A DNA stretch of 64,000 nucleotides. Source: Candidatus Krumholzibacteriota bacterium. Its GTDB lineage: Bacteria; Krumholzibacteriota; Krumholzibacteriia; Krumholzibacteriales; WJIX01. Positions within the stretch are counted from its first letter, which is position 1. Each line of letters opens with the position of its first letter. Made by a program: the position numbers and the translations under genes. This document shows positions 1-64,000 of this stretch, in pieces. The notes beneath the pieces were generated by a model. That model had not been told where the DNA came from. It saw nothing but the letters and a program-made list of their open reading frames with translations, and searched no databases. The stretch spans positions 963,308 to 1,027,307 of the forward strand of contig JAXHNR010000002.1 of the NCBI GenBank assembly GCA_034520215.1, in the 5' to 3' direction.

Positions 1-40
1 TAAGAGATACCTCTATTTAATCCGAGCAGAATCAGGCGCT

Positions 41-1915
41 CTATTTCCTCAGCATACCCTTTTCCTCGAGGTATTTTATTATTGCATCCGCGCAATTCTC
101 AACTGACATTTTATCGGTTTCTACTACTATCTCAGGATTTTCCGGCTCTTCATAGGGAGCTGATATTCCCGTAAATTCCTTTATAATCCCCTCTCTGGCT
201 TTTTTGTACAGCCCTTTAGGATCCCGCTCTTCACAAACAGAAACAGGGGCTTTGACGTAGGTTTCTATAAAATCCCCATCGGCATTGAGCTTTCTGGCGC
301 GATCTCTTCCTTCCCTGTATGGTGATATAAAGGAAGTTATTGCAATTGTTCCAGCTTCTGCGAAGAGGTGCGCCACTTCACCTATGCGCCGGATATTTTC
401 TCCGCGGTCCTCGGGAGAAAAGCCGAGGTCGCCGTTTAAGCCGTGACGGACGTTGTCTCCGTCCAGGATATAAACCAGATGTCCCGTTTCAAACAGCTTC
501 TTCTGAAGCGCGGTGGCAATCGTTGATTTGCCGCACCCTGATAGCCCGGTAAGCCAGAGAACAAATCCCTTGTGGCCATTCTTCTGCTCCCTGTCTTCTT
601 TATCTATACCTGTATCGTGCCAGGTGACATTGGAGCTTTTCTGTTTGCCGGCGCCTTCATCAGACTCGGCGGAATAAAACCCCGCGAGTATATCCGCTAC
701 CGGTTTACGCATTATTCTCTCATCCACGGGCTCGTTGTTTTTAAGTGTTCTTCTTACCTCTTTGCCGGATATAAAAACCGGGCTGTATCCTTTCGGTTTG
801 AATTCCCCAATCAAACCCACTCTCGATATCTCATCAAAATAGGCGGCGAATCCAACCTTTACCGGCTGTATATTGAGCTGGCCGCTGAGATGATCGAATT
901 TTTCGTGAGCGTCGAAATCACCCCATATCGCGCTTCCGTCGTCGTATGGTGCGTCGGCGTGTTTTCTGCCAATGACAATATCGGTAAATCCGTAATTTTG
1001 GCGATAAATAGAATGCATGACCGCTTCTTTGGGTCCCGCGTAGAACATCTTCATATCCAGTCCTATCATTATCACCTGATCTGTAAAATCATACCCCTTG
1101 GATTTCCATAGTTTCTCGTCTCTGTCTCCCTCTCCTAGAACTCCCGCCTCAAGGAGCGCTTCATACGTATGCATACGCACATCCGCGGGCACATCATCCG
1201 ATTTTGTGGCGCCGACTAAGGGGTTGAGAACAGCTCCCGTAAAGTAACCTTCGCGTGTCAGCTTCTCCGCCGCGTAGAGGAGAGCGTATTCGTGAGCTCT
1301 GTGCAGGGCGTTTCTTGTCTGAAAAGCTACTATCCTCTCCCAGCCTCTTACCCTGAATAGACTCCGCGCTTCTTCGGGTGTAATCATATAGCGGCTGAAT
1401 CTTCTGTCAAAGCGCTGGGGGAATGCCCATATCCTGCCTCCAAGCAGATATTCCCTGCTGTCTTCGTTGAAAATACGGGCGCCGGGATGATCGTCCCTGT
1501 CGGTGCCGTAGATAATGCTGTTATAACGCTTCTTGTCGAAAGGGAAGATGTCTGAAATTTCAAGTACTCCTATTATTTCATCGTTACTCTTTTTTACGGC
1601 AACTGTCTCGCCGGCCTGAAATCTTTCCGCCTTCTTCTTCGAGACCGGAAATGAGATCGGAATTGTCCAGGCGAATTTATCGCCGTTCTTTAATATCACC
1701 TCTTCGTCTAGAACTCTGTTGAATGTTTCCGAGTCCATCGGGCCTTCCAGGGGAGAGAGAGCCCCGTCAGCTATACGATGAAAAATTGACAGATCGGCGT
1801 CACTTATGTTGTAGACATTATCGCCAGTCTGCTTTAAGAGTTGCTCTCTTGTTAATTCCGGAATTATCCTGTTTATAAGGCCGCCGCCGTGTGGTTGTAA
1901 CGATGAAATATTCAC
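41..1915 (-). CDS. Bifunctional sulfate adenylyltransferase / APS kinase
   Basis: Makes APS from sulfate and ATP, then phosphorylates it to PAPS, in the cytoplasm. The 624-residue protein has an ATP-sulfurylase half (about 1-410) with the [11 protein letters not shown] substrate motif near residue 199 and GRKHADAP near 316 (family consensus GRDHA), then a linker and an APS-kinase half with P-loop GLSGCGKST at 457-465, [11 protein letters not shown], and [13 protein letters not shown]. Length matches known Sat-CysC fusions. The start is GTG at 1915, with AAGGAG about 9 nt upstream. It is the last gene of a minus-strand group with a second APS-kinase gene and cysQ. No APS or PAPS reductase gene is present nearby, so PAPS for sulfotransfer is at least as likely as sulfur assimilation (inference). 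Family assignment is secure. Confidence 0.95.
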
Positions 1916-1927
1916 TATTGAGTCTCC

Positions 1928-2648
1928 TTACATAAAACGGTTAAGGTATTTAATTATATCATCTGCAGCTTTCTCAATTCCTCTGCTGCTTACGTCGATA
2001 TCGAGGTCTGGACCTACAGGTTTTTCGTACCTCACATCGACCCCCGGCAGATTCTTTATCTCTCCCTTTCTTGCTCTACTGTAGAGTTTTGTTGTGATCA
2101 CGGTCTTCGCAGACTTTAAGCGGAGTAGACAAATAGACTTCAATAAAATTATTACATAGATCTCTTACAAAATCACGCGACTCGCGGTACGGTGAAATAA
2201 ATGATGCTATGACAAACACGCCGTTTTGCTCGAGCCTGCTTGCCAGCAGCCCCACGCGCTTTATATGCCTGTTGACTTCCGGTTTTGTAAAACCGGTACG
2301 CGGAAAAATTTTCCGGATTGTTTTACCGTCAAGATGGTCTGTTTTAAGTTCTCTTTCGCGCAGTCTTTCCACGACGATTTTTGCCACTTCAGTCTTTCCG
2401 GCTCCGGATAACCCCTTGATCCAGACAACGAACGGTTCGATCTCCTGTTTGCCCCATTTTATCTTCTCCCAGAGGCGTTCGTGAAAGAAATAGATAAGTA
2501 ATTTTATTATTACTTCCAGAGCGCCTACTCCAAAGGCGACCGTCAATTTCCCGGTAAATATCCATACCAGCGAGAATGTGGTCAGTGTTGTAAGGAAACG
2601 ATAGGAGGCGGATTTCATTATCGATCGAAATTTTGAATCCTTATGCAT
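1928..2648 (-). pseudogene. DUF2061 - APS kinase fusion, frameshifted
   Basis: The N-terminal 65 residues form a DUF2061 membrane module (two hydrophobic segments around residues 18-55), followed by an APS-kinase domain with P-loop GLSGAGKTE at 79-87, DHLDGKTIRKIF and FISPYRESRDF. The reading frame breaks after VCEDRD near 2087-2090, a run of four A on the coding strand. The downstream frame resumes with LYSRARKGEIK and runs to the stop at 1928. Removing one A restores one continuous kinase of normal length. It is either a homopolymer sequencing error or a recently broken gene. It lies 12 nt upstream of the sat-cysC start. DUF2061 joined to CysC is a known architecture. A second kinase beside a Sat-CysC fusion is redundant for catalysis; the membrane anchor could place PAPS production near the membrane (inference). 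Confidence 0.85.
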
Positions 2649-2681
2649 ATTTTCTCATTTACTCTATCTTCCGAAAATCCC

Positions 2682-3443
2682 TCACCGCACGGGTAAGTCT
2701 ATGGAAGTTACGAGGAAAGGGCCGTTTCTGAGCACTTCCTTATTGTAGCTTAATCCTTTAACTTCAGCGCCCGCGTGTTCCGCCACTGCCTGGCCCGCAG
2801 CGGTATCCCATTCCATAGTAGGTCCCCCTCGATAGTAGATTTGCGCCTTGCCCTCTGCTACCATACAGAATTTCAGAGAGCTTCCCACTGCGATCGATTC
2901 TGCGACGTTATAACCGGTAAGAATCTGTTTTTCTTCTTCTGAAGAATGAGATCTGCTCGTAACCGCTGTAAGGGGTTTATTATTGCTTTTGTTAACACTT
3001 ATACTTACGGGACCTTTACCATTCTCTATTTTCTTCGCGCCCCCCTCTTCGGCCGTATAGTAAAAAGTATCCAGCGCGGGAGCGTATATCACACCTGCTT
3101 CAGGCCGGTTCTTGACTATCAGGGCTATGTTAACAGTAAATTCTCCATTCCCCTTGATAAATTCTTTCGTCCCGTCAAGAGGGTCAATAAGCCAGAATTT
3201 GTCCCAGCTCTTTCTCTTTTCAAAGGGGATTGAGACGCCCTCCTCAGATAGTATGGGGATTGCCGGAAAGTTTTTGTTGATAAGATTTTTTATTATATGG
3301 TGTGACGTTCGGTCGGCAAGCGTGAGAGGAGAGTTGTCTGATTTTTTCTCCCGCATTAGATCACCCGACCGGTATATTTCCATGATCTTATTTCCGGCTT
3401 CAGCCGCTATTTCGATTAGTATATCTGTCTTTAAGTCATTCAT
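2682..3443 (-). CDS. cysQ: 3'(2'),5'-bisphosphate nucleotidase CysQ
   Basis: Inositol-monophosphatase-fold enzyme of 253 residues that hydrolyses PAP, the by-product of PAPS use, to AMP. The metal-binding motif WLIDPLDGTKEF and the C-terminal MEWDTAAGQAV motif are both present, and the length is normal. It is first in a minus-strand group with the two PAPS-making genes, which fits its role in removing PAP. The start is ATG at 3443. Family certain; the choice of CysQ over another IMPase rests on the DGTKEF form and on the neighbours. Confidence 0.93.
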   Translation of the reverse strand: MNDLKTDILIEIAAEAGNKIMEIYRSGDLMREKKSDNSPLTLADRTSHHIIKNLINKNFPAIPILSEEGVSIPFEKRKSWDKFWLIDPLDGTKEFIKGNGEFTVNIALIVKNRPEAGVIYAPALDTFYYTAEEGGAKKIENGKGPVSISVNKSNNKPLTAVTSRSHSSEEEKQILTGYNVAESIAVGSSLKFCMVAEGKAQIYYRGGPTMEWDTAAGQAVAEHAGAEVKGLSYNKEVLRNGPFLVTSIDLPVR

Positions 3444-3780
3444 AATTATTTAATAGAGGTTATGAATTCTTTTTATAAATTTCCATAACAATATAGCAAT
3501 GATACCGGTTAAGGTCAATTGTGTTTGCTATGGTGGTTTCCCCGGTTATTATATATCAATCAGCGGTTGAAAAGACTTCCCGGCGCCCTGAAGACCCTTT
3601 CCACTTAACAGTATTTGCGGTCATTTGATATAATTGCCGTTAACTGATACTTGTTAACGAATATCTTTTATTCTACTATCTACTTGAAAAATTAATATTA
3701 TTCGACTAAAGTTTCAGAAGCTCGGGGGAAAGGTTAAAAGAGGTTTGTTTTATAAGGGTTTACTGACGGAAGAACAGATT
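3444..3780. other. Divergent intergenic region with promoter-like sequence
   Basis: About 340 bp between cysQ (minus) and the propeller gene (plus). AT-rich, with no convincing ORF. It holds one good sigma-70-like promoter reading right (listed separately) and a short GTTAAC..GTTAAC repeat at about 3641-3660. A promoter for cysQ must also lie here, but I could not single one out. Confidence 0.5.
3605..3634 (+). promoter_or_regulatory. Putative sigma-70-type promoter
   Basis: TTAACA at 3605-3610 and TATAAT at 3629-3634 with an 18-nt spacer. It would drive the propeller gene with a leader of about 140 nt. Sequence match only. Confidence 0.45.
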
Positions 3781-5799
3781 ATGGCCAAATTTTTTGGATT
3801 TCTGCTTATTGTTTGTTTTCTCGGCATAACAGACTGCGCCTATTGTCAGGCGGACATCTTTCCGGATGAAGCTGTAAGTGTAAAACAGTTTGAAACGGCC
3901 GGATGGCTTAAAGGCGGCACGATATCCTCTGTCTCTCCGGAGACCGATTATCCCCTTTATAAGGAAGGTGTATTTTCCTCATTTGCTCCTTCCAGCAGGA
4001 TAAGGGCAATGGTCACACTTAATGATACTCTCTGGATAGGAACCGAGGGAGGATTATTTGCCTTAGATACTTTAAGTGATTCTCTCTTTGCCGCCCAGGA
4101 CTTTCCCTTTCTATCGGTAAGAGCTCTCGCTGTGGATGACTATGAAAGGTTATGGGTCGGTTGTGATGAAGGGGTTGCCTTCAGAAATCAGACCTGGAAT
4201 TACTATACCAGACATACCCATCCGTTCTTTGAGAGAATAAGAGATCTAACGGTCGGAAGCAGAAAGATATGGATATCCACTTATGGAAACGGGTGCGGTT
4301 ATATTTCAGGGGATTCCCTGACCGTATTTACCGAAAAAGATTCCCTTATGGATAACAGGGTGTTGAAAATCGTTGAAGAAACAGCTTCCAGGATATGGTT
4401 CGCAACGGCAAGCGGTATTTGTTACGCCGACAGTTTTAAATGGGAATCTATGCGGTACGGAAATAATATACCGATCGGCTCGATAAACGACCTTGCTTTT
4501 GATGAAGGGAAAAATCTCTTTATAGCTGTTTGCAGGCAGGGAGTTTCCAGATATAAATTTGGCAGTGTCACTAATTATACAGACAGGGACGGACTTCCAG
4601 GGTGGGATATTAATTCCTTCAGTCTCGATCTTACCGGGAAACTGATTGCCGGGGGGAGTGAGGGGTTGAGTTACTATGACGGTTCGGGCTGGACGAGATA
4701 CAGGATTCCCGGTATTCCTCTTAACAAGTACAATATTCTTTCGATTCATCATGATCTTTCCGGCAGAACTTATCTCGGAACAGACGATGGGACAATAATA
4801 ATTCTCGACCGGGACAGTTCTCGTGAGCTCAGGCTCCGTCAGGGATTTCCAGCCTCGCGGGTATCAGAGATATACGGGTATAAGGATCTGATTTATTTTG
4901 TTACATGTAACGGTGTTTTCAAGCTAGGGGAACACCTTACCAGATTATCCCTGCCCGATAACTACTATTCAGAATCCGTGACGGATATCGCGGTCGAAGA
5001 CACGGGCCGTATGTGGATTACTACCCGCTTTGGAATTCTGCGGTCCTCGGGAGATTCGTGGAAGATTTTTGACCGGCGGAGCGGGCTTCCGACGGAGTAT
5101 TTCACCTCTGTGGCGGCTGATTCCGGAAAAGGTGTATGGTTTGGAACATTCGAAAGCGGAGTCCTGAACTTTAACGGCGGTAAATGGTATCATTATACAG
5201 TTGAAAATGGACTTCCGGGGAACGCCATAAAAGATATTATTTTTGACCGGTCGGGAAAACCGTGGGTTATTACAGCTGCCGGTGAAACAGCCTGTTATTC
5301 AGACAGCGGCTGGCAGCGTTTTGGTCCCGGTACGGGTAAAGCTGTTTTTCGCGGAGGGATAAATAAAGATATAACTATTTTAAATGACCCTGATATTTAT
5401 CTTCTTTCAGGCTCAGGCGGCAGAACCTTCTCCAGCGGAGGCGGGTGCCTGGGAAGGGATAATTCCGGGAATGTGGTAATCGCCGGTGATGATGGAATCT
5501 ATTTCAATTATAGAGGTAAATGGTCCAGAATTGATCTACCTCAAACGGGATATAAAATATCTCCGTCAGCATTAATAGAAACTGAAAGATCAGATTTGTG
5601 GCTGGGTACGAAGGAAAACGGGATTTTCATTCTAAGCGGAAATAAATGGCGGCATCTAAAAGTTCTGTCGGGGTTTTCAGGCAAGGGGGTTCTTTCGCTC
5701 CATGAAGATCCAAGCGGTAGAATCTGGATAGGTACCCGCGGTAAAGGTGCCGGCAGGTTTATCTATTTTCCCGACGCGGAAAACAAAAAGCCGAACTAA
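3781..5799 (+). CDS. Exported two-component-type beta-propeller repeat protein
   Basis: About 672 residues with an N-terminal signal-like segment (MAKFFGFLLIVCFLG) and then roughly 13 copies of the two-component-regulator propeller repeat, recognisable as LWIGTEGGLF, LWVGCDEGVAF, IWFATASGI, MWITTRFGIL, VWFGTFESGVLNF, LWLGTKENGIFI and IWIGTRGKG. That is enough for two seven-bladed propellers, as in the periplasmic sensors of hybrid two-component systems. There is no Y_Y_Y domain, membrane helix, kinase or response regulator after the repeats, so it is a free-standing exported propeller. A TTG 36 nt upstream is also open, but ATG 3781 begins the signal peptide directly and follows a GGAAGA. A role in ligand or protein binding is inference. 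Confidence 0.8.
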   Translation: MAKFFGFLLIVCFLGITDCAYCQADIFPDEAVSVKQFETAGWLKGGTISSVSPETDYPLYKEGVFSSFAPSSRIRAMVTLNDTLWIGTEGGLFALDTLSDSLFAAQDFPFLSVRALAVDDYERLWVGCDEGVAFRNQTWNYYTRHTHPFFERIRDLTVGSRKIWISTYGNGCGYISGDSLTVFTEKDSLMDNRVLKIVEETASRIWFATASGICYADSFKWESMRYGNNIPIGSINDLAFDEGKNLFIAVCRQGVSRYKFGSVTNYTDRDGLPGWDINSFSLDLTGKLIAGGSEGLSYYDGSGWTRYRIPGIPLNKYNILSIHHDLSGRTYLGTDDGTIIILDRDSSRELRLRQGFPASRVSEIYGYKDLIYFVTCNGVFKLGEHLTRLSLPDNYYSESVTDIAVEDTGRMWITTRFGILRSSGDSWKIFDRRSGLPTEYFTSVAADSGKGVWFGTFESGVLNFNGGKWYHYTVENGLPGNAIKDIIFDRSGKPWVITAAGETACYSDSGWQRFGPGTGKAVFRGGINKDITILNDPDIYLLSGSGGRTFSSGGGCLGRDNSGNVVIAGDDGIYFNYRGKWSRIDLPQTGYKISPSALIETERSDLWLGTKENGIFILSGNKWRHLKVLSGFSGKGVLSLHEDPSGRIWIGTRGKGAGRFIYFPDAENKKPN

Positions 5800-6132
5800 G
5801 TTTCTTATGAAAGTGTTTCCCTCCGGTTACTAAAAATAGGCGTAAACCTTTGATGTGGCGAATCTTTTAAGGATGTTCTAAACTCAATTCAAAGCATAGG
5901 GCTTTTTCTGATGTTGACATCCTAATATTTTGTGAATATATTTAATGAACGGAATAAGAAAGGTATCTGTATAGAAAATTCGCTATAGTTTTCTTTTTGA
6001 AGTTGAAAAAATAAAACTTGCTTTATAAAAAGGAAAAGTATAGCGTGTTTTTTATGTTCACTGCTTTCATATTATTTAACAATAAGTTATAATGTGGCAT
6101 CAGCATTTGCCGGCTAATGCCTCGGAGAAAAG
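5800..6132. other. AT-rich intergenic region
   Basis: Separates the propeller gene from the glycosyltransferase gene. I see no ORF with coding character and no clear terminator. A promoter-like pair near the right end is listed separately. Confidence 0.5.
6065..6093 (+). promoter_or_regulatory. Putative promoter of the glycosyltransferase gene
   Basis: A perfect TATAAT at 6088-6093 lies 17 nt after a weak -35 (TTTCAT, 6065-6070), about 40 nt before the ATG. The -10 is convincing, the -35 is not. Confidence 0.4.
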
Positions 6133-7389
6133 ATGGAGTTATTCTTAAAGATAGTATTTGTATCATTGCTTTCTGTAATACTTTATATATATGCCGGGTA
6201 TCCACTTGTACTTTTTATCGCCGGCCTTTTCAGGAAAAGATCAAAGACTGATAACAGTTATGACATTCCGACTGTCGCCCTTATTATTTCGGCTCATAAC
6301 GAAAGCAGGATTATAAGAGATAAGATCGAAAACAGTCTCCAGCTTGACTACCCTGAGGATAAACTGCAAATAGTTATAGCCAGCGATGCTTCCGATGACG
6401 GCACTAACGAAATTGTCAGAGAATACGCGGGCAGGAATGTGCACCTCAAGGCATTTGAAAAAAGGAGCGGCAAGAGCGCTACTCTTAATAGAGCTATAGT
6501 GGGGCTTGAAGATGATATTATCGTCTTCTCAGACGCCAATGCTTTCTACAGGAAGGATGCTGTCGGCAAACTTGTGCGTAATTTTAAAGACCCCGATATT
6601 GGATGTGTTATCGGTAATTTGACATACATCGACGGTAAGTCCAATGTAGGTAAAGGGGAAAGCCTTTACTGGAGATATGAATCATTTCTTAACAGGCTTG
6701 AGAGCAGATTGAAATCAGTATTAGTTGGAACGGGGACCATATTCGCAATTAGGAGGAGACTCTACCGCTCAGTATCTGTTGATATTGCGAATGATTTTCA
6801 GATACCGGCCGACATACTTTCACAAGGTTTTGGAGTGATTTATGAACCCGAAGCAGTTGCCACTGAGAAGGTAAGCACTTTATTAACTGAAGAATTTAAG
6901 AGAAAATACCGGATAATAATACGCGGATTGACAGGTTTTGGGTATCTGAGGAAGAATTTTTGCGGACCAGGCCAAATTTTTCAATTCGTTTCAAGAAAAT
7001 TGTTGAGATGGTGGATTGGGCCGATACTCCCGGTTTTATTTACGGTGAATCTATTTCTCGCCGATGAACCTTTATTTTTAAGTCTTTTTATACTTCAGTC
7101 TCTTTTTTACCTTCTGGCATTTACTGGGCTCTTTATTGAGGGAGAAGCAAAACAGCAAAAGATCATCTACATTCCCTTCTATTTCGTTATGGTAAACACA
7201 GCCGCTCTTTTAGCGATTGTCACATATATTTCCGGCAGGAGATTCTCGGTCTGGGATAAAGCTGAAACGACAAGAGATATCCAAAAATCCCTCTCCTATG
7301 ATAAGGATGCAGAGATTCTAAGCGCTAGAGACAGTTCTTCACTATCCCGGGATAAAAAGTGGAGCAAGAGGTTTGAAAAGACTACTTGA
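6133..7389 (+). CDS. Membrane-bound family 2 glycosyltransferase
   Basis: 418 residues. An N-terminal membrane helix (about 5-33) is followed by a GT-A domain with the nucleotide-binding ASDASDDGT segment, FSDANA at the DxD position, IANDFQIP, and RKYRIIIRG in place of the usual QxxRW. Three to four membrane helices follow (about 290-385). This layout is that of cellulose-synthase/hyaluronan-synthase-like polymerising or lipid-linked glycosyltransferases. The sugar is unknown. It stands alone, with no polysaccharide cluster around it. The PAPS genes 2.7 kb away on the other strand raise, but do not show, sulfated glycan synthesis. The short polar tail (about 390-418) is outside the family core. 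Confidence 0.88.
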   Translation: MELFLKIVFVSLLSVILYIYAGYPLVLFIAGLFRKRSKTDNSYDIPTVALIISAHNESRIIRDKIENSLQLDYPEDKLQIVIASDASDDGTNEIVREYAGRNVHLKAFEKRSGKSATLNRAIVGLEDDIIVFSDANAFYRKDAVGKLVRNFKDPDIGCVIGNLTYIDGKSNVGKGESLYWRYESFLNRLESRLKSVLVGTGTIFAIRRRLYRSVSVDIANDFQIPADILSQGFGVIYEPEAVATEKVSTLLTEEFKRKYRIIIRGLTGFGYLRKNFCGPGQIFQFVSRKLLRWWIGPILPVLFTVNLFLADEPLFLSLFILQSLFYLLAFTGLFIEGEAKQQKIIYIPFYFVMVNTAALLAIVTYISGRRFSVWDKAETTRDIQKSLSYDKDAEILSARDSSSLSRDKKWSKRFEKTT

Positions 7390-7548
7390 TTTCTAAGCCG
7401 ATTAAAGCTCTATTCGCGCCCCGGCTAAATTAACTTATATAGCATTCCTCTGTATGTGAGACTGGTTGTCACGCCCTGGAGGAGCTTTGCGAAAAAAACC
7501 TTTTAAAGCGGGTGCTGCGCGTGTCCTCTTTACTTTTTAGAGCCGAAA

Positions 7549-7579
7549 TTGAAACTTTTTCCGAGTTCGGGAATATATA
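7549..7579 (+). promoter_or_regulatory. Putative promoter of the PDZ gene
   Basis: TTGAAA (7549-7554), then TATATA at 7574-7579 (19-nt spacer) or ATATAT one base earlier (18). About 70 nt before the ATG. Confidence 0.35.
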
Positions 7580-7648
7580 TGGATAGAAGAAGATATGGGA
7601 AAAGTGTTCATCAACCGTTGTTCGATCAGTAATAAGGAGGAAAAGGAT

Positions 7649-8725
7649 ATGAAGCGTGCAGGGTTAGTAAGTATTATCTTGTTTATCGGAATTTCACTTT
7701 CTTTTGCCAATTGCGCGTACGCCGAAAGAAGCAGCGTTGTTGTTTCCGGTGAGGATAAAGACAGTGAAAGGGCGTTCCTTGGTATCTATATGTCAGATAT
7801 CTCAGAAGAAACCGTCGAAGATGAAGGATATCCCTACAGCAAGGGTGTTCTCATCAAGGATGTAATCGATGACAGTCCGGCAGAGGAAGCCGGATTGAAA
7901 AGCGATGATATTATCTATATTTTTGACGGCATCAAGGTAGATGATACAAAGGGGCTTTCCCGCATGGTGAGTGAAAAAAACCCTGGTGACAGAGTTGAGA
8001 TTGTTTTTTTCAGAGGGGGAGACAGAAAAAGGGTTGATGTCGAGCTTACAAGCAAGAAGCATAATTCTTACACCGTTGACTACGACTGGGATGAATATGC
8101 TGAGAAGATGGGAAAGATGGGCAAGCGAATCGGCAGGTCTGTAGGCGGCGTTATAGACAAGTATTTTAGGGGAAGCAGCATTGAAGGTCTTGAGCTCTCT
8201 GATCTGGATAAGGATATGGCCCATTATTTTGACGTGGATGAAGATGAAGGTATTCTAGTAACTGGTGTTAAAGAAGGGAGTTCGGCGGATAAAGCTGGTA
8301 TTAAGAGTGGCGATATCATAGTTGGGATAAAGGGTAAAGAGATAGAGTCTGGTAAAGAGATAGAGTCTCTCGAAGAATATCACAAAGTCCTTAGAGATTG
8401 CAGAGAAGAGTTCAAACTGATTATCCTTCGCCGCGGGGAGAAAAAAGAATTTCATTTCACACCCGAAGACCTCGGCGACCACAATTGCTTTAGGATTCCA
8501 GAAAAAAAGATTTACAAACTTGAAGTCCCCGATGGCGAACGAAAATTTCGCATAATAACAAAAGAGTGTATGGATTTTGAAGATAAGCTTAAAGACCTTG
8601 AATCTTTAAATGAAGAAATTGTTATCCTCAAGGAGAAAACAGAGAAATCTTTGCGAAAGAATCTAGAGGATATTGAAAAGAGGATCAAAGATATTGAGAA
8701 CCGTCTGAAAGAACTTGAGGATTAA
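7649..8725 (+). CDS. Exported double-PDZ protein with C-terminal coiled coil
   Basis: 358 residues from ATG 7649, chosen because a strong AAGGAGG lies just upstream and the protein then begins with a clean signal peptide (MKRAGLVSIILFIGISLSFA, Ala-rich cleavage region). Two PDZ domains follow: one near residues 30-115 (AFLGIYMSD..GVLIKDVIDDSPAEEAGLKSDDII) and one near 165-265 (GILVTGVKEGSSADKAGIKSGDIIVGI). The last 60 residues are charged with heptad-like spacing (KDLESLNEEIVILKEK..), a predicted coiled coil. There is no serine-protease domain, so it is not a DegP/HtrA protease. It probably acts as a periplasmic peptide-binding scaffold (inference). A strong terminator follows directly, so it is probably monocistronic. 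Confidence 0.85.
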   Translation: MKRAGLVSIILFIGISLSFANCAYAERSSVVVSGEDKDSERAFLGIYMSDISEETVEDEGYPYSKGVLIKDVIDDSPAEEAGLKSDDIIYIFDGIKVDDTKGLSRMVSEKNPGDRVEIVFFRGGDRKRVDVELTSKKHNSYTVDYDWDEYAEKMGKMGKRIGRSVGGVIDKYFRGSSIEGLELSDLDKDMAHYFDVDEDEGILVTGVKEGSSADKAGIKSGDIIVGIKGKEIESGKEIESLEEYHKVLRDCREEFKLIILRRGEKKEFHFTPEDLGDHNCFRIPEKKIYKLEVPDGERKFRIITKECMDFEDKLKDLESLNEEIVILKEKTEKSLRKNLEDIEKRIKDIENRLKELED

Positions 8726-8749
8726 GAGAATTAATATCAACCCCCCCCC

Positions 8750-8785
8750 ACAGGGCTCGCCGTATAAAGCGGGCCCTGTTTTTTT
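8750..8785 (+). terminator. Rho-independent terminator
   Basis: 11-bp stem (ACAGGGCTCGC with GCGGGCCCTGT, one G-T pair), 8-nt loop, then seven T. It ends the PDZ gene transcript. An unusual run of nine or more C lies just before the stem. Confidence 0.9.
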
Positions 8786-8821
8786 ACCTAAAATATTACT
8801 TTATCCCCGGTTGAAAACCCT

Positions 8822-8850
8822 TTGACAGTAGGGGCAGAGTAGTCTATTGT
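8822..8850 (+). promoter_or_regulatory. Putative strong sigma-70 promoter
   Basis: Consensus TTGACA at 8822-8827, a 17-nt spacer and TATTGT at 8845-8850. It sits between the terminator of the PDZ gene and the Yip1-family gene, which starts about 67 nt further on. Confidence 0.6.
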
Positions 8851-8916
8851 TTAGTCTGTCTAAAATCAGATATGTATTGATCCTTTTGAAACCAGCTTTA
8901 AATCGGGGAGTATAAA

Positions 8917-9651
8917 ATGGATGAAATGGAAAATAATGACGCGCCTCAAGGAGTTGAAATACAGACTCAGAACGGCGGCCTGCTTGCCTCTATCGGAGAT
9001 ATCTTCCTTGAGCCAAATAAAGTCTTCAAGCGGATAGATGCCGGACTTCAGTGGTGGAAGGCTTTTATTGTTTTAGGGGTAATTCAGATTATTATCGGAT
9101 GGTTCAGCCTGCCCATTCAGCGTCACGTATTATCTCTTAATGAAAGAGGATTTAACGAAGAACAGTTGAGCAGGGCGTTACAGAATATGGATAAATTCGG
9201 TCCTTACGGTTTAATATTAGCTCCGGTAGGGATACTTGTTATTTATCTAATCTACGCCTGGATAGTTAATATAGGGGTTAATCTGCTCAGCGCGCGTTCA
9301 GATTACAGGAAATCATTGAGCCTTGTGACTTTTACCGGTTTTATTGCCATTGTTGAACAGATTATCAGCGTGATTATTATAAGGTCAAGAGGGCTTGAGG
9401 CTATTGAATCGTCAGAGGGGGCCAGAATTTCTCTAAGCTTAGCTGCTTTATTCCCGGACCTGGAAGGATTCTGGGCTGCTTTTCTTGAGAGCCTGAGTGT
9501 TTTTGGTATCTGGTATTATTTTGTTTTGACACTTGGAATAGCAGCTATTTTCAGAATAGAGATAAAAAAATCGGTAATTCCCGTTGTTATTCTCTGGATA
9601 ATTACGATGTTATTTTTATATTTAAGTAAGGTGCTTGGTAGTATCGGATAA
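8917..9651 (+). CDS. Yip1-family integral membrane protein
   Basis: 244 residues. A hydrophilic start contains the family signature IFLEPNKVFKRID, followed by about five membrane helices (roughly 47-65, 97-120, 140-160, 195-215, 222-240). Bacterial Yip1-domain proteins are common but have no settled function. ATG 8917 follows a weak GGGGAG. Its own promoter lies upstream, and it is followed by the fusA2 gene after 115 nt. Confidence 0.8.
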   Translation: MDEMENNDAPQGVEIQTQNGGLLASIGDIFLEPNKVFKRIDAGLQWWKAFIVLGVIQIIIGWFSLPIQRHVLSLNERGFNEEQLSRALQNMDKFGPYGLILAPVGILVIYLIYAWIVNIGVNLLSARSDYRKSLSLVTFTGFIAIVEQIISVIIIRSRGLEAIESSEGARISLSLAALFPDLEGFWAAFLESLSVFGIWYYFVLTLGIAAIFRIEIKKSVIPVVILWIITMLFLYLSKVLGSIG

Positions 9652-9692
9652 TTTGATCAGGCAGGTCAAAACAGGACCGGTCAAATTGTTGT
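9652..9692 (+). other. Imperfect hairpin after the Yip1 gene
   Basis: AATTTGA near the left pairs with TCAAATT near the right, with an inner GGTC..GACC stem. There is no T-tract, so it is a possible RNA-stability or weak termination structure rather than a clear terminator. Confidence 0.35.
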
Positions 9693-9766
9693 TCTAATCC
9701 GGCGCTGATTACTGATTATTAATACAGAAATCCATAGTTAATTATTGTAAGAATTGGAGGTTATCT

Positions 9767-11857
9767 TTGAAGAAATACAATATCAATGAATTAAGGAATG
9801 TTTCATTTGTCGGTCATCAATCATCGGGGAAGACCTCTTTATGTGAAGCAGTTCTTTATAATGAGGGTGTTATTAACAGAATGGGTAAGGTTGAAGAAGG
9901 CAACACTGTGATGGATTCAGATCCGGAAGAGATTAAGAGAAAAATTTCGGTTTCTTCTAATATTACCGCGGTTGATCATAACGGGAAAAAGATAAACCTT
10001 ATTGATACTCCGGGTTACGATGATTTTATAGGTCAGATGATAGCCGCGCTGAAGGTTGTCGAAGGGGTGGTTGTTGTACTCAGCGCCGAGCATGGCGTCG
10101 AAGCTGGAACAGAAAAGGCCTGGGGTTATCTGGAGAAGAACAACCTTCCGAGAATAGTATGTGTAAACAAAATGGATAAAGAGCATGCCGATTTCAAAAA
10201 ATGTGTAAATGAAGCGCATGAGGAGCTAGGCAAGAAAGTTATGCCTATTCTGCTTCCGATTGGGCAGGGCGGGGAATTCAAAGGTGTTGTAAATATATTG
10301 AATAAGAAGGCTTATGTATATTCTAAGGACTCGACAGGAAATTTCAAGGAAGAGGATGTTCCTGACGAGATGTCTGATGAGGTCGAGAAGTGGAGAGAGA
10401 AACTTCAGGATTTTGCTGCTGAATCAGATGATTCTCTCCTTGAGAAGTTTCTTGAATCCGGCGAGCTGAGCGATGAAGAACTAGTCCGAGGATTAAGAGC
10501 GGGTTGTAATCAGGGAACTCTCGCGCCTATGGTTGTTACTTCAGCAACTGACAATATTGGGGTTAAACAGCTTGTTGATTTGATCATAGAAATGCTGCCC
10601 TCGCCTCAGTGGCGAAGTGAAATAGAGGTGAAAACTCCTTCTTCAGATGATATAAAAACGGTAAAAGCTGATGAGGATTCGCCTGTTATATCTTTTGTTT
10701 TTAAATCTTTCTCAGAGAAAGATATCGGTGATTTGTCCTACCTTAAGGTCTTCTCGGGAGAAGTCGCGGGGAGCCAGGATTTGTACAACGCGAACGAGGA
10801 ATCCTCTGAACGGATAGGCCAGCTGTTTTTTATGAATGGCAAGAAAAAAGTGGATACCGATTCTATCCCGACCGGTGATATTGGCGCGGCTGTGAAACTA
10901 AAATCAGCAAAGGTAAATACTACAATTTGCGACAAGAGTGACCCGGTTCTGGTTCCCGAAATTGAGTGTCCTTCTCCTTCGATACGAACCGGGATTGTGC
11001 CGAAAGTGAAGGGAGAAATGGACAAGGTTGGTATGGGACTGAACAAACTGGCCGAAGAAGACATAAGCTTCACTATCGAGAGCAACCAGCAGTTAAGACA
11101 GACTATACTTTCCGGGCAGGGTGAACAGCATTTTGACGTAATACTAAGCAGATTGAAGGAAAGATATAATGTGGATGTGGAGATGGTTCCTCCGAAAGTT
11201 GAGTATCTTGAGACAATCTCCGCTTCAGCCTCGGCAAGGGGGAAACATAAGAAACAAAGCGGCGGAAGAGGTCAGTATGGTGATGTCTACTTGAAACTTG
11301 AGCCCCGCTCCCGAGGTGAAGGTTTTGAGTTTGCCAATGAAGTAGTGGGAGGTAATGTGCCGACAAAGCACATTCCAGCTGTTGAAAAGGGGATTATAGA
11401 AGCTATGGAAGCCGGAGTATTAGCGGGGTATAAAATCGTTGATCTGAGAGCGACCCTCTATGACGGATCGTATCACAGCGTGGATTCTTCAGACGCGGCT
11501 TTCAAGGCCGCGGGAAAAAAAGGTTTTAAATTAGCTATGAAAGAAGCCAAGCCGGTTCTTTTAGAGCCCATAATGGAAATTGAAGTATTTGTTCCTGAAG
11601 AACATATGGGTGATGTGATGGGTGATCTCTCAATGAGAAGAGGTAAAATTCAGGGAACTGTACAGGAACAAGGGCGGCAGAAGATTACGGCCCATGTACC
11701 ACTCGCTGACTTATACAGATATTCTACTTCCCTTCGGTCCATGACTCAGGGCAGAGCCAGCCACACAAGAAAATTTTCTCATTATGAAACTGTTCCGCAT
11801 GATCAGGCTCAGAAGGTAATAGCTCAGTCAGAGATGGAGAATGAAGAGAGTGATTAA
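9767..11857 (+). CDS. EF-G-like translational GTPase (EF-G2 subtype)
   Basis: 696 residues with the five-domain EF-G layout: G1 GHQSSGKTS (16-24), G3 DTPGYDDF (80-87), G4 NKMD (about 134), then domains II-V. Canonical EF-G has GHIDAGKTT and DTPGHVDF. The altered motifs, above all Tyr for the catalytic His of G3, are those of the EF-G2 or EF-G-like subfamily, so this is probably not the main translocase. The start is TTG, preceded by GGAGG. It heads the long + strand housekeeping block, with yebC 21 nt downstream. Family certain, subtype very likely. Confidence 0.92.
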   Translation: MKKYNINELRNVSFVGHQSSGKTSLCEAVLYNEGVINRMGKVEEGNTVMDSDPEEIKRKISVSSNITAVDHNGKKINLIDTPGYDDFIGQMIAALKVVEGVVVVLSAEHGVEAGTEKAWGYLEKNNLPRIVCVNKMDKEHADFKKCVNEAHEELGKKVMPILLPIGQGGEFKGVVNILNKKAYVYSKDSTGNFKEEDVPDEMSDEVEKWREKLQDFAAESDDSLLEKFLESGELSDEELVRGLRAGCNQGTLAPMVVTSATDNIGVKQLVDLIIEMLPSPQWRSEIEVKTPSSDDIKTVKADEDSPVISFVFKSFSEKDIGDLSYLKVFSGEVAGSQDLYNANEESSERIGQLFFMNGKKKVDTDSIPTGDIGAAVKLKSAKVNTTICDKSDPVLVPEIECPSPSIRTGIVPKVKGEMDKVGMGLNKLAEEDISFTIESNQQLRQTILSGQGEQHFDVILSRLKERYNVDVEMVPPKVEYLETISASASARGKHKKQSGGRGQYGDVYLKLEPRSRGEGFEFANEVVGGNVPTKHIPAVEKGIIEAMEAGVLAGYKIVDLRATLYDGSYHSVDSSDAAFKAAGKKGFKLAMKEAKPVLLEPIMEIEVFVPEEHMGDVMGDLSMRRGKIQGTVQEQGRQKITAHVPLADLYRYSTSLRSMTQGRASHTRKFSHYETVPHDQAQKVIAQSEMENEESD

Positions 11858-11878
11858 TAACTTTGCGGGAGGCATTCG

Positions 11879-12634
11879 GTGTCCGGACATTCTAAATGGA
11901 GTACAATAAAGAGGAAAAAGGGGAAAGCTGACGCTCAAAGAGCGAAGATCTTTACAAAAATAATAAGGGAGATCGTAGTTGCCGCCAAGGAAGGCGGGGG
12001 AGACGAGGATTCAAACCCAGCTCTTAGAACTGCCATCCAAAACGCCAATGACAATAATATGCCGAAGCATAATATTGAAAAGGCGGTAAAGAGAGGTACC
12101 GGAGAACTTCCCGGAGTAACATATGAAGCTTGCGCGTTTGAAGGGTATGCGCCGGGGGGAGTGGCCGTTTTTGTGACATGTCTCTCTGACAATAAAAATA
12201 GAACAAGCGCTGAAGTAAGGCATCTCTTTACAAAATACGGCGGTCACCTCGGGGAACCCCATTCCGTATCTTATCTGTTCAAGAAGAAAGGGGTGATCGT
12301 GATCGATAAATCCCAGGCTGATGAAGAGCGGATATATGAAATTGCCCTCGAAAACGGAGCTGAAGATATTGAATCAAATGAGGACGTTTATGAATTAATA
12401 TCTCCCGTGGAGAATTTCGAAAAACTTCATAAAGAAATTGTTAAAGAAGGAATAGAATGTCAGGAGGCCGCGATTTCCCTGATACCAAACACTACTGTTG
12501 AGCTGGACAGAAACCATGCCGTCAGTGTATTGAAATTAATCAATTCCCTGGAGGATCAGGATGATGTGCAGAGGGTAAGCGCGAATTTTGATATTCCTGA
12601 TGAAATCCTAAGTGAAGTTGAAGAAGAAATCTGA
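11879..12634 (+). CDS. yebC: YebC/PmpR family protein (TACO1-like)
   Basis: 251 residues beginning with the family hallmark MSGHSKWSTIKRKKGKAD, followed by NMPKHNIEKAVKRGTGE and YEGYAPGGVAV-like segments. The start is GTG with GGAGG upstream. The family is linked to transcription regulation and, more recently, to translation through difficult peptide stretches. Its place beside an EF-G-like GTPase and the ruv genes is the usual bacterial yebC-ruvCAB order. Confidence 0.96.
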   Translation: MSGHSKWSTIKRKKGKADAQRAKIFTKIIREIVVAAKEGGGDEDSNPALRTAIQNANDNNMPKHNIEKAVKRGTGELPGVTYEACAFEGYAPGGVAVFVTCLSDNKNRTSAEVRHLFTKYGGHLGEPHSVSYLFKKKGVIVIDKSQADEERIYEIALENGAEDIESNEDVYELISPVENFEKLHKEIVKEGIECQEAAISLIPNTTVELDRNHAVSVLKLINSLEDQDDVQRVSANFDIPDEILSEVEEEI

Positions 12635-12711
12635 CAAATAGATTTGACCGGGTATTGTCTGCCAACCCAGAAGCATTTAAGGCGGTTGAGTTGCTTGATA
12701 GGAGTTAAATT

Positions 12712-13206
12712 GTGCCCATAACAGTTGGCATTGATCCCGGAAGCTACGTGACCGGATACGGTCTGCTGGAAAAGCGGGGACGTGAAATTGTATGTCTGGG
12801 TTCGGGTATTATTAGAGTAAAGAGAAAAACTCCTCGTCCCGAACGGCTTTTGATGGTGAAGAATGGTCTGGATAAAATCCTCCGTAAATTTGATCCTGAC
12901 GACGTTGCCGTAGAAGGTATTTTTATGTCGAGAAATGTTAAAAGTGTTTTTTCTCTAGCTGAAGTCAGGGGTGTGATCTTACTCTCAGCCGTACAGGCCG
13001 GCAAGAATATTTTTGAGTATTCACCCAGAGAAGTTAAGTGCGGTGTTGTTGGAACGGGAGCAGCCACGAAGAGACAGGTTGCCGCGATGGTTGATAAATT
13101 ATTAAAGCTCAAACATAAACCTGAGACGGCGGATGAAACGGATGCAATAGCGATAGCCTTCTGTCATATATTAAGAATTTCCAGCAAACTGGGAGGACTG
13201 ATTTGA
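12712..13206 (+). CDS. ruvC: Holliday junction endonuclease RuvC
   Basis: 164 residues, normal length. The catalytic acids are visible: Asp in GIDPGS near the start, Glu in VEGIF (about 66), and two Asp in ADETDAIAIAFCH (about 140-146). It nicks Holliday junctions symmetrically, working with RuvAB. GTG start. Its end overlaps the ruvA start by 4 nt, indicating translational coupling. Confidence 0.96.
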   Translation: MPITVGIDPGSYVTGYGLLEKRGREIVCLGSGIIRVKRKTPRPERLLMVKNGLDKILRKFDPDDVAVEGIFMSRNVKSVFSLAEVRGVILLSAVQAGKNIFEYSPREVKCGVVGTGAATKRQVAAMVDKLLKLKHKPETADETDAIAIAFCHILRISSKLGGLI

Positions 13207-13805
13207 TAGCAACCCTTGAAGGGATATTAACCGCGAAGAAAGAAGCGAGTGTTATCATTGAAACCGGCGGTGTGGGGCTGGAGCTCTTCGTTCCTTCGAG
13301 AACTTTGAGGAAGCTGGGACCTAAAGGCGAAACTGTATCTTTCTCTACATATATGCATGTCCGTGAAGACGCGATTGTACTCTATGGATTCGCCGGCGAA
13401 GAGGATAAATCGATTTTTCTTTCCCTGCTCGGTGTAAGCGGAGTAGGCCCAAAGGTGGCTATGGGTATTGTCTCGGCGAGCACTGCTTCAGAACTTGCCG
13501 GTTTTATATGCAGGGAGAAGGCTTCCGCCCTGACCGCTTTTCCGGGAATTGGAAAGAAAACGGCTCAAAGAATCATTCTGGAGCTGAAAGATAAGATCGA
13601 TGCGAGAGAATACGGTGCGGATTCCCGGGCAAGCGCTGTTACCGAGGATGATGATATGGTAGAAGAAGTAACAGCCGCTCTGTGTTCTCTGGGATTTACA
13701 AGAGTTTCCGCTCAAAAGGCAATTAACAGTCTCTCATCCGAAGATATTTCCAATTTACCGGGAGTTGAAGATATTGTAAGAGAGCTGCTTAGAAGAAGCT
13801 TATAG
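13203..13805 (+). CDS. ruvA: Holliday junction branch-migration protein RuvA
   Basis: 200 residues: N-terminal OB domain (MIATLEGILTAKKE..), HhH motifs (SGVGPKVAMGI and FPGIGKKTAQRII), and a C-terminal domain III that contacts RuvB. TTG start inside the ruvC end, and 16 nt before ruvB. Confidence 0.96.
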   Translation: MIATLEGILTAKKEASVIIETGGVGLELFVPSRTLRKLGPKGETVSFSTYMHVREDAIVLYGFAGEEDKSIFLSLLGVSGVGPKVAMGIVSASTASELAGFICREKASALTAFPGIGKKTAQRIILELKDKIDAREYGADSRASAVTEDDDMVEEVTAALCSLGFTRVSAQKAINSLSSEDISNLPGVEDIVRELLRRSL

Positions 13806-13821
13806 GACTAAATGGGGTGAT

Positions 13822-14862
13822 TTGTTTTTGACTGAAAATGGACTTACAGATTCTTCAGTGACACCTGAAGATAGAAGAGTAGAATCGATGCTCAGGCCGG
13901 AAACTCTTTCCGAGTTTGTCGGTCAGAAGCAATTGAAAGAAAATATTGCCGTATTTATCGAGGCCGCAAGGCAGAGAGATGAACAGCTGGATCATGTTCT
14001 GCTATACGGTCCCCCGGGACTTGGTAAAACAACACTGGCTCATATCATCGCAAAAGAACTCAGGGTGAATATCAATGTTTCATCAGGACCTGTTTTCCAG
14101 AAGCCCGCCGAGTTGATAGCTATCCTTACCCAGCTCGAGCGGAAAGATGTGTTGTTTATAGACGAGGTTCACAGGTTAAACACTATAGTCGAAGAGCATC
14201 TTTATCCCGCGATGGAAGATTTTAAATGCGAACTGGTTGTTGATAAAGGACCTCACGCCAGATATTATTCACTTTCCATAGAGCCTTTTACGATTGTCGG
14301 AGCAACTACCCGGGCGGGCATGATAACTTCTCCAATGAGAAGCAGATTCGGAATCGTAGCAAGACTGGACTATTATTCCACGAAGGATTTATTATCTATA
14401 GCTAAGCGGTCGGCGCGTGTTATGGAAATCAGTATCGATGATGAAGGCGCGGCCGAAATAGCCCGCCGTTCACGAGGTACTCCGAGAATAACAAATAGGC
14501 TTCTGAGAAGGGTAAGAGATTTCTCGCAGGTAGAGGGCACCGGTCGTATTGATAAAGATATTGTGGAATACGGACTGAATAAACTTAAGATAGATAACCT
14601 GGGCTTGAATGAAATGGACAGAAATATTCTCGAAATTATCACTAAAAAGTTTTCCGGGGGGCCGGTTGGTATTAATTCCATAGCCGTAGCGGTATCTGAA
14701 GAAGTCGATACAATAGAGGATATATATGAACCATTCCTGATTCAGAAGGGATTTCTGCAGAGAACGTCAAGAGGGCGTGTAATTACCGAAGCTGGAATAA
14801 AACATCTCGGGCTTGACCGGGCGGGGCGGGATGGGAAACAAGGCGACATATTCAGTGATTAA
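13822..14862 (+). CDS. ruvB: Holliday junction helicase RuvB
   Basis: 346 residues. Walker A GPPGLGKTT, Walker B FIDEVHRL, sensor 1 GATTRAGM, arginine-finger region SPMRSRFG, and a C-terminal winged helix (GGPVGINSIAVAVSEE). Hexameric AAA+ motor of branch migration. TTG start at 13822; a second TTG two codons later is possible. A short N-terminal tail precedes the RPETLSEFVGQ motif. Confidence 0.96.
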   Translation: MFLTENGLTDSSVTPEDRRVESMLRPETLSEFVGQKQLKENIAVFIEAARQRDEQLDHVLLYGPPGLGKTTLAHIIAKELRVNINVSSGPVFQKPAELIAILTQLERKDVLFIDEVHRLNTIVEEHLYPAMEDFKCELVVDKGPHARYYSLSIEPFTIVGATTRAGMITSPMRSRFGIVARLDYYSTKDLLSIAKRSARVMEISIDDEGAAEIARRSRGTPRITNRLLRRVRDFSQVEGTGRIDKDIVEYGLNKLKIDNLGLNEMDRNILEIITKKFSGGPVGINSIAVAVSEEVDTIEDIYEPFLIQKGFLQRTSRGRVITEAGIKHLGLDRAGRDGKQGDIFSD

Positions 14863-14888
14863 TCAGTTTATATGTAGAAGATAATAGA

Positions 14889-15944
14889 ATGAAACTAAGT
14901 GATTTTGATTACAATTTACCCAACGAGCTTATTGCGCAGTATCCTTCCCAAAGCCGCGAAGAGAGCAGATTGATTATATTCGGCAGGAGACACGGAGGTA
15001 TTAGAGAAACCCGTTTCGCTAATATTGCGAGGTATCTGCGGGTCGGTGACCTTCTGGTGATTAATGATTCAGAAGTAATCCCCGCTCGAATATACGGTAG
15101 AAAGCCAACGGGGGCGCGTGTTGAAATATTCTTGATCAGACAGACCGGTAAAAAAGCCTGGACTGCTCTGGTTAAGCCCTCGAAGCGTATCAAGGAAGGT
15201 GACCGGATACTTGTGGGGGAGGACGGGGATTCGGTTGTGATAGTAAGGGAAGTGGGAGGGGGGGAATGGGAAATAAAACTATTGGTAGAAACCTCCGAAT
15301 GGGAATTTATTGAGAGATACGGTTTGATGCCGCTTCCTCCTTATATAAAAAGGGAGAGTGAGGAGATTGACAGAAGACGTTACCAAACTGTCTACGCTTC
15401 TAATAAGGGGTCTGTCGCGGCGCCGACGGCGGGGCTTCACTTTACGGACGAACTTTTACAAAAGATCAAATGGAAGGGTTGTTCTGTTCTGCCTTTGACT
15501 CTTCATGTGGGGCCGGGGACTTTCAGGCCGTTGAGGAACGAGGTCGTTGAGGAAAACGAATTATCATATGAATATATTAAAATAAGAAAGAAAGTCTGGA
15601 ATGAAATAAAACAGGCTAAGAAGGATAAGCGCAGGGTAATTGCCGTTGGTACTACCACTACGAGGGTTCTGGAATCTCTCGCGGCGGGAGTAATTGAAGA
15701 TAGAACGGAAGATGAAAAAGACGGAGAGATCTGGATAACCGGCGGCACGAGACTGTTTATATCTCCCGGGTTCAAATTCAGAATCACAGACGCTCTTATT
15801 ACGAATCTGCATTTACCGCGATCGAGCCTCTTCGTGCTTGTCTCAGCTTTCGCGGGCAGGAAAAATATGCTTTATGCTTACGATTGGGCCGCTAAAAGAG
15901 GTATTCGCTTTTATAGTTATGGTGACGTGATGTTTATCCAGTAA
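14889..15944 (+). CDS. queA: tRNA preQ1(34) S-adenosylmethionine ribosyltransferase QueA
   Basis: 351 residues starting MKLSDFDYNLPNELIAQYP, with VAAPTAGLHFT and LHVGPGTF, the active-site signatures. It converts preQ1-tRNA to epoxyqueuosine-tRNA. It is next to tgt (14 nt), which acts just before it in queuosine synthesis. Normal length. Confidence 0.97.
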   Translation: MKLSDFDYNLPNELIAQYPSQSREESRLIIFGRRHGGIRETRFANIARYLRVGDLLVINDSEVIPARIYGRKPTGARVEIFLIRQTGKKAWTALVKPSKRIKEGDRILVGEDGDSVVIVREVGGGEWEIKLLVETSEWEFIERYGLMPLPPYIKRESEEIDRRRYQTVYASNKGSVAAPTAGLHFTDELLQKIKWKGCSVLPLTLHVGPGTFRPLRNEVVEENELSYEYIKIRKKVWNEIKQAKKDKRRVIAVGTTTTRVLESLAAGVIEDRTEDEKDGEIWITGGTRLFISPGFKFRITDALITNLHLPRSSLFVLVSAFAGRKNMLYAYDWAAKRGIRFYSYGDVMFIQ

Positions 15945-15955
15945 AGGGGATTTAA

Positions 15956-17083
<1,128 letters not shown>

Positions 17084-17104
17084 TTATACTTTAAAAAGGG
17101 AGGA

Positions 17105-17431
17105 ATGATGTCCTATCTGATGTTCTTGTACAGTGCTGGCGCGGGAGGAAGTGAAGGCGGCGGATCTCTTTTGGTAAATCTTCTGCCAATTGTAGCCATC
17201 TTCGTAATTTTTTACTTCATCCTTATCAGACCTCAGCAGAAGAAGCAGAAAGAACACAGGGATATGGTCTCGAAGCTAAGCAGAGGCGACAGGATAGTTA
17301 CCAATGGAGGGCTTCATGGAAAAGTAGTCGATGTTAAAGATCATATTATCGTCATAAAAATTTCAGATGACGTAAAGGTGGAGCTTGTTAAAACTGCCGT
17401 TGCTACTGTATTGGAGAAGAAGGAAGAATAA
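17105..17431 (+). CDS. yajC: Preprotein translocase subunit YajC
   Basis: 108 residues: one membrane helix (about 25-43) ending in the family motif FILIRPQQKKQKEH, then the small cytosolic domain (RGDRIVTNGGLHGKV). It accompanies SecDF. Here secD/secF do not follow; def and fmt do. Two adjacent ATG codons (17105 and 17108) could start it; GGGAGG lies upstream. Confidence 0.95.
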   Translation: MMSYLMFLYSAGAGGSEGGGSLLVNLLPIVAIFVIFYFILIRPQQKKQKEHRDMVSKLSRGDRIVTNGGLHGKVVDVKDHIIVIKISDDVKVELVKTAVATVLEKKEE

Positions 17432-17484
17432 CCCAGAATATAACCCCCTGTCTTATAAGTAGTCGAGATAAGGAGGGCAAATTC

Positions 17485-18003
17485 ATGAAATCTATGGAAA
17501 TAAAAACATACGGCGCTGAGGTATTAAGAACCAGAGCCGAGGCTGTAGTGGACTTTGGTCTTGAACTTGAAGATTTTGCCGGAAGAATGAAAAGCATAAT
17601 GATTTCCGAGCGGGGTGTCGGTCTTGCCGCTCCGCAGGTTGGTATATGTAAAAGGATAATTGTTTTTTATACTGATCCTGAGAATTCACCTAAGATTCAA
17701 GCAATGGTTAATCCGGAGATAATCGCTTCTTCCGATGAATCTGAGAAGATGGAGGAGGGCTGCCTCAGTATCCCTGATATAAGGGGGGATGTTCAGAGGG
17801 CATTGGAAGTGGAGGTTAAGTATCAGACATTAGAGGGGAAAGAACAAAGATGCAGGTTTTATAACCTTCCGGCCAGAATAATCCAGCATGAGGTTGATCA
17901 TATTAATAAGATACTGTTTATAGATCACCTTTCTTTTGCCAAGAAAGCTATGATCCGGGGTAAATTGAGGAAACTTTCCCGGAAAAGCGCCAGTAAGGGA
18001 TAA
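17485..18003 (+). CDS. def: Peptide deformylase
   Basis: 172 residues with all three family motifs: GVGLAAPQVG, EEGCLSIPDIRG (metal-binding Cys) and QHEVDHI (metal-binding His pair and catalytic Glu). Removes the N-formyl group from nascent proteins. AAGGAGG precedes the ATG. fmt starts 1 nt after its stop, the classical def-fmt pair. Confidence 0.97.
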   Translation: MKSMEIKTYGAEVLRTRAEAVVDFGLELEDFAGRMKSIMISERGVGLAAPQVGICKRIIVFYTDPENSPKIQAMVNPEIIASSDESEKMEEGCLSIPDIRGDVQRALEVEVKYQTLEGKEQRCRFYNLPARIIQHEVDHINKILFIDHLSFAKKAMIRGKLRKLSRKSASKG

Positions 18004-18004
18004 A

Positions 18005-18940
18005 ATGGTTGTTTTTTTCGGTTCACCTGATTTCTCTCTTCCAACACTGGAACGGCTTCTGAGGTCCGATTACAGACCGGCGCTTGTTGTAACTCAACCG
18101 GACAGAGTATCCGGAAGAGGGAAGAAACTCGTTTCAACTCCGGTAAAGAGGTTGGCTGAAGAGAACGATGTTCCGGTAAGGGCTATAAGCAGTTTTAATG
18201 ACAGTGATATTAAGAATGATCTTGTCGGTCTGAAGCCTGATTTTTTTGTTGTAGTCGCGTTTGGGTTGATATTTCCCGAAAGTGTTCTTGAGATGCCCTC
18301 GAGGGGGTGTGTGAATCTCCACGCTTCTCTGCTTCCTTCTTACAGGGGAGCGAGTCCTATTAACAGAGCTGTTGTAAACGGGGATTCTTTTACAGGAGTA
18401 ACAACTATCTCGATGGAGAAAAAAGTTGACGCGGGGCCTGTTTATCTTCAGGAAGTTGTAGGAATTGACCCTGAGGAAACAGCTGGTGAGCTTTTTGACA
18501 GACTTGCCGGCGCGGGCGCGTCCTTGCTTATTGATACTCTTTCCGGAATAGATGCCGGCAGGATAGAACCTGTGCCCCAGAGGGAGGAAGGGAAAAGTTT
18601 TGCCCCCCCGCTTAAGAAAATAGACGGGCTTATACCCTGGGATAAAGACGCTATAAAAGTCTACAATCATATAAGAGGGATGAATCCCTGGCCCGGCAGT
18701 TTCTCGTACTTCCGTGGTAAGTACATAAAAGTAAAAGATGCCTGGCCCTGTGATTTGATTAAGAGGCCTTGCCCCCCGGGGACTGTTCTTCAGTGTTCAG
18801 ATCGGCTCGTTGTCTCTTGCGGAAAGGGAGCTCTCGAGATAAAGAAACTCCAGATAGAAGGAAGACGGTCTCTGGAAGCTGAGCCCTGCTTAAGGGGGTT
18901 TGACATGAAGAGAGGGGAAAGATTCCGCGGACCTGAGTGA
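18005..18940 (+). CDS. fmt: Methionyl-tRNA formyltransferase
   Basis: 311 residues, normal length. Formyl-folate site with LHASLLPSYRGASPINRAV and the catalytic Asp in KKVDAGPVY; C-terminal OB-like domain with MNPWPGSFSYF. Translationally coupled to def. Confidence 0.96.
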   Translation: MVVFFGSPDFSLPTLERLLRSDYRPALVVTQPDRVSGRGKKLVSTPVKRLAEENDVPVRAISSFNDSDIKNDLVGLKPDFFVVVAFGLIFPESVLEMPSRGCVNLHASLLPSYRGASPINRAVVNGDSFTGVTTISMEKKVDAGPVYLQEVVGIDPEETAGELFDRLAGAGASLLIDTLSGIDAGRIEPVPQREEGKSFAPPLKKIDGLIPWDKDAIKVYNHIRGMNPWPGSFSYFRGKYIKVKDAWPCDLIKRPCPPGTVLQCSDRLVVSCGKGALEIKKLQIEGRRSLEAEPCLRGFDMKRGERFRGPE

Positions 18941-18995
18941 ACAAATTTATTATAATTATTATACCGGCGGAAAGATCGAGGGAAGTTTTTATCAG

Positions 18996-19745
18996 ATGAG
19001 TAAGCAAAGAGAAAAAGGATTATTCAGAAAAATATTATTCTACAGTTTCGCGGTTGTTGCAGCTTTTCTGGTCGGAATAATAGTTTTTAATTCGTTCATC
19101 AAGCCTAAACTTGTTGGCAGAAGGGATGTAGTGCTGATTCCTGAAGTCAGAGGGCTTTCTGTGGAATCTGCAAGATCGAAGTGCAGAGATTCCGGATACA
19201 GAATCAAGATAACAGCGAAAGAACATTCACCGAGTGTGTCTGAAGGGACTGTTATAAGTCAGGTTCCCGGGCCGGGCGAAGGCTTAAAGGAAAGAAGGAC
19301 GATTCAGGTAGTAGTGAGCAAAGGGCGGGAAATGACTGTTGTGCCTGATCTTGAAGGCCAGTCCCTGAGGCAGGCATGGCTCACATTGCAGGGAGCGGGC
19401 ATAAGAAGAGGTAAAGTATCCAGGATTTTTTCTTATCAAGACAGCAGGAATTCTGTTATCGCATCTTCTCCAAGCACCGGATCTGAAGTTCCTGTTGGAT
19501 CACAGGTTGATCTGCTGTTAATGATATATGGGATTCCAAGGACCTTTCTCATGCCCGATCTTGTTGGGATGGATATGCCTTTTGTAAAGGATAGACTGGA
19601 AAGATCCGGGTTCGAGATAGGACGTGTTACCAACCGGAGGGCGAAAGCGGATTTTCCGGACGCGATTCTTGCTCAAAAGCCGCCCGCGGGTTCGTTTATA
19701 AAAGAAGGGGAAACTGTTGAAATCACTGTATCAACTGTTAAATGA
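18996..19745 (+). CDS. Membrane-anchored triple-PASTA protein
   Basis: 249 residues: short basic cytoplasmic tail (about 1-13), one membrane helix (about 14-34), then three PASTA domains (about 45-110, 113-180, 184-249) with repeated VPxxxGxxxxxA-type starts and SQVPGPGEG or AQKPPAGSFIKEGE ends. PASTA domains bind peptidoglycan fragments. There is no kinase or transpeptidase domain. In Firmicutes the PASTA kinase prkC sits between fmt and rpe, and this gene lies at exactly that place, which suggests a kinase-less remnant or functional analogue (inference). Its end overlaps the rpe start by 29 nt. Confidence 0.88.
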   Translation: MSKQREKGLFRKILFYSFAVVAAFLVGIIVFNSFIKPKLVGRRDVVLIPEVRGLSVESARSKCRDSGYRIKITAKEHSPSVSEGTVISQVPGPGEGLKERRTIQVVVSKGREMTVVPDLEGQSLRQAWLTLQGAGIRRGKVSRIFSYQDSRNSVIASSPSTGSEVPVGSQVDLLLMIYGIPRTFLMPDLVGMDMPFVKDRLERSGFEIGRVTNRRAKADFPDAILAQKPPAGSFIKEGETVEITVSTVK

Positions 19746-20400
19746 TAAGGGCGGTGTTGCCGTAGCGCCGTCTATTCTTGCAGCTGACTTCAGCGTTCTG
19801 GAAAGTGAAATACGCCGTGTTGAGGAAGCGGGCGCTGATTTTCTTCATATTGATGTTATGGATGGTCATTTTGTTCCCAATATCACATTTGGTCCCATGA
19901 TTGTTACGGCGATATCAAAACTCGCGACCGTTCCGATTTTAACACACCTGATGATAACGGATCCCGAAAAATATATAGAGCGCTTTATAAAAGCGGGAAG
20001 CAGTGCGGTTACGTTCCATTTCGAAGTTTTAGAGTCCGGTCACCGGGAAGTTGTCAAGATGATACGGGATCTTGGTTGCCGGGCAGGTCTGGCAGTAAAT
20101 CCTGACACCCCTTTCTCCGCTTTCAAACACCTGCTTGACTGTGTTGATCTCCTGCTCGTTATGACTGTTTATCCGGGTTTTGGGGGGAAAGGTCTTATTG
20201 ATGAAGTTCTTGTAAAATTAAAGGAAGTGTCGGATTACAGAGAAAAAAGCGGCTTGCGCTATGTAATTGAAGTTGACGGAGGGATAAAAGGTTCCAATGC
20301 CGCCTCTGTAAGGGAAAACGGGGGGCAGATCCTCGTAGCTGGAACCGCCATTTTTAAAAGTAAAGATTATAATACATCAATACTGTCTATCAGGGGATAA
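19717..20400 (+). CDS. rpe: Ribulose-phosphate 3-epimerase
   Basis: 227 residues with APSILAADFSVL, HIDVMDGHFVPNITFG, MTVYPGFGGKG and IEVDGGI, the TIM-barrel active-site segments. Interconverts ribulose-5-P and xylulose-5-P. The TTG start at 19717, with AAGGGG upstream, lies inside the preceding PASTA gene. No better in-frame start is found downstream before the conserved core. Confidence 0.95.
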   Translation: MKSLYQLLNDKGGVAVAPSILAADFSVLESEIRRVEEAGADFLHIDVMDGHFVPNITFGPMIVTAISKLATVPILTHLMITDPEKYIERFIKAGSSAVTFHFEVLESGHREVVKMIRDLGCRAGLAVNPDTPFSAFKHLLDCVDLLLVMTVYPGFGGKGLIDEVLVKLKEVSDYREKSGLRYVIEVDGGIKGSNAASVRENGGQILVAGTAIFKSKDYNTSILSIRG

Positions 20401-20488
20401 TATATACCTTTCACCTGTTTGATTTATACTTGCTAACAGAATATAATCCTGTTATTTTAGCTATTTACAGCACTGATAGGAGAACGGT

Positions 20489-21811
20489 TTGTTTCAGAGT
20501 TTGACCGATAAGTTTGCGCGTGTTTTCAAGCAGTTGCGAGGACGCGGCAAAATAAGAGAGAAAGATATTCAGGAAGCGATGAAGCAGGTTCGAAGAGCCC
20601 TTCTTGAAGCTGACGTTAACTATAAAGTTGTCAAAGAGTTAGTTAAACGAGTGGGAGAAAGATCGCTGGGACGAAAGGTGCTTGACAGTCTTACTCCCGA
20701 TCAGCAGATAATCAAGATTGTGCGCGAAGAACTTGTAAGAGTCTTAGGCGGTGAAGTCTCTTCTTTTCATTTGTCCGGAGCCCCCGCGTGCGTGATGGTT
20801 TGCGGACTTCAGGGGGCGGGTAAAACCAGTTTTACAGCCAAACTCGGGGCTTCTTTGAAAAAAAAGGGAAGAAAAATTCTACTTGTTGCAGCCGATATTC
20901 ACCGTCCTGCCGCTGTGGAGCAGATTCGTGTCCTTGCAGAGCAGACCGGAATTCCCGTTTACGCTCCGGGAGTGGATATTCCGGCTGAAAAGATTGCCGG
21001 AGACGCCGTAAAGAAAGCGAAAAAGGAACTGTTTGATACTCTGATTGTCGATACGGCAGGCAGACTTCATATTGACAGAGAGATGATGAATGAACTCAAA
21101 GCTGTAAAGAATGTTTTAAAACCCACAGAAACGCTGCTGGTACTTGACAGCATGGCCGGGCAGGAAGCCGTTAATGTGGCCGGAGAGTTTAAAAGAGAAA
21201 TTGATTTCACCGGTATTGTGTTGAGCAAATTGGATGGAGACGCCCGAGGCGGAGCCGCTCTTTCTGTTAAGGCTGTTACAGGCGTGCCAGTTAAATTTGT
21301 TACTGTGGGGGAGAAAGTAGCGGATCTGGAAAGGTTTTATCCTGACAGGATGGCCGGCAGAATACTTGGAATGGGTGATATTCTGTCCCTGGCCGAAAAA
21401 GCTCAGGAGGCTATGGATGAGAAAAAGGCGGAGGAGCTGGAACGTAAATTCAGGAAGAACGCTTTTACCCTGGAGGATTTCCTCGACCAACTTCAGGGTC
21501 TTAAAAAGATGGGTTCTATTGAACAGCTTGCCGCCATGGTTCCGGGTATGAAGTGTGGAGTATCGCCGGACGATATTGATGAGAACCGGATAAAAAGGAT
21601 AGAGGCAATAATAAACTCGATGACCCTGGAAGAAAGACGTTCGGCTGACATCATAAATGGATCACGTCGAAAAAGAATTGCCGAGGGCAGTGGAAGCAGC
21701 CCGAGAGAAGTCAATAGTTTGTTGAAACAATTCGCTCAGATGAAAAAAATGGTAAAACGTTTTTCAAAGTTGACAAAAGGAGGGAATCCCTTAGGGTTTC
21801 CCTTGAACTAA
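20489..21811 (+). CDS. ffh: Signal recognition particle protein Ffh
   Basis: 440 residues. NG domain with GLQGAGKTS, DTAGR and LSKLDGDARGGAALS; the C-terminal Met-rich M domain (about 300-430) carries the SRP-RNA-binding segment with GSGSSPREVNSLL. TTG start preceded by AGGAG. Followed by rpsP after 21 nt, the usual ffh-rpsP order. Confidence 0.97.
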   Translation: MFQSLTDKFARVFKQLRGRGKIREKDIQEAMKQVRRALLEADVNYKVVKELVKRVGERSLGRKVLDSLTPDQQIIKIVREELVRVLGGEVSSFHLSGAPACVMVCGLQGAGKTSFTAKLGASLKKKGRKILLVAADIHRPAAVEQIRVLAEQTGIPVYAPGVDIPAEKIAGDAVKKAKKELFDTLIVDTAGRLHIDREMMNELKAVKNVLKPTETLLVLDSMAGQEAVNVAGEFKREIDFTGIVLSKLDGDARGGAALSVKAVTGVPVKFVTVGEKVADLERFYPDRMAGRILGMGDILSLAEKAQEAMDEKKAEELERKFRKNAFTLEDFLDQLQGLKKMGSIEQLAAMVPGMKCGVSPDDIDENRIKRIEAIINSMTLEERRSADIINGSRRKRIAEGSGSSPREVNSLLKQFAQMKKMVKRFSKLTKGGNPLGFPLN

Positions 21812-21832
21812 TTTTTTCAGTTTTAATGGAGG

Positions 21833-22489
21833 TTGGATTTGTCTGTAAAGATAAGATTGAAAAGGATGGGCAAGAAAAAGAAGCCTTTCTATCGTTTTGT
21901 GGCCGCTGATTCAAGAAGAGCCAGAGACGGACGGTTCATAGAAATGTTGGGATATTATGATCCAATGACCGAGCCGGAAGATATAAATATTGATTATGAC
22001 AAAGTTTATAGCTGGCTCGATAAAGGCGCTCAATGTTCTGAGAATGTATCGAGTTTGTTCAAGCGAATAGGGGTTTTCGAAAAATGGAGACTTCTCAAAG
22101 AGGGTGTTAAGATCACCGAACTTGATAGTGTGATCGAGGAGAGAAGAAAAAAACAACCCCGCAAAAAGCCTAAAACAGAAAAGATAGAGAAAGTTGAAGC
22201 AAAGCCCGCTGAAGAAAAAGCGGAAGAAAAGGCGCAAGTAGAAGAATCCCCGGAAGCTGAAAAGAAGGAAGAATCGGCCCCTGAGGGGAAAGCGGAGGAA
22301 AAGGCGCAAGTAGAAGAATCCCCGGAAGCTGAAAAGAAGGAAGAATCGGCCGCTGAGGGGAAAAAGGAAGAAAAGAACGAAAAGGAAAATGTGAAGAAGA
22401 AGGTTGAGGAGAAAGAAAGCAAAGATGAGAAAACTGATTCCTCAGATGAATCCGATAAATCTTCTGAAGAGGAAACAAAAGAGGATTAA
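21833..22489 (+). CDS. rpsP: Ribosomal protein bS16 with long charged C-terminal tail
   Basis: 218 residues against the usual 80-100. Residues 1-80 are a normal bS16 core (SVKIRLKRMGKKKKPFYRFV..DSRRARDGRFIEMLGYYDP). The rest is a Lys/Glu-rich, low-complexity tail containing a 24-residue unit repeated twice in tandem, then more acidic Ser/Asp residues. Charged tails on S16 occur in several candidate phyla and Bacteroidetes, but this one more than doubles the protein. The tail is probably disordered. TTG start after GGAGG. The frame is intact and codon use continues normally, so the tail is real rather than a frameshift product. Confidence 0.95.
   Translation: MDLSVKIRLKRMGKKKKPFYRFVAADSRRARDGRFIEMLGYYDPMTEPEDINIDYDKVYSWLDKGAQCSENVSSLFKRIGVFEKWRLLKEGVKITELDSVIEERRKKQPRKKPKTEKIEKVEAKPAEEKAEEKAQVEESPEAEKKEESAPEGKAEEKAQVEESPEAEKKEESAAEGKKEEKNEKENVKKKVEEKESKDEKTDSSDESDKSSEEETKED
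22220..22363 (+). repeat. Two tandem 72-bp units inside rpsP
   Basis: Units 22220-22291 and 22292-22363 differ at only two or three bases and encode 24 residues each (AEEKAQVEESPEAEKKEES plus a five-residue link). The near identity points to a recent in-frame duplication of part of the bS16 tail. Confidence 0.9.
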
Positions 22490-22546
22490 TCTCTTTCTTC
22501 CCTGAACAATTTTGATAGGATCTTTTTAAAAGGAAGATGAAGTGTT

Positions 22547-22792
22547 ATGAGTGTTGATAATATTAAAACCATGGTTCATGATCTTGCGGCTATGCTTGTG
22601 GATGAACCAAAGGAAATATCGATAACTGAAGAGAAACGGAATAATGCCGTTATTGTTGTTATTTCCGTGGCGAAGGATGATGTCGGTAAGATTATTGGAA
22701 AGAATGGCCAAACTGCCAAGGCTCTCAGGGCTCTGGTAAATGCCGCGTCCACGCGCATGGGGAAAAAGGTACTTCTGGAGATAAGAGAATAA
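22547..22792 (+). CDS. khpA: KH-domain RNA-binding protein KhpA
   Basis: 81 residues, one KH domain with the GKIIGKNGQTAKALR loop. Lies between rpsP and rimM, its standard position. RNA-binding partner of KhpB in many bacteria. Confidence 0.93.
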   Translation: MSVDNIKTMVHDLAAMLVDEPKEISITEEKRNNAVIVVISVAKDDVGKIIGKNGQTAKALRALVNAASTRMGKKVLLEIRE

Positions 22793-22812
22793 GAGAGTAT
22801 GGGACGGCTGTA

Positions 22813-23328
22813 ATGGAAGAATTCGCGAATCTTGGAGATATCGTTAATACAGTTGGGTTAAGAGGTGAAATAAAGCTTTTGCCGGGACCTGATTTCTGGC
22901 CGGGCGCTCTTAAATTTGGAAAACTGTATCTGGTTACCGATATATTTCGCAGATCGGTAAATGTCGAGAAATTCAGGAAAAAGGGCGGGACATATGTGAT
23001 TAAGCTGGATTTTCTTCAGTCCATAGAAGATGCGGAAACGGCGGTTGGCAAAAGACTCGAATTAGCAATGGAAGAACTCGATTCAGAGTCTTATCCGGAC
23101 CAGACACTTCTAAGCCGGACGTTAGGTAAAAGAATATTTATGAAGAATGGCGATTTATTGGGAATTGTTGTCAACTTCTTAAGCTCCGGAGGACAGGATC
23201 GGCTTATAGTAGAAGGGGAAAAGAATTATATTATTCCTTTTGTCTCCGGTATTGTAACAGACGTAGATTATAAAAACGATAAAATCGAGATTGATCCTCC
23301 TGAAGGATTGCTTGAACTTGAATGGTAA
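22813..23328 (+). CDS. rimM: Ribosome maturation factor RimM
   Basis: 171 residues: N-terminal RimM barrel (GDIVNTVGLRGEIKL) and C-terminal PRC-barrel (GDLLGIVVNFLSSGGQD..IPFVSGIVTDVDYKNDKIEIDPPEGL). Helps 30S assembly. Sits between khpA and trmD as in most bacteria. Confidence 0.96.
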   Translation: MEEFANLGDIVNTVGLRGEIKLLPGPDFWPGALKFGKLYLVTDIFRRSVNVEKFRKKGGTYVIKLDFLQSIEDAETAVGKRLELAMEELDSESYPDQTLLSRTLGKRIFMKNGDLLGIVVNFLSSGGQDRLIVEGEKNYIIPFVSGIVTDVDYKNDKIEIDPPEGLLELEW

Positions 23329-23337
23329 AATGAAATT

Positions 23338-24039
23338 ATGATTAATGTGTTCTTTATAACAATATTCCCCGAGATGTTCGAAGGTGTCCTGAATACGGGG
23401 GTTTTCAAAATAGCATCCAAAGAAGGCCTGGCCGACTATACTGTTGTGAACCTGAGGGATTATGCCGTCGATAAGCACGGTTCTGTTGATGACTATCCCT
23501 ACGGAGGCGGTCCCGGAATGATTCTTATGGTTCCACCCATTGTCGAAGCAGTAGAGGATGCTGTGAGCGGGAACGATTCAAATGATACCGCTGTTGTCCT
23601 GCTATCACCTTACGGAAGGGTCCACAATCAGGAAACAGCAAGCAGACTGGCCGGAAAGAAGAAGGTTATTTTTATATGCGGCCGTTATAAAGGGTTGGAT
23701 GAACGTGTCAGCGAACTCGTTGTAACTGACAGAATATCAATCGGTAATTTTATCCTCAGTGGAGGAGAATTGCCGGCAATGATCGTTGCCGATACAGTAA
23801 TACGATATATCCCGGGTGTTTTGGGTGACGCTATGTCGAGGGATACCGATTCATTCTCTTCCCTTGAGGGAGAAGATTTTATAGATAGCGCTTATTATAC
23901 AAGACCGCCGGAATACAGGGGGCTTCAGGTTCCCGAAGTACTACTTTCGGGTAATCATAAAAGAATAAGAGAATGGAGAGAACAATCCGCCAGAGATAGA
24001 ACGGCACGTTACCGCGAAAAATTCAGAAAAAAGGTATAA
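23338..24039 (+). CDS. trmD: tRNA (guanine-N1)-methyltransferase TrmD
   Basis: 233 residues; methylates G37. SPOUT knot segments YGGGPGMIL, GRYKGLDERV and SIGNFILSGGELPAM are all present, and the substrate-side Asp lies in the segment GDAMSRDTDSFSS. Nine nt after rimM. Confidence 0.97.
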   Translation: MINVFFITIFPEMFEGVLNTGVFKIASKEGLADYTVVNLRDYAVDKHGSVDDYPYGGGPGMILMVPPIVEAVEDAVSGNDSNDTAVVLLSPYGRVHNQETASRLAGKKKVIFICGRYKGLDERVSELVVTDRISIGNFILSGGELPAMIVADTVIRYIPGVLGDAMSRDTDSFSSLEGEDFIDSAYYTRPPEYRGLQVPEVLLSGNHKRIREWREQSARDRTARYREKFRKKV

Positions 24040-24047
24040 ATGATAAT

Positions 24048-24078
24048 TTGATATTGATTTTCACCTGAAAAGTATAAT
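24048..24078 (+). promoter_or_regulatory. Putative promoter of rplS
   Basis: Perfect TATAAT at 24073-24078. The nearest -35-like TTGATA (24048-24053) is 19 nt away. The 111-nt gap between trmD and rplS is longer than others in this operon, so an internal promoter is plausible. Confidence 0.4.
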
Positions 24079-24150
24079 AAATATCAAAAAATTAGGTTTT
24101 TTATTTTTTAGGATAATTAGTTTGAACTTGATAAATGATAAGGAGGAAGA

Positions 24151-24495
24151 ATGGATATATTAAACCATATATCTGCCGGACAGATGAGAGATGAATTGCC
24201 GGAGTTTAAAGTTGGCGATACAATCAGCCTGAAAATCAAAGTTAGAGAAGGCGACAGTATTAGAAACCAGAAGTTTCAGGGCATAGTTATACAGCGCCGC
24301 GGAGCCGGTGGGAGTGCGACTTTTACTGTGCGTAAAGTAAGTCAGGGGATAGGTGTCGAGCGCGTATTTCCTCTTCATTCACCTAACCTGACATCTTTGG
24401 AGGTTATACGAAGAGGGCACGTTAAGAGGTCAAAGCTTTACTATCTCCGTGATTTGAGAGGAAAAGCAGCTAGAGTGAAGGAAAAGAAGAAGTAA
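24151..24495 (+). CDS. rplS: Ribosomal protein bL19
   Basis: 114 residues, normal length, with [26 protein letters not shown] and [19 protein letters not shown]. Strong AAGGAGG before the ATG. Confidence 0.97.
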
Positions 24496-24498
24496 GAA

Positions 24499-25125
24499 AT
24501 GAGTAATAACCCCGGCGGCAGCAGTTCCTTTAATGAATTATCTTTGTTTGACAAAGATATAAAACGCGGTGTTCGGGGTACCATGGCTGGGGTGGATGAA
24601 GCTGGACGCGGAGCTCTGGCGGGTCCTGTAGTGGCCGCGGCTCTTGTGTGTGATTTTCATGAAGACTTATTTGATGTAAGAGACAGCAAACTCCTGAAGG
24701 AAAACAGGAGAGAAGAGCTTTATGAATTGATAATCGACAGGTGCGAGTGCTTTAATGTCGGGATAGTGAAACCTGAGGTAATTGACAGGGTAAATATACT
24801 TAACGCTACATTAAAGGCGATGAAAGAAGCAGTTGAGGGGTTGACGATATCTCCTCAATTTGTGATCGTCGACGGCCGGGATACACCTGATATCGAAATT
24901 CGAGCTCAGGCAATTCCGGGAGGTGACGGGAAGAGTTTTGTTATAGCTGCCGCGTCTATAGTGGCGAAAGTTACGCGTGACAGAATTATGAGAGAGTTTG
25001 GGCTAATATATCCCGAATATAAATTTTTAAATAACAAAGGGTACGGGACAAAAGAACACAGAACTGTACTTAAAGAAAAGGGTTTTACAAAGATTCACAG
25101 AAAGAGTTTCAAATGTTCGATTTGA
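24499..25125 (+). CDS. rnhB: Ribonuclease HII
   Basis: 208 residues; removes RNA from DNA-RNA hybrids. Catalytic motif GVDEAGRGALAGPVVAAA, then IVDG and AAASIVAKVTRDR, and C-terminal YEF-like GYGTKEH. Starts 3 nt after rplS. A 25-residue N-terminal extension precedes the core. Confidence 0.96.
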   Translation: MSNNPGGSSSFNELSLFDKDIKRGVRGTMAGVDEAGRGALAGPVVAAALVCDFHEDLFDVRDSKLLKENRREELYELIIDRCECFNVGIVKPEVIDRVNILNATLKAMKEAVEGLTISPQFVIVDGRDTPDIEIRAQAIPGGDGKSFVIAAASIVAKVTRDRIMREFGLIYPEYKFLNNKGYGTKEHRTVLKEKGFTKIHRKSFKCSI

Positions 25126-25142
25126 TTTGTGTGGAGGTGATT

Positions 25143-25511
25143 ATGACGGCGGGAAGAATCAATGACGGAGTTTTAGGTGAAAAGATCGCGGCGGATTATC
25201 TGAAACTTAGAGGGTATGAAATCCTTGAAAGAAATTACAGGGCCCGACACCTAGAGATTGATTTGATAGCAAGAGATAATAACTGCCTTGTGTTTATAGA
25301 AGTGAAGACAAGGAAAAATTTCACTTACGGAAGGGCAATAGAATCTTTACCTTACTGGAAAGTCTTAAATATCAGAAAAGCCGCGCTGAATTATATCACG
25401 AAGGAAGAAAAGAGTACGGGTATTTGCAAGTTCAGACTGGATTTTGTCGCTATTGATGTTGAGTTCTCATGCGATAAAATGGTTTTACAGCATCTTAAAG
25501 ATGTGGCCTAG
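25143..25511 (+). CDS. YraN/UPF0102 endonuclease-like protein
   Basis: 122 residues from ATG 25143, which follows GGAGGTG. The open frame extends 30 nt upstream into rnhB, but that start lacks a ribosome-binding site. The family core LGEKIAADYLKLRGYEILERNYR, HLEIDLIARD and FIEVKTRKN resembles a PD-(D/E)XK nuclease. Usual neighbour of rnhB; function not settled. Confidence 0.93.
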   Translation: MTAGRINDGVLGEKIAADYLKLRGYEILERNYRARHLEIDLIARDNNCLVFIEVKTRKNFTYGRAIESLPYWKVLNIRKAALNYITKEEKSTGICKFRLDFVAIDVEFSCDKMVLQHLKDVA

Positions 25512-25518
25512 AAATAAC

Positions 25519-25547
25519 TTGATTTAGTTAATATCCGTTTCTATTTT
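25519..25547 (+). promoter_or_regulatory. Putative promoter of the lipoprotein gene
   Basis: TTGATT (25519-25524), 17-nt spacer, TATTTT (25542-25547), ending about 40 nt before the start codon. Confidence 0.4.
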
Positions 25548-25587
25548 AGTATTGAGGATAGTTGATAATCAATAAGGAGGACTTCGC

Positions 25588-26196
25588 GTGAAAGTAAAAG
25601 GATTTTCCATTCTAATTTGTTGTTTTATGCTTGTTCTTGCGGGATGTAAAGCTGCAAATCTTGTAAAGAAAGATATCCCCATACAGGACATGGATTATCT
25701 GGAGGATAAATATAAAGGCAGGACTGCATGGACAAAAACCTATTTTGTCGATATCGGGCAAAATGGTGTTCTAGAGCAGGATACAAAGGTGGAGATCGTC
25801 GAGCTTGACATGCACTGGAGTGGAGCTATTGGTGTTAGAGCGCCTAATAATCACAAATACAGACACGCTTTAGAGTTGGAAAGACCAATTACAAAGGAAA
25901 GCTACGAGAAAGCTATTAACGAACTCTTATGGTTCGATAAACCAACGAAAAGATATAGGGAGAATCTGTGGCAGTATGGTAAAGAGATTGCCGAAGCGAT
26001 CTTTAATCATCAGCTCTTAGAAGGTATGAGCGAGGAGGCCGCGCTTGAATCATGGGGGCCTCCCGATGAGATTGTCAAAGAGAGTCAGACATCAGAGGAT
26101 AACGCGGTTCAGTGGGTTTACATAGATCCCCGTGATAAACTGAATAAATCTACAATAATTTTTGTTAACGGCAGGGTAAGCGAGTGGAGTGAATAG
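25588..26196 (+). CDS. Predicted lipoprotein of unknown function
   Basis: 202 residues. Signal peptide with lipobox LAGC near residue 20 (MKVKGFSILICCFMLVLAGC). The mature part has no domain I recognise: a beta-rich first half (KVEIVELDMHWSGAIGV), then a helical region and a C-terminal EEAALESWGPPDEIVKES segment that resembles the small outer-membrane SmpA/OmlA-type fold, where GxPxxV-like signatures are typical (weak). GTG start after AAGGAGG. Last gene before a strand switch. Confidence 0.75.
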   Translation: MKVKGFSILICCFMLVLAGCKAANLVKKDIPIQDMDYLEDKYKGRTAWTKTYFVDIGQNGVLEQDTKVEIVELDMHWSGAIGVRAPNNHKYRHALELERPITKESYEKAINELLWFDKPTKRYRENLWQYGKEIAEAIFNHQLLEGMSEEAALESWGPPDEIVKESQTSEDNAVQWVYIDPRDKLNKSTIIFVNGRVSEWSE

Positions 26197-26555
26197 TTTA
26201 AGGCTTTTCCGCGAGGGAAATTCGTCTTCCTTTAATATTAATGAAAGCCCCCGCGCGAAACGTGGAGCCGGATTATTCTGAAAACTCAAACAAATTATGA
26301 GCCCGCGATTCTTTTCAGAACCATCCTCTCACCATTTCAGCAGGGACTCTACTAAAAGTATACCTAAATATTCTTATTCTGTCAAACACGGAAAACATTT
26401 ATTGTTTACTTTTTTCGTGTTTATCTTATAAATTTTATTTTTCAACATGTTTCTTCTCATATCAAATAATTAATAGCGCGTTTTGAAGAAATAGAAATTT
26501 TACTTTATAGAGCCGGCAGAAGTATTAACTGTCAAGAGTGCTGACGTTGAATATC
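26197..26555. other. Convergent intergenic region
   Basis: 359 bp between the ends of the lipoprotein gene (+) and the AGCS symporter gene (-). AT-rich to the right. I see no ORF of coding character. Short GC-rich inverted segments around 26210-26275 might form weak terminators, but none has a convincing stem and T-tract. Confidence 0.45.
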
Positions 26556-28232
26556 TTAGAAACGTGAAAAATAGTCACCGGCAATCTTTTTGGCTTTTCC
26601 TGAAAGAACAAGAATAGCTATGAGGTTTGGTATCGCCATAAGCCCAAGGGCGGTATCTCCGAAAGCCCAAACCAATTCAAGAGAGAATATCGCTCCCAGA
26701 AAGTGAATTACACAGAATATTATTCTATAAGGCAAGATGGCCTTTGTTCCGAATAGATACTCTACACTTCTGTCTCCGTAATATGACCATGAAATAGCTG
26801 TTGAAAGAGCGAATAAAAAGACGGCGATTGTAACGATATAATTGCCGCCACCAAAGAGGGGAGACATTCCCTTTTTAAACGCCCAGGCTGTAAGGGGAGA
26901 TCCGTTTTGAAGAGCCTTGCCCGTCAGTTGAATTTCGTGGCCGTCGATAATCGCCTCGCTGCTGTCGATGAAATGAATAGCACCGCCGGCTTTCTTTTCG
27001 ATTAATCCGTTGAATTCATTGTTCCCCTTTAAGAGCAGGGGAGAATCGATTGTGCTGTTGTTTCTGACAAAAATAACCCCTTCAGCCTTTCCGTCAGTTA
27101 CTTTGTAATAGCCCTCATCTGCTATATCCTTTTCCAGAATGATGCCGTCAGGGTGAATCTTGCCGCTGTCTTTCATTATAGTAATCTGAGATTGTTCAAC
27201 AAATGGAATCGTTTCGAGCATTTTGTCTTTCCACACTCCGAGAGTTACAATTGTAAGACCGGTTAGAGTACAAACCAGAATTGTATCAATATAAGGTCCC
27301 AGCATAGCTACAAGCCCCTCGCGGGCGGGTTCGCTGGTCTTAGCCGCAGCGTGAGCTATAGGAGCGCTTCCCTGCCCCGCTTCGTTGGAGAATATCCCGC
27401 GCTTTACTCCCCATATAAGCATGAACATAAAGCTTGAACCGAAGAAACCGCCAACACCGGCCTTTGCGTTGAACGCGTCGTAAAAAATTGTCGTAAATGC
27501 CCCCGGAATACTTCCGGCGTGCATAAATAGGATAATAATGGCTCCGGTAAAATACATAGTCGCCATAAATGGAACAAGCTTGCTAGCGACTTTTCCGATT
27601 CGCCGAATTCCCCCTATGATAACCAGCCCTATTAATGTAGCCATTACAGAGCCGGTAATCCATGTTGGTATTCCAAAATCACTTCTAAAGGAGTCCGCTA
27701 CGGTAAAGGCCTGTACGCTGTTACCACTTCCAAATGATGAAATAACAGCGCACACGGCGAAGATAATCGCCAGGAATTTCCATTTGCCGCCCATACCCTT
27801 TTCAATGTAGTACATAGGCCCGCCGGAGACTACACCGTCGGGGTTTACCTTCCTGAAATGTGTGCTCAAAGTACATTCAGTGAATTTTGATGCTGTACCC
27901 AGGATGGCTGTAACCCACATCCAGAATAACGCTCCCGGCCCGCCGTAGTGGATTGCGGTTGCCACACCGGCGATATTGCCTATGCCAATCGTTGCTGAGA
28001 GCGCTGCCGAGAGGGCCTGAAAATGGTTTATCTCACCGGAATCTTCGGGATTGTCGTATTTTCCGGCTATTACCTTGAGGCTGTGTCTGATCTTACGCAC
28101 CTGAATAAAGCGCATTCGTATTGTCAAAAAGATACCGGTTCCGAGCAATAGAACAAGAAAGTATGGGAAAGAACTTGGAAATTCCCAGATATACCGGTAT
28201 ATGATATCAATGAAACCTTTGACCGCGTCCAT
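26556..28232 (-). CDS. Na+:alanine/glycine symporter (AGCS family) with inserted soluble domain
   Basis: 558 residues against the usual 450-490. The family core is clear: FQALSAALSATIGIGNIAGVATAI, GALFWMWVTAILG, GGPMYYIEKGMG, GVKRGIFSNEAGQGSAPIAHAAAKT and STAISWSYYGDRSVEYLFG. Between the helix ending TLGVW (about 334) and SPLTAWAFKKG (about 446) lies a hydrophilic insert of about 105 residues that replaces a short loop. It probably faces the outside, since the loop precedes the conserved C-terminal helices (inference). It is divergent in neither codon use nor frame. It lies 53 nt downstream of the NSS symporter gene on the same strand. Confidence 0.92.
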   Translation of the reverse strand: MDAVKGFIDIIYRYIWEFPSSFPYFLVLLLGTGIFLTIRMRFIQVRKIRHSLKVIAGKYDNPEDSGEINHFQALSAALSATIGIGNIAGVATAIHYGGPGALFWMWVTAILGTASKFTECTLSTHFRKVNPDGVVSGGPMYYIEKGMGGKWKFLAIIFAVCAVISSFGSGNSVQAFTVADSFRSDFGIPTWITGSVMATLIGLVIIGGIRRIGKVASKLVPFMATMYFTGAIIILFMHAGSIPGAFTTIFYDAFNAKAGVGGFFGSSFMFMLIWGVKRGIFSNEAGQGSAPIAHAAAKTSEPAREGLVAMLGPYIDTILVCTLTGLTIVTLGVWKDKMLETIPFVEQSQITIMKDSGKIHPDGIILEKDIADEGYYKVTDGKAEGVIFVRNNSTIDSPLLLKGNNEFNGLIEKKAGGAIHFIDSSEAIIDGHEIQLTGKALQNGSPLTAWAFKKGMSPLFGGGNYIVTIAVFLFALSTAISWSYYGDRSVEYLFGTKAILPYRIIFCVIHFLGAIFSLELVWAFGDTALGLMAIPNLIAILVLSGKAKKIAGDYFSRF

Positions 28233-28285
28233 ATTTTATACCCCTTATTCTGTTTTATCTAATACAAAGATTCAAACTGACATAT

Positions 28286-29623
28286 CTATTTAGTAACTAA
28301 GAAAAAGATCAATGCCAAAATAACAGCCGGGCAGAAAAACTTGATAAGTATGCTGAATATTACCCCCGTAAATTTGAATTTAGTTCCGCTCTTTCTTATT
28401 TCATTTATCGCGTTTTCTGTTTTCCAAACCCAGGCTATAAATATTGAAAGAAACAGCGCTCCCACCGCCAGCATAATGTTACCGAAAATCCAATCCATAA
28501 GGTCAAGAAACCCCATATGTATAAAGGGAAGATAATTTAACCGGGGAACTATTCCCTGTGAAAGAGCTGAGGGCAGGCCGAGTATTAGAACGATAAGGGC
28601 TATAACCCACACGGCTTTTTTTCTGACCCATCCCTTTTCATCGACAAAATATGCTGTAGCAACTTCGAGAAGGGATATCGTCGACGTTAACGCCGCTATA
28701 GACAGGAGCAGAAAGAAGGAGGCGCCTATGAAACTTCCACCGGGAATAGATGAAAATATCTTCGGGAGAACCTCGAAAACAAGGCTGGGCCCCGCTGCCG
28801 GATCCATGCCGGAAGCGAAGAGGGCTGGAAATATCAAAAGCCCCGCCATAACAGCTATAAGTGTGTCAAATAGGGCGACAGAGGTGCCGTTAAGTAACAG
28901 ATTGGAATTCTCCGAAAGGTAGCTGCCGTATGTTATCATACAGCCCATTCCGAGACTGAGTGAAAAGAAAGCCTGTCCCATAGCCGCGAGAACCGTCTGT
29001 CCTGTAACTTTGCTGAAATCGGGTTTGAAGTAGAAAACGAGACCTTTACCCGCGCCCTCCAGTGTTACAGAACGTATTATAAGAGCGATCATGAGAAAAA
29101 GCAGGATGGGCATTAGAATCTTTGCCCATCTTTCGATTCCGTTTTTGATTCCACCCTGTACTACAAGTACAGTAATTACCGTAAAGATGATAAATAGTGA
29201 AATTGCGGGGAGGGGATTTGATGAGAACGACTCAAAGTCAGCATGATTGCCGGCGAGCGTTTTTCCGATGTATCCCAGAGTATATCCCGCGATAACGGAA
29301 TAGTATGAGAGAATGCATATTCCGGTGATGACACCAAGAAAGCCGACGATCTTCCAAGGAGTTCGGGGTTTGATTGATTCAAATGCTCCAACTGGATTTT
29401 TGCGGCTGTATCTTCCGAGAGTGAGTTCCCCGAGCATAACAGGCAGTCCCAAAAGCAGTATACAGATGAGATATATAATGAGGAAAGCTCCTCCGCCATT
29501 CTCTCCCACTACGTATGGAAATCTCCATATATTCCCAAGGCCTATGGCGGAACCTGCCGCGGCTAGAATAAAACCGATATTAGATCCCCATTGATCCCGC
29601 TTTAAAACCTTGCCTGCCGTCAT
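28286..29623 (-). CDS. Neurotransmitter:sodium symporter family transporter
   Basis: 445 residues, LeuT fold, about 11-12 membrane helices. Na+ and substrate site segment AAAGSAIGLGNIWRFPYVVGENGGGAF at the N terminus, then LLGLPVMLGELTLGR. Bacterial members take up amino acids such as Leu, Trp or Tyr; the substrate here cannot be told. It forms a minus-strand pair with the AGCS gene. Confidence 0.92.
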   Translation of the reverse strand: MTAGKVLKRDQWGSNIGFILAAAGSAIGLGNIWRFPYVVGENGGGAFLIIYLICILLLGLPVMLGELTLGRYSRKNPVGAFESIKPRTPWKIVGFLGVITGICILSYYSVIAGYTLGYIGKTLAGNHADFESFSSNPLPAISLFIIFTVITVLVVQGGIKNGIERWAKILMPILLFLMIALIIRSVTLEGAGKGLVFYFKPDFSKVTGQTVLAAMGQAFFSLSLGMGCMITYGSYLSENSNLLLNGTSVALFDTLIAVMAGLLIFPALFASGMDPAAGPSLVFEVLPKIFSSIPGGSFIGASFFLLLSIAALTSTISLLEVATAYFVDEKGWVRKKAVWVIALIVLILGLPSALSQGIVPRLNYLPFIHMGFLDLMDWIFGNIMLAVGALFLSIFIAWVWKTENAINEIRKSGTKFKFTGVIFSILIKFFCPAVILALIFFLVTK

Positions 29624-29754
29624 TTATACCCCTTCAGCTTATAATAATGAGATCCGGCTTAAACTCAAGTAATCGCGTTTGTAATACCCTATATCATACC
29701 TCTTCGCGGAAGCAATGATTTTTTTATTGTGCTGAATGTTATTATATTTCATCT

Positions 29755-30684
29755 TCAGTTACCGTTTTTCTGTGCCAGCCAGAGCCCCGTCAGGATTACC
29801 GCGCTGCCCGTGATAAAGAAAAGAGTGATCTCTTCGCCGTATAAGAACCAGCCGAATATCGCGGCCATAGGGGGGTTAAGATAAATAAACGAGGCAACTG
29901 ACGTAGCCGGCAGATACTTTAGTCCCGTGTTCCATATCCAGTACCCGGCTATTGTACAAAGAACGCTCAGGTGGGCAAGCGCGAGCCAGTGTGTTGAGTT
30001 CATTTCCGCTACAGCTCCGAAGAAATCACTGTCAGCCGCAAAAATAAAAGGGATAGTTCCTATTACAAGTGAAAGGCTGCTTATCATTGAAGGCGTATAA
30101 TGTTTGGTTAGTGATTTTCCGATTATTGTGTATAATGACCAGGATACAGGGGCAAGCCCGGTAATCAGCGCGTACGTCATTTCCGCGTTGGAAATATCAG
30201 TTACATTTCCAAGACCGATTCCTCCCCACATGACAACGAAGTACAGACCGGCAAATGCTATTACGACACCGATAATTCTCTTTAGAGGGACTTTCACCTT
30301 AAGCAGGATAACAGAAAAGATCATAGTAAAGAGGGGAGAAAGAGTCGTTATAAGGGCTGCCGCGCCGGGTTTGATTTCGCTTTGTCCCAGATAGAGGAAG
30401 ATATTGTATCCGGCAATTCCAAATCCTCCCATAGCGATTATCCTTACGGGGAATTTCTTCAGGATTTCGAGGGTTATTCTTCTCCTTTCTCTGCTGAAAG
30501 CCAGGTAAGCTGTGCAAATTAGGGAAACGGGAAAGAAACGGGCAAGCAGCAGTCCGGAAGGAGCGAAAAGTTCCCGAAGATGCATAATAGCCGTAAAGGA
30601 ATTAGACCAGAATACGAAGAGCAGGACGAGTAGAGATCTTACAACAGGCAGAGGTATTTGACCCTTTGAGGAATTATATGGCAT
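29755..30684 (-). CDS. EamA-family (DMT) transporter
   Basis: 309 residues, ten predicted membrane helices in two EamA repeats (about 12-150 and 165-300), with AALITTLSPLFTMIFSVILLK at the end of the first and VASFIYLNPPMAAIFGWFLYGE in the second. Family members export amino acids or other metabolites. It stands alone, divergent from the next gene. Confidence 0.88.
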   Translation of the reverse strand: MPYNSSKGQIPLPVVRSLLVLLFVFWSNSFTAIMHLRELFAPSGLLLARFFPVSLICTAYLAFSRERRRITLEILKKFPVRIIAMGGFGIAGYNIFLYLGQSEIKPGAAALITTLSPLFTMIFSVILLKVKVPLKRIIGVVIAFAGLYFVVMWGGIGLGNVTDISNAEMTYALITGLAPVSWSLYTIIGKSLTKHYTPSMISSLSLVIGTIPFIFAADSDFFGAVAEMNSTHWLALAHLSVLCTIAGYWIWNTGLKYLPATSVASFIYLNPPMAAIFGWFLYGEEITLFFITGSAVILTGLWLAQKNGN

Positions 30685-30807
30685 AACAGGAAACCTTTCG
30701 GAATTTTGTCATCATACTTGAAATCATAGTCAATTTTATGGTATAATAAAGCACAGCAGGGTCGATGATGCAACAACTTTGGATTTGCAACGGGAAAGGA
30801 AGTGATT

Positions 30808-31143
30808 ATGATGGTCAGGCGAGTTATTTTTGGCTTGGCAATGTTAGCCCTGTTAGCCCTGATGGTTTCCGCCTCAGAAGCTGCTGTCATCCGGGGGGTG
30901 AGGGGACGCAGACTTATGCGTCACCAGTATCTCATAAAACAATGGACAAATGATAAACTCGATGTTTACCATAAGCACGGTTTCCCCAGACATCGCTACA
31001 GAGTGTATGGTTACGGGCGTGTTAGAGAACACTGGAAATACTATAAACTTGGAATTGAATTTGTGTTTGACGATGAATCCCGGATTGTAAAAACAAGGCA
31101 TTTCTGGCCGGAGGACAGACGGGAAAGATTCAAGCGGTTTTAA
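30808..31143 (+). CDS. Small exported basic protein, unknown function
   Basis: 111 residues from ATG 30808, 6 nt after AAGGAA. Signal peptide (VIFGLAMLALLALMVSASEA), then a very basic, aromatic-rich mature part (KWTND.., HKHGFPRHRYRVYGYGRVREHWKYY, FWPEDRRERFKRF). It resembles small periplasmic proteins with a SmpA/OmlA-like GxPxxR turn, but I cannot name a family. A good terminator follows. Confidence 0.7.
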   Translation: MMVRRVIFGLAMLALLALMVSASEAAVIRGVRGRRLMRHQYLIKQWTNDKLDVYHKHGFPRHRYRVYGYGRVREHWKYYKLGIEFVFDDESRIVKTRHFWPEDRRERFKRF

Positions 31144-31208
31144 GTTCTGAGGAGGGGCAGGATTGTTTTGGGAGCGTGAAGTGGCATTAAGGTCACCTCA
31201 TCTGGGTT

Positions 31209-31254
31209 AAAAGGACGGAATTTTTTAAGTAAGTTAAAACATTTCGTCCTTTTT
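31209..31254 (+). terminator. Rho-independent terminator
   Basis: 12-bp stem (AAAAGGACGGAA with TTTCGTCCTTTT, one G-T pair) around a 21-nt AT-rich loop, ending in a T-run. About 65 nt after the small exported protein gene. Confidence 0.8.
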
Positions 31255-31316
31255 CCCTTTTTTTACATAAAGTATCATTCTACTGAGCACTTTTCACTAA
31301 AATAAAGTAAATAGGG

Positions 31317-31345
31317 TTGATAAATTCAGGTAAAGTTTATATATT
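31317..31345 (+). promoter_or_regulatory. Putative promoter of the lysine aminotransferase gene
   Basis: TTGATA (31317-31322), 17-nt spacer, TATATT (31340-31345). It lies between the preceding terminator and the ATG at 31425. Confidence 0.55.
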
Positions 31346-31424
31346 TGCAATGCTTAATTGCAGGCAGTGTAGCGTGAGCCCATAAATCGTTGTGCTTCAA
31401 TAAATTATAATTGAGAGGTGTCAG

Positions 31425-32765
31425 ATGAGTGATACAAGCTACGGTAAAGGTAAGAGGGTTTCACCTGAAGAGGTACACGATGTGCTAGATAAGCATATGC
31501 TGATCGACGGCTATCCCATAGTTTTTGATCTTGATAAGAGTCATGGAAGCTGGCTGGTGAACTCACTTGACGGTAAAGAGTATCTTGATTTTTTCACATT
31601 TTTTGCCTCCGGCGCTATTGGTCATAATCATCCTGGGCTTTTTGAGGATGATTTTTTAAATGAACTGACTAAAGTTGCGGTAAATAAGGTTTCTAACTCT
31701 GATTTATATACTACGCAAATGGCGGAGTTCGTAGAGACATTTTCAGAAATAGCGGCTCCTGATTATCTCCCTAACCTCTTCTTTGTAAGCGGCGGTGCAC
31801 TTGCCGTGGAAAATGCTCTAAAGGCGGCTTTTGACTGGAAAGTTCAGAAGAATAAAGAAAAGGGGATCGAAGGAGAAATAGGCCAGAAGGTAATTCACTT
31901 CAAGGAGGCTTTCCACGGCCGTACAGGATATACGATGTCCCTTACGAATACCGATCCTACTAAAATAAGATTCTTTCCTAAATTCGATTGGCCCCGGGTT
32001 GAGAATCCGAAAGTCAAATTCCCCCTCGAAGAGAATATTGATGAGATTAAAGCCGCGGAAAAACGGGCAATCGATTCAATCGAGAAGTTTGTGGCCGATG
32101 ACGCCGATGATATAGCAGCTATTATTATCGAGCCGATACAGGGCGAAGGCGGGGACAATCATTTCCGCCGAGAGTTCTTTCAGCAACTCAGAAGGATCGC
32201 TGATGATAATGAGATAATTTTGATCTTCGACGAAGTTCAGACCGGACTTGGTATTACAGGGAAAATGTGGGCGCATCAGCATTATGGCGTAAACCCCGAT
32301 ATTCTTGCTTTTGGAAAAAAGACTCAGGTGTGTGGAATAATGGCCGGCAACCGGCTTAATGAAGTTGACGGAGTTTTTAAGGTTTCCGGCAGAATTAATT
32401 CTACTTGGGGCGGTAACATTGTGGATATGTACAGAGCCAAAAGGATTTTGGAAGTCATAGAACAAGATAAACTTGTGGAAAATGCTTCTAAAATGGGTAC
32501 TTTGCTTCAGAAGGGTTTAGAAAAGGTTCAGTCTGAAAACCCGAATGTAATCTTAAACGCGAGGGGACTCGGGCTGTTTTGCGCTTTTGATCTTAAAGAC
32601 GGCGAGACGAGAGATAAGGTGGTTGATAAGCTGTTCGAGAAAGGTCTGTTTATTCTAAAATGCGGACCGTCTACGATAAGATTCCGTCCTCCGCTCAACG
32701 TAAGTGAGGAAGAAATTGATAAGGCGTTAGAGATTCTCGCGGCCACAATAGAGGATATAAAATAA
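31425..32765 (+). CDS. lat: L-lysine 6-transaminase
   Basis: 446 residues, class III PLP aminotransferase. The segments LDFFTFFASGAIGHNHPGL, FVSGGALAVENALKAAFDWK, FKEAFHGRTGYTMSLTNTDP and IFDEVQTGLGITGKMW are typical of lysine 6-aminotransferase (Lat) rather than of ornithine or GABA aminotransferases. The PLP lysine is in AFGKKTQVCG. It moves the epsilon-amino group of lysine to 2-oxoglutarate, giving the semialdehyde that cyclises to piperideine-6-carboxylate. Its own promoter and terminator make it monocistronic; no piperideine-6-carboxylate dehydrogenase is adjacent. Family certain, specificity likely. Confidence 0.9.
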   Translation: MSDTSYGKGKRVSPEEVHDVLDKHMLIDGYPIVFDLDKSHGSWLVNSLDGKEYLDFFTFFASGAIGHNHPGLFEDDFLNELTKVAVNKVSNSDLYTTQMAEFVETFSEIAAPDYLPNLFFVSGGALAVENALKAAFDWKVQKNKEKGIEGEIGQKVIHFKEAFHGRTGYTMSLTNTDPTKIRFFPKFDWPRVENPKVKFPLEENIDEIKAAEKRAIDSIEKFVADDADDIAAIIIEPIQGEGGDNHFRREFFQQLRRIADDNEIILIFDEVQTGLGITGKMWAHQHYGVNPDILAFGKKTQVCGIMAGNRLNEVDGVFKVSGRINSTWGGNIVDMYRAKRILEVIEQDKLVENASKMGTLLQKGLEKVQSENPNVILNARGLGLFCAFDLKDGETRDKVVDKLFEKGLFILKCGPSTIRFRPPLNVSEEEIDKALEILAATIEDIK

Positions 32766-32869
32766 CAAAGGATTCGCGTTTATGTTCTTTCCTTGTTGTA
32801 TCAATTCTAGCGGGGTTTAATAAGCCGCGCTTATCGATTGATTGTCTCGAGAAAAATTATAAAGCTCTG

Positions 32870-32897
32870 AAGCCTCCCTGCCGGGGGGCTTTTTTTA
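32870..32897. terminator. Compact, probably bidirectional terminator
   Basis: 9-bp GC-rich stem (32870-32878 with 32883-32891), 4-nt loop, followed by T7 on + . On the minus strand it starts directly after the fmdB stop codon, although the A-rich left flank gives only a weak T-tract there. It serves lat from the left. Confidence 0.85.
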
Positions 32898-33215
32898 TTT
32901 TAATTCAGTTTTCTTTGTTGAATTATCCGGTTTAGTCTCTTTAGCTGCTTCTTTAGCTGATTCTTCAGATCCCTTTTCTTCTTTTCTTTTTCCAGCTCCC
33001 TGCTCTTTTTCCTCTTTTTCCTTTTTTGAGAAATCTTCATCTCTGTAGTCTGTTTTATAGAATCCTGAACCTTTAAGGATATGGTTAACAGGATGGATAA
33101 CTCTATATATTTTGCCTCGGCATTTGGGGCAGCGTTTTTTTGGAGTATCGGAAATATTCTGGAAAACCTCAAATTCATTACCGCATTTATCGCAGGCGTA
33201 ATGGTATGTCGGCAT
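32895..33215 (-). CDS. FmdB-family zinc-ribbon protein
   Basis: 106 residues. The first 50 hold the FmdB zinc ribbon: MPTYHYACDKCGNEFE, then RCPKCRG, two CxxC knuckles. The rest is a Lys/Glu-rich tail with no structure visible, much like the tail on the bS16 protein of this genome. The family is described as putative regulatory protein; function unproven. Confidence 0.88.
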   Translation of the reverse strand: MPTYHYACDKCGNEFEVFQNISDTPKKRCPKCRGKIYRVIHPVNHILKGSGFYKTDYRDEDFSKKEKEEKEQGAGKRKEEKGSEESAKEAAKETKPDNSTKKTELK

Positions 33216-33819
33216 ATTTTATACCCCTCTCTCTTCCGAGGTTATTATAGCAAGGGACTGAGTTTAAAAAATATAACAGACAAGTGTGAAATCAAGCGAA
33301 ATTTTTTAGGGAGATATCACCTGACAGTTTGGCAATTCCAGTTCTACCGTGAATTTAAAAATGCCGACCGCCGAATTTTAAAAAAATCTATAAAAACCGC
33401 GGCGCATCAAAACCATTTCCTATCCCAGGACATTCCTCGAAATCAGGGCAATATTTTAGTAACGGCATAACTATCAAGTAATTACCCATATTGATAAGTG
33501 CAATTGATATTTAGTTTCTATCCGGCTATTGGTATTGTCAAAAACGCCGTCTATTTCCCCTGCGAGGAAATAGCGTCTCCCGCTCTCAGACTCGCTCTTT
33601 CCCATTTCCTTGGGGGAAATGGGAAAACCATGCCCGCTCGTCTTCCGAGAGGGTTTTGAAATACCAATAGCCGGATATACAAAGGAATGTTAAAAATTGG
33701 GGGAACTCCAATTTCCTATCCCGCTTGTAAAATTCAGCTGCAGGGTATATTATTAATAGGCAGAATTGCCGCGGAGTGTTTTATGTTGACGCAAAAGGCG
33801 GTTTCAGACGGAGTTAACA
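33216..33819. other. Intergenic region carrying a palindromic element
   Basis: About 600 bp between fmdB (-) and the DUF2905 gene (+). 33216-33518 is AT-rich without a credible ORF. 33519-33677 is a strongly palindromic repeat (listed separately). 33678-33819 again has no credible gene. Confidence 0.6.
33519..33677. mobile_element. MITE-like palindromic element with internal hairpins
   Basis: 159 bp bounded by perfect 18-bp inverted repeats (33519-33536 and 33660-33677; outer bases TATCCGGCTATTGGTATT). The pairing continues imperfectly for about 8 bp (TCAAAA with TTTTGA). Inside are two perfect hairpins: CTATTTCC/GGAAATAG around 33551-33573, and a 12-bp stem TTTCCCATTTCC/GGAAATGGGAAA around 33598-33626. 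No ORF. It looks like a non-autonomous mobile unit or a REP/BIME-like repeat. A structured RNA is the alternative. Only one copy is in this window. Confidence 0.6.
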
Positions 33820-34020
33820 ATGCGAAAAGTGCTAATTTACACCGGTCTGGTAATAATTGGAGCCGGCATTTTATGGCCTTGGATCAGCAGGATACCAATA
33901 GTTAGGTTTCCGGGGGATATTGTTATTAACAGGCCGGGCGTCAGGATTATTATTCCGATAACAACAATGGTGCTGCTGAGTGTTCTTCTTTCTCTGATCC
34001 TTTGGCTTATCAGGAGATAG
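33820..34020 (+). CDS. DUF2905-family small membrane protein
   Basis: 66 residues: two membrane helices (about 5-20 and 45-63) around the family core IPIVRFPGDIVINRPGVRIIIPI (RLPGDI-type signature). ATG 33820. The family is widespread and often lies near ruvB, queA and tgt; here it is 16 kb away from them. Function unknown. Confidence 0.88.
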   Translation: MRKVLIYTGLVIIGAGILWPWISRIPIVRFPGDIVINRPGVRIIIPITTMVLLSVLLSLILWLIRR

Positions 34021-34087
34021 CGCTGCAAGCCGGCTTAAGTCCGTCTTAAAACAGTTTTGTTTCTATGCTGAGCTATACGATTTTTCT

Positions 34088-34282
34088 TTGGGGGTGCAAA
34101 TAGTATTCAAACCTATAGGGGTTATTCATTCAGAATTTAAGAGTCCCGAGGGAACACCTCTTCTCGATATTAAACCCTATGTCCCCGGTTTTGACAACAG
34201 GGAAAAAGTAAGAATCGGGTGGCTGGACAGGAAAATCCACAGGCTCAAAGATACAACCGATGACGGAGGATTTTCTTTATGA
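34088..34282 (+). pseudogene. Internally deleted TrmO/TsaA-like tRNA methyltransferase
   Basis: 64 residues. The start matches the N terminus of TrmO (FKPIGVIHSEFKSPEGTP) and the next residues match its C-terminal strand (LLDIKPYVPGFDN). The roughly 80-100 residues that normally lie between, including the SAM-binding TRSPxRPNPIG core, are absent. In full-length proteins both junction sites read GTP (EGTP at the start, DGTP before LLDIKPY), so the deletion probably joined two GTP-encoding stretches in frame. It cannot be an active methyltransferase. Start TTG 34088 or GTG 34094. It could be a real deletion or an assembly collapse. Confidence 0.75.
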
Positions 34283-34360
34283 CATAATGATAAATATTTA
34301 TTTAGATCGGAGTAAGCTGATCTGAGGGAATGAAGCGGCTGGAAGCAAAAGGGGTCTTTT

Positions 34361-35401
34361 GTGGAGCATTTTGATGTTATAATATTAGGAGCCGGTCCCG
34401 CCGGGCTTAAATGTGCTGAACTTCTCGGAGGAACGGACCTTAAAGTAGCCATTTACGAAAAATCTCAAGTAGTGGGGCCGAAGGAATGCGCGGGCGGTAT
34501 TACATCGATTTTTGACATACCCGATGATCTTCTGAGGGAAGCTGTTTCTTTTACCAGGCATCACGTAGTTCTGAACGGAAAAAGGTTTGTTATTGAACCC
34601 GATGATCCCCTGAGGATAATTGACAGGACTGCTCTTGGGGAGTTTCAGCTTGGATTGCTCGAGGGTTATAGTAACGTAAAGGTTAAAACCGGCACGAGAG
34701 TAGTCCGGATTGTAAAAGGTGCCGATACTAATTCAATCGATGAGAATCAATACCATGAAAGAGGTGGATATATTGTTACTTCAGACGGAGAAAGGGCTGG
34801 TTTTGATTTTCTTGTCGGAGCGGACGGCTCTCAATCGTTAACCAGGAAGTTTCTCGGTCTTGAAAACAGGTATTATATTGGAGCTCATTATAGAATCCCT
34901 TTTGTTTTCGACAGGGTCTTGTGGTATTTGAATCCTGAAAAACTGGGCCTGGGATATTGCTGGATTTTCCCCCATTCCAAGTTTACATCCTGCGGGGTTT
35001 ATTACGACCCTGACCGTGTTTCTTATTCCAATTCAAGGAAAGTTCTTTGCGATATGCTTGACGAATACGGGTTGGATTACAGGGGGAAACAATTAAAGGC
35101 GTTCCCCGTAAATTGCCTCTACAGCGGTTTTAAATTCGATAATATCTATCTATGCGGAGACGCCGCGGGGCTTGCTTTCCCACTTACCGGAGAGGGAATA
35201 TCAACGGCGTTTGTGAGCGGAGCTCACGCGGCTCGGAATATTCTTGGGGTGCGGGATAGATGCGGGAAATTTGAATTTATTTTACAAAGAAAGAAGAAAG
35301 AACACTTTCTTATGGAGTTTAATCTGATAAAGAACCACTATATACAATCTCTGCTTTTCAGATTATACATTTACTCGTTAAGAGTTAAGCTTCCGAAGTA
35401 A
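34361..35401 (+). CDS. Geranylgeranyl-reductase-family flavoprotein
   Basis: 346 residues. N-terminal FAD-binding ILGAGPAGLKCAELL, then ECAGGI and the second FAD motif LCGDAAGLAFPLTGEGISTAF, with FLVGADGSQSLTRKFL between. Members reduce isoprenoid chains of lipids, quinones or chlorophyll; the substrate here is unknown. GTG start after AAAGGGG. No isoprenoid genes lie beside it. Confidence 0.85.
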   Translation: MEHFDVIILGAGPAGLKCAELLGGTDLKVAIYEKSQVVGPKECAGGITSIFDIPDDLLREAVSFTRHHVVLNGKRFVIEPDDPLRIIDRTALGEFQLGLLEGYSNVKVKTGTRVVRIVKGADTNSIDENQYHERGGYIVTSDGERAGFDFLVGADGSQSLTRKFLGLENRYYIGAHYRIPFVFDRVLWYLNPEKLGLGYCWIFPHSKFTSCGVYYDPDRVSYSNSRKVLCDMLDEYGLDYRGKQLKAFPVNCLYSGFKFDNIYLCGDAAGLAFPLTGEGISTAFVSGAHAARNILGVRDRCGKFEFILQRKKKEHFLMEFNLIKNHYIQSLLFRLYIYSLRVKLPK

Positions 35402-35597
35402 TCAAAGTTACGGCTTTATTGTTAAGAGACGGGTTGCCCCCGAGTTTCTTTTATCCCGGTTTCATGTTAAATATAGTTTATTCTGAGATTATATTTTTTT
35501 AATTTACCTGAGTTGAAAAAAATGAGTTGCTCAGAGGGAAAAAATTTCAAGAACAGGAAATTTTATGTTAAATTCAAAAAATAAGGAGACAGGAAAA

Positions 35598-36326
35598 ATG
35601 GAACAAAAACTCACTGATTCCGGTAAAAAGTTTCTTATACTGGCCGTTTTTGCTGTAGCCATGGGAGCTTTTGAGGCAATAGTAGTTATATATCTCAGGA
35701 GAATCTACTACCCCGAAGGGTTTGAATTTCCATTGAAGCTGTTTTCCTCCAAGATGCTTTCGATTGAGTTATTAAGGGAGTTTTCAACGATCCTGATGAT
35801 TGTCTCCGTAGCCTTTTTATCGGCCCGAGACGCCCTTAAACGGCTGGCGTGGTTTTTATATATTTTCGCGGTATGGGATATATTTTATTATTTGTTTCTC
35901 AAAATGTTAATTGGATGGCCCCCTTCCATTCTTACATGGGACATTCTTTTTCTGATTCCGGTAACATGGACCGGTCCCGTGCTGGCTCCTGTTATTTGCT
36001 CAATAACAATGATATTTATGACAATTTGTATTATTTATCCTCAGGATAGAGGGTATAGAGTCAGGATGACCGGTCTGGAGTGGTTGTTTGTTATTTCCGG
36101 CGCCTTTATGATATTATGGTCATTTATGAAAGATTATCTGCTTATTATAGTCCGGGGCGGATTCTGGAGAGATTTTTTGAACATAGCGGAAAACAGCGAA
36201 TTCAGACTGGCCGTTTCAGGGTTTATCCCCTCAAGTTTCAGTTGGTACACGTTTGCCGCCGGGGAAATTTTAATCTTGGCCGGTCTGTTTTTACTGCTGA
36301 GACGGTCACTGAGGGTAAGCGCGTAA
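35598..36326 (+). CDS. Integral membrane protein, unknown family
   Basis: 242 residues from ATG 35598, which follows AAGGAG; an upstream ATG at 35565 lacks such a site. Six to seven hydrophobic segments (about 12-32, 58-76, 85-105, 115-150, 162-180, 215-235). I do not recognise a domain. The segment GWPPSILTWDILFLIPVTWTGPV is the most distinctive part. No close neighbours to suggest a role. Confidence 0.75.
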   Translation: MEQKLTDSGKKFLILAVFAVAMGAFEAIVVIYLRRIYYPEGFEFPLKLFSSKMLSIELLREFSTILMIVSVAFLSARDALKRLAWFLYIFAVWDIFYYLFLKMLIGWPPSILTWDILFLIPVTWTGPVLAPVICSITMIFMTICIIYPQDRGYRVRMTGLEWLFVISGAFMILWSFMKDYLLIIVRGGFWRDFLNIAENSEFRLAVSGFIPSSFSWYTFAAGEILILAGLFLLLRRSLRVSA

Positions 36327-36461
36327 TAATTGTTAAGCGGAATCAGAGATTATTGTTGTTCAACCCCTAAAGCTGTTATAGGATTCGTAGCTGTATTATG
36401 CCGGTAAATAAATGGCTGCGGGGAGGGCTCAGCTATTAATTAAATACGGGAGCAGAGAGCA

Positions 36462-37142
36462 ATGCGGGAGGGTTACCCTTTATCAGTTGACGGATGGTTT
36501 TCATTCGCACTGAATACAATCACAAAAAGAGCTTCGGATGTTTACAGGGGAGTAGTTGTTTTACTAGGTTATCAGATCCTTTTATACCTGGTAGGGTTTA
36601 TGCCCGGCGGGGTATTTTTAACCCTTTTGCTTCAGCTGTCCGCGGGGTTTGTTTTATCGGCCGGCTGGCTCAACTACTGCCTGAGAATTGTAAGAGGCCA
36701 GAAGGTGACAACAGCTGTAATACTTGACGCTTTCGGCAGGTTCAGGGATGTATGGATTGTCTCTGTACTTCTTTCCGTTTTTACATTTGCAGGCGCGATC
36801 TTTTTTATAATCCCGGGGATCTATATTATGGTCAGGTATGGTCTTTCTATCCTCGTGGTTCTGGATAAGAAAAAGCCACCTGTAAGTTCTTTTGAATCAA
36901 GCAGCGCTATTACCGAGGGACACAGATGGCAGCTTGCCGTTTTATACATAATTACGGGTGGACTGTATTTTATGGCGGCCTTTCCAGTTCTTTCCGGACA
37001 TCAGCAAATCGGGATGGTTACCCTGTTTGTATACAATATTGTAATTACCCCGCTTATTTCGATGACTCTAGCTTCAGCTTATGACAGTCTTGTATATGCT
37101 TATGAGTATTCAGGAAATGAATATTCAGAATTAAATCATTAG
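36462..37142 (+). CDS. Polytopic membrane protein (YciC/DUF975-like)
   Basis: 226 residues with four to six membrane helices and the segment AGAIFFIIPGIYIMVRYGLSILVVLD, which resembles the FxIPGIyl-R motif of DUF975, YciC and glycerophosphodiesterase membrane domains. SSAITEGHRWQLAV also fits that group. Function unknown. It is followed by the YigZ gene 30 nt downstream. Confidence 0.7.
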   Translation: MREGYPLSVDGWFSFALNTITKRASDVYRGVVVLLGYQILLYLVGFMPGGVFLTLLLQLSAGFVLSAGWLNYCLRIVRGQKVTTAVILDAFGRFRDVWIVSVLLSVFTFAGAIFFIIPGIYIMVRYGLSILVVLDKKKPPVSSFESSSAITEGHRWQLAVLYIITGGLYFMAAFPVLSGHQQIGMVTLFVYNIVITPLISMTLASAYDSLVYAYEYSGNEYSELNH

Positions 37143-37172
37143 TAAAGCCTGGATGGTTGGTGATTACTTATA

Positions 37173-37775
37173 GTGAATGAGAATTATCTGATCCCCGACG
37201 GTGTCGGCAGAGCTGAGATCGTAAGAAAGAGGTCCAGGTTTATAGCAGAGGCGGTTTCTGTATCGTCCTCAGAAGATGCCAGGGCAAAGATAAAAAATAA
37301 GAGGGAAGAACATCCTCAATGCAGCCATGTAGTGTACGCTTTTATATCAGGCGATCCTCATACTGAAGCGGGTGGTATGAGTGATGACGGAGAACCCTCC
37401 GGAACGGCGGGAAAGCCCGTTATGGACGTTGTCAAAGGAAGTGGTATATTCAATGTTCTAGTCACAGTAGTTAGGTATTTTGGCGGTACCAAGCTGGGCA
37501 CCGGGGGACTTGTGAGCGCCTATTCAGAATCCGCGAAAAGGGCGATAGATGAACTTCCCGTAGTTAAGTTCGTTTGCCGAACTTCCTTTTCTATTAAAGT
37601 ACCTTATAATCTCTACGAGAAGGTGGCGATGATAATTAAAGGGGCGGGGGGGAAAATTGAGAAAAAGGATTTTACTGATATAATAGCTATAACAGGAACT
37701 GTGCCCGAACCAAATCTTAAGAGCTGTAACGCCGAATTAAAGAATATATCGGAAGGAAATATATTTATTCAGTGA
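37173..37775 (+). CDS. YigZ/IMPACT-family protein
   Basis: 200 residues: N-terminal IMPACT domain with SRFIAEA, SHVVYAF, SDDGEPSGTAGKPV and VVRYFGGTKLGTGGL, the family core, plus the C-terminal DUF1949 ferredoxin-like domain. GTG start. The bacterial function is not settled; eukaryotic IMPACT regulates GCN2. Confidence 0.92.
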   Translation: MNENYLIPDGVGRAEIVRKRSRFIAEAVSVSSSEDARAKIKNKREEHPQCSHVVYAFISGDPHTEAGGMSDDGEPSGTAGKPVMDVVKGSGIFNVLVTVVRYFGGTKLGTGGLVSAYSESAKRAIDELPVVKFVCRTSFSIKVPYNLYEKVAMIIKGAGGKIEKKDFTDIIAITGTVPEPNLKSCNAELKNISEGNIFIQ

Positions 37776-37848
37776 TTTGTGTTAGTAAATATATTATTTT
37801 TTTTCTCCGATAACAATTCAGATGGTTGTTGATAAGTGAGGAGAGTAT

Positions 37849-38538
37849 ATGGAACAGGCTAATGAAGCATTTACAGTAATGCTTATTATAGCTAACTGTA
37901 TTTTTTCATACAGGGGTTTTAGATCAAGACTCTTTTTCGACAAGCATATATTCTGGGTAAGGAAAGTGCTGCGGGATCGACAGATTTTTAGAATACTGAC
38001 ATCGGGGTTTCTTCACGCCGGGTGGGGGCACCTGTTATTTAATATGTTTGCTCTCTATTCATTCAGTATTGGCGTAGGAACAGTATTCGGTTTTGGAAAG
38101 TATATAATAATCTATTTCGTAAGCTTGACAGCGGGAAACCTGCTGGCCCTTTTTATACATAGAAGGGATCCCGAATACAGGGCTCTCGGGGCTTCGGGGG
38201 CTGTGTGCGGAGTGATATTTTCGAGTATCCTGCTTTTTCCAGACAGTTCGATCTATTTACTTTTTCTCCCGATAGGAATACCTTCATGGCTCTTCGGTAT
38301 CGGGTTTGTCCTGATATCGATTTACGGGATTAAATCCAGGTTCGGGAATATAGGGCATGAAGCTCACCTGGGAGGCGCAATTGCCGGAGTTGTTGTATCG
38401 ATATTAATAGATCCCCGGCTTGCTTCAAACAACCCGGCGCTCGTTGTGCTCCTCCTTCTTCCAATATTACTTTTTCTCATTTTTGTTGTAAAATTCCCGG
38501 GGCTTATCGGACTGGATGATAGACGGAAAATTGAATAA
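37849..38538 (+). CDS. Rhomboid-family intramembrane serine protease
   Basis: 229 residues, six membrane helices. Catalytic Ser in GASGAVCG (helix 4), catalytic His in HEAHLGGAIAG (helix 6), and the HAGWGHLLFNMFALYSFS segment with the conserved His-Asn. The dyad is complete, so it should be active. Substrates unknown. GAGGAG before the ATG. Confidence 0.93.
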   Translation: MEQANEAFTVMLIIANCIFSYRGFRSRLFFDKHIFWVRKVLRDRQIFRILTSGFLHAGWGHLLFNMFALYSFSIGVGTVFGFGKYIIIYFVSLTAGNLLALFIHRRDPEYRALGASGAVCGVIFSSILLFPDSSIYLLFLPIGIPSWLFGIGFVLISIYGIKSRFGNIGHEAHLGGAIAGVVVSILIDPRLASNNPALVVLLLLPILLFLIFVVKFPGLIGLDDRRKIE

Positions 38539-38710
38539 GTGAAACTCGCGTTTGTGGATACCATCGCGGAATACAAAAATTATTTCGTTTATTGAGGGCT
38601 TTGCGAATATGAGTAACAATGAAATAAAGAGAGAACTGGGAACTCTAATTTTCAGCAGATAACTTAGAGCAGTGGCGGAATATTATTTCTTCCGCGGAGG
38701 TTTTTCGAAG

Positions 38711-39637
38711 ATGGGAAAAAAGATTGGGCTTTCGCTCGGCTCCGGTGGTTCCAGAGGTTTAAGCGAGATAGGTGTTCTTCTGTGGCTGAAGGAAAATAAT
38801 GTGGAGATATCGTATGTTTCGGGATGTTCTATGGGGTCTATTATAGGAGCCTATTACTGCGCCGGATTTACACCCGAGCAGTTAAAAGATATAGTTCTCG
38901 GTATAAAATGGACAGATATTCTCAAATATCTGAAGGTTTCTTTTTCCGTTAGAAGTATATTTGACTGGAGCAGGATTTCTAAATTCCTGAATGAAGATCT
39001 GGGGCATAAGCGAATTGAAGACCTGAATATTCCTTTCGCCTGTGTTGCGGCTGATATAAACAGCGGCCGGGAATTTGTCTTCAAGAAGGGAAAAGTAGTA
39101 ACCGCAGTCAGTGCTTCAAGTAGTATACCGGGGGTTTTTCCTCCGGTCGAAATTTTGGGGAGACTTTTTGTTGACGGGGAGCTTGTAAATCCTGTTCCAA
39201 TGGATATTGCTTTTGAGCTGGGGGCAGATCTTGTTATAGGCGTGAATACCTGCCGTTCTCTGCAAGGTGAAAATAGGTCGCCGGAGGTCCAGGAGAGTTC
39301 ATTTGTCGAAAAAATGGATGATTGGTTCGGAGAGATGCTCGAGAAGGTTCCCGGTCCTCTTGCTGAACTCTATAATAAATTACCTCATCCTGATTTAAAT
39401 CGATTAGATCTTGGCGGAATGAAATTTTATAATGTAATAACGGAAAGTCTTGCTATTGTTTCTTCAAGGATTATGGATTTTAAGACACAGTTCGCGGGGC
39501 CGCATTTCTTGATAAATCCCCAAGTCGGAAGATATAAGAATTTCGATTTTGACAAAGCCGAGGAAATAATTGATCTCGGATATAGAGCCGCGAAGGAAGC
39601 CGGCCCGAAGCTGTTAGATTTCATTGAAGAAAAGTAA
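38711..39637 (+). CDS. Patatin-like phospholipase
   Basis: 308 residues from ATG 38711, placed by GGAGG about 10 nt upstream; the frame is open 39 nt further. Oxyanion segment GSGGSRGLSEIGVL, nucleophile elbow GCSMGS and catalytic Asp in VDGELVNPVP are intact, placing it with RssA/YchK-type bacterial patatins. It lacks a signal peptide, so a cytoplasmic or membrane-surface esterase is likely. Converges with the aspartokinase gene, 1 nt apart. Confidence 0.92.
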   Translation: MGKKIGLSLGSGGSRGLSEIGVLLWLKENNVEISYVSGCSMGSIIGAYYCAGFTPEQLKDIVLGIKWTDILKYLKVSFSVRSIFDWSRISKFLNEDLGHKRIEDLNIPFACVAADINSGREFVFKKGKVVTAVSASSSIPGVFPPVEILGRLFVDGELVNPVPMDIAFELGADLVIGVNTCRSLQGENRSPEVQESSFVEKMDDWFGEMLEKVPGPLAELYNKLPHPDLNRLDLGGMKFYNVITESLAIVSSRIMDFKTQFAGPHFLINPQVGRYKNFDFDKAEEIIDLGYRAAKEAGPKLLDFIEEK

Positions 39638-39638
39638 A

Positions 39639-41016
39639 CTATTTTTTTCCGAAAAATTCGCCGTGTATCGCCCTGATTGTCTTAGCTCTGTCCCTGCTGT
39701 CAATGAGGAAATATATCGCGACTCTGGATGTTCCGGAAGCTATGAGCTGTATGTTTATTTTTTTTTCTGAAACCGCTCTCAGAGCTCTTACCGCTATACC
39801 GCGTCTTTTGTCCATTCCTTCTCCGACAAGTGCGATCAGAGAACTGTCATCGTAACATTCTATCGTATCGATTGTGGGAAGTTTAAGGGATTTAATCTTT
39901 CCGCAGCACTTATTGAGATCGGATTTGGAGACGAGGATATTCATGGAAGTCATTGATGAAATCATGGTTTTTATATTTACTCCAAGTTCGGCTATTTGAT
40001 CTATTGCTTTACTTAGAATATTACTTTTTATTCCAATGCCGGGATTTCCCAGTCTTATTACTCCTATATTGTCGATACAGGCGACACTTTTTACTACAGT
40101 CCTCTTTATAATGGATTTACTGCTTATAACGGTAAGGGGGGATCTTTTGCCCTTCTGGTTGTTTATATCGAATACTTTAACGGGTATTTTATTGTCGAGC
40201 AGCGGCTCGAAGGTTAGAGGGTGAAATATCTTTGCTCCGAAATATGACAATTCAGCGGCTTCATTGTAGCTCAGTTCTTTTATGCCGACCGGGTGTTTGA
40301 CAATATCCGGATCCGCGCCTGAGAAATCCGGAGACATCTTTCCAGATATCAACCGAAGAAGCATTGACGCAGTAAGCTATAGCCGATGCTGAATAGTCAC
40401 TTCCGCCTCGGCCTAGAGTGGTGATCCTATACTCGGTTGAGATGCCGTAGAAACCGGGGATTATATAAGTTGTATTCTTAGAAAAAATATTCTTGATATT
40501 CTTCTTTGACTGCTCCAGATCAATAGTGGCATTCCCATATTCTCCGTCAGTAACGAGTCCAATATTTTCCGGAAGCAGTTCCCGGCAATCTATATCCATG
40601 TACTTAAGGATTGACCCTAAAAGCAAAGATGAGAGTCTTTCACCGTAGCTGAGGAGCATATCTTCAGCGCAATTCGGAATGTCTTCAAGGCAGTGAATCC
40701 CGAGAAGATACTTGCCGAGTTTTTCTATCCTATAATCCAGCTTTAAAAGGGTATCTTCCCTTATATCCTTATCCTTGATATATTCTTCTATAATTCGTCT
40801 GTGTGAATTATTAAGATCTTTAAGGATAACATTAATAGCTTTTTTGTCCTGCTTTACACTGGTTACACTTTTGATCAACCGGTTTGTGACACCGTAAAGA
40901 GCGGAGACAACTATTATAATAGGTTCCCTGTAATTCTTTATCGCGTTAATTACTTTTAAAATATCTTCTCTGGATTTAAGGTTTGAGCCACCGAATTTAA
41001 CGACAGTTCTCTTCAT
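39639..41016 (-). pseudogene. Aspartate kinase, frameshifted
   Basis: The N-terminal part (KFGGSNL.., LSYGERLSSLLL, GFYGIS..TLGRGGSDYSA, VDIWKDVSGFL) and the C-terminal part (ADPDIV.., ELSYFGAKIFHP and two ACT domains with the NILVSKSDL and SLIALVGEGMDKRRGIAVRAL segments) are in two frames that meet near 40,320. Removing one base there, in the stretch coding LRxADPDIV, restores a full kinase of about 458 residues. First step of the Lys/Thr/Met pathway; ACT domains imply feedback control. It overlaps the end of asd by 4 nt (ATGA), so the two form an operon. Sequencing error and true inactivation cannot be told apart here. Confidence 0.9.
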
Positions 41017-42014
41017 ATATTCTCTCCATATTTTTCGATAAACAGTTCGGCATTCTGAATAGATCCTCCAGCCGCGCCCTTTACGAGGTTGTTCGATAGC
41101 AGCACGAAACCCGTAAGACCGCCTTCTTCTTTAAGCCTTCCCGTAAAAACCTGCATGCCCGGGGGATTTCCTTCGAAACTCATTTTTGACTCCGGCGGAA
41201 TCCGGTCTCCCAGATATTTTACGGGTCTGTCAGGCATGCTGGGAAGGTCGAATTCATTAAAAGAAAAGTTGTTCCATGCCTTTACGATCTCTGCCGTATC
41301 CGGTTTGGTTTCGAACTCAACCCAGACAGTTTCGAGGTGTCCGAAAGGTACGTCCACGCGAACGCAGAAGGGCATAATATCAGCATCTATCCGAAGTATC
41401 TTTGTAAGCTCTTTCTTGATCTTTTCTTCTTCCCCTTCTATCCAGGGAAGGGCGTTGCGGCGCAGCCTGCCGGAATTGAGGGCGCCAGATCCGGCTCCGG
41501 AAAGCGCCTGGTAAGTTGAAACAAACACCTTCAGGATGCCGAATTTTCTAAGCGGCGCGAGCGCGACCGCAAGTCCGGTTGTCGAGCAATTGGCGTTGGT
41601 TACAACAAAACCCTTTTCCGGATATCCCTGTTCGGATATTAATTCGATCTCCCCTGAGTTTACTTCCGGTATAAGGATGGGTACATCTTCGAAATATCTC
41701 ATCGCGCCGGCATTTGAGAAAACGGCGATCCCCCTCTCTCTAAGTTCCGGTTCCACGGAAGCGGCTATTTCCGAAGGAAGGGCACTGAAGGCGATTTTTA
41801 TTCCGAGTTCTGATAATTTTGAAGATTCACAACGAGATATTATTTTATCTCTGTATTTTCACGCCACTACTCCTGATTCATACGGTATACCCGCTTTTGA
41901 ATCAGAGGCTGTAAGCAGGACGGGGGAAAACCATTTGTGTCTGGAAAGCAGCCATATGAATGTCTGTCCCACCAGCCCCGTGGATCCTAAAACGGCTGTT
42001 TTTATCTCTTTCAT
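41013..42014 (-). pseudogene. asd: Aspartate-semialdehyde dehydrogenase with an in-frame TGA
   Basis: One frame from ATG 42014 to the stop at 41013 gives a full-length protein (333 codons) broken only by TGA at 41861-41859 (codon 52), in GVVA(stop)KYRDKI. Family members have a conserved Trp near this place, so TGG to TGA is the likely change. NAD-binding GSTGLVGQTF, catalytic Cys in NANCSTTGLA and His in VPFGHLE are intact; the sequence is of the archaeal/fungal-like subgroup. Initiation after the stop (41756) would lose most of the NADP site. TGA is a normal stop in neighbouring genes (yebC, for example), so recoding is unlikely. Confidence 0.9.
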
Positions 42015-42153
42015 TTACTTCAATTCGTTTCAAGTATAGTTATTATAATAAGAACGAGTCAGATACACTCTTTGCCCGTCTGTATATCCATCAATACAAC
42101 AGATTGTCGGCGCGCGCAATAATTTAATAGAAATTATGATTAACCCCGGGTAG

Positions 42154-45100
42154 TCAGCGAAGTAGAATAAGCCGCTCCGTAGAGGTAAATGAACCGATTT
42201 GTAATCTGCAGAAATATATATTACTGGCAGCGTTTCTGCCGGTCTTGTCTTTTCCGTCCCATACGGTTTGATGTTTCCCCTCGGGAAGAATCTTGTTGAC
42301 CAATGTCCGGATTGAACGCCCCGATACGTCGTAAATCCTCATAGTCACAGGCGATTTTTCAGCAACTTCGAAAGGAATGACGGTCGTCGGGTTAAATGGA
42401 TTAGGGTAGGCGGGGTATAGGCTGTTGGCAAGAATCGGCGGATGTTCCTCCCCGTCGTCAATGTCTGTATATCTTTCAGTTGAGATGTTTATATCGTCTA
42501 TATACCACCCCTCGAATCCGTACTGTTCATTACTCGCGAAATGGAATCTGATCATAACCTGGCCGCTGAAGGCGGAAAGATCGAACTCCTGGTATTCCCA
42601 GCCGGTCCGGCCTGAATAGCATCTCTGGTATGGATCTAAGAATATTGTGTTTGAACCGCTCGCCCTGCAGGGGTAGTTATAAACAGGAGAAATAGCCGTC
42701 CAGGAATCTCCTCCGTCCGTTGTTATTTCTACAATTCCTCCGTCCTCGGCCCAGTAGGGATAAACCGATTCGGCTTCCGCATCGATTTTATGGCGGAAAC
42801 TGAGTTGTGAATTCTCGCCAAGACAGAGGGGCGGGGAGACAAGAACCGCTTCCATCATATTCGGATAATCTTCCGGCGTTGCTGCCCCGCATTTCCAGCT
42901 ATTTGGCGAGGAATAGGATTCACTGCCGCTAATGTGCCAGCCGTCAACACCTACGATAGCCCTATGATCGAAGAAACTGACAGAATCAACGGGGTCATCA
43001 ATCATGTGGCCGCATGTCGTGACGAGCAATGTTTCGCTGTGAGAGGCGAAGTTTTCTTTTTCAAGTTTGAGGATTATCGGGAATTCAAAGAAGGGGGGCG
43101 CTTCGGGTTTTACAAAGAAGGAAAGACTGTTGTTCGAAGTAACGGTCGATCCCGTTGGGATGGATGGAAGTTCTGTTCTGTCTTTATACGGTCTTGCGTT
43201 TTCAAGGTCCGGCATAGAAAGAGTGAGAACAGAGGGCGGAATATCCACGCTCCCTTTATTTGTCCAGAAGCTCGTAAGATTGATGAATTCCCAGGCTTCA
43301 ACGCATCCGTTGCCGTTTCCAAGAAGAGTGTCGCTTGTAGCCCAACTTTCAAGCTTTATAACTGGGGAACTTACCGTGAGGAGACGGCGTGAATTCCATT
43401 CTCTGTCTGAAGAGGAGATATTAAAGTCCAATTCGACCGTGTAACCGTCTTGAACATCCGTGGAGAATTCGATTAGAAACTCCTTTTCAAGAATTATACA
43501 GGTTCGTTCCGGAAGAGAAAATGTGTCGCTTAGACTGTCAATATTCCATGTAAAGGGTGCATTACAGCTGAGGGTGACGTGACAATCGTTGATGGCTGAT
43601 GACCCCTGATTTGAAACGGTAATCCCTATACTGATCCTTTCACCGCTTTCAACAATACCGTCTCCGTCTCCAAAGCTCTCTCCGAGTGAGTTGTCGTCAA
43701 TATGGATACCTTCAAGTTCTGCCAGGGCATCCGGCGTTTGATCAATAAGAATCGAGTCGCGGTAGAGGTAATGATCAGCAGATTTTACTCTAAGCTGAAC
43801 AAACCCCGTGTCGGATATAGAAGGAGAGAGAACGGCTATTCCGTTTTTATCCGTGAAGGCGGTTTCGTATAGATTCGAACCGGTTTTGTAAATCGATACG
43901 AAAGAACCGCTTACGGGATTGAATCCGGATCTTGTTTCGATAGTGATGTTGTTGTTTCCAGGGGGAACCGTTGAGTCGTAAAGCACGCTGAGTTCTGAGG
44001 GTTCAGATGTCCAAATCATCATAGCCGGATCGCCAAGTAAGCACATTTCGTACATAACATAGCGGAAGAGGGGATAAGTGATATATGGAATATTGTCGAT
44101 ACGGGATTTGTCAAAAGCGCGGCCGATTGTCTTTATGGATTCACCAAAAAGAGCGTCAAAGAATTGTCTGTCGAAAAACTGGGAAACTCCGCATGTTGAT
44201 CCCGGGGCGTTCCAGCCGAATCTGGTATTGCCGATAAAAGCAACGGCGCCTCCGTTCGAAGTGATGAATTGCTCGGCGATCGCGTCCTCTGAGTATGTCG
44301 TTCCGACATAGTCTCTGTTGTCAAAAGCCGAAGTATAACATCCCTGAGAATATATGACAGAGGGTATTGCTTCTGTGCCGTTGTTTTCAAGTAGTGTGAT
44401 GGTGTTCTCTGTGATATGCATGGCATTATGAAGCCCGGTGTGGCCGAGGTGATTAACCAGATTTACTCCGCCGTTAAAGAGTGGTATCAAATCTGTTTCA
44501 TTCCACGGCAGAGGAAGGTCCTTATCATACAGTGTCTGACAATTAAAATTCTCTGATAGACCGGCTGTTTCAAGGTCAAAATTGTTCGACCCGCTAAGCA
44601 CTTCATTTTTATAATCCCCGCCCCATGTGTCAACACTGTCTTCAGACCAGAGAAGCTCTCCAAGCATAAGCGACTTTATGCATTGTTCTGATTGCGGTTG
44701 GAGAGTATAGGCGATCAGTTTAGCGATAAAGTTTTCAATATCCGCTTGATTGTTAACAGGCAGTCTGCCGAGGGTGACTTCAGGTATGAGGTCTTCTTCT
44801 CCCGGTTCGCCGTAGTATTGATCTCCGTCAGAATTCCAGTTGCCGTCAAGAGCCGCGTAATAGAGATCGGATGGAATGTCGGGCTCGATTTCACTGCCCG
44901 CGTTGACGTACAGACCCCGGTGAGGGATCAATTCATCATCGCCGCCAAGCAGGATATATTCAGCCTCCCAGTTGAAATAAGCGTGCGAGATGAAGTTTCT
45001 TATCTTCTCCTGGGTGTCGATTCCGACAAATGACGAATGTATCCAGTCTAAAGTGACGATATTCGCTTTTAATCCCATATCCGTTTTCAGGTCTGCCAGA

Positions 45101-45816
45101 GGCTGGAAATATTCACTTAGCTCATTTGATGTGATAATTATATAGGGGAAGCGGATTTCATCCCCGTAAACGCCCTCCGACTGTATTGCTTTTGTCTCGA
45201 CTGTTAGATCCTCTTTATTATCGATAAATCGAGAAATTTTATCGCGGGCGGTGGAAACAGCCCTTTGAGGATGAACAGGTTGAGGTTTGTTTATAAATTT
45301 TGTTTCCACTGTGACGCGTACAGAGTTTGTGTACGATACCGACCCTGTCGATGGTATTATTCTGCAGGGGTATATATTTACAAAAACAAGGTGGATGCCT
45401 GAAATTATCTGTTCTGTTACGAATTTTCCCTTCTCTTCGGGGTAGAGTGTGTTCAAAGCGTAGACACTTTTGTCTTTCCCGGGTACTTTATATGAGCTGA
45501 AGCCGATTGGTTTTTGATAGGGGGCGGGGGCAATCCGGAGAGAATCATTCAGCAGGGTATATTCCTCAGACTCTATAATGATCTCTGAAAGGGTCTCGCC
45601 GGGGGGCAGCAGAAAACAGGCTCTGTAAACAGGGATTACGGGCTTTCCCGGTTCGGATGTTCTTCCGCATCCATCCAGTTTCAGTATAACCCCATTCGAA
45701 ACCCGGACTATTTGAGGCTTACTAAATTGAAAATTCTTCGATAATTCCTTTGCGAGCGCGTTTCCGGCGAGTAGAAAAGCAGCCGCGCAAATAATCGCAA
45801 GATGTTTGAGTTTCAT
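42154..45816 (-). CDS. Secreted C25 (gingipain-type) cysteine protease with C-terminal sorting module
   Basis: 1220 residues. Signal peptide (MKLKHLAIICAAAFLLAGNALA); pro-region; C25 catalytic domain (about 220-610) with YILLGGDDELIPHRGLYV, LVNHLGHTGLHNAMHI (catalytic His region) and VIYSQGCYTSAFDNRD (catalytic Cys region), and then GGAVAFIGNTRFGW. After it come an Ig-like segment, a CARDB-like region with GDGDGIVESGERISIGITVSN, a MAM/immune-inhibitor-like domain ending FEGWYIDDINIS, and a C-terminal FlgD-like module (YPNPFNPTTVIPFEV.., VWDGKDKTGRNAASNIYFCRLQ) that in FCB-group bacteria directs secretion or cell attachment, type IX-like. Intact frame; monocistronic. Confidence 0.93.
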   Translation of the reverse strand: MKLKHLAIICAAAFLLAGNALAKELSKNFQFSKPQIVRVSNGVILKLDGCGRTSEPGKPVIPVYRACFLLPPGETLSEIIIESEEYTLLNDSLRIAPAPYQKPIGFSSYKVPGKDKSVYALNTLYPEEKGKFVTEQIISGIHLVFVNIYPCRIIPSTGSVSYTNSVRVTVETKFINKPQPVHPQRAVSTARDKISRFIDNKEDLTVETKAIQSEGVYGDEIRFPYIIITSNELSEYFQPLADLKTDMGLKANIVTLDWIHSSFVGIDTQEKIRNFISHAYFNWEAEYILLGGDDELIPHRGLYVNAGSEIEPDIPSDLYYAALDGNWNSDGDQYYGEPGEEDLIPEVTLGRLPVNNQADIENFIAKLIAYTLQPQSEQCIKSLMLGELLWSEDSVDTWGGDYKNEVLSGSNNFDLETAGLSENFNCQTLYDKDLPLPWNETDLIPLFNGGVNLVNHLGHTGLHNAMHITENTITLLENNGTEAIPSVIYSQGCYTSAFDNRDYVGTTYSEDAIAEQFITSNGGAVAFIGNTRFGWNAPGSTCGVSQFFDRQFFDALFGESIKTIGRAFDKSRIDNIPYITYPLFRYVMYEMCLLGDPAMMIWTSEPSELSVLYDSTVPPGNNNITIETRSGFNPVSGSFVSIYKTGSNLYETAFTDKNGIAVLSPSISDTGFVQLRVKSADHYLYRDSILIDQTPDALAELEGIHIDDNSLGESFGDGDGIVESGERISIGITVSNQGSSAINDCHVTLSCNAPFTWNIDSLSDTFSLPERTCIILEKEFLIEFSTDVQDGYTVELDFNISSSDREWNSRRLLTVSSPVIKLESWATSDTLLGNGNGCVEAWEFINLTSFWTNKGSVDIPPSVLTLSMPDLENARPYKDRTELPSIPTGSTVTSNNSLSFFVKPEAPPFFEFPIILKLEKENFASHSETLLVTTCGHMIDDPVDSVSFFDHRAIVGVDGWHISGSESYSSPNSWKCGAATPEDYPNMMEAVLVSPPLCLGENSQLSFRHKIDAEAESVYPYWAEDGGIVEITTDGGDSWTAISPVYNYPCRASGSNTIFLDPYQRCYSGRTGWEYQEFDLSAFSGQVMIRFHFASNEQYGFEGWYIDDINISTERYTDIDDGEEHPPILANSLYPAYPNPFNPTTVIPFEVAEKSPVTMRIYDVSGRSIRTLVNKILPEGKHQTVWDGKDKTGRNAASNIYFCRLQIGSFTSTERLILLR

Positions 45817-45867
45817 GATATCCAGTGCTGTTATTTTTAAGCGCAGCTTTCTTTTACCTAATCAAAC

Positions 45868-45897
45868 ATTATAACATATTATTCCGGTTCTATTAAA
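45868..45897 (-). promoter_or_regulatory. Putative promoter of the C25 protease gene
   Basis: On the minus strand: TTTAAT (45897-45892), 18-nt spacer, perfect TATAAT (45873-45868), about 50 nt before the ATG. Confidence 0.45.
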
Positions 45898-46082
45898 GTT
45901 AAAAAATATTATTTATCCCGAAAGCAGGGCGTGAAAAACAGCAAGCCGGTGTTTTGAAAATATCATAAAGGGGAAGCATTAAGGCCGATCTGCTGAAAGC
46001 AGAACTGCTCAACTTGTTGTTACTCCCGTCTCTGTGGAGAATGCGGGAAGTTTATTATTTTATAATTATTACGCATAAAAAA

Positions 46083-46120
46083 TAACGGGTGAATCGGTTA
46101 GGAAACCAGTTCACCCGTTT
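46083..46120 (-). terminator. Hairpin at the end of the isc group
   Basis: 10-bp outer stem AACGGGTGAA/TTCACCCGTT continued by an inner GGTT/AACC stem around a 4-nt loop, 11 nt beyond the stop of the 48-residue protein gene. On the minus strand it is followed by ATTTTTTATGCG, a usable T-tract. Confidence 0.75.
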
Positions 46121-46130
46121 CATAGCAGAT

Positions 46131-46277
46131 TTACTTAGAGATGTCTCTCAGGATACGGAACTGCTCTCTTGTCAATGTTACCTTGCCGCCGAAATCGTCA
46201 GTTATAATAACTTGATCGTCCCTTACGGTTACTTCGGGACAGCATTTTCCCTCGCTGCATAATTTGAATTTCCTCAT
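46131..46277 (-). CDS. 48-residue cysteine-containing protein, unknown function
   Basis: Too short for usual gene calling but well supported: a very strong AAGGAGGTG ribosome-binding site 8 nt before the ATG, a full stop, and a terminator directly after. The protein starts MRKFKLCSEGKCCPEVTV and continues DDQVIITDDFGGKVTLTREQF. One Cys followed by a CCP pair and a small beta-sheet-like remainder. Similar tiny CCP proteins occur in diverse anaerobes to my memory, without known function. It lies 82 nt after the iscU-like gene on the same strand, so a link with Fe-S or metal handling is possible (inference from position only). Confidence 0.75.
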   Translation of the reverse strand: MRKFKLCSEGKCCPEVTVRDDQVIITDDFGGKVTLTREQFRILRDISK

Positions 46278-46359
46278 TTGTTTTCACCTCCTTTTTTTTG
46301 TAGTTATAATATATTAATTTGTTCCATCAAATTTGTTTTATTAAAAAAAGTTGAATATT

Positions 46360-46977
46360 CTAAGTTCCGGGTGAGTCAAAATGGAGCCTCAAATATTTAT
46401 TCATAACTTTTATCACATCATCCTTGCATTCGCCGCAAACCGTTCCCGCTTTTGTCATTTCCTGAATTCTTTGATAACTCCGGGCTCCCTCCAGAACAGC
46501 ATCCTCTATCTCGTGTTCTGAAACGTTCATACATTCACATACGATTCTGGTTTCCTCTTTTTCTATTTTATCTTCCATGTTATTGCGGCGGTAGTAATCG
46601 TCTATCGCAGCCCTGAGTGCCTTGTCTCCGATAACAGAGCAGTGGATTTTGTTGTCTGGAAGCCCTCCCAGCTCTTCAACGATATCTTTCGGAGAAATTT
46701 TGTACGCGTCTTCCAGTGACATTCCGATTACAAGCTCCGATAATTTAGAAGTAGTGGCAATAGCGCTCGCGCAGCCGTAAGTTTTCCACTTGCAGTCTGT
46801 GATAATCTGTTTTTCGCTGTCAACCTTGATCACGAAAAGCATCTCATCGCCGCATTTAACGTTCCCGGTTTTTCCGTATCCGTCATGTTCATAGGAGTCG
46901 AGGTCTTCTAATACATTCCGAGGATTCATGAAGTGGTCTTTTACATTTTCTGTGTAAACCCAGTTTAAATCTTTCAT
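46360..46977 (-). CDS. NifU-like Fe-S scaffold with BFD-type [2Fe-2S] domain
   Basis: 205 residues. IscU-type scaffold domain (about 1-130) with its three Cys in KCGDEM, YGCASAIATTS and IHCSVIGD, followed by a BFD-like [2Fe-2S] domain (about 143-200) with CECMNVSEHEIEDA and GTVCGECKDDV. This equals the first two domains of NifU; the C-terminal Nfu domain is absent. It builds Fe-S clusters with sulfur from the cysteine desulfurase encoded 14 nt upstream. Confidence 0.92.
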   Translation of the reverse strand: MKDLNWVYTENVKDHFMNPRNVLEDLDSYEHDGYGKTGNVKCGDEMLFVIKVDSEKQIITDCKWKTYGCASAIATTSKLSELVIGMSLEDAYKISPKDIVEELGGLPDNKIHCSVIGDKALRAAIDDYYRRNNMEDKIEKEETRIVCECMNVSEHEIEDAVLEGARSYQRIQEMTKAGTVCGECKDDVIKVMNKYLRLHFDSPGT

Positions 46978-46991
46978 TTTAATTCTCCATT

Positions 46992-47620
46992 TTAATAGCG
47001 AGAAGAAATCTTTCTCAATTTTGGAATGATCTTGGTAAAAGCTTCTAAAGTGTATTCGATATCTTTTTTGGTTGTCCCTCTGCCCAGACTTATCCTGATC
47101 GATCCATTGGCAAATTCTTCAGGGACCCCGGTCGCGAGGATGACATGTGAAGCTCCGAGTGAACCGGAAGAACACGCCGACCCCGTTGAAACAGCAATCC
47201 CTTCAAGATCCAGGTACAGCATAATTGATTCACCTTCTACTCCTGCGAAAGAAACATTCAGAGTCCCGGGGATAGATTCAGTGGGATGGCCGATGAATTT
47301 AATGTCGGGGATGTTATCCTTGATCCCCTCTCTGAGTATCGATTTAAACCTAATCAGTCGTTTCGCTTCCTCATCCATTTCTGCTTTTCTCATCTCTATC
47401 GCTTTGGCAAATGCAATAATACCAAGGCTGTTTTCTGTTCCAGCTCTTCTTCCTTTTTCCTGGTGGCCCCCGTGTATCATCGGGCAGAAGGGGGTGTTCT
47501 TTTTGATGTACAAAGCTCCGATACCCTTGGGGCCGTATATCTTATGGGCGGAGTCATAAAATCCACTCCGAGTTCGCCTACGTCCACGGGATTTTCATCC
47601 GACACAATAAAGGATTTTAT
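46992..47620 (-). CDS. Cysteine desulfurase (IscS/NifS), 5' part lost at the junction
   Basis: The intact C-terminal 173 residues carry PMIHGGHQEKGRRAGTEN and the active-site Cys in STGSACSSGSLGASHV, ending before the scaffold gene. Upstream the PLP-lysine segment SAHKIYGPKGIGALYIKK is present, but in a different frame from PVDVGELGVDFMT; about 4 nt seem missing near 47,546-47,556. Further upstream recognisable sequence fades between 47,580 and about 47,640, where base composition jumps. The N-terminal 180 or so residues are not in this window. Supplies sulfur to the scaffold protein. Confidence 0.85.
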
Positions 47621-47660
47621 TTCTGGTCCGGCCGGCGTATTGTCTCCGGTGGGCTTGAAG
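47550..47660. other. Junction between two genomes (probable assembly chimera)
   Basis: Left of it: moderate GC, intact frames. Right of it: GC-rich DNA with frequent indels and alphaproteobacterium-like proteins. The break is inside a cysteine desulfurase gene, and small deletions begin just before it. No integrase, repeat or tRNA marks it as a natural insertion. Confidence 0.85.
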
Positions 47661-47708
47661 AGGCGTCGCCTGGCGCCGGGGTGTGTGCGCATTTGGGTTG
47701 ATACGGCG

Positions 47709-50700
47709 ATGACCAGGACGATCTTCGCGCTGGTGTTCGACCCAGGATGCGCGCGGCGGGACCACGCGGGGAAAACCAGAACGCGGCGGCCGCAACCGCG
47801 CCGGCCGAAGCCGCGGACCCGCTGTTCGGCGCTCGCGCTGGAAACCGCGCCTGCTGCTGGGACGCGGCGGCCGCGGCCACCGGGCGCCGAGGCGCTACGG
47901 CGACGACGGCGCCGAGCCGGGCCCGGCGGCGACCTGACCGGCGGCGACGCGGCACCGCCGACCGCAAGGCCGGCGGACGACCTGGCCGCGGCCAGGCCCT
48001 CGGCGGACGGCGGCGGCGGCGTATGCGCGGTCCGCCGTCGTGTTCGTCGACACCGGGGTGGAGGGGTGGCAGACGCTGGCCGACGGCGTCGACCCCGTCC
48101 GCGCAGCTCGTGCTGGTGGGGGCGAACGAGCGACGGCATGCGCGTCGATGGCCGACATCGCTGGCGCGCCGCAGCGACGTCCAGTCGGTGCACGTCCTGG
48201 GCCACGGCGGCGCCGGCGCGTTCTTCACGCTCGGCAGTGTGAGCTTGACGCCGATAGCCTTGAAACTCACCGGGCCGAACTTGGCAGCTTTATCGAAAGC
48301 GCCTTGGGCGCCGACGCCGCATGCTCTTGTACGGCTGTTACGTCGGCGCCGACGGCGAGGGTGCGGCCTTCCTGGACGCGCTCGCGACAGCGACCGGCGC
48401 GGACGTCGCCGCGCTCGAGCCGACCTGCACCTGGGCGGGCGCCGACAACTGGGCGGTGGATGGACGCTGGAAGCCTCGAGACCGGACAGATCGAAACCAG
48501 CCAGGCGGTCGCAGCCGTTGGCGGCGTCGTGCTTTCACTCGAGCGTCTGATGGCGTGCTCGACCAGAATTCCAACTCGTTGCCTGGCCAGACTGTAAACG
48601 ACCACGGCCTGATCGCTGGCGAACTTGGACCGATCGAACGGCGCGAAGGCGGGTCAGTCAGGAGCTCGGGACTTTCGGTGACTTCACCATCTGCGGTACC
48701 GGCTTTTGCGCCGGATCTCGATAACGGGCGCTGGAGACGAAGTTCCAGGCGGTCTTGGCGATTTTGGCGAAGCGGCACGCGGCCGCGTCAGCAATACGAC
48801 CGATGGGCGGATGGGTCTTGATCACGGTCGACTGTCGATGGACCGCACGTCAGCTCGGGGGAATTGACCGGTGTACAGGCCTCAAGGAGTTCATCGATGG
48901 CACTGCATGGTCGCCACTGGGGCTGACCGCCATCCGTGCGAGCGACGGCGCCACGCTGACCGGTAACAGCCGCCGACCCGGCGACTGGTAGCGCGGGTCA
49001 GCTAGTACCAGCTTCTCCGGTGACCCGTTTGGGGAGCTCCGTGAATTTGGGGACTTCGCAGGCAAACAAACAACCAGCGGCACGCTGACAGTCCATGCGG
49101 TCCCTGGAACCTCCCCCTACGACTTCTGCTTGTTCGAATCCACCGGCGACAACTTTACGAGCGGCAACACCGCCGACCGGGCTTCACCAGCTCGGCGACG
49201 GCCAGTGCTCAGCGAGGGAGTCGAACACGGCAAGATCATCCACGGTGGCGCCGGACGTCGACGCGGACGATCCGGCGACGGCGGACGCGGCGCTCACCTA
49301 CGCCGTCGACCTGACCGATGGCCAACGGCGCGCTGTTCGTCGACGGCAGCGGCGGCTTCGGCATCGATGGACGACGCTGGACGGCGAAATCAGGTCCAAC
49401 CCGGCTCGCCCCATACCTGAATCACGCAGGCCGACGCCGACGCCAGCGACAGCTACGCAATCCGCGGTGACGGCCGACGACGGCTCGGAGGCAACCGAGC
49501 GATTCACTTCGCCTTCACCGTCGAGGACGGCGATCGCGATCACGGTCACCGACGTCGACGAGGTCGCCATGACCGTCACGTCCGCCAGCGACGCGCCATC
49601 GATTCGGCGGCCGAAACCGCCGGCAACGGCAGCGCGGTGATCGACGTCAACGCCAACGTCGGCGGCGCGGACGGACGAGGGCACGCTGACCTACGCGTCG
49701 TCAGCCGGCGACACGGGCGGAGCGTTCGCCGATCGACAGCACGAACACGGCGCGATCACCGTGCGACGACGCGCGACGATCGACCACGACCACGCCAGTC
49801 CTACAGCCATCACGGTCCGCGCGACCGGACGGCACCGGCCAGCTCGACGACCAGACGATCACCGTCACCGTCACCGACGTGAACGAGGCGCCGGCGATCG
49901 CCGGCACGGCGGCAACTCCGACGATCGACGACACCGCGACGACCACGCCCTTCTCGCCGCTCAGCTTCAGCGATCCGGAGGGCGACGGCGGCACCGATCG
50001 CGATCACCTACACCGGCGCCAACGGCACGCTGAGCGGCACCGGGCTGACCGGCACACGCCAGCGGCAACTACACGGTGGCGGGCAGCACAGCGGCGGAGT
50101 TGACCAGCCGGCTGCAGGCGCTGGTGTTCACGCCGACGACCAACCAGGTCGCGCCGAGCCAGCACGGTCCAGACCACCTTCACCCTGACCCCGAACGACG
50201 GCAGCCTCGGCGGCACGGCGAACAGCGACCACGGTCGTCACCGCGACCTCGGTCAACGACGCGCCGACCGACATCACGTTGTCGTCCAATAGCGTGAACC
50301 AGTCCGGCGGGACGGACGCGGTCGTGGGCAGCGCTCGGCGCCGTGGACCCGGATACCGGCGACACCGCCACCTTCACGCTGGTGACCGGCGCTGGCGACA
50401 CGAACAACGGGTCGTTCAACATCTCCGGCGCCGACCTGCGCGCCAACGACGCCGCGGCGCTCGCCGCCGGGACCAGTTCGTGCGCGTGCGCGTGACCGAC
50501 GGCCAGTCGGCCACCTACGAGGAGGCGTTTACCGTCACCGTCGTCGACGACGTGGCGCCGGCCGCGCCCTCGACGCCGGACATGCGTCACGTCGGATGAC
50601 CGCGGCGATTCCCGATACCGACGACATCACCAACGTCACCACGCCTACCTTTACCGGCAGCGGCGAGCGGCGCCATCGTCACCCTGTTCGACGATGCCGA

Positions 50701-53700
50701 CAGCGACGGGGTGCTCGACAGCGGCGAAGAGCGTGGGTTCGGTCACCGTTACCGGCGGCACCTGGTCGATCACCTCGAGCACGCTCGCCGAAGGCACGCG
50801 CAACATCCGGGCAAGTCGAAGACGCTGCCAACAACGTCTCCGGCGCCTCCTCGATCTGTCCGTGACGATCGACACCACCGCGCCCAGCGGCCAGACGATC
50901 AGCGCCGACGACGGCCTGATCAACGCGGCCGAGGCCAGCAGCACCAGCTTCACCTTCGCCGGCGCGGAGGTCGGGGCCACCTACGACCTCACCGTCACCA
51001 GCTCCGGCGGCGGCGGCTCTGCCACCGCAACCGGCACAATCACCAGCGCCACCGAGCAGATCACCGGCATCGACGTCTCCGGCCTGCCCGACGGCACGCT
51101 CACCTATTCGTCTGTCCTGACCGACCCGGCCGGCAACGCTGCCGGCGCCGTCACCGACACCGCCACCCTCGACACCACCGCGCCCAGCGGCCAGACGATC
51201 AGCGCCGACGACGGCCTGATCAACGCGGCCGAGGCCAGCAGCACCAGCTTCACCTTCGCCGGCGCGGAGGTCGGGGCCACCTACGACCTCACCGTCACCA
51301 GCTCCGGCGGCGGCGGCTCGGTCACCGCGACCGGCACGGTCTCCAGCGCCACCCAGCAGATCACCGGCATCGACGTCTCCGGCCTGCGCCGACGGCACGC
51401 TCACCTATTCGTCGTCCTGACCGATCCGGCCGGCAACGCCGCCGGCGCCGTCACCGACACCGCCACCCTCGACACCGGCTGCGCCCACCGTCGGCGCCAA
51501 CACGGGCGTCGCGGTCGACGAGGGCGCCAGCGTGACGGTGACGAGCACCGACCTCGCGTTCATCGACGCGATCGACACCGATACCAACCTTCTCTACACC
51601 CTGAACGGCACCACCAACGGTACCGTGGTGCTGAACGGCGGCGACCTGCTCGAACGGCCAGACGTTCACGCAGGCCGACATCAACGCCGGTAACGTGGCG
51701 TTCCGTCACGACGACACCGAGACGGCCTCGGGCAGCTTCGCCTTCACCATCACCGACACGGCCGGCAACGTGCTGACCGGGCAGAGCGCGTCTGTCGCGG
51801 TGACGCTGGTCAACGACAACCCGCCGGTCGCCAACGACGACACCGACACGACCGACGAGGACACGGCGATCAGCCGCAACGCCGCGGCCGGCGTGATCGA
51901 CCTCAACGACACCGACGCCGACACGAACGCGAGCCTGAACGTCGTCGGCGTGCACCCGACCGGGGCCGTGACCGGCGGCACGGGCGTCGGCAGTTCGGTG
52001 ACCGGCACCAACGGCGGCACGTTCACGATCAACGCCGAACGGATCCTACGACCTTCGACCCGAACGGCGACTTCGACGACCTCTTGACCGGCAGCCGGGC
52101 GACGGCGAGTCACCTACACCCTGCTCGGACGGCAGCACCACCGACACCGCGACGCTCACCGTGACGGTACTGGCGGTCAACGACCCGCCCGTGATCGGCG
52201 GCGTTCGCGGGCGAGGACAACGAGGTCGTCGCCGGCGGCGGGTTGCTGCCCCTGAGCGGGTTCGACGACGCCACCGTCACCGACCCGGAGCAGCGGCGAC
52301 TACCGACGGCGGCACGCTGCGGATCGCGAACACCGGCGGCGCCAATGCCCAGCGCGGTCTCGGTCGGCGTCGACGCGGCGAACGTGCAGGCCCTCGATCG
52401 GAACGGCTCCTTGCCGGGATCGGCGCCGGCGCGACGATCGAAGTGGACGACGGCGGGGTCAGCGGCTTCGTCGCCATCGGCACGGTCGACGGCACCGAGG
52501 CCGGCCAGGCGGGCAACGATCTGGTCATCACCTTCAACAACCAAGCGACCAACGCGCGCGTCCAGATCCTCCTGCGCGCACTAAGCGCCGACGTGTCGAG
52601 CGGCTCTCACCACCCGCGAACTACCGAGCTGACCCTGAACGACGGCGACGCGAACACGGCGCCGGACGACGCGGTCACCACGGCCACCTTCTCGATCACC
52701 GGCACGCCCAACCCGCCGGTGATCTCCAACCTGGACGGCGACAGCGTGACCGCCGCCACCGGCGCGGTCGTGGCGATCGACCAGGGCGCCGCCGCCAGCG
52801 TCGGCGATCCGGATTCGGCCAATTTCGACGGCGGCAACCTGACGGTCGCGCGCACCTCCGGCCTGGCCGGCGACTTCTCGGTGAGCGGCTCGGCCGGGAC
52901 CGGGGTTAGCGCCGGCACGACCACCGGCGACGCCGACGGCACCATCGCCGCCGCGGACAACATCTACGTCGACGGGACCGACATCGGCGACGTCACCACC
53001 GACGGCCAGGGCAGCAACAACCTGGTGATCACCTTCGACGCCGACGCCACCGCGGCCCGTGTCGCGACAGTCATCCAGGCGCTGCGGTACGCCTCGACGG
53101 CCGCTGGCAGCCACACCTTCGACCTGACGGTGACCGACGCCGGCAGCAATGCCGCCACCTCCACCGCCGCCGGCTTGACCGTCGCTGTCGACGCCGTCCC
53201 GGTGAACACCGTGCCGGGGGCGCAGACCGCCACCGACGGGCAGGCGCTCGCCCTCCCCGGCGATCTGGGCTCGCGGACGCCGACAGCGCCGGCGTGACCA
53301 CCACGGTGAGCGTGCCGGGCGGGGCCGGAACCTTCCAGGCGACCGCCAGCGGCGTGGCAAGCGTGACCGGCACGGGCACGAACAGCGTGCAGATCGCCGG
53401 TACGCTCACGGATGTGAACGCCACGCTGGCCAGCCTGACCTACACGCCCGCGGTGAACGCCGCCGGCGCGCAGACGATCACGGTCACCACGAGCGACGGC
53501 TCGGCCTCGACCGGCGGCCCGAACACCGACAGCGACACCATCGCGGTCACCGTCGTCGACCGGCCGACGCTGGCCAACCTCGACGGCGACACGGTCGGCT
53601 ACAGCCAGCAGGGCGGCCCGGTGGCGCTCGACAGGCGGCACCGCGGTGGCGCTGAGCGACAGCGACAGCGCCAACTTCAACGGCGGCAGCCTGGCCGTCA

Positions 53701-55917
53701 CCTACCAGGCCGGCCAGCAGGCGGAAGACCGGCTGGTGATCGACACCAGCGGCACGGTGACCCTGTCCGCCGGCCAGACCGCGGGCAGCACCGTCTCGGT
53801 CGGCGGCACGGCCGTGGGGACGATCCAGGCGGGCGCGACCGGCGGTGACCAGCGAGGGCCTGACGATCAGCCTCGACGCCGGCGCGACACCCACGACCGT
53901 CGCCACGCTGATCGCGGCGATCGGCTACGACAACGCCGCCGGCGACACGCCCACGGGCGGCGACCGGACGATCCGCGTCACGGTCGACGACGGCACCACG
54001 GCGGGCGCCGGCGATCCCGCCGACGTCACCGTGCAGGTGGCGGCCGTCAACGACGCCGACCGGAACCGGTGTGCCGGCCACGATCACCGCGACCGAGGAC
54101 GTCGCCGCCAACATCGACCTGACCGGGCTCGCCCTGGCCGACGTCGACGCCGGGGCCAACCCGATCGTCCTCACCCTCGCGCGTCGACGCGGGCACGCTC
54201 TCGGCGAGCCGGCGGCGGCGGGGTGACGGTGGGCGGTACCGGCACCGGCACGCTCACCCTGACCGGCAGCGCGGCCAACCTGAACGCCTTCCTGGGCGAC
54301 GCCACGGCGGTGCAGTACACCTCCGCGGCCAACGCCAACGGCACCGGCGCGGCGACGCTCACCTTCACGCTCAACGACCAGGGCAACACCGGCTCCGGCG
54401 GCGGCACCAACGTCGCGCTGGGCAGCGCCCAGATCGACATCGCGGCCGTCAACGACGCGCCCACGGTGGCGAACGCCCCGGCCGACCAGACGACGGCCGC
54501 GGACAGGTCCTTCAGCTACCGGAACTGCCGGCCGGCACCTTCGCCGACGTCGACAGCGGCGACTGCCTCGACCTATACGGCGACTTCGGCCGGCGGCGGC
54601 GCCCTGCCAAGCTGGCTGACGTTCGACGCGGCGACCCGAACCTTCTCCGGCACGCCGGGCGAGGGCGAGGTCGGTACCGATCAGCCTGCAGGTGACGGCC
54701 GCCGACCCGTCGAACACCACGGCGACGACCACCTTCGACCTGACCGTGACCGAACAGCGGCGCCGACGGTGGCGAGCGCGCCGGTCGACCAGACCGCCAC
54801 GGCGGGCGATGCGTTCAGCTACCAGCTGCCCGCGAACACCTTCGCCGATCCGGACGCCGGAGCGACCCTGCTGCGCTGTCGGCCACGCTCCGCCAGCGGC
54901 GCCTCCCTGCCCGCGTGGCTCAGCTTCGACGCCGCCACGCGGACCTTCTCCGGCACGCCCGGCGACGGCGACACCGGCACGCTCAGCCTGCGGGTGACGG
55001 CCCAGGACGGCGCGGGCGCCACGGCGACCGCCAGCTTCGAGCTGAGCGTCGAGGCGGCCGAAGGCGACGACGATCCGGTGCCGCCGCCCAGCGACGGGGA
55101 CGACGACGACGATCCGGTGACCCCCACCGTCACCACCCTGGACCGCGGGCCGGTCCGGGTCACGGTGATCGAGATCGGCGGGGAGAACGTCCTGGTCGCC
55201 AACAGCGGCGTCGTCAGCGGCCGGGCGTTCGAGGCGATCCTGGGCACCTTCGACCGGGGCAACTCGCCACTCGCCCAGACGTTCCGCGCGGCCGCGGCCA
55301 ACCTGTCCGGCGAGCCCAGCGAGACGCTGCAGACAGCCCTCGGCGATTCGACGACCCGGGGCATCCTGGCCGACATCGAGGCGATCGGCGGCGAGACGCT
55401 GATCTTCCAGAACGGCGAGTGGCGTCCGCTCGACCTGGAGACCTGCTGCAGAGCGCGGCCGTGAGCGGGGATGCCCCGGCCGGGACGTCCGCGCTGGCCG
55501 GCACCGCGCCGGCGGACGCCGGGCCGACCGCCCTCGCCGCGGCGCCGGCAGCCGCACCCGCCGAGCGCGAGGCCACCCTGGCCGGGCTGCGCCAGGCGAC
55601 CCGCGACCTCTGGATCGAGCAGGCGATCGCCGCGCTCGCCGAGGCCGACGGCCTGGCCGACGGGCCTGGCGGACGGTGGCGACCTCTGGGCGGGCGGCGC
55701 GCCGGCGCCGGACGGCGGTCTGCCCGCCGGGCACCGGGCGGGCGACTTCGCCCAGCAGCTGCGCCAGCGCGCCGACGCGTTCGACCGCGACGCCCGCCTG
55801 CTGGCCGCCAGCCGTGGCGGTGGTCGAGCGCGCATAAGCCGGCACACCGCGGCCGGGCCGGACCGGGGGGTTGCCGGCGCGGCCGCGGTTCAGGCGGGCG
55901 CGGGCGCGCGGACGTAG
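47709..55917 (+). CDS. Giant DUF4347/cadherin-like repeat adhesin, many frameshifts
   Basis: Read across frames, one protein of about 2,700 residues. Near 47,810-47,890 is the N-terminal family motif reconstructed as LFGALALEPRLLLDAAAAAT. A DUF4347 domain follows (48,035-48,550: FVDTGVEGWQTLADGVD, VHVLGHGGAGAF, YGCYVGADGEGAAFLDALA). After a less clear stretch come cadherin/VCBS-like and bacterial Ig-like repeats (49,200-54,450, with NDAP-type linkers), two 100-residue units in tandem (50,881-51,480), two dystroglycan-type cadherin-like domains (54,450-55,060: SWLTFDAATRTFSGTPG), an acidic linker, and a unique C-terminal domain ending at 55,917. No RTX nonapeptides. Dozens of one-base indels break the frame, and they look like sequencing errors. 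The first ATG in a plausible place is 47,709; the true start is unsure. Secreted or surface adhesin, by analogy. Confidence 0.8.
50881..51480 (+). repeat. Two tandem 300-bp units in the adhesin gene
   Basis: Units start at 50,881 and 51,181, exactly 300 bp (100 residues) apart, and are almost identical over their whole length, beginning with the codons for APSGQTISADDGLINAAEAS and ending LTDPAGNAAGAVTDTATLD. The second copy has an extra base near 51,388 and a missing base about 20 nt later compared with the first. Each unit is one bacterial Ig-like domain. Recent duplication or gene conversion. Confidence 0.95.
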
Positions 55918-56039
55918 CCCCATGCGGCTGCGCGCCGCCCCGCCGCCCGCCCGCGGCCCCCGCGCCGCGGGGGCGGCGTCCGCCCCGAACCCGGCCGAGA
56001 CCTACCCGTTCGGCCACCGGCCGGCGGGGCAGTGCCTCA

Positions 56040-56084
56040 GGGCAAGATGCTGAAACGTGGACTCAGCGTTTCAGCATCTTGCCC
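56040..56084. terminator. Perfect 18-bp hairpin after the adhesin gene
   Basis: GGGCAAGATGCTGAAACG (56,040-56,057) pairs perfectly with 56,067-56,084 around a 9-nt loop. There is no T-tract, only CTCTCTT. Either a transcription end for the adhesin mRNA or a copy of a dispersed palindrome. Confidence 0.55.
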
Positions 56085-56100
56085 TCTCTTCAAGGAGTTC

Positions 56101-56152
56101 AGAGCAAAATTCGACGATGGAAGGCCGGTTCGGCTTTCATCGATTGTGCTCT
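56101..56152. repeat. Second long imperfect palindrome
   Basis: AGAGCA..ATTCGACGATGGAA at the left pairs with TTCATCGAT..TGTGCTCT at the right, with a GCCGG/CCGG top, about 22 pairs over 52 bp. It lies 16 bp after the first hairpin. Such palindromes are frequent between genes of alphaproteobacteria. Confidence 0.6.
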
Positions 56153-56274
56153 AGCGGCGGCCGCGCGGATCTGGACAGGGCCCCACCGAGAACACAGCGG
56201 GCACGGAGATCGACCGCGCGATCCAGGCGGGCGATCGGGCCATGCGCATGCGGTGAAACTGCCCCGCGCCCAAG

Positions 56275-56440
56275 GCGCGCCTGGACCTGGCTCGCACGCG
56301 AAGCGCGCCTGGACCGGGCTCGCGCGCGAAGCGCGCCTGGACCGGGCTCGCGCGCGAAGCGCGCCTGGACCGGGCTCGCGCGCGAAGCGCGCCTGGACTT
56401 GGCACATACGCAGCGCGTCTTGAACCGGCACGCGCGCGCG
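56275..56440 (+). repeat. 28-bp tandem repeat array
   Basis: Unit GCGCGCCTGGACCGGGCTCG followed by CGCGCGAA. Three units are perfect (56,303, 56,331, 56,359), with one diverged unit on the left (56,275) and two on the right (56,387, 56,413). The period is not a multiple of 3 and there are no spacers, so it is neither a protein repeat nor a CRISPR. Confidence 0.9.
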
Positions 56441-56501
56441 GCGCGCCGTTCGCTCTCTCGCGCTCTCTCTGTGCTCTCTGTGCCCTCCCTGCTCCACTCG
56501 C

Positions 56502-56571
56502 GCTTCGGGTCCTGCCCCGCTTCGGGTGCACTCCCCGCTTCGGGTCCAGCCCGGCCTCGGGTCCAGTCCGG
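56502..56571 (+). repeat. 17-18-bp tandem repeat array
   Basis: Four units starting GCTTCGGGT or GCCTCGGGT, each followed by CC/GC and a C-rich end. It follows a CT-rich stretch at 56,450-56,495. Confidence 0.75.
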
Positions 56572-56771
56572 CCCTGGCGTCCGCTTCGCTTATCACGCGC
56601 GCGCCGGCGGGCGCCGCACACGCGCGGCCGGTCAGGCCGCGGCGCCGTGTTGCAGCAATTCATTCGCGAAAACTGCAACTTGCGGTCAAAGCTTGATTTG
56701 CTTCTGGGGCGAGAAAGTGGCACAAGCAGGTGTTACGCTTGACACGCCGGAATCGGGGGCCTAGGAAAGCT

Positions 56772-58377
56772 GTGAAACGAGTGGGGATTGAGGCGGCGGG
56801 GCGCCGGCGGCGGTTGCGCGGCGGCGTGGCCGCGGTGCTGGCGGGGCTGATGCTGGGCGCGTGCGCGATCCAGCCGGCGCCGCTGACGCAGGCCGAGACG
56901 GAGGCGCGCGATCCAGGGCGACCTGCAGGCGATGTTCTCCGAGCAGGAGCCGATCGACGGGCCGGTCACGCTGTACGAGGCGATGGCCCGGGCGATCATG
57001 TACAACCTCGACCACCGGGTCGAGGTGATGAGCCAGGCCGTGAGCCAGCACCAGCTCGACGTCGCGCGCTACGACCTGCTGCCCAGCCTGGTCGCCGGAA
57101 TCGGGCTACCGCGGCCGCTCCAACGAGAACGCCTCGTCGTCCAGAACGTCGAGACCGGCCGGCAGTCGCTCGCCCCCTCGACCTCGACGGAGCGGGACGT
57201 CTTCACCGCCGACCTGAACCTGGCGTGGAACGTGCTCGACTTCGGCGTGAACTACTTCACCGCGCAGCAGCAGGCCGACCGGGCGATGATCGCCTACGAG
57301 CGCCGGCGCAAGGTGATCCACGGCATCATCCAGGACGTCCGCTGCCGCCTACTGGCGGGCGGTCGCCGCCCAGCGCCTGCAGGCGCGGGTCGGGCCGCTA
57401 TTGGAGCGGGTGGAAGGCGCGCGCCAGGAACTCCCAGCGGATCGAGCAGCTGCGCCTGCAGTCGCCGCTGGACGCGCTCAGCTACCAGCGCACCGTGCTG
57501 GACGCCAAGCGCCAGCTGCAGACCCTGCGCCAGGACCTGGCGCTGGCGAAGGTGGAGACTGGCGACGCTGATGAACCTGCCGCCGGACCGCGACTTCGAG
57601 CTGGCGATGCCGGCGAGCGAGATCGCCCTGGGCGAATTGGCGCTGAGCCCGCAGGAACTGGAGCAGATCGCGCTCGCCTACCGGCCGGAGCTGCGCGAGG
57701 AGGACTCCAGGCCCGGGTGTCGGCGACCGAGACGCGCAAGGCGCTGGTCCGCTTCCTGCCCGGCCTGGAGGTGTTCACCGGCCTGCACTACGACTCCGAC
57801 GAGTTCCTGGTGAACCAGAACTGGGCGGACTACGGCGTGCGGGTCAGCTGGAACCTGATCAACCTGCTGTCCGCGCCGGCCCGCCTGGAGCAGGCGGAGA
57901 GCCAGGAGAAGGTCGCGATCGCCCGGCGCCAGGCGCTGTCCATGGCGGTGCTGAGCCAGCTGTACGTCGCCTACACCGCCTACCGCCAGGCGGACGACCT
58001 GTACCAGACCAACCAGGCGGTCGCGACGGTCGAGGGCGACATCCTGGAGCAGCTGCGCCGCAGCGAGCGCGCGCAGTCGAACGGCCGGCTGGCGGTGATC
58101 CGCGGCGAACTCAACGCCCTGGTCGCCGACCTGCGCCGCGACCTCGCCTTCGCCCGGGCGCAGAACGCGCTCGGGGCAGATCTACGTCACGGTCGGCGCC
58201 GACCCGCTGCCGGAGACGATCGAGGAGGCCTCCGTCGGCACCCTGGCCGAGGCGATCCAGACCACCCTGAAGGGCTGGCAGACGGGCGATCTGTTCATGC
58301 GCTCCACCATGCTGCAGGTGGGCGCGGAGCAGGGCCTGCCGGAGACGGCTGACGACAAGGTCCTGGGCATCTTCTAG
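56772..58377 (+). CDS. TolC-family outer-membrane lipoprotein, frameshifted
   Basis: Starts GTG after AGGAAAG. Signal peptide with lipobox LGAC (MLGACAIQP). Two TolC-type halves with long helices and porin strands: TLYEAMARAIMYNLDHRVEVM, VFTADLNLAWNVLDFGVNYFTAQQQADRAM, QRTVLDAKRQLQTLRQDLALAKVE, LPPDRDFEL, then FLPGLEVFTGLHYDSDEFLVNQNWADYGVRVSWNLINLL and SQLYVAYTAYRQADDLY. Stop TAG at 58,375. At least five one-base indels break the frame. Restored length is about 530. It forms the outer-membrane channel of the locus. Confidence 0.88.
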
Positions 58378-59262
58378 CGGGCGTCTTCTAGCTGGCGACG
58401 CCGGACACGCCGCGGATCTGCCGCCCGAACCGCCGGCGACACGGGTCCCCTCTCCTCCGCTGGGCGAAGAGGGCTTAAGGTGAGGAGGTCGCCGCGGACC
58501 TTCGACGGCCGTGCACGCCACCTCTCCCCGGTCCCCACCCCAATGGCAGGAGGGGACCCGCCGCCACGCGGTGCCACGCCCGGCACCGCCAGGGCGGCGG
58601 ACGACAGACCGAACGGCGACACGGGTCCCCTCTCCTCCGCTGGGAGGAGAGGGCTCAGGTGAGGGAGGTGGCCGCAGACCTCGACAGGCGTGCACGCCAC
58701 CTCGCCCTGTCCCGCGCCCCCGATGGCGGAGAGGGAACCCGCCGCCACGCGGTGCCACACCCGGCGCCGCCGGGGCGGCGGACGACGCGGGTCCCCCTCT
58801 CCTCCGCTGGGAGGAGAAGGCCAGGGGTGAGGAGGTCCGGCCGCGGACCTCGACGGCGTGCACGCCACCTCTCCCTGGCCCTCTCCCCCGATGGCGAGAG
58901 GGGACCCGCCGCCACGCGGTGCCGAACCCGGCGCACGGCGGGGCGGTGGACGACGACCGGGCGACGCGGTCCCCCTCTCCTCCACTGGGAGGAGAGGGTT
59001 AGGGAGAGGAGGTGGGCCGCGGGACCTCGACGGCGTGCACGCCACCTCTCCCGGTCCCGCGCCCCCAGATGGCGGGAGGGGAACCCGCCGCGACGCGGTG
59101 CCACACCCGGCGCCGCCGGGGCGGCGGGCGACGACCGGCTACGCGGGTCCCCTCTTCCTCCGCTGGGAGGAGAGGGGGACCCGCCGCCGCGCGGTGCCTA
59201 CACCGGCGCCGCCGGGGCGGCGGGCGGTCGGCGGCAAGGCGCGATGGAGTCGGAGACGGGCG
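58378..59262. other. Intergenic region made almost wholly of repeats
   Basis: 885 bp between the TolC-like gene and the first adaptor gene. It holds the ~175-bp repeat array listed next and no gene. Long open frames through it on both strands follow from GC bias. Confidence 0.7.
58440..59240. repeat. Array of four to five ~175-bp palindromic repeats
   Basis: The landmark GTGCACGCCACCTC recurs at 58,511, 58,690, 58,858 and 59,035 (spacings 179, 168, 177). Each unit also holds a CCCTCTCCTCC..GGAGGAGAGGG hairpin and ACCCGCCGCCACGCGGTGCC. A diverged copy lies at 63,850-63,960. It is a dispersed intergenic repeat family that has been amplified in tandem here. Confidence 0.85.
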
Positions 59263-60190
59263 ATGGGCCTGCAAACGATCAACCGCCCGGCCGGGCGCGG
59301 CGCGCGCATCGCGGCAGGGCTCGCCCTGGCGGCCCGCGCTGCTGTGCGCCGGGACCGGCCCCGCGGCGGCGCAGGACGCAGCCGACGGCGCGGCCCCCGA
59401 CGGCGCGGCCCCCGACGGCGCGGGCCGCGCGGCAGCCGCGCGCTGGACGCTGAGCCGCAGCTGAAGTCCCTGCTCGCCCCCGAGGGCGGCAAGGTCGGGC
59501 CGGACGGCGGGCTCGCCCCGCACGAGGCGCGCGCGCTGATCGAGCCCAGGGCGGAGGCGGTGCTGTCGAGCGAGATCGGCGGCCGGATCCTGGAGCTCCC
59601 GGTCGACTCCGGCGAGCGCTTCGCCAAGGGCGACCTGCTGGTCCGGCTTGGAGCTGCAGCTTCCACCAGGCCGAGCTGGCCGCGGCGCGGTGGCGGAGTT
59701 GACCCGCGCGCGGCGCGTGCTCGCCGACGCCCGGCAGCTGGCGCAGCTGAACTCGATCGGCCGAGCTCGACGTCGCCCTGGCCGAGGCGGACGTCGCCAA
59801 GGCAAACGCGCAGGTGCGCACCCGCTCGCTCTACGTCGAGCGCTGCCGGATCCGCGCGCCCTACGACGGCCGGGCGGCCGGTCGGCCGGTGGACATCGAG
59901 ACGGTCGGCAAGGAGCCAGGAGCTGATGAGCGTGATCGCCAGCGGCGGCCTGCGGGTGCGCCTGATCGTGCCGTCCAGCTGGCTGGCCCTGGCTGGCGCC
60001 GGGGACGCGCTTCGAGCTCGAGATCGACGAGCCCGGCGCAACCCGTCAGGCCGAAGTCGCCACGATCGGCGCGCGGATCGACCCGGTCAGCCAGACCGTG
60101 CCGCTGCGCGGCCAGCTGGTCGGCGAAACGCCGGCCGCCCTGCTGCCGGGGATGAGCGGCACCGCCCGGTTCGACCCGCCCAACGGCTGA
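59263..60190 (+). CDS. Periplasmic adaptor (membrane fusion) protein, frameshifted
   Basis: Signal peptide, an Ala/Asp/Gly repeat stretch (DGAAPDGAAPDGAG), then an RND/HlyD-type adaptor: lipoyl half IGGRILELPVDSGERFAKGDLLVRL, helical hairpin with ELTRARRVLADARQLAQLNSIG and DVALAEADVAKANAQV, second lipoyl half CRIRAPYDGR, and barrel IDPVSQTVPLRGQLVGE, PGMSGTARF. ATG 59,263 is preferred over 59,244, since a signal peptide follows. Stop TGA at 60,188. Several indels. It links an inner-membrane component to the TolC-like channel. Confidence 0.82.
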
Positions 60191-60245
60191 CCCAATCCCG
60201 ACGCTGGCGGCAGCCGCCGCCGCGGCCGGCCGGTCGCGAGACCCG

Positions 60246-61598
60246 ATGCCGCAACCCGATCCCAAGCTCCGCGGCTTTTCCCACCTTCCTGCAGCTGGAG
60301 CGCGCCGCCCGGCGCGCCGAGAGCGTCGACGCGCTCACCTACGTCGCGGTCAACGAGACCCGCCGGCGGCCGAGCTATCGCCAGGCCGTGCTGGCGGCCG
60401 GCGGTGAGCGGCACCAGCCCGCGCGTCCGGGCGATCTCCGGCGTGTCCGTCCTGGAGCGCGACGCCCCCTTCCTGCGCTGGCACGAGACGGCGCTGGCCG
60501 CGCTCGCCCGCGGGGCGGAGGCGCGCACCGTCCGGCGGCTGACCGCGGACGACCTGCCGGAGGGCCTGCGGCCGGGCTGGACGGAATGGCAGATCGGCCA
60601 CGGGCTCGACGTCCCGCTGATCGCGCCCGACGGCGAGCTGCTGGGCGCGCCGTGGCTGAGCCGGCCGGCGGAGTGGAGCGAGAGCGACGCCGTGCTCGCC
60701 GAGCGGCTGGCGGACTGCTACGCCCGACGCCTGGCGCGCGCTCGCCTGGGCGCAAGGCGGTGCCGGCGCAAGCGCCGCTGGCCGCGGATCGCGGCCGGCG
60801 CGGCGGCGGTCGGCCTGGTCGCGCGCGCTCGCGCATCCCGGTGCCGCAGAGCGCGCTGGCCCCGGCGGAGGTGGTCGCCGCCAACCCGCGGGTGGTCGCC
60901 GCGCCGATGGACGGGGTGATCGCCGACGTCCAGGTCGAGCCGAACCAGCCGGTCGAGGCCGGGCAGCGGCTGTTCGCCTGCGGCGCCACCGACCTGGAGA
61001 GCCACGCCGGCGGTCGCGCGCCGGGCGCTGGCGATCGCCGAGGCGGAGCTCCGGCGGGCGAGCCGGGGCGCGTTCGCCGACCGCGAGGAGACGGCCAAGC
61101 TGCCAGGTGCTTGGAGACCAAGCGCGACCTGCGCGCCGGCCGAGCTGGCGCAGGCGGTAGGAGCGGCTGTCGCGCGTGGTCGTCACGGCCGAGCAGGCCG
61201 GGGTGGCGATCTCCACCGACCCGAACGACTGGATCGGCCGCCCGGCGCGCCGGCGAACGGGCTGATGCAGGTGGCCGACCTGGGCGACACCCGCCTGCGG
61301 ATCGACCTGCCGGTGGCCGAGGCGGTGCAGCTGGACCCCGGCGCCCGGGTCGCGCTGTTCCTGGACGTGGCACCGCTGGAGCGGGTGCCCGCGACCCTGA
61401 CCCGGGCGAGCTACGAGGCGACGACGACCCCGGACGACGTGCTCGCCTACCGGGTCTACGCCGACTTCGCCGCCGACGCGGCGCCCCGCCGGCCGGGCCT
61501 CAAGGGCACGGCGAAGCTGTTCGGGCCGGAGGTGCCGCTGGCGCTCTACCTGTTCCGCCGGCCGGTCAGCGCCGTGCGGCAGCGTGGTCGGCCTGTGA
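60246..61598 (+). CDS. GAF-like / HlyD hybrid adaptor protein, frameshifted
   Basis: The N-terminal 170 residues resemble a GAF domain (FLQLERAARRAESVDALTYVAVNETRR, GLDVPLIAPDGELLGA, AERLADCYA). A membrane helix follows (near 60,790-60,835) and then an HlyD-type periplasmic part with VVAANPRVVAAPMDGVIADV, VEPNQPVEAGQRLF, ISTDPNDWIGRPV and LRIDLPVAEAVQLDPGARV. Stop TGA at 61,596 overlaps the GTG start of the next gene. An adaptor with a cytoplasmic sensory-like domain is unusual; ligand unknown. Several indels. Confidence 0.78.
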
Positions 61599-63772
61599 GC
61601 GCGCCCGCGCTGACCCTGCCCGGCGCCGGCGCGGCGGCCGGCGAGCTGCCCGAACGGCTGCCGCCGCTGCGCGCCGACCTGGAGCTGCTGGAGGCGCCGC
61701 GGGCCGCCGACGGCAGCCCCTGCTGGACGATCCACGATCCCGTCCTGAACAGCTTCTACCGGATCGGCGACAGCGCCTTCCGGCTGCTGTCCAACTGGGC
61801 GCTGGGCGCGCCGGAGGCGGTGCTGGCGCGCGCCAACCGGGCTGCGCAGAGCGCGCCGGTCACCGCGCGCCAGCTGGAGCAGCTGCTGCGCTTCCTGGCC
61901 GCCAACCAGCTGATCGAGGCGGCGGGCCCGCAGGGCCTCGCCGACCACCTGGCGCGCCTCGACCGGCGGCGGACCCGGCCGTGGCAGTGGCTGCTGCACC
62001 GCTACCTGTTCTTCCGGGTGCCGCTGGTCCGCCCCGACGCGGTCCTGGGCGCCACGCTGCACCTGGTGCGGCTGATGACGCGCGGCTTCTGGCGGCCGGA
62101 TCTGCCTGGTGCTGGGGCGCGCTGGGCGTGCTGCTGGCGCTGCGGCAGTGGGAGACCTTCACCCACACCTTCATGAGCTTCCTGACCTGGCAGGGCGCGT
62201 CGGCGTTCGCCGCCACCCTGCGGCGACCAAGGCGCTGCACGAGCTGGCGCACGGCTACATGGCCAAGGCGTACGGCTGCCGGGTGCGCACCATGGGGATC
62301 GCGTTCCTGGTGTTCTATCCGGTGCTCTACACCGACACCACGGACGCCTGGCGGCTGGTCTCCCGCCGGTAGCGGCTGCTGATCGGCGCGGCGGGCACGC
62401 TGGCGGAGGTCCTGCTGGTGCTCCTGGTGACCTTCGCCTGGTCGTTCCTGCCCGACGGGCCGATCCGGTCCGCCGCCTTCCTGCTGGCGACCGTGACCTG
62501 GACGATGACCCTGCTGGTCAACCTCAACCCGTTCATGCTTCGACGGCTATTACCTGCTGTCCGACTGGCTGGGCGTGAGAACCTGCAGACCCGGGGCTTC
62601 GCGCTCGGCCGTGGCGGCTGCGCGAGCCTGTTGTTCGGGCTGGGCGAGCCGCCGCCGGATCGGATGTGGCACGAATGCGCGCTGCCCTGGTGTACGCGTA
62701 CAGCACCTGGATCTGGCGCTTTCTGCTGTTCCTGGGCATCGCGCTTCTGGTCTATCACCGTTCTTCAAGGTGCTGGGCCTGTTCCTGATGATCGTCGAAC
62801 TCGCCTGGTTCATCGGCCGCCCGATCGCCGAGGAACTCGCCAGTGGTGGCGACGGAGACACGCCATGCGCCTCAACCGCAACAGCCTCGCGACGCTGGCC
62901 GTGCTGGCCGGCCTGATCGGCCTGCTGGCCTGGCCCTGGAAGTCGCCCGGGTCTCGGTGCCGGCCGTGCTCGAGGCCGGCCAGCACAGCGCGCTCTACCC
63001 GCCGGTGGCCGCGCGCATCGTCGCGGTCAACGCCGCCGACGGCCGGCGCGTGGCGGACGGCGAGGTGCTGTATAGGTCGACTCCCCCGACCTGACCCACG
63101 CGCTGCGCCAGACCGGGCGCCGGATCGCCATGGCGGAGGGCTTGCTGCGCCGCCAGGCGGCGAGCGCGGAGGCCCTGGACCGGCTGAGCGTGCTGGAAGA
63201 GGAGCTCGCCGCCGACCGCACCCGGCTGGCCGGCCTGCAGGCCCAGCAGGCGCGCCTGACCGTGCGCGCGCCCAAGGCGGGCCGGCTGAGAGACGTGCCG
63301 CCGGAGCTGCGGGCCGGGCAGTGGATCGCCGTGACCCAGCCGTCGGCCGGGTCGTCGGCGACCAGCCGGCGCGCCTGCGCGGCTACGTCCGCGGCGCGGA
63401 CCTCAGCCGCTTCGCGGTGGGCGCGCACGGCCGCTTCGGCCGCAGTACTCGGCGCGCCCGCCGCTCGACGTCACGGTCACCGCGCGCGAGACGGTCAACG
63501 CCCGCCGCCTGGACCTGCCCTACCTCGCCGCGGCGTACGGCGGCGGATAGACGCAGACCCGCCAGGCCGGCGACAGCGCCGCCCAGATCGCGGGCTTCGG
63601 CCTGGTCCCGCGCACCCCGGTCTACCGCGTCGAGCTCAGCCCGGCCACGCCGCTGCCCGCGCCCGCCCAAGTCGTGCCCGGCACGGTGATGGTCGCGGGC
63701 GAAGCGCGCAGCCTGCTCGCCCGCGCCTGGCGCAGCGCCGCCGCCGTGGTGATCCGGGAAAGCGGGTTCTAG
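61595..63772 (+). CDS. M50 site-2-protease-like membrane protein with adaptor-like tail, frameshifted
   Basis: About 720 residues when restored. N-terminal PqqD/winged-helix-like domain ([36 protein letters not shown]). Several membrane helices follow. The zinc site HELAH lies in [18 protein letters not shown] (about 62,235-62,285), and the distal Asp motif [14 protein letters not shown] is at 62,525-62,570. After the last helices, near 62,900 on, is an HlyD-like periplasmic part with [24 protein letters not shown], a coiled-coil hairpin ([20 protein letters not shown]) and [15 protein letters not shown]. Lesions include TAG for a likely CAG at 62,370 and a second in-frame TAG near 63,548. 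Overlaps the previous gene, so one operon. Could process or translocate the adhesin. Confidence 0.8.
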
Positions 63773-64000
63773 GCCTCGCTCACGCGCGGGGCGGGGTCGC
63801 CGGCGACGAGCTTGCTCTCGTGAGCCTGGCCCCTACGCCAACAAACCTGATTTCCCTCCTCCAGTGGGAGGAGGGCGAGGGGAGGAGGTTGCCCGCGACC
63901 TCGACAGTGGCGGCGACCTCCTCTCCCTAACCCTCCTCCCATGGAGGAGAGGGGACCAGTTGGTGATGGGGGTGTGAGCCAGCTGTAGGGCGGGTTCGCG
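63773..64000. repeat. Intergenic end with a dispersed palindromic repeat
   Basis: Holds CCCTCCTCC..GGAGGAGGG hairpins and CGACCTCG segments (about 63,850-63,955) related to the units at 58,440-59,240. No gene seen before the window ends. Confidence 0.65.

Follow-up and report, generated by a model that had tools for sequence, protein, structure and literature searches.

Aspartate kinase (Ask) and aspartate-semialdehyde dehydrogenase (Asd) are described by the protein families TIGR00657 and TIGR00978 (asd_EA type), respectively, and the PRK06270-type homoserine dehydrogenase by NF004912. The Latescibacteria have been described with auxotrophy to specific amino acids, and C25 proteases and amino-acid symporters are mentioned (PMC4454575). 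Similar features of the genome analyzed here are a C25-like protein, symporters and a possible auxotrophy; the word lysine is absent from the main text of the paper, and the passages available from it hold no statement on ask, asd or diaminopimelate (DAP). Among the literature matches listed, we recognized no treatment of a gap in the ask/asd pathway.

The DNA under study (the window) is a stretch of 64,000 nucleotides from a Candidatus Krumholzibacteriota bacterium, corresponding to C2:963308-1027307 and ending exactly at the end of contig C2, in a genome of 2.60 Mb on two contigs. It carries an asd-ask operon in which both genes are interrupted (Table 1). Set against the described families, the two ask fragments jointly cover the TIGR00657 profile and the window gene is split by one extra base. 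The C-terminal part of asd aligns with TIGR00978, and the window gene is broken by a stop at or near a shortened stretch. A protein from the sister-family genome G009 matches NF004912, and homoserine dehydrogenase genes (hom) of the sister family often lie near dapB-dapA.

Table 1. Features of the window and of comparable loci (positions are those of the window unless a locus is named).
Feature	Position	Strand	Basis
Sodium:alanine symporter (agcS)	26556..28232	-	Profile match
Sodium-dependent transporter, neurotransmitter-symporter family	28286..29623	-	Profile match
L-lysine 6-transaminase (lysine catabolism)	31425..32765	+	TIGR03251, 662.5 bits (cut-off 520.8); ~7 kb from the operon
ask (aspartate kinase), in two parts owing to a frameshift of one base	39639..41016	-	ORFs, TIGR00657, comparison with G001 and G002
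Region in which ask shifts frame (approximate), with an extra base compared with G001 and G002	40310..40330	-	Alignments
asd (aspartate-semialdehyde dehydrogenase, asd_EA type), interrupted	41013..42014	-	Translation, TIGR00978 match, comparison with G001
In-frame TGA of asd	41859..41861	-	Within or next to a segment that lacks a net 21 nt compared with G001
C25/PorU-like protein of 1220 aa with T9SS-type tail, intact	42154..45816	-	Syntenic upstream gene; unbroken control between operon and contig end
Class-V aminotransferase, cut at the composition junction	46992..47513	-	Only profile positions 245-370 of 371 matched
GC-rich (~73%), frameshift-rich tail up to the end of contig C2, ~16.5 kb	47514..64000		GC step, phase changes, lesion density
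Lrp-type regulator, Cys/Met PLP enzyme, homoserine dehydrogenase and aldehyde dehydrogenase in a row, near dapB-dapA	L125:3925-8322; L123:315-4621; L137:4383-8939		Sister-family genomes without ask/asd matches

Lesions of the asd-ask operon

The ask gene consists of two ORFs on the minus strand (41016..40261 and 40364..39639), which match positions 1-218 and 222-441 of the 442 positions of TIGR00657 with 172.6 and 131.8 bits, both below the cut-off of 208.7. Alignment to the Ask protein of the relative G001 scores 1838 when one extra base is allowed and 855 when frameshifts are forbidden. Both G001 and G002 have an open frame of 458 aa for this gene, and the G001 homologue reaches 325.3 bits with the same profile. 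The single frameshift that the earlier note had seen in ask is confirmed. A full-length open ask frame above the TIGR00657 cut-off was not found in the window genome.

Translation of asd encounters one internal stop, the TGA listed in Table 1. The C-terminal fragment (41013-41756) corresponds to positions 90-341 of TIGR00978 (213.4 bits; cut-off 301.2), and is 74% identical across 247 aa to the G001 copy, which is open over 347 aa. Around the TGA, the gene lacks a net 21 nt compared with G001, and approximately 7 residues compared with the sister-family genome G011. A model with two frameshifts (alignment score 1268) and one that combines a stop and a gap of 7 residues (1262) account for the lesion almost equally well. 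The in-frame TGA described earlier is present, but not as a plain TGA at a conserved tryptophan, since it sits in or next to the net 21-nt shortening. As for ask, the window genome was found to hold no full-length open asd frame above the profile cut-off (TIGR00978).

Relatives of the same genus have unbroken copies in the order seen in the window. The two genes overlap by 4 nt, likewise in G001 and G002; both are open in G001, whereas in G002 asd runs off the contig, and in G003 an ask match starts near the contig start and asd is absent. A gene order of ~9 kb is common to the window and G001, and the other matched genes of this block are unbroken in the window; these are C25-like, patatin-like, rhomboid-like and YigZ-like by names that are partly our own assignment. 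Upstream of asd, homologues of the complete C25-like gene are present in G001 (73%) and in G011 (44% across the whole length), and this shared upstream gene suggests common descent of the G011 and window operons. Named relatives obtained by searching genome contigs were two loci, both from Candidatus Latescibacterota MAGs, with L037 100% identical to the G001 Ask. The asd-ask genes of the assembly thus show two marks of a pseudogene, disabling lesions and unbroken homologues in relatives.

Outside the lesions, dN/dS relative to G001 is 0.113 for asd (269 codons), and 0.079 and 0.122 for the two parts of ask, with values from 0.055 to 0.109 for four intact neighbours. The values of asd and of one ask part slightly exceed the neighbours' maximum, and that of the other ask part is within the range of the neighbours. 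The values are close to those of intact genes and there is no clear relaxation of selection; because dS is near saturation, this result excludes long-standing decay only.

Lesion frequency and the contig end

Lesions elsewhere were assessed by comparison with G001 proteins (394 queries, 126 genes matched), used instead of an earlier tblastn search with many false stops at HSP ends. In 125 kb of the window genome outside the operon three stops were flagged. We regard one of them as credible, a premature stop close to the end of a gene at ~14.2 kb of L027, which we take to be YjbQ-like and which is open in G001. The two others were dropped, as the ORF around one seems to derive from rRNA and the alignment around the other is poor. 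A gene-finding HMM, applied to 1.1 Mb, returned 34 events in 967 coding kb, with the asd and ask lesions among them, and 7 events in 320 coding kb of G001; as used, it found 40 of 73 frameshifts and 54 of 75 stops (23 of 73 and 13 of 69 at the first settings). Thirteen of the other 32 events were examined by eye, and comprise one apparent true frameshift (L084:6209, in a gene that we read as an RND transporter), two possible selenocysteine TGAs and ten apparently normal gene ends or junctions. The 19 events outside this set include two in the window, at 18909 and 19741. Given 12 to 21 random lesions per genome, of which the upper value is one per 125 kb scaled up and the lower a guess, 0.08 to 0.26 chance pairs within 1.6 kb are expected. 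The clustering of the asd and ask lesions beyond chance is suggestive, not strong.

The two possible selenocysteine TGAs, both in frame, are those at L062:12072, at the catalytic cysteine site of a gene that we read as peroxiredoxin-like, and at L088:13640, in the CGC motif of a gene that we read as DUF1573-like.

Towards the end of the contig, the GC content steps from ~0.45 to 0.73 at ~47.5 kb, inside an aminotransferase gene, and the coding phase of the tail switches repeatedly. A GC3-based model counted 13 lesions in 10.6 coding kb of the tail versus 2 in the 158 kb that 13 control loci comprise, a comparison that is rough, because the controls are less GC-rich (0.51-0.70) and the sensitivity of the model is lower for them. 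The tail is probably a chimeric, uncorrected read joined to contig C2. It starts 5.5 kb from the operon. No lesion was seen between operon and tail (up to 45.8 kb in the comparison with G001 and up to 47.5 kb with the HMM), nor in the genes just before the operon with either approach; the poor quality of the tail therefore does not extend over the flanks of the operon.

Supply of aspartate semialdehyde in the genome and in the order

Profile searches found no second asd or ask in the window genome. Two candidates for an alternative ask were discarded: the one at C1:1384930 is identified as a carbamate kinase by TIGR00746 (387.4 bits; cut-off 358.25), and the AA_kinase place at C1:1309664 is taken for PyrH on the basis of its sequence and its neighbours, which by our own reading are translation genes. 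The homoserine dehydrogenase domain (PF00742) has no match in the window genome or in the four other genomes of its family, four of these five genomes being 80-84% complete, and it was detected in 14 of 14 controls. For lysA (TIGR01048), there was no match in the five family genomes, and in the order as a whole (25 genomes) no match exceeded the cut-off, with matches below it in 6 of 20 sister-family genomes; above the cut-off it was found in 2 of 39 genomes and 11 of 14 controls. Neither lysine biosynthesis from DAP through lysA nor threonine and methionine biosynthesis through hom is therefore visible in the window genome. Four genes for DAP-type peptidoglycan are present. The dapA gene adjoins dapB and both are open (331.1 bits, cut-off 206.15, and 253.8 bits, cut-off 122, respectively), dapF (PF01678) is open, and MurE, which NF001126 identifies as a DAP ligase (559.6 bits; cut-off 373), is encoded inside a cell-wall gene cluster.

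From this gene content, with hom and lysA missing and dapA, dapB, dapF and DAP-type MurE intact, we conclude that the only visible use of the asd-ask operon would be diaminopimelate for peptidoglycan. The absence of hom and lysA is not a consequence of the lesions, because both are missing in all five family genomes. A loss of lysine, threonine and methionine synthesis, as the earlier note had considered, is accordingly not supported as what the operon visibly does. The search for spare copies and for dapA and hom that it had proposed returned an intact dapA only. If real, the lesions would instead cut the diaminopimelate supply to the cell wall, as there is no spare copy and no hom while the DAP genes are intact.

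Our searches covered 25 genomes of the order, of which five belong to the window's family and 20 to a sister family; incomplete genomes (61-97%) are numerous among them. In the sister family, ask (TIGR00657 above cut-off) and asd (PF02774) were both found in a single genome, G011, and 19 of 20 are without both; for incompleteness alone to produce this, P is about 1e-17, if the genomes are independent. The same genomes mostly retain dapB above cut-off (17 of 20, two partial) and dapF (17 of 20, one partial), and 15 of 20 have hom. All 15 belong to the 19 without ask and asd, and none of them matches asd, or ask above cut-off, so that the usual source of substrate for the sister-family hom is missing. 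A divergent asd that was missed is not the explanation we adopt, since PF02774 detects 14 of 14 controls, archaea included; an unrelated enzyme would escape this test. None of the five genomes of the window's family has hom, and G004 lacks ask, asd and hom alike. Across the 25 genomes, all five with an ask sequence are among the ten without hom (P 0.005 if independent, which the genomes are not). Four sister-family genomes lack all three genes, which is within incompleteness (2.75 expected). Outside the order the exclusion fails: among 14 more distant genomes of the class, hom occurs in 10, and asd also in 8 of these 10.

The position of hom was examined in dap loci from 12 of the 15 genomes that have it. 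Seven loci have hom at a distance of 0.1 to 6.3 kb from dapB, in two an aldehyde dehydrogenase gene adjoins dapB at the contig edge, and three are without hom in the piece at hand (one piece being 3 kb). Two further genomes have hom and dapB on one small contig, giving nine with hom near dapB. Among the seven hom-dapB loci, three have an Lrp-type gene, a Cys/Met PLP gene, hom and then an aldehyde dehydrogenase gene (Table 1), one has only the aldehyde dehydrogenase gene beside hom, and three have only hom. The family names of the proteins in this row derive from G009 proteins alone, and the G009 homoserine dehydrogenase, a single protein scanned, reaches 429.8 bits with NF004912 (cut-off 373).

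We propose that aspartate semialdehyde may be made from aspartate in the one group and from homoserine in the other; the conversion of homoserine, which we infer, would in several genomes involve hom together with neighbours near dapBA that encode an Lrp-type regulator, a gamma-type Cys/Met PLP enzyme and an aldehyde dehydrogenase. A broader scheme would be that this order of Latescibacterota draws aspartate semialdehyde for diaminopimelate from two interchangeable sources, Ask-Asd or homoserine through an oxidatively working hom, that the two gene sets are mutually exclusive, and that the window genome has lost the first without gaining the second. We put this forward as a conjecture that is rather unlikely to hold in full. 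Broken operons are by themselves nothing unusual, and this one may be an artefact, whereas the pattern across the order is one that the textbook pathway does not explain. The sister family mostly keeps users of aspartate semialdehyde or of its products (dapB, dapF and hom), and 1 of 20 genomes matches both of the standard families that make it. Either an unrecognized enzyme fills this gap, or homoserine dehydrogenase runs backwards and feeds the cell wall; either answer, if true, would mean that pathway predictions for an uncultured phylum need correction.

Assembly error, recent mutation or loss

With confidence a little above even, we prefer to read the breaks as an assembly or consensus error, or at most a very recent mutation, and not as an established loss. 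Ask and Asd would then supply aspartate semialdehyde to DapA and DapB, and by way of diaminopimelate the peptidoglycan. The lesions would be errors near a demonstrably faulty contig end or would have arisen very recently in the sequenced strain, and the operon would be working in the population, whose intact sequence we infer. We favour this reading since genomes of the order seem to retain one gene set or the other, and the window genome would be left with neither. The main competitor is a real, recent inactivation of the whole operon, after which the strain would live on scavenged amino acids, diaminopimelate or muropeptides and follow its sister family; we consider this a serious possibility that falls somewhat short of an even chance. 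Several observations pull towards inactivation and away from error. Both genes of the operon are hit and the flanks are clean, out of reach of the poor tail. The change in asd is compound, a net loss of 21 nt with a stop, which is unusual for a consensus error, and the rest of the assembly looks clean, with one other credible lesion in 125 kb. Gene loss does occur in the order, as 19 of 20 sister-family genomes are without ask and asd, far beyond what incompleteness would give. Genes for uptake and lysine catabolism lie near the operon, and the slightly raised dN/dS of asd and one ask part does not favour error. Inactivation is opposed by the intact downstream DAP branch, for which no other source of substrate is visible, by the presence of hom in most sister genomes without ask and asd (15 of 19) and not in the window genome, and by selection that is not clearly relaxed. 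Regarding muropeptides, the Mpl recycling ligase was above cut-off in 0 of 39 genomes, a weak test as only 1 of 14 controls reaches the cut-off.

That clean flanks in a clean assembly surround compound lesions confined to one stretch would also be expected if the assembly had taken up a minority, defective haplotype of the operon from a mixture of strains, which we regard as very unlikely. Hardly credible is a recoding of the asd TGA, read through as selenocysteine or another residue in a functional Asd, and we rejected it. Selenocysteine is perhaps used elsewhere in the genome, in the two candidate TGA genes, but the TGA of asd does not coincide with a cysteine position, the residues around it are missing or shifted, and the frameshift in ask would be left unexplained. 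There is also no clear hairpin signal, as many shuffled sequences fold just as well as the 53 nt that run from the TGA (z -1.10, 29 of 200); the two candidate selenocysteine sites do no better either. No tRNA-Sec was seen in 53 sampled stretches that cover ~41% of the genome, a result that carries no weight either way.

The suggestion that the cell relies on uptake receives some support from the neighbourhood, where the two symporters that had been pointed out and the L-lysine 6-transaminase gene (Table 1) fit scavenging, but scavenging of this kind would not make up for a lost DAP supply. As a separate observation, a row of short coding-like segments follows the lysine transaminase gene (32857-34282), and these are possibly gene remnants.

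Follow-up and report, generated by a model that had tools for sequence, protein, structure and literature searches.

Does the last part of this contig belong to the organism whose name it carries? The window, a stretch of 64,000 nucleotides (C2:963308-1027307 in assembly G000), stops at the same base as contig C2 itself (1,027,307 bases), one of the two contigs, C1 and C2, of an assembly of 2,600,818 bases that is 97.33% complete with 0.42% contamination. An earlier note on this DNA had placed a sharp change of genome in the middle of a cysteine desulfurase gene (iscS) and regarded the two sides as different organisms joined in an assembly chimera. We found that the window consists of three parts: the host chromosome, which is the end of C2 proper (1-47,590; GC about 44%) and carries ordinary bacterial genes with rare frameshifts; a junction strip (47,591-47,700) that fits neither side; and a foreign tail (47,701-64,000; GC 68-79%) with many frameshifts and tetranucleotides unlike those of the host. 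The foreign part, 16.4 kb in length, closes contig C2, and this position at the contig end was absent from the earlier note. Almost certainly, the host contig stops in iscS and is followed by DNA of another, high-GC alphaproteobacterium-like organism, attached through a chimeric read or a misjoin.

The gene at the join was recognized as iscS from a minus-strand ORF at 46,992-47,513, which encodes the C-terminal half of a cysteine desulfurase. The C-terminal part of the gene extends over 46,992-47,590 (minus strand), corresponding to residues ~206-405 of the 405-codon ORF in genome G002, and the remainder is not in the window. The PF00266 profile (IscS/class-V aminotransferase domain) matched this C-terminal part above the cut-off and was cut at the join. 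Directly downstream lies an intact gene for a NifU-like scaffold protein (46,360-46,977, minus strand), 87% identical to its counterpart in same-genus genomes, where the order of iscS and the NifU-like gene is the same. DNA identity to a same-genus relative reached about 47,590, where the iscS homology ended, so the break does fall within the cysteine desulfurase gene. The small deletions reported at 47,546-47,620 were supported in part: compared with three relatives, iscS shows one net deletion of 4 bp (near 47,549-47,552, minus strand) that breaks its frame just ahead of the join, and the part of that interval from 47,590 to 47,620 lies beyond the end of homology. Past 47,590, alignment to the iscS genes of the relatives was no better than that of shuffled sequence. 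The idea that this sequence is noisy host iscS was rejected on this ground, and for the same reason the strip 47,591-47,700 was assigned to neither genome. Six known Nanopore and PacBio adapter sequences were also tried at the join; none scored above shuffles, and an adapter remnant was rejected.

The missing front of iscS was found on the other contig. A PF00266 profile scan of the genome placed model positions 1-86 at C1:1573232-1573480 and positions 196-370 in the window. Both fragments are cut and they are complementary, the N-terminal one lying near the 3' end of C1 (1,573,511). The N-terminal part of the gene, ~95 residues at C1:1573217-1573511, occupies the extreme 3' end of C1, and its translation begins MGNKKIYLDHNATTPLHPEVKK. 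Compared with IscS of the same relatives, identity was 75% for the C1 fragment and 80% for the window fragment; the gap between the two is about 96 residues (~290 bp), and the gene is intact in three relatives. As complementary parts of one gene, the fragments showed, at the level of sequence, that the host chromosome runs from C2 to C1 and not into the tail, its true continuation after the iscS break being C1, about 290 bp away. This evidence is decisive because it is independent of composition.

The C1 fragment also bears on the possibility that the join is real biology, with horizontal transfer or a mobile element having brought foreign DNA into iscS in all host cells or in a part of them. 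In favour of such an event, the tail reads as a coherent operon and not as noise. However, the iscS front at the end of C1 carries no such insert, the operon has no copy elsewhere in the genome, composition and error rate shift at the same point, and the ~290 bp of missing iscS would need explaining too. Besides, the tail runs to the contig end, a Pfam scan of ten tail frames revealed no integrase or transposase families, and no mobile-element end was visible at the join in the sequence read, as had been noted before. Since the iscS part on C1 is without the insert, a true insertion is very unlikely. It is just as improbable that a real host subpopulation with a recent alphaproteobacterial insertion in iscS, 16 kb or longer, was caught at the contig end.

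The two sides of the join differed sharply in composition. The GC profile of the window stayed at about 40-48% until about 47.5 kb and was 68-79% beyond 48 kb. The best two-segment fit placed the GC change-point at 47,624 (2-lnL interval 47,620-47,630), with a change from 43.6% to 69.7% and a lnL gain of 281 over a model with no change. Comparison of tetranucleotide profiles, which had been suggested as a check, was GC-normalised; the 8-kb pieces that served as host reference came from the left part of the window as well as from three further contig ends. Host pieces correlated with the remaining host at 0.72-0.94, whereas the two halves of the tail correlated with the host at -0.01 and 0.23. 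With alphaproteobacterial (Azospirillum-type)/Pseudomonas loci, the same two halves showed correlations of 0.68 and 0.60.

Error density changed as well. Frameshift-tolerant alignment of the tail to four intact Azospirillum proteins gave 31 frameshifts in 5,649 bp (5.5/kb). In contrast, the host part had 3 candidates in 47.5 kb, about 0.06/kb by a count that is non-exhaustive. Thus, the sharp shifts in base composition and error density described in the earlier note were both borne out. An internal yardstick of error was provided by a 300-bp repeat present in two copies inside the giant gene of the tail (50,869-51,476, plus strand), which differ by 9 substitutions and 2 isolated single-base indels; the two indels agree with a raised indel rate in the tail. 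Genes in the left 47.5 kb of the window were mostly full-length, the three clear splits being those of aspartokinase, aspartate-semialdehyde dehydrogenase and a CysC-like protein. The aspartokinase gene (39,639-41,016) is in two overlapping frames, split near 40.3 kb (AA_kinase 1-182; 181-234 plus ACT), probably by a sequencing error that persisted in the host sequence. In the aspartate-semialdehyde dehydrogenase ORF (41,013-41,756), the NAD-binding domain is missing roughly its first 80 model positions, and a frameshift near 41.75 kb is probable. The CysC-like (APS kinase) gene (2,076-2,648) is fused behind a DUF2061 domain and ends early near 2.08 kb, possibly shortened by a frameshift.

The tail itself forms one contiguous operon on the plus strand. 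It starts with a giant DUF4347/putative-Ig repeat protein (48,044-55,460), broken by frameshifts, followed by a TolC-like outer membrane efflux protein (OEP; 56,802-58,281, 8 frameshifts), an HlyD-family adaptor (59,500-60,181, 5 frameshifts), a further HlyD-family protein that has a long N-terminal region (60,211-61,582, 7 frameshifts) and an M50 peptidase-HlyD fusion (61,655-63,769, 11 frameshifts), all of them foreign to the host. The interval from the giant gene to the efflux gene contains a short array of 28-bp repeats (GCGCGCCTGGACCGGGCTCGCGCGCGAA) at 56,275-56,447. A foreign GC-rich intergenic repeat array of the CCCTCTCCTCC...GGAGGAGAGGG type lies at 58,433-59,176 (plus strand); such repeats, ~170-180 bp in length with inverted CCCTCTCCTCC/GGAGGAGAGGG arms, were seen there and again at 63,840-63,960. 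The operon (48,044-63,769), whose giant protein is of a DUF4347/cadherin or Ig-like kind, is conserved and may represent a secretion system that has been little described. No ABC transporter was detected among the genes scanned beside the operon in three relatives.

The same gene order was found in Azospirillum, Niveispirillum, Thalassospira and Pseudomonas cuatrocienegasensis among the matches listed. In its order and domains, the tail agreed with the cluster of a DUF4347/Ig-repeat giant, OEP, two HlyD proteins and an M50-HlyD fusion in Azospirillum, Niveispirillum and Thalassospira. It differed from these in that its copy is broken, at about 5.5 frameshifts/kb, and in that the tail organism has no close representative among the loci found. 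The four Azospirillum proteins that were compared with the tail showed 45-51% aligned identity to it, which suggests that the source is a distinct lineage. The change in taxonomic character proposed earlier was therefore upheld by synteny with Azospirillum and related genera and by best hits there among the matches listed, and these hits make a high-GC alphaproteobacterium the most likely source. A plasmid origin was considered and rejected, since two Azospirillum plasmids covered just 5% and 3% of the tail at about 73% identity.

It could also be argued that the tail is an unusual high-GC island of the host's own, with the junction falling in iscS by chance. DUF4347 is rare in the host phylum, and weak matches to it in 2 further genomes from that group would be in line with such an island. 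But DUF4347 was absent from three same-genus genomes and from a fourth genome of the same family, the operon matches Proteobacteria by both order and sequence, and the tetranucleotide correlation with the host, just -0.01 to 0.23, is hard to reconcile with a native segment. This explanation appears the least probable of all. A search for copies of the tail elsewhere in its own genome returned none except for short repeat copies within the tail.

Taken together, GC, oligonucleotide and coding character shift jointly at the join, the interrupted host gene is continued on another contig, and the phylogenetic affinity of the tail is foreign. The iscS front at the 3' end of C1, the lack of genomic copies of the tail and its Azospirillum-like operon all agree with the earlier view that the two parts are different organisms in an assembly chimera. 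With regard to its origin, we infer a chimeric read as the source of the error in preference to an assembler misjoin. In this view, the host contig would have ended in a chimeric long read, formed by ligation of two molecules or by their being read together, or in an equivalent misjoin. If low coverage alone backed the foreign half, this half would have been appended and barely polished, and the ~290 bp that separate C1 from C2 could result from the same thin host coverage. Placed at the contig end, a chimeric read would account for the join, the unassigned strip, the absence of adapters, the poorly polished tail and the gap to C1.

It has been reported that 1.67-2.17% of reads in two published Nanopore metagenome data sets were chimeric, without known adapters and with gaps between segments (PMC10025935). 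Our case resembles the interspecies chimeric Nanopore reads described there for Meta-NanoSim in that one molecule record would hold two genomes, with an adapter-free join and possibly a short unassigned gap; it differs in that chimerism was deduced here from the assembled contig instead of from aligned reads. Chimeric reads were also named as a cause of assembly (contig) errors in the myloasm assembler preprint (PMC12424758). The chimeric contigs described in that preprint are similar in that the error is attributable to chimeric reads and can be recognized from shifts in GC and coverage, except that the error here is at a contig end and was revealed by a partner contig with the other half of the gene. 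Frame-changing indels in the tail amounted to about 0.5%, which is low for an uncorrected long read of an older type, so a newer read or partial correction is possible.

The moderate error rate of the tail also bears on an alternative source, in which low-coverage DNA of the other organism, present as a contig of its own or as a path of several reads, was attached through the assembly graph, and no single chimeric read was involved. The few differences between the two 300-bp copies, like the overall error rate, would allow for more than one read. On the other hand, host and tail were not found to share any repeat by which the graph could have been misled, and the unassigned strip at 47,591-47,700 fits a gap inside a chimeric read. 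Such a misjoin is plausible, although we consider it the less probable source; it is also a chimera and hence a sub-case of the same verdict.

The foreign tail is a known kind of assembly or read artefact and is of practical, not scientific, interest. Gene calls after about 47,590, including the DUF4347 giant protein and the M50-HlyD cluster, would be miscredited to the host phylum, and the whole stretch past this position should be excluded from host annotation. The contamination estimate of the assembly fails to flag the tail. With the artefact recognized, the host does possess iscS, and the assembly amounts to a circular chromosome that is closed except at two short joins.

The second join is at the opposite end of C2. 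Here the start of C2 (96 bases) overlaps C1:1245-1339 in reverse orientation, with 99% identity, and the overlap falls in a split glutamate dehydrogenase gene, with the N-terminal part on C2 and the rest on C1. Since the ends of C1 and C2 meet at both joins, the contigs form a nearly closed circle. Unplaced terminal sequence was present at both of them, namely the C2 tail and the first 1,244 bp of C1. For this C1 head (C1:1-1244), neither its own genome nor 12 relatives gave a match, and the frames tried had no hits in Pfam. Non-matching sequence at both joins would fit contig ends extended by poorly supported reads. In addition, a sequence of ~315 bp occurs near both contig starts (G000:C1:8079-8389 and G000:C2:3604-3918) in inverted orientation, with 91.5% identity between the copies.
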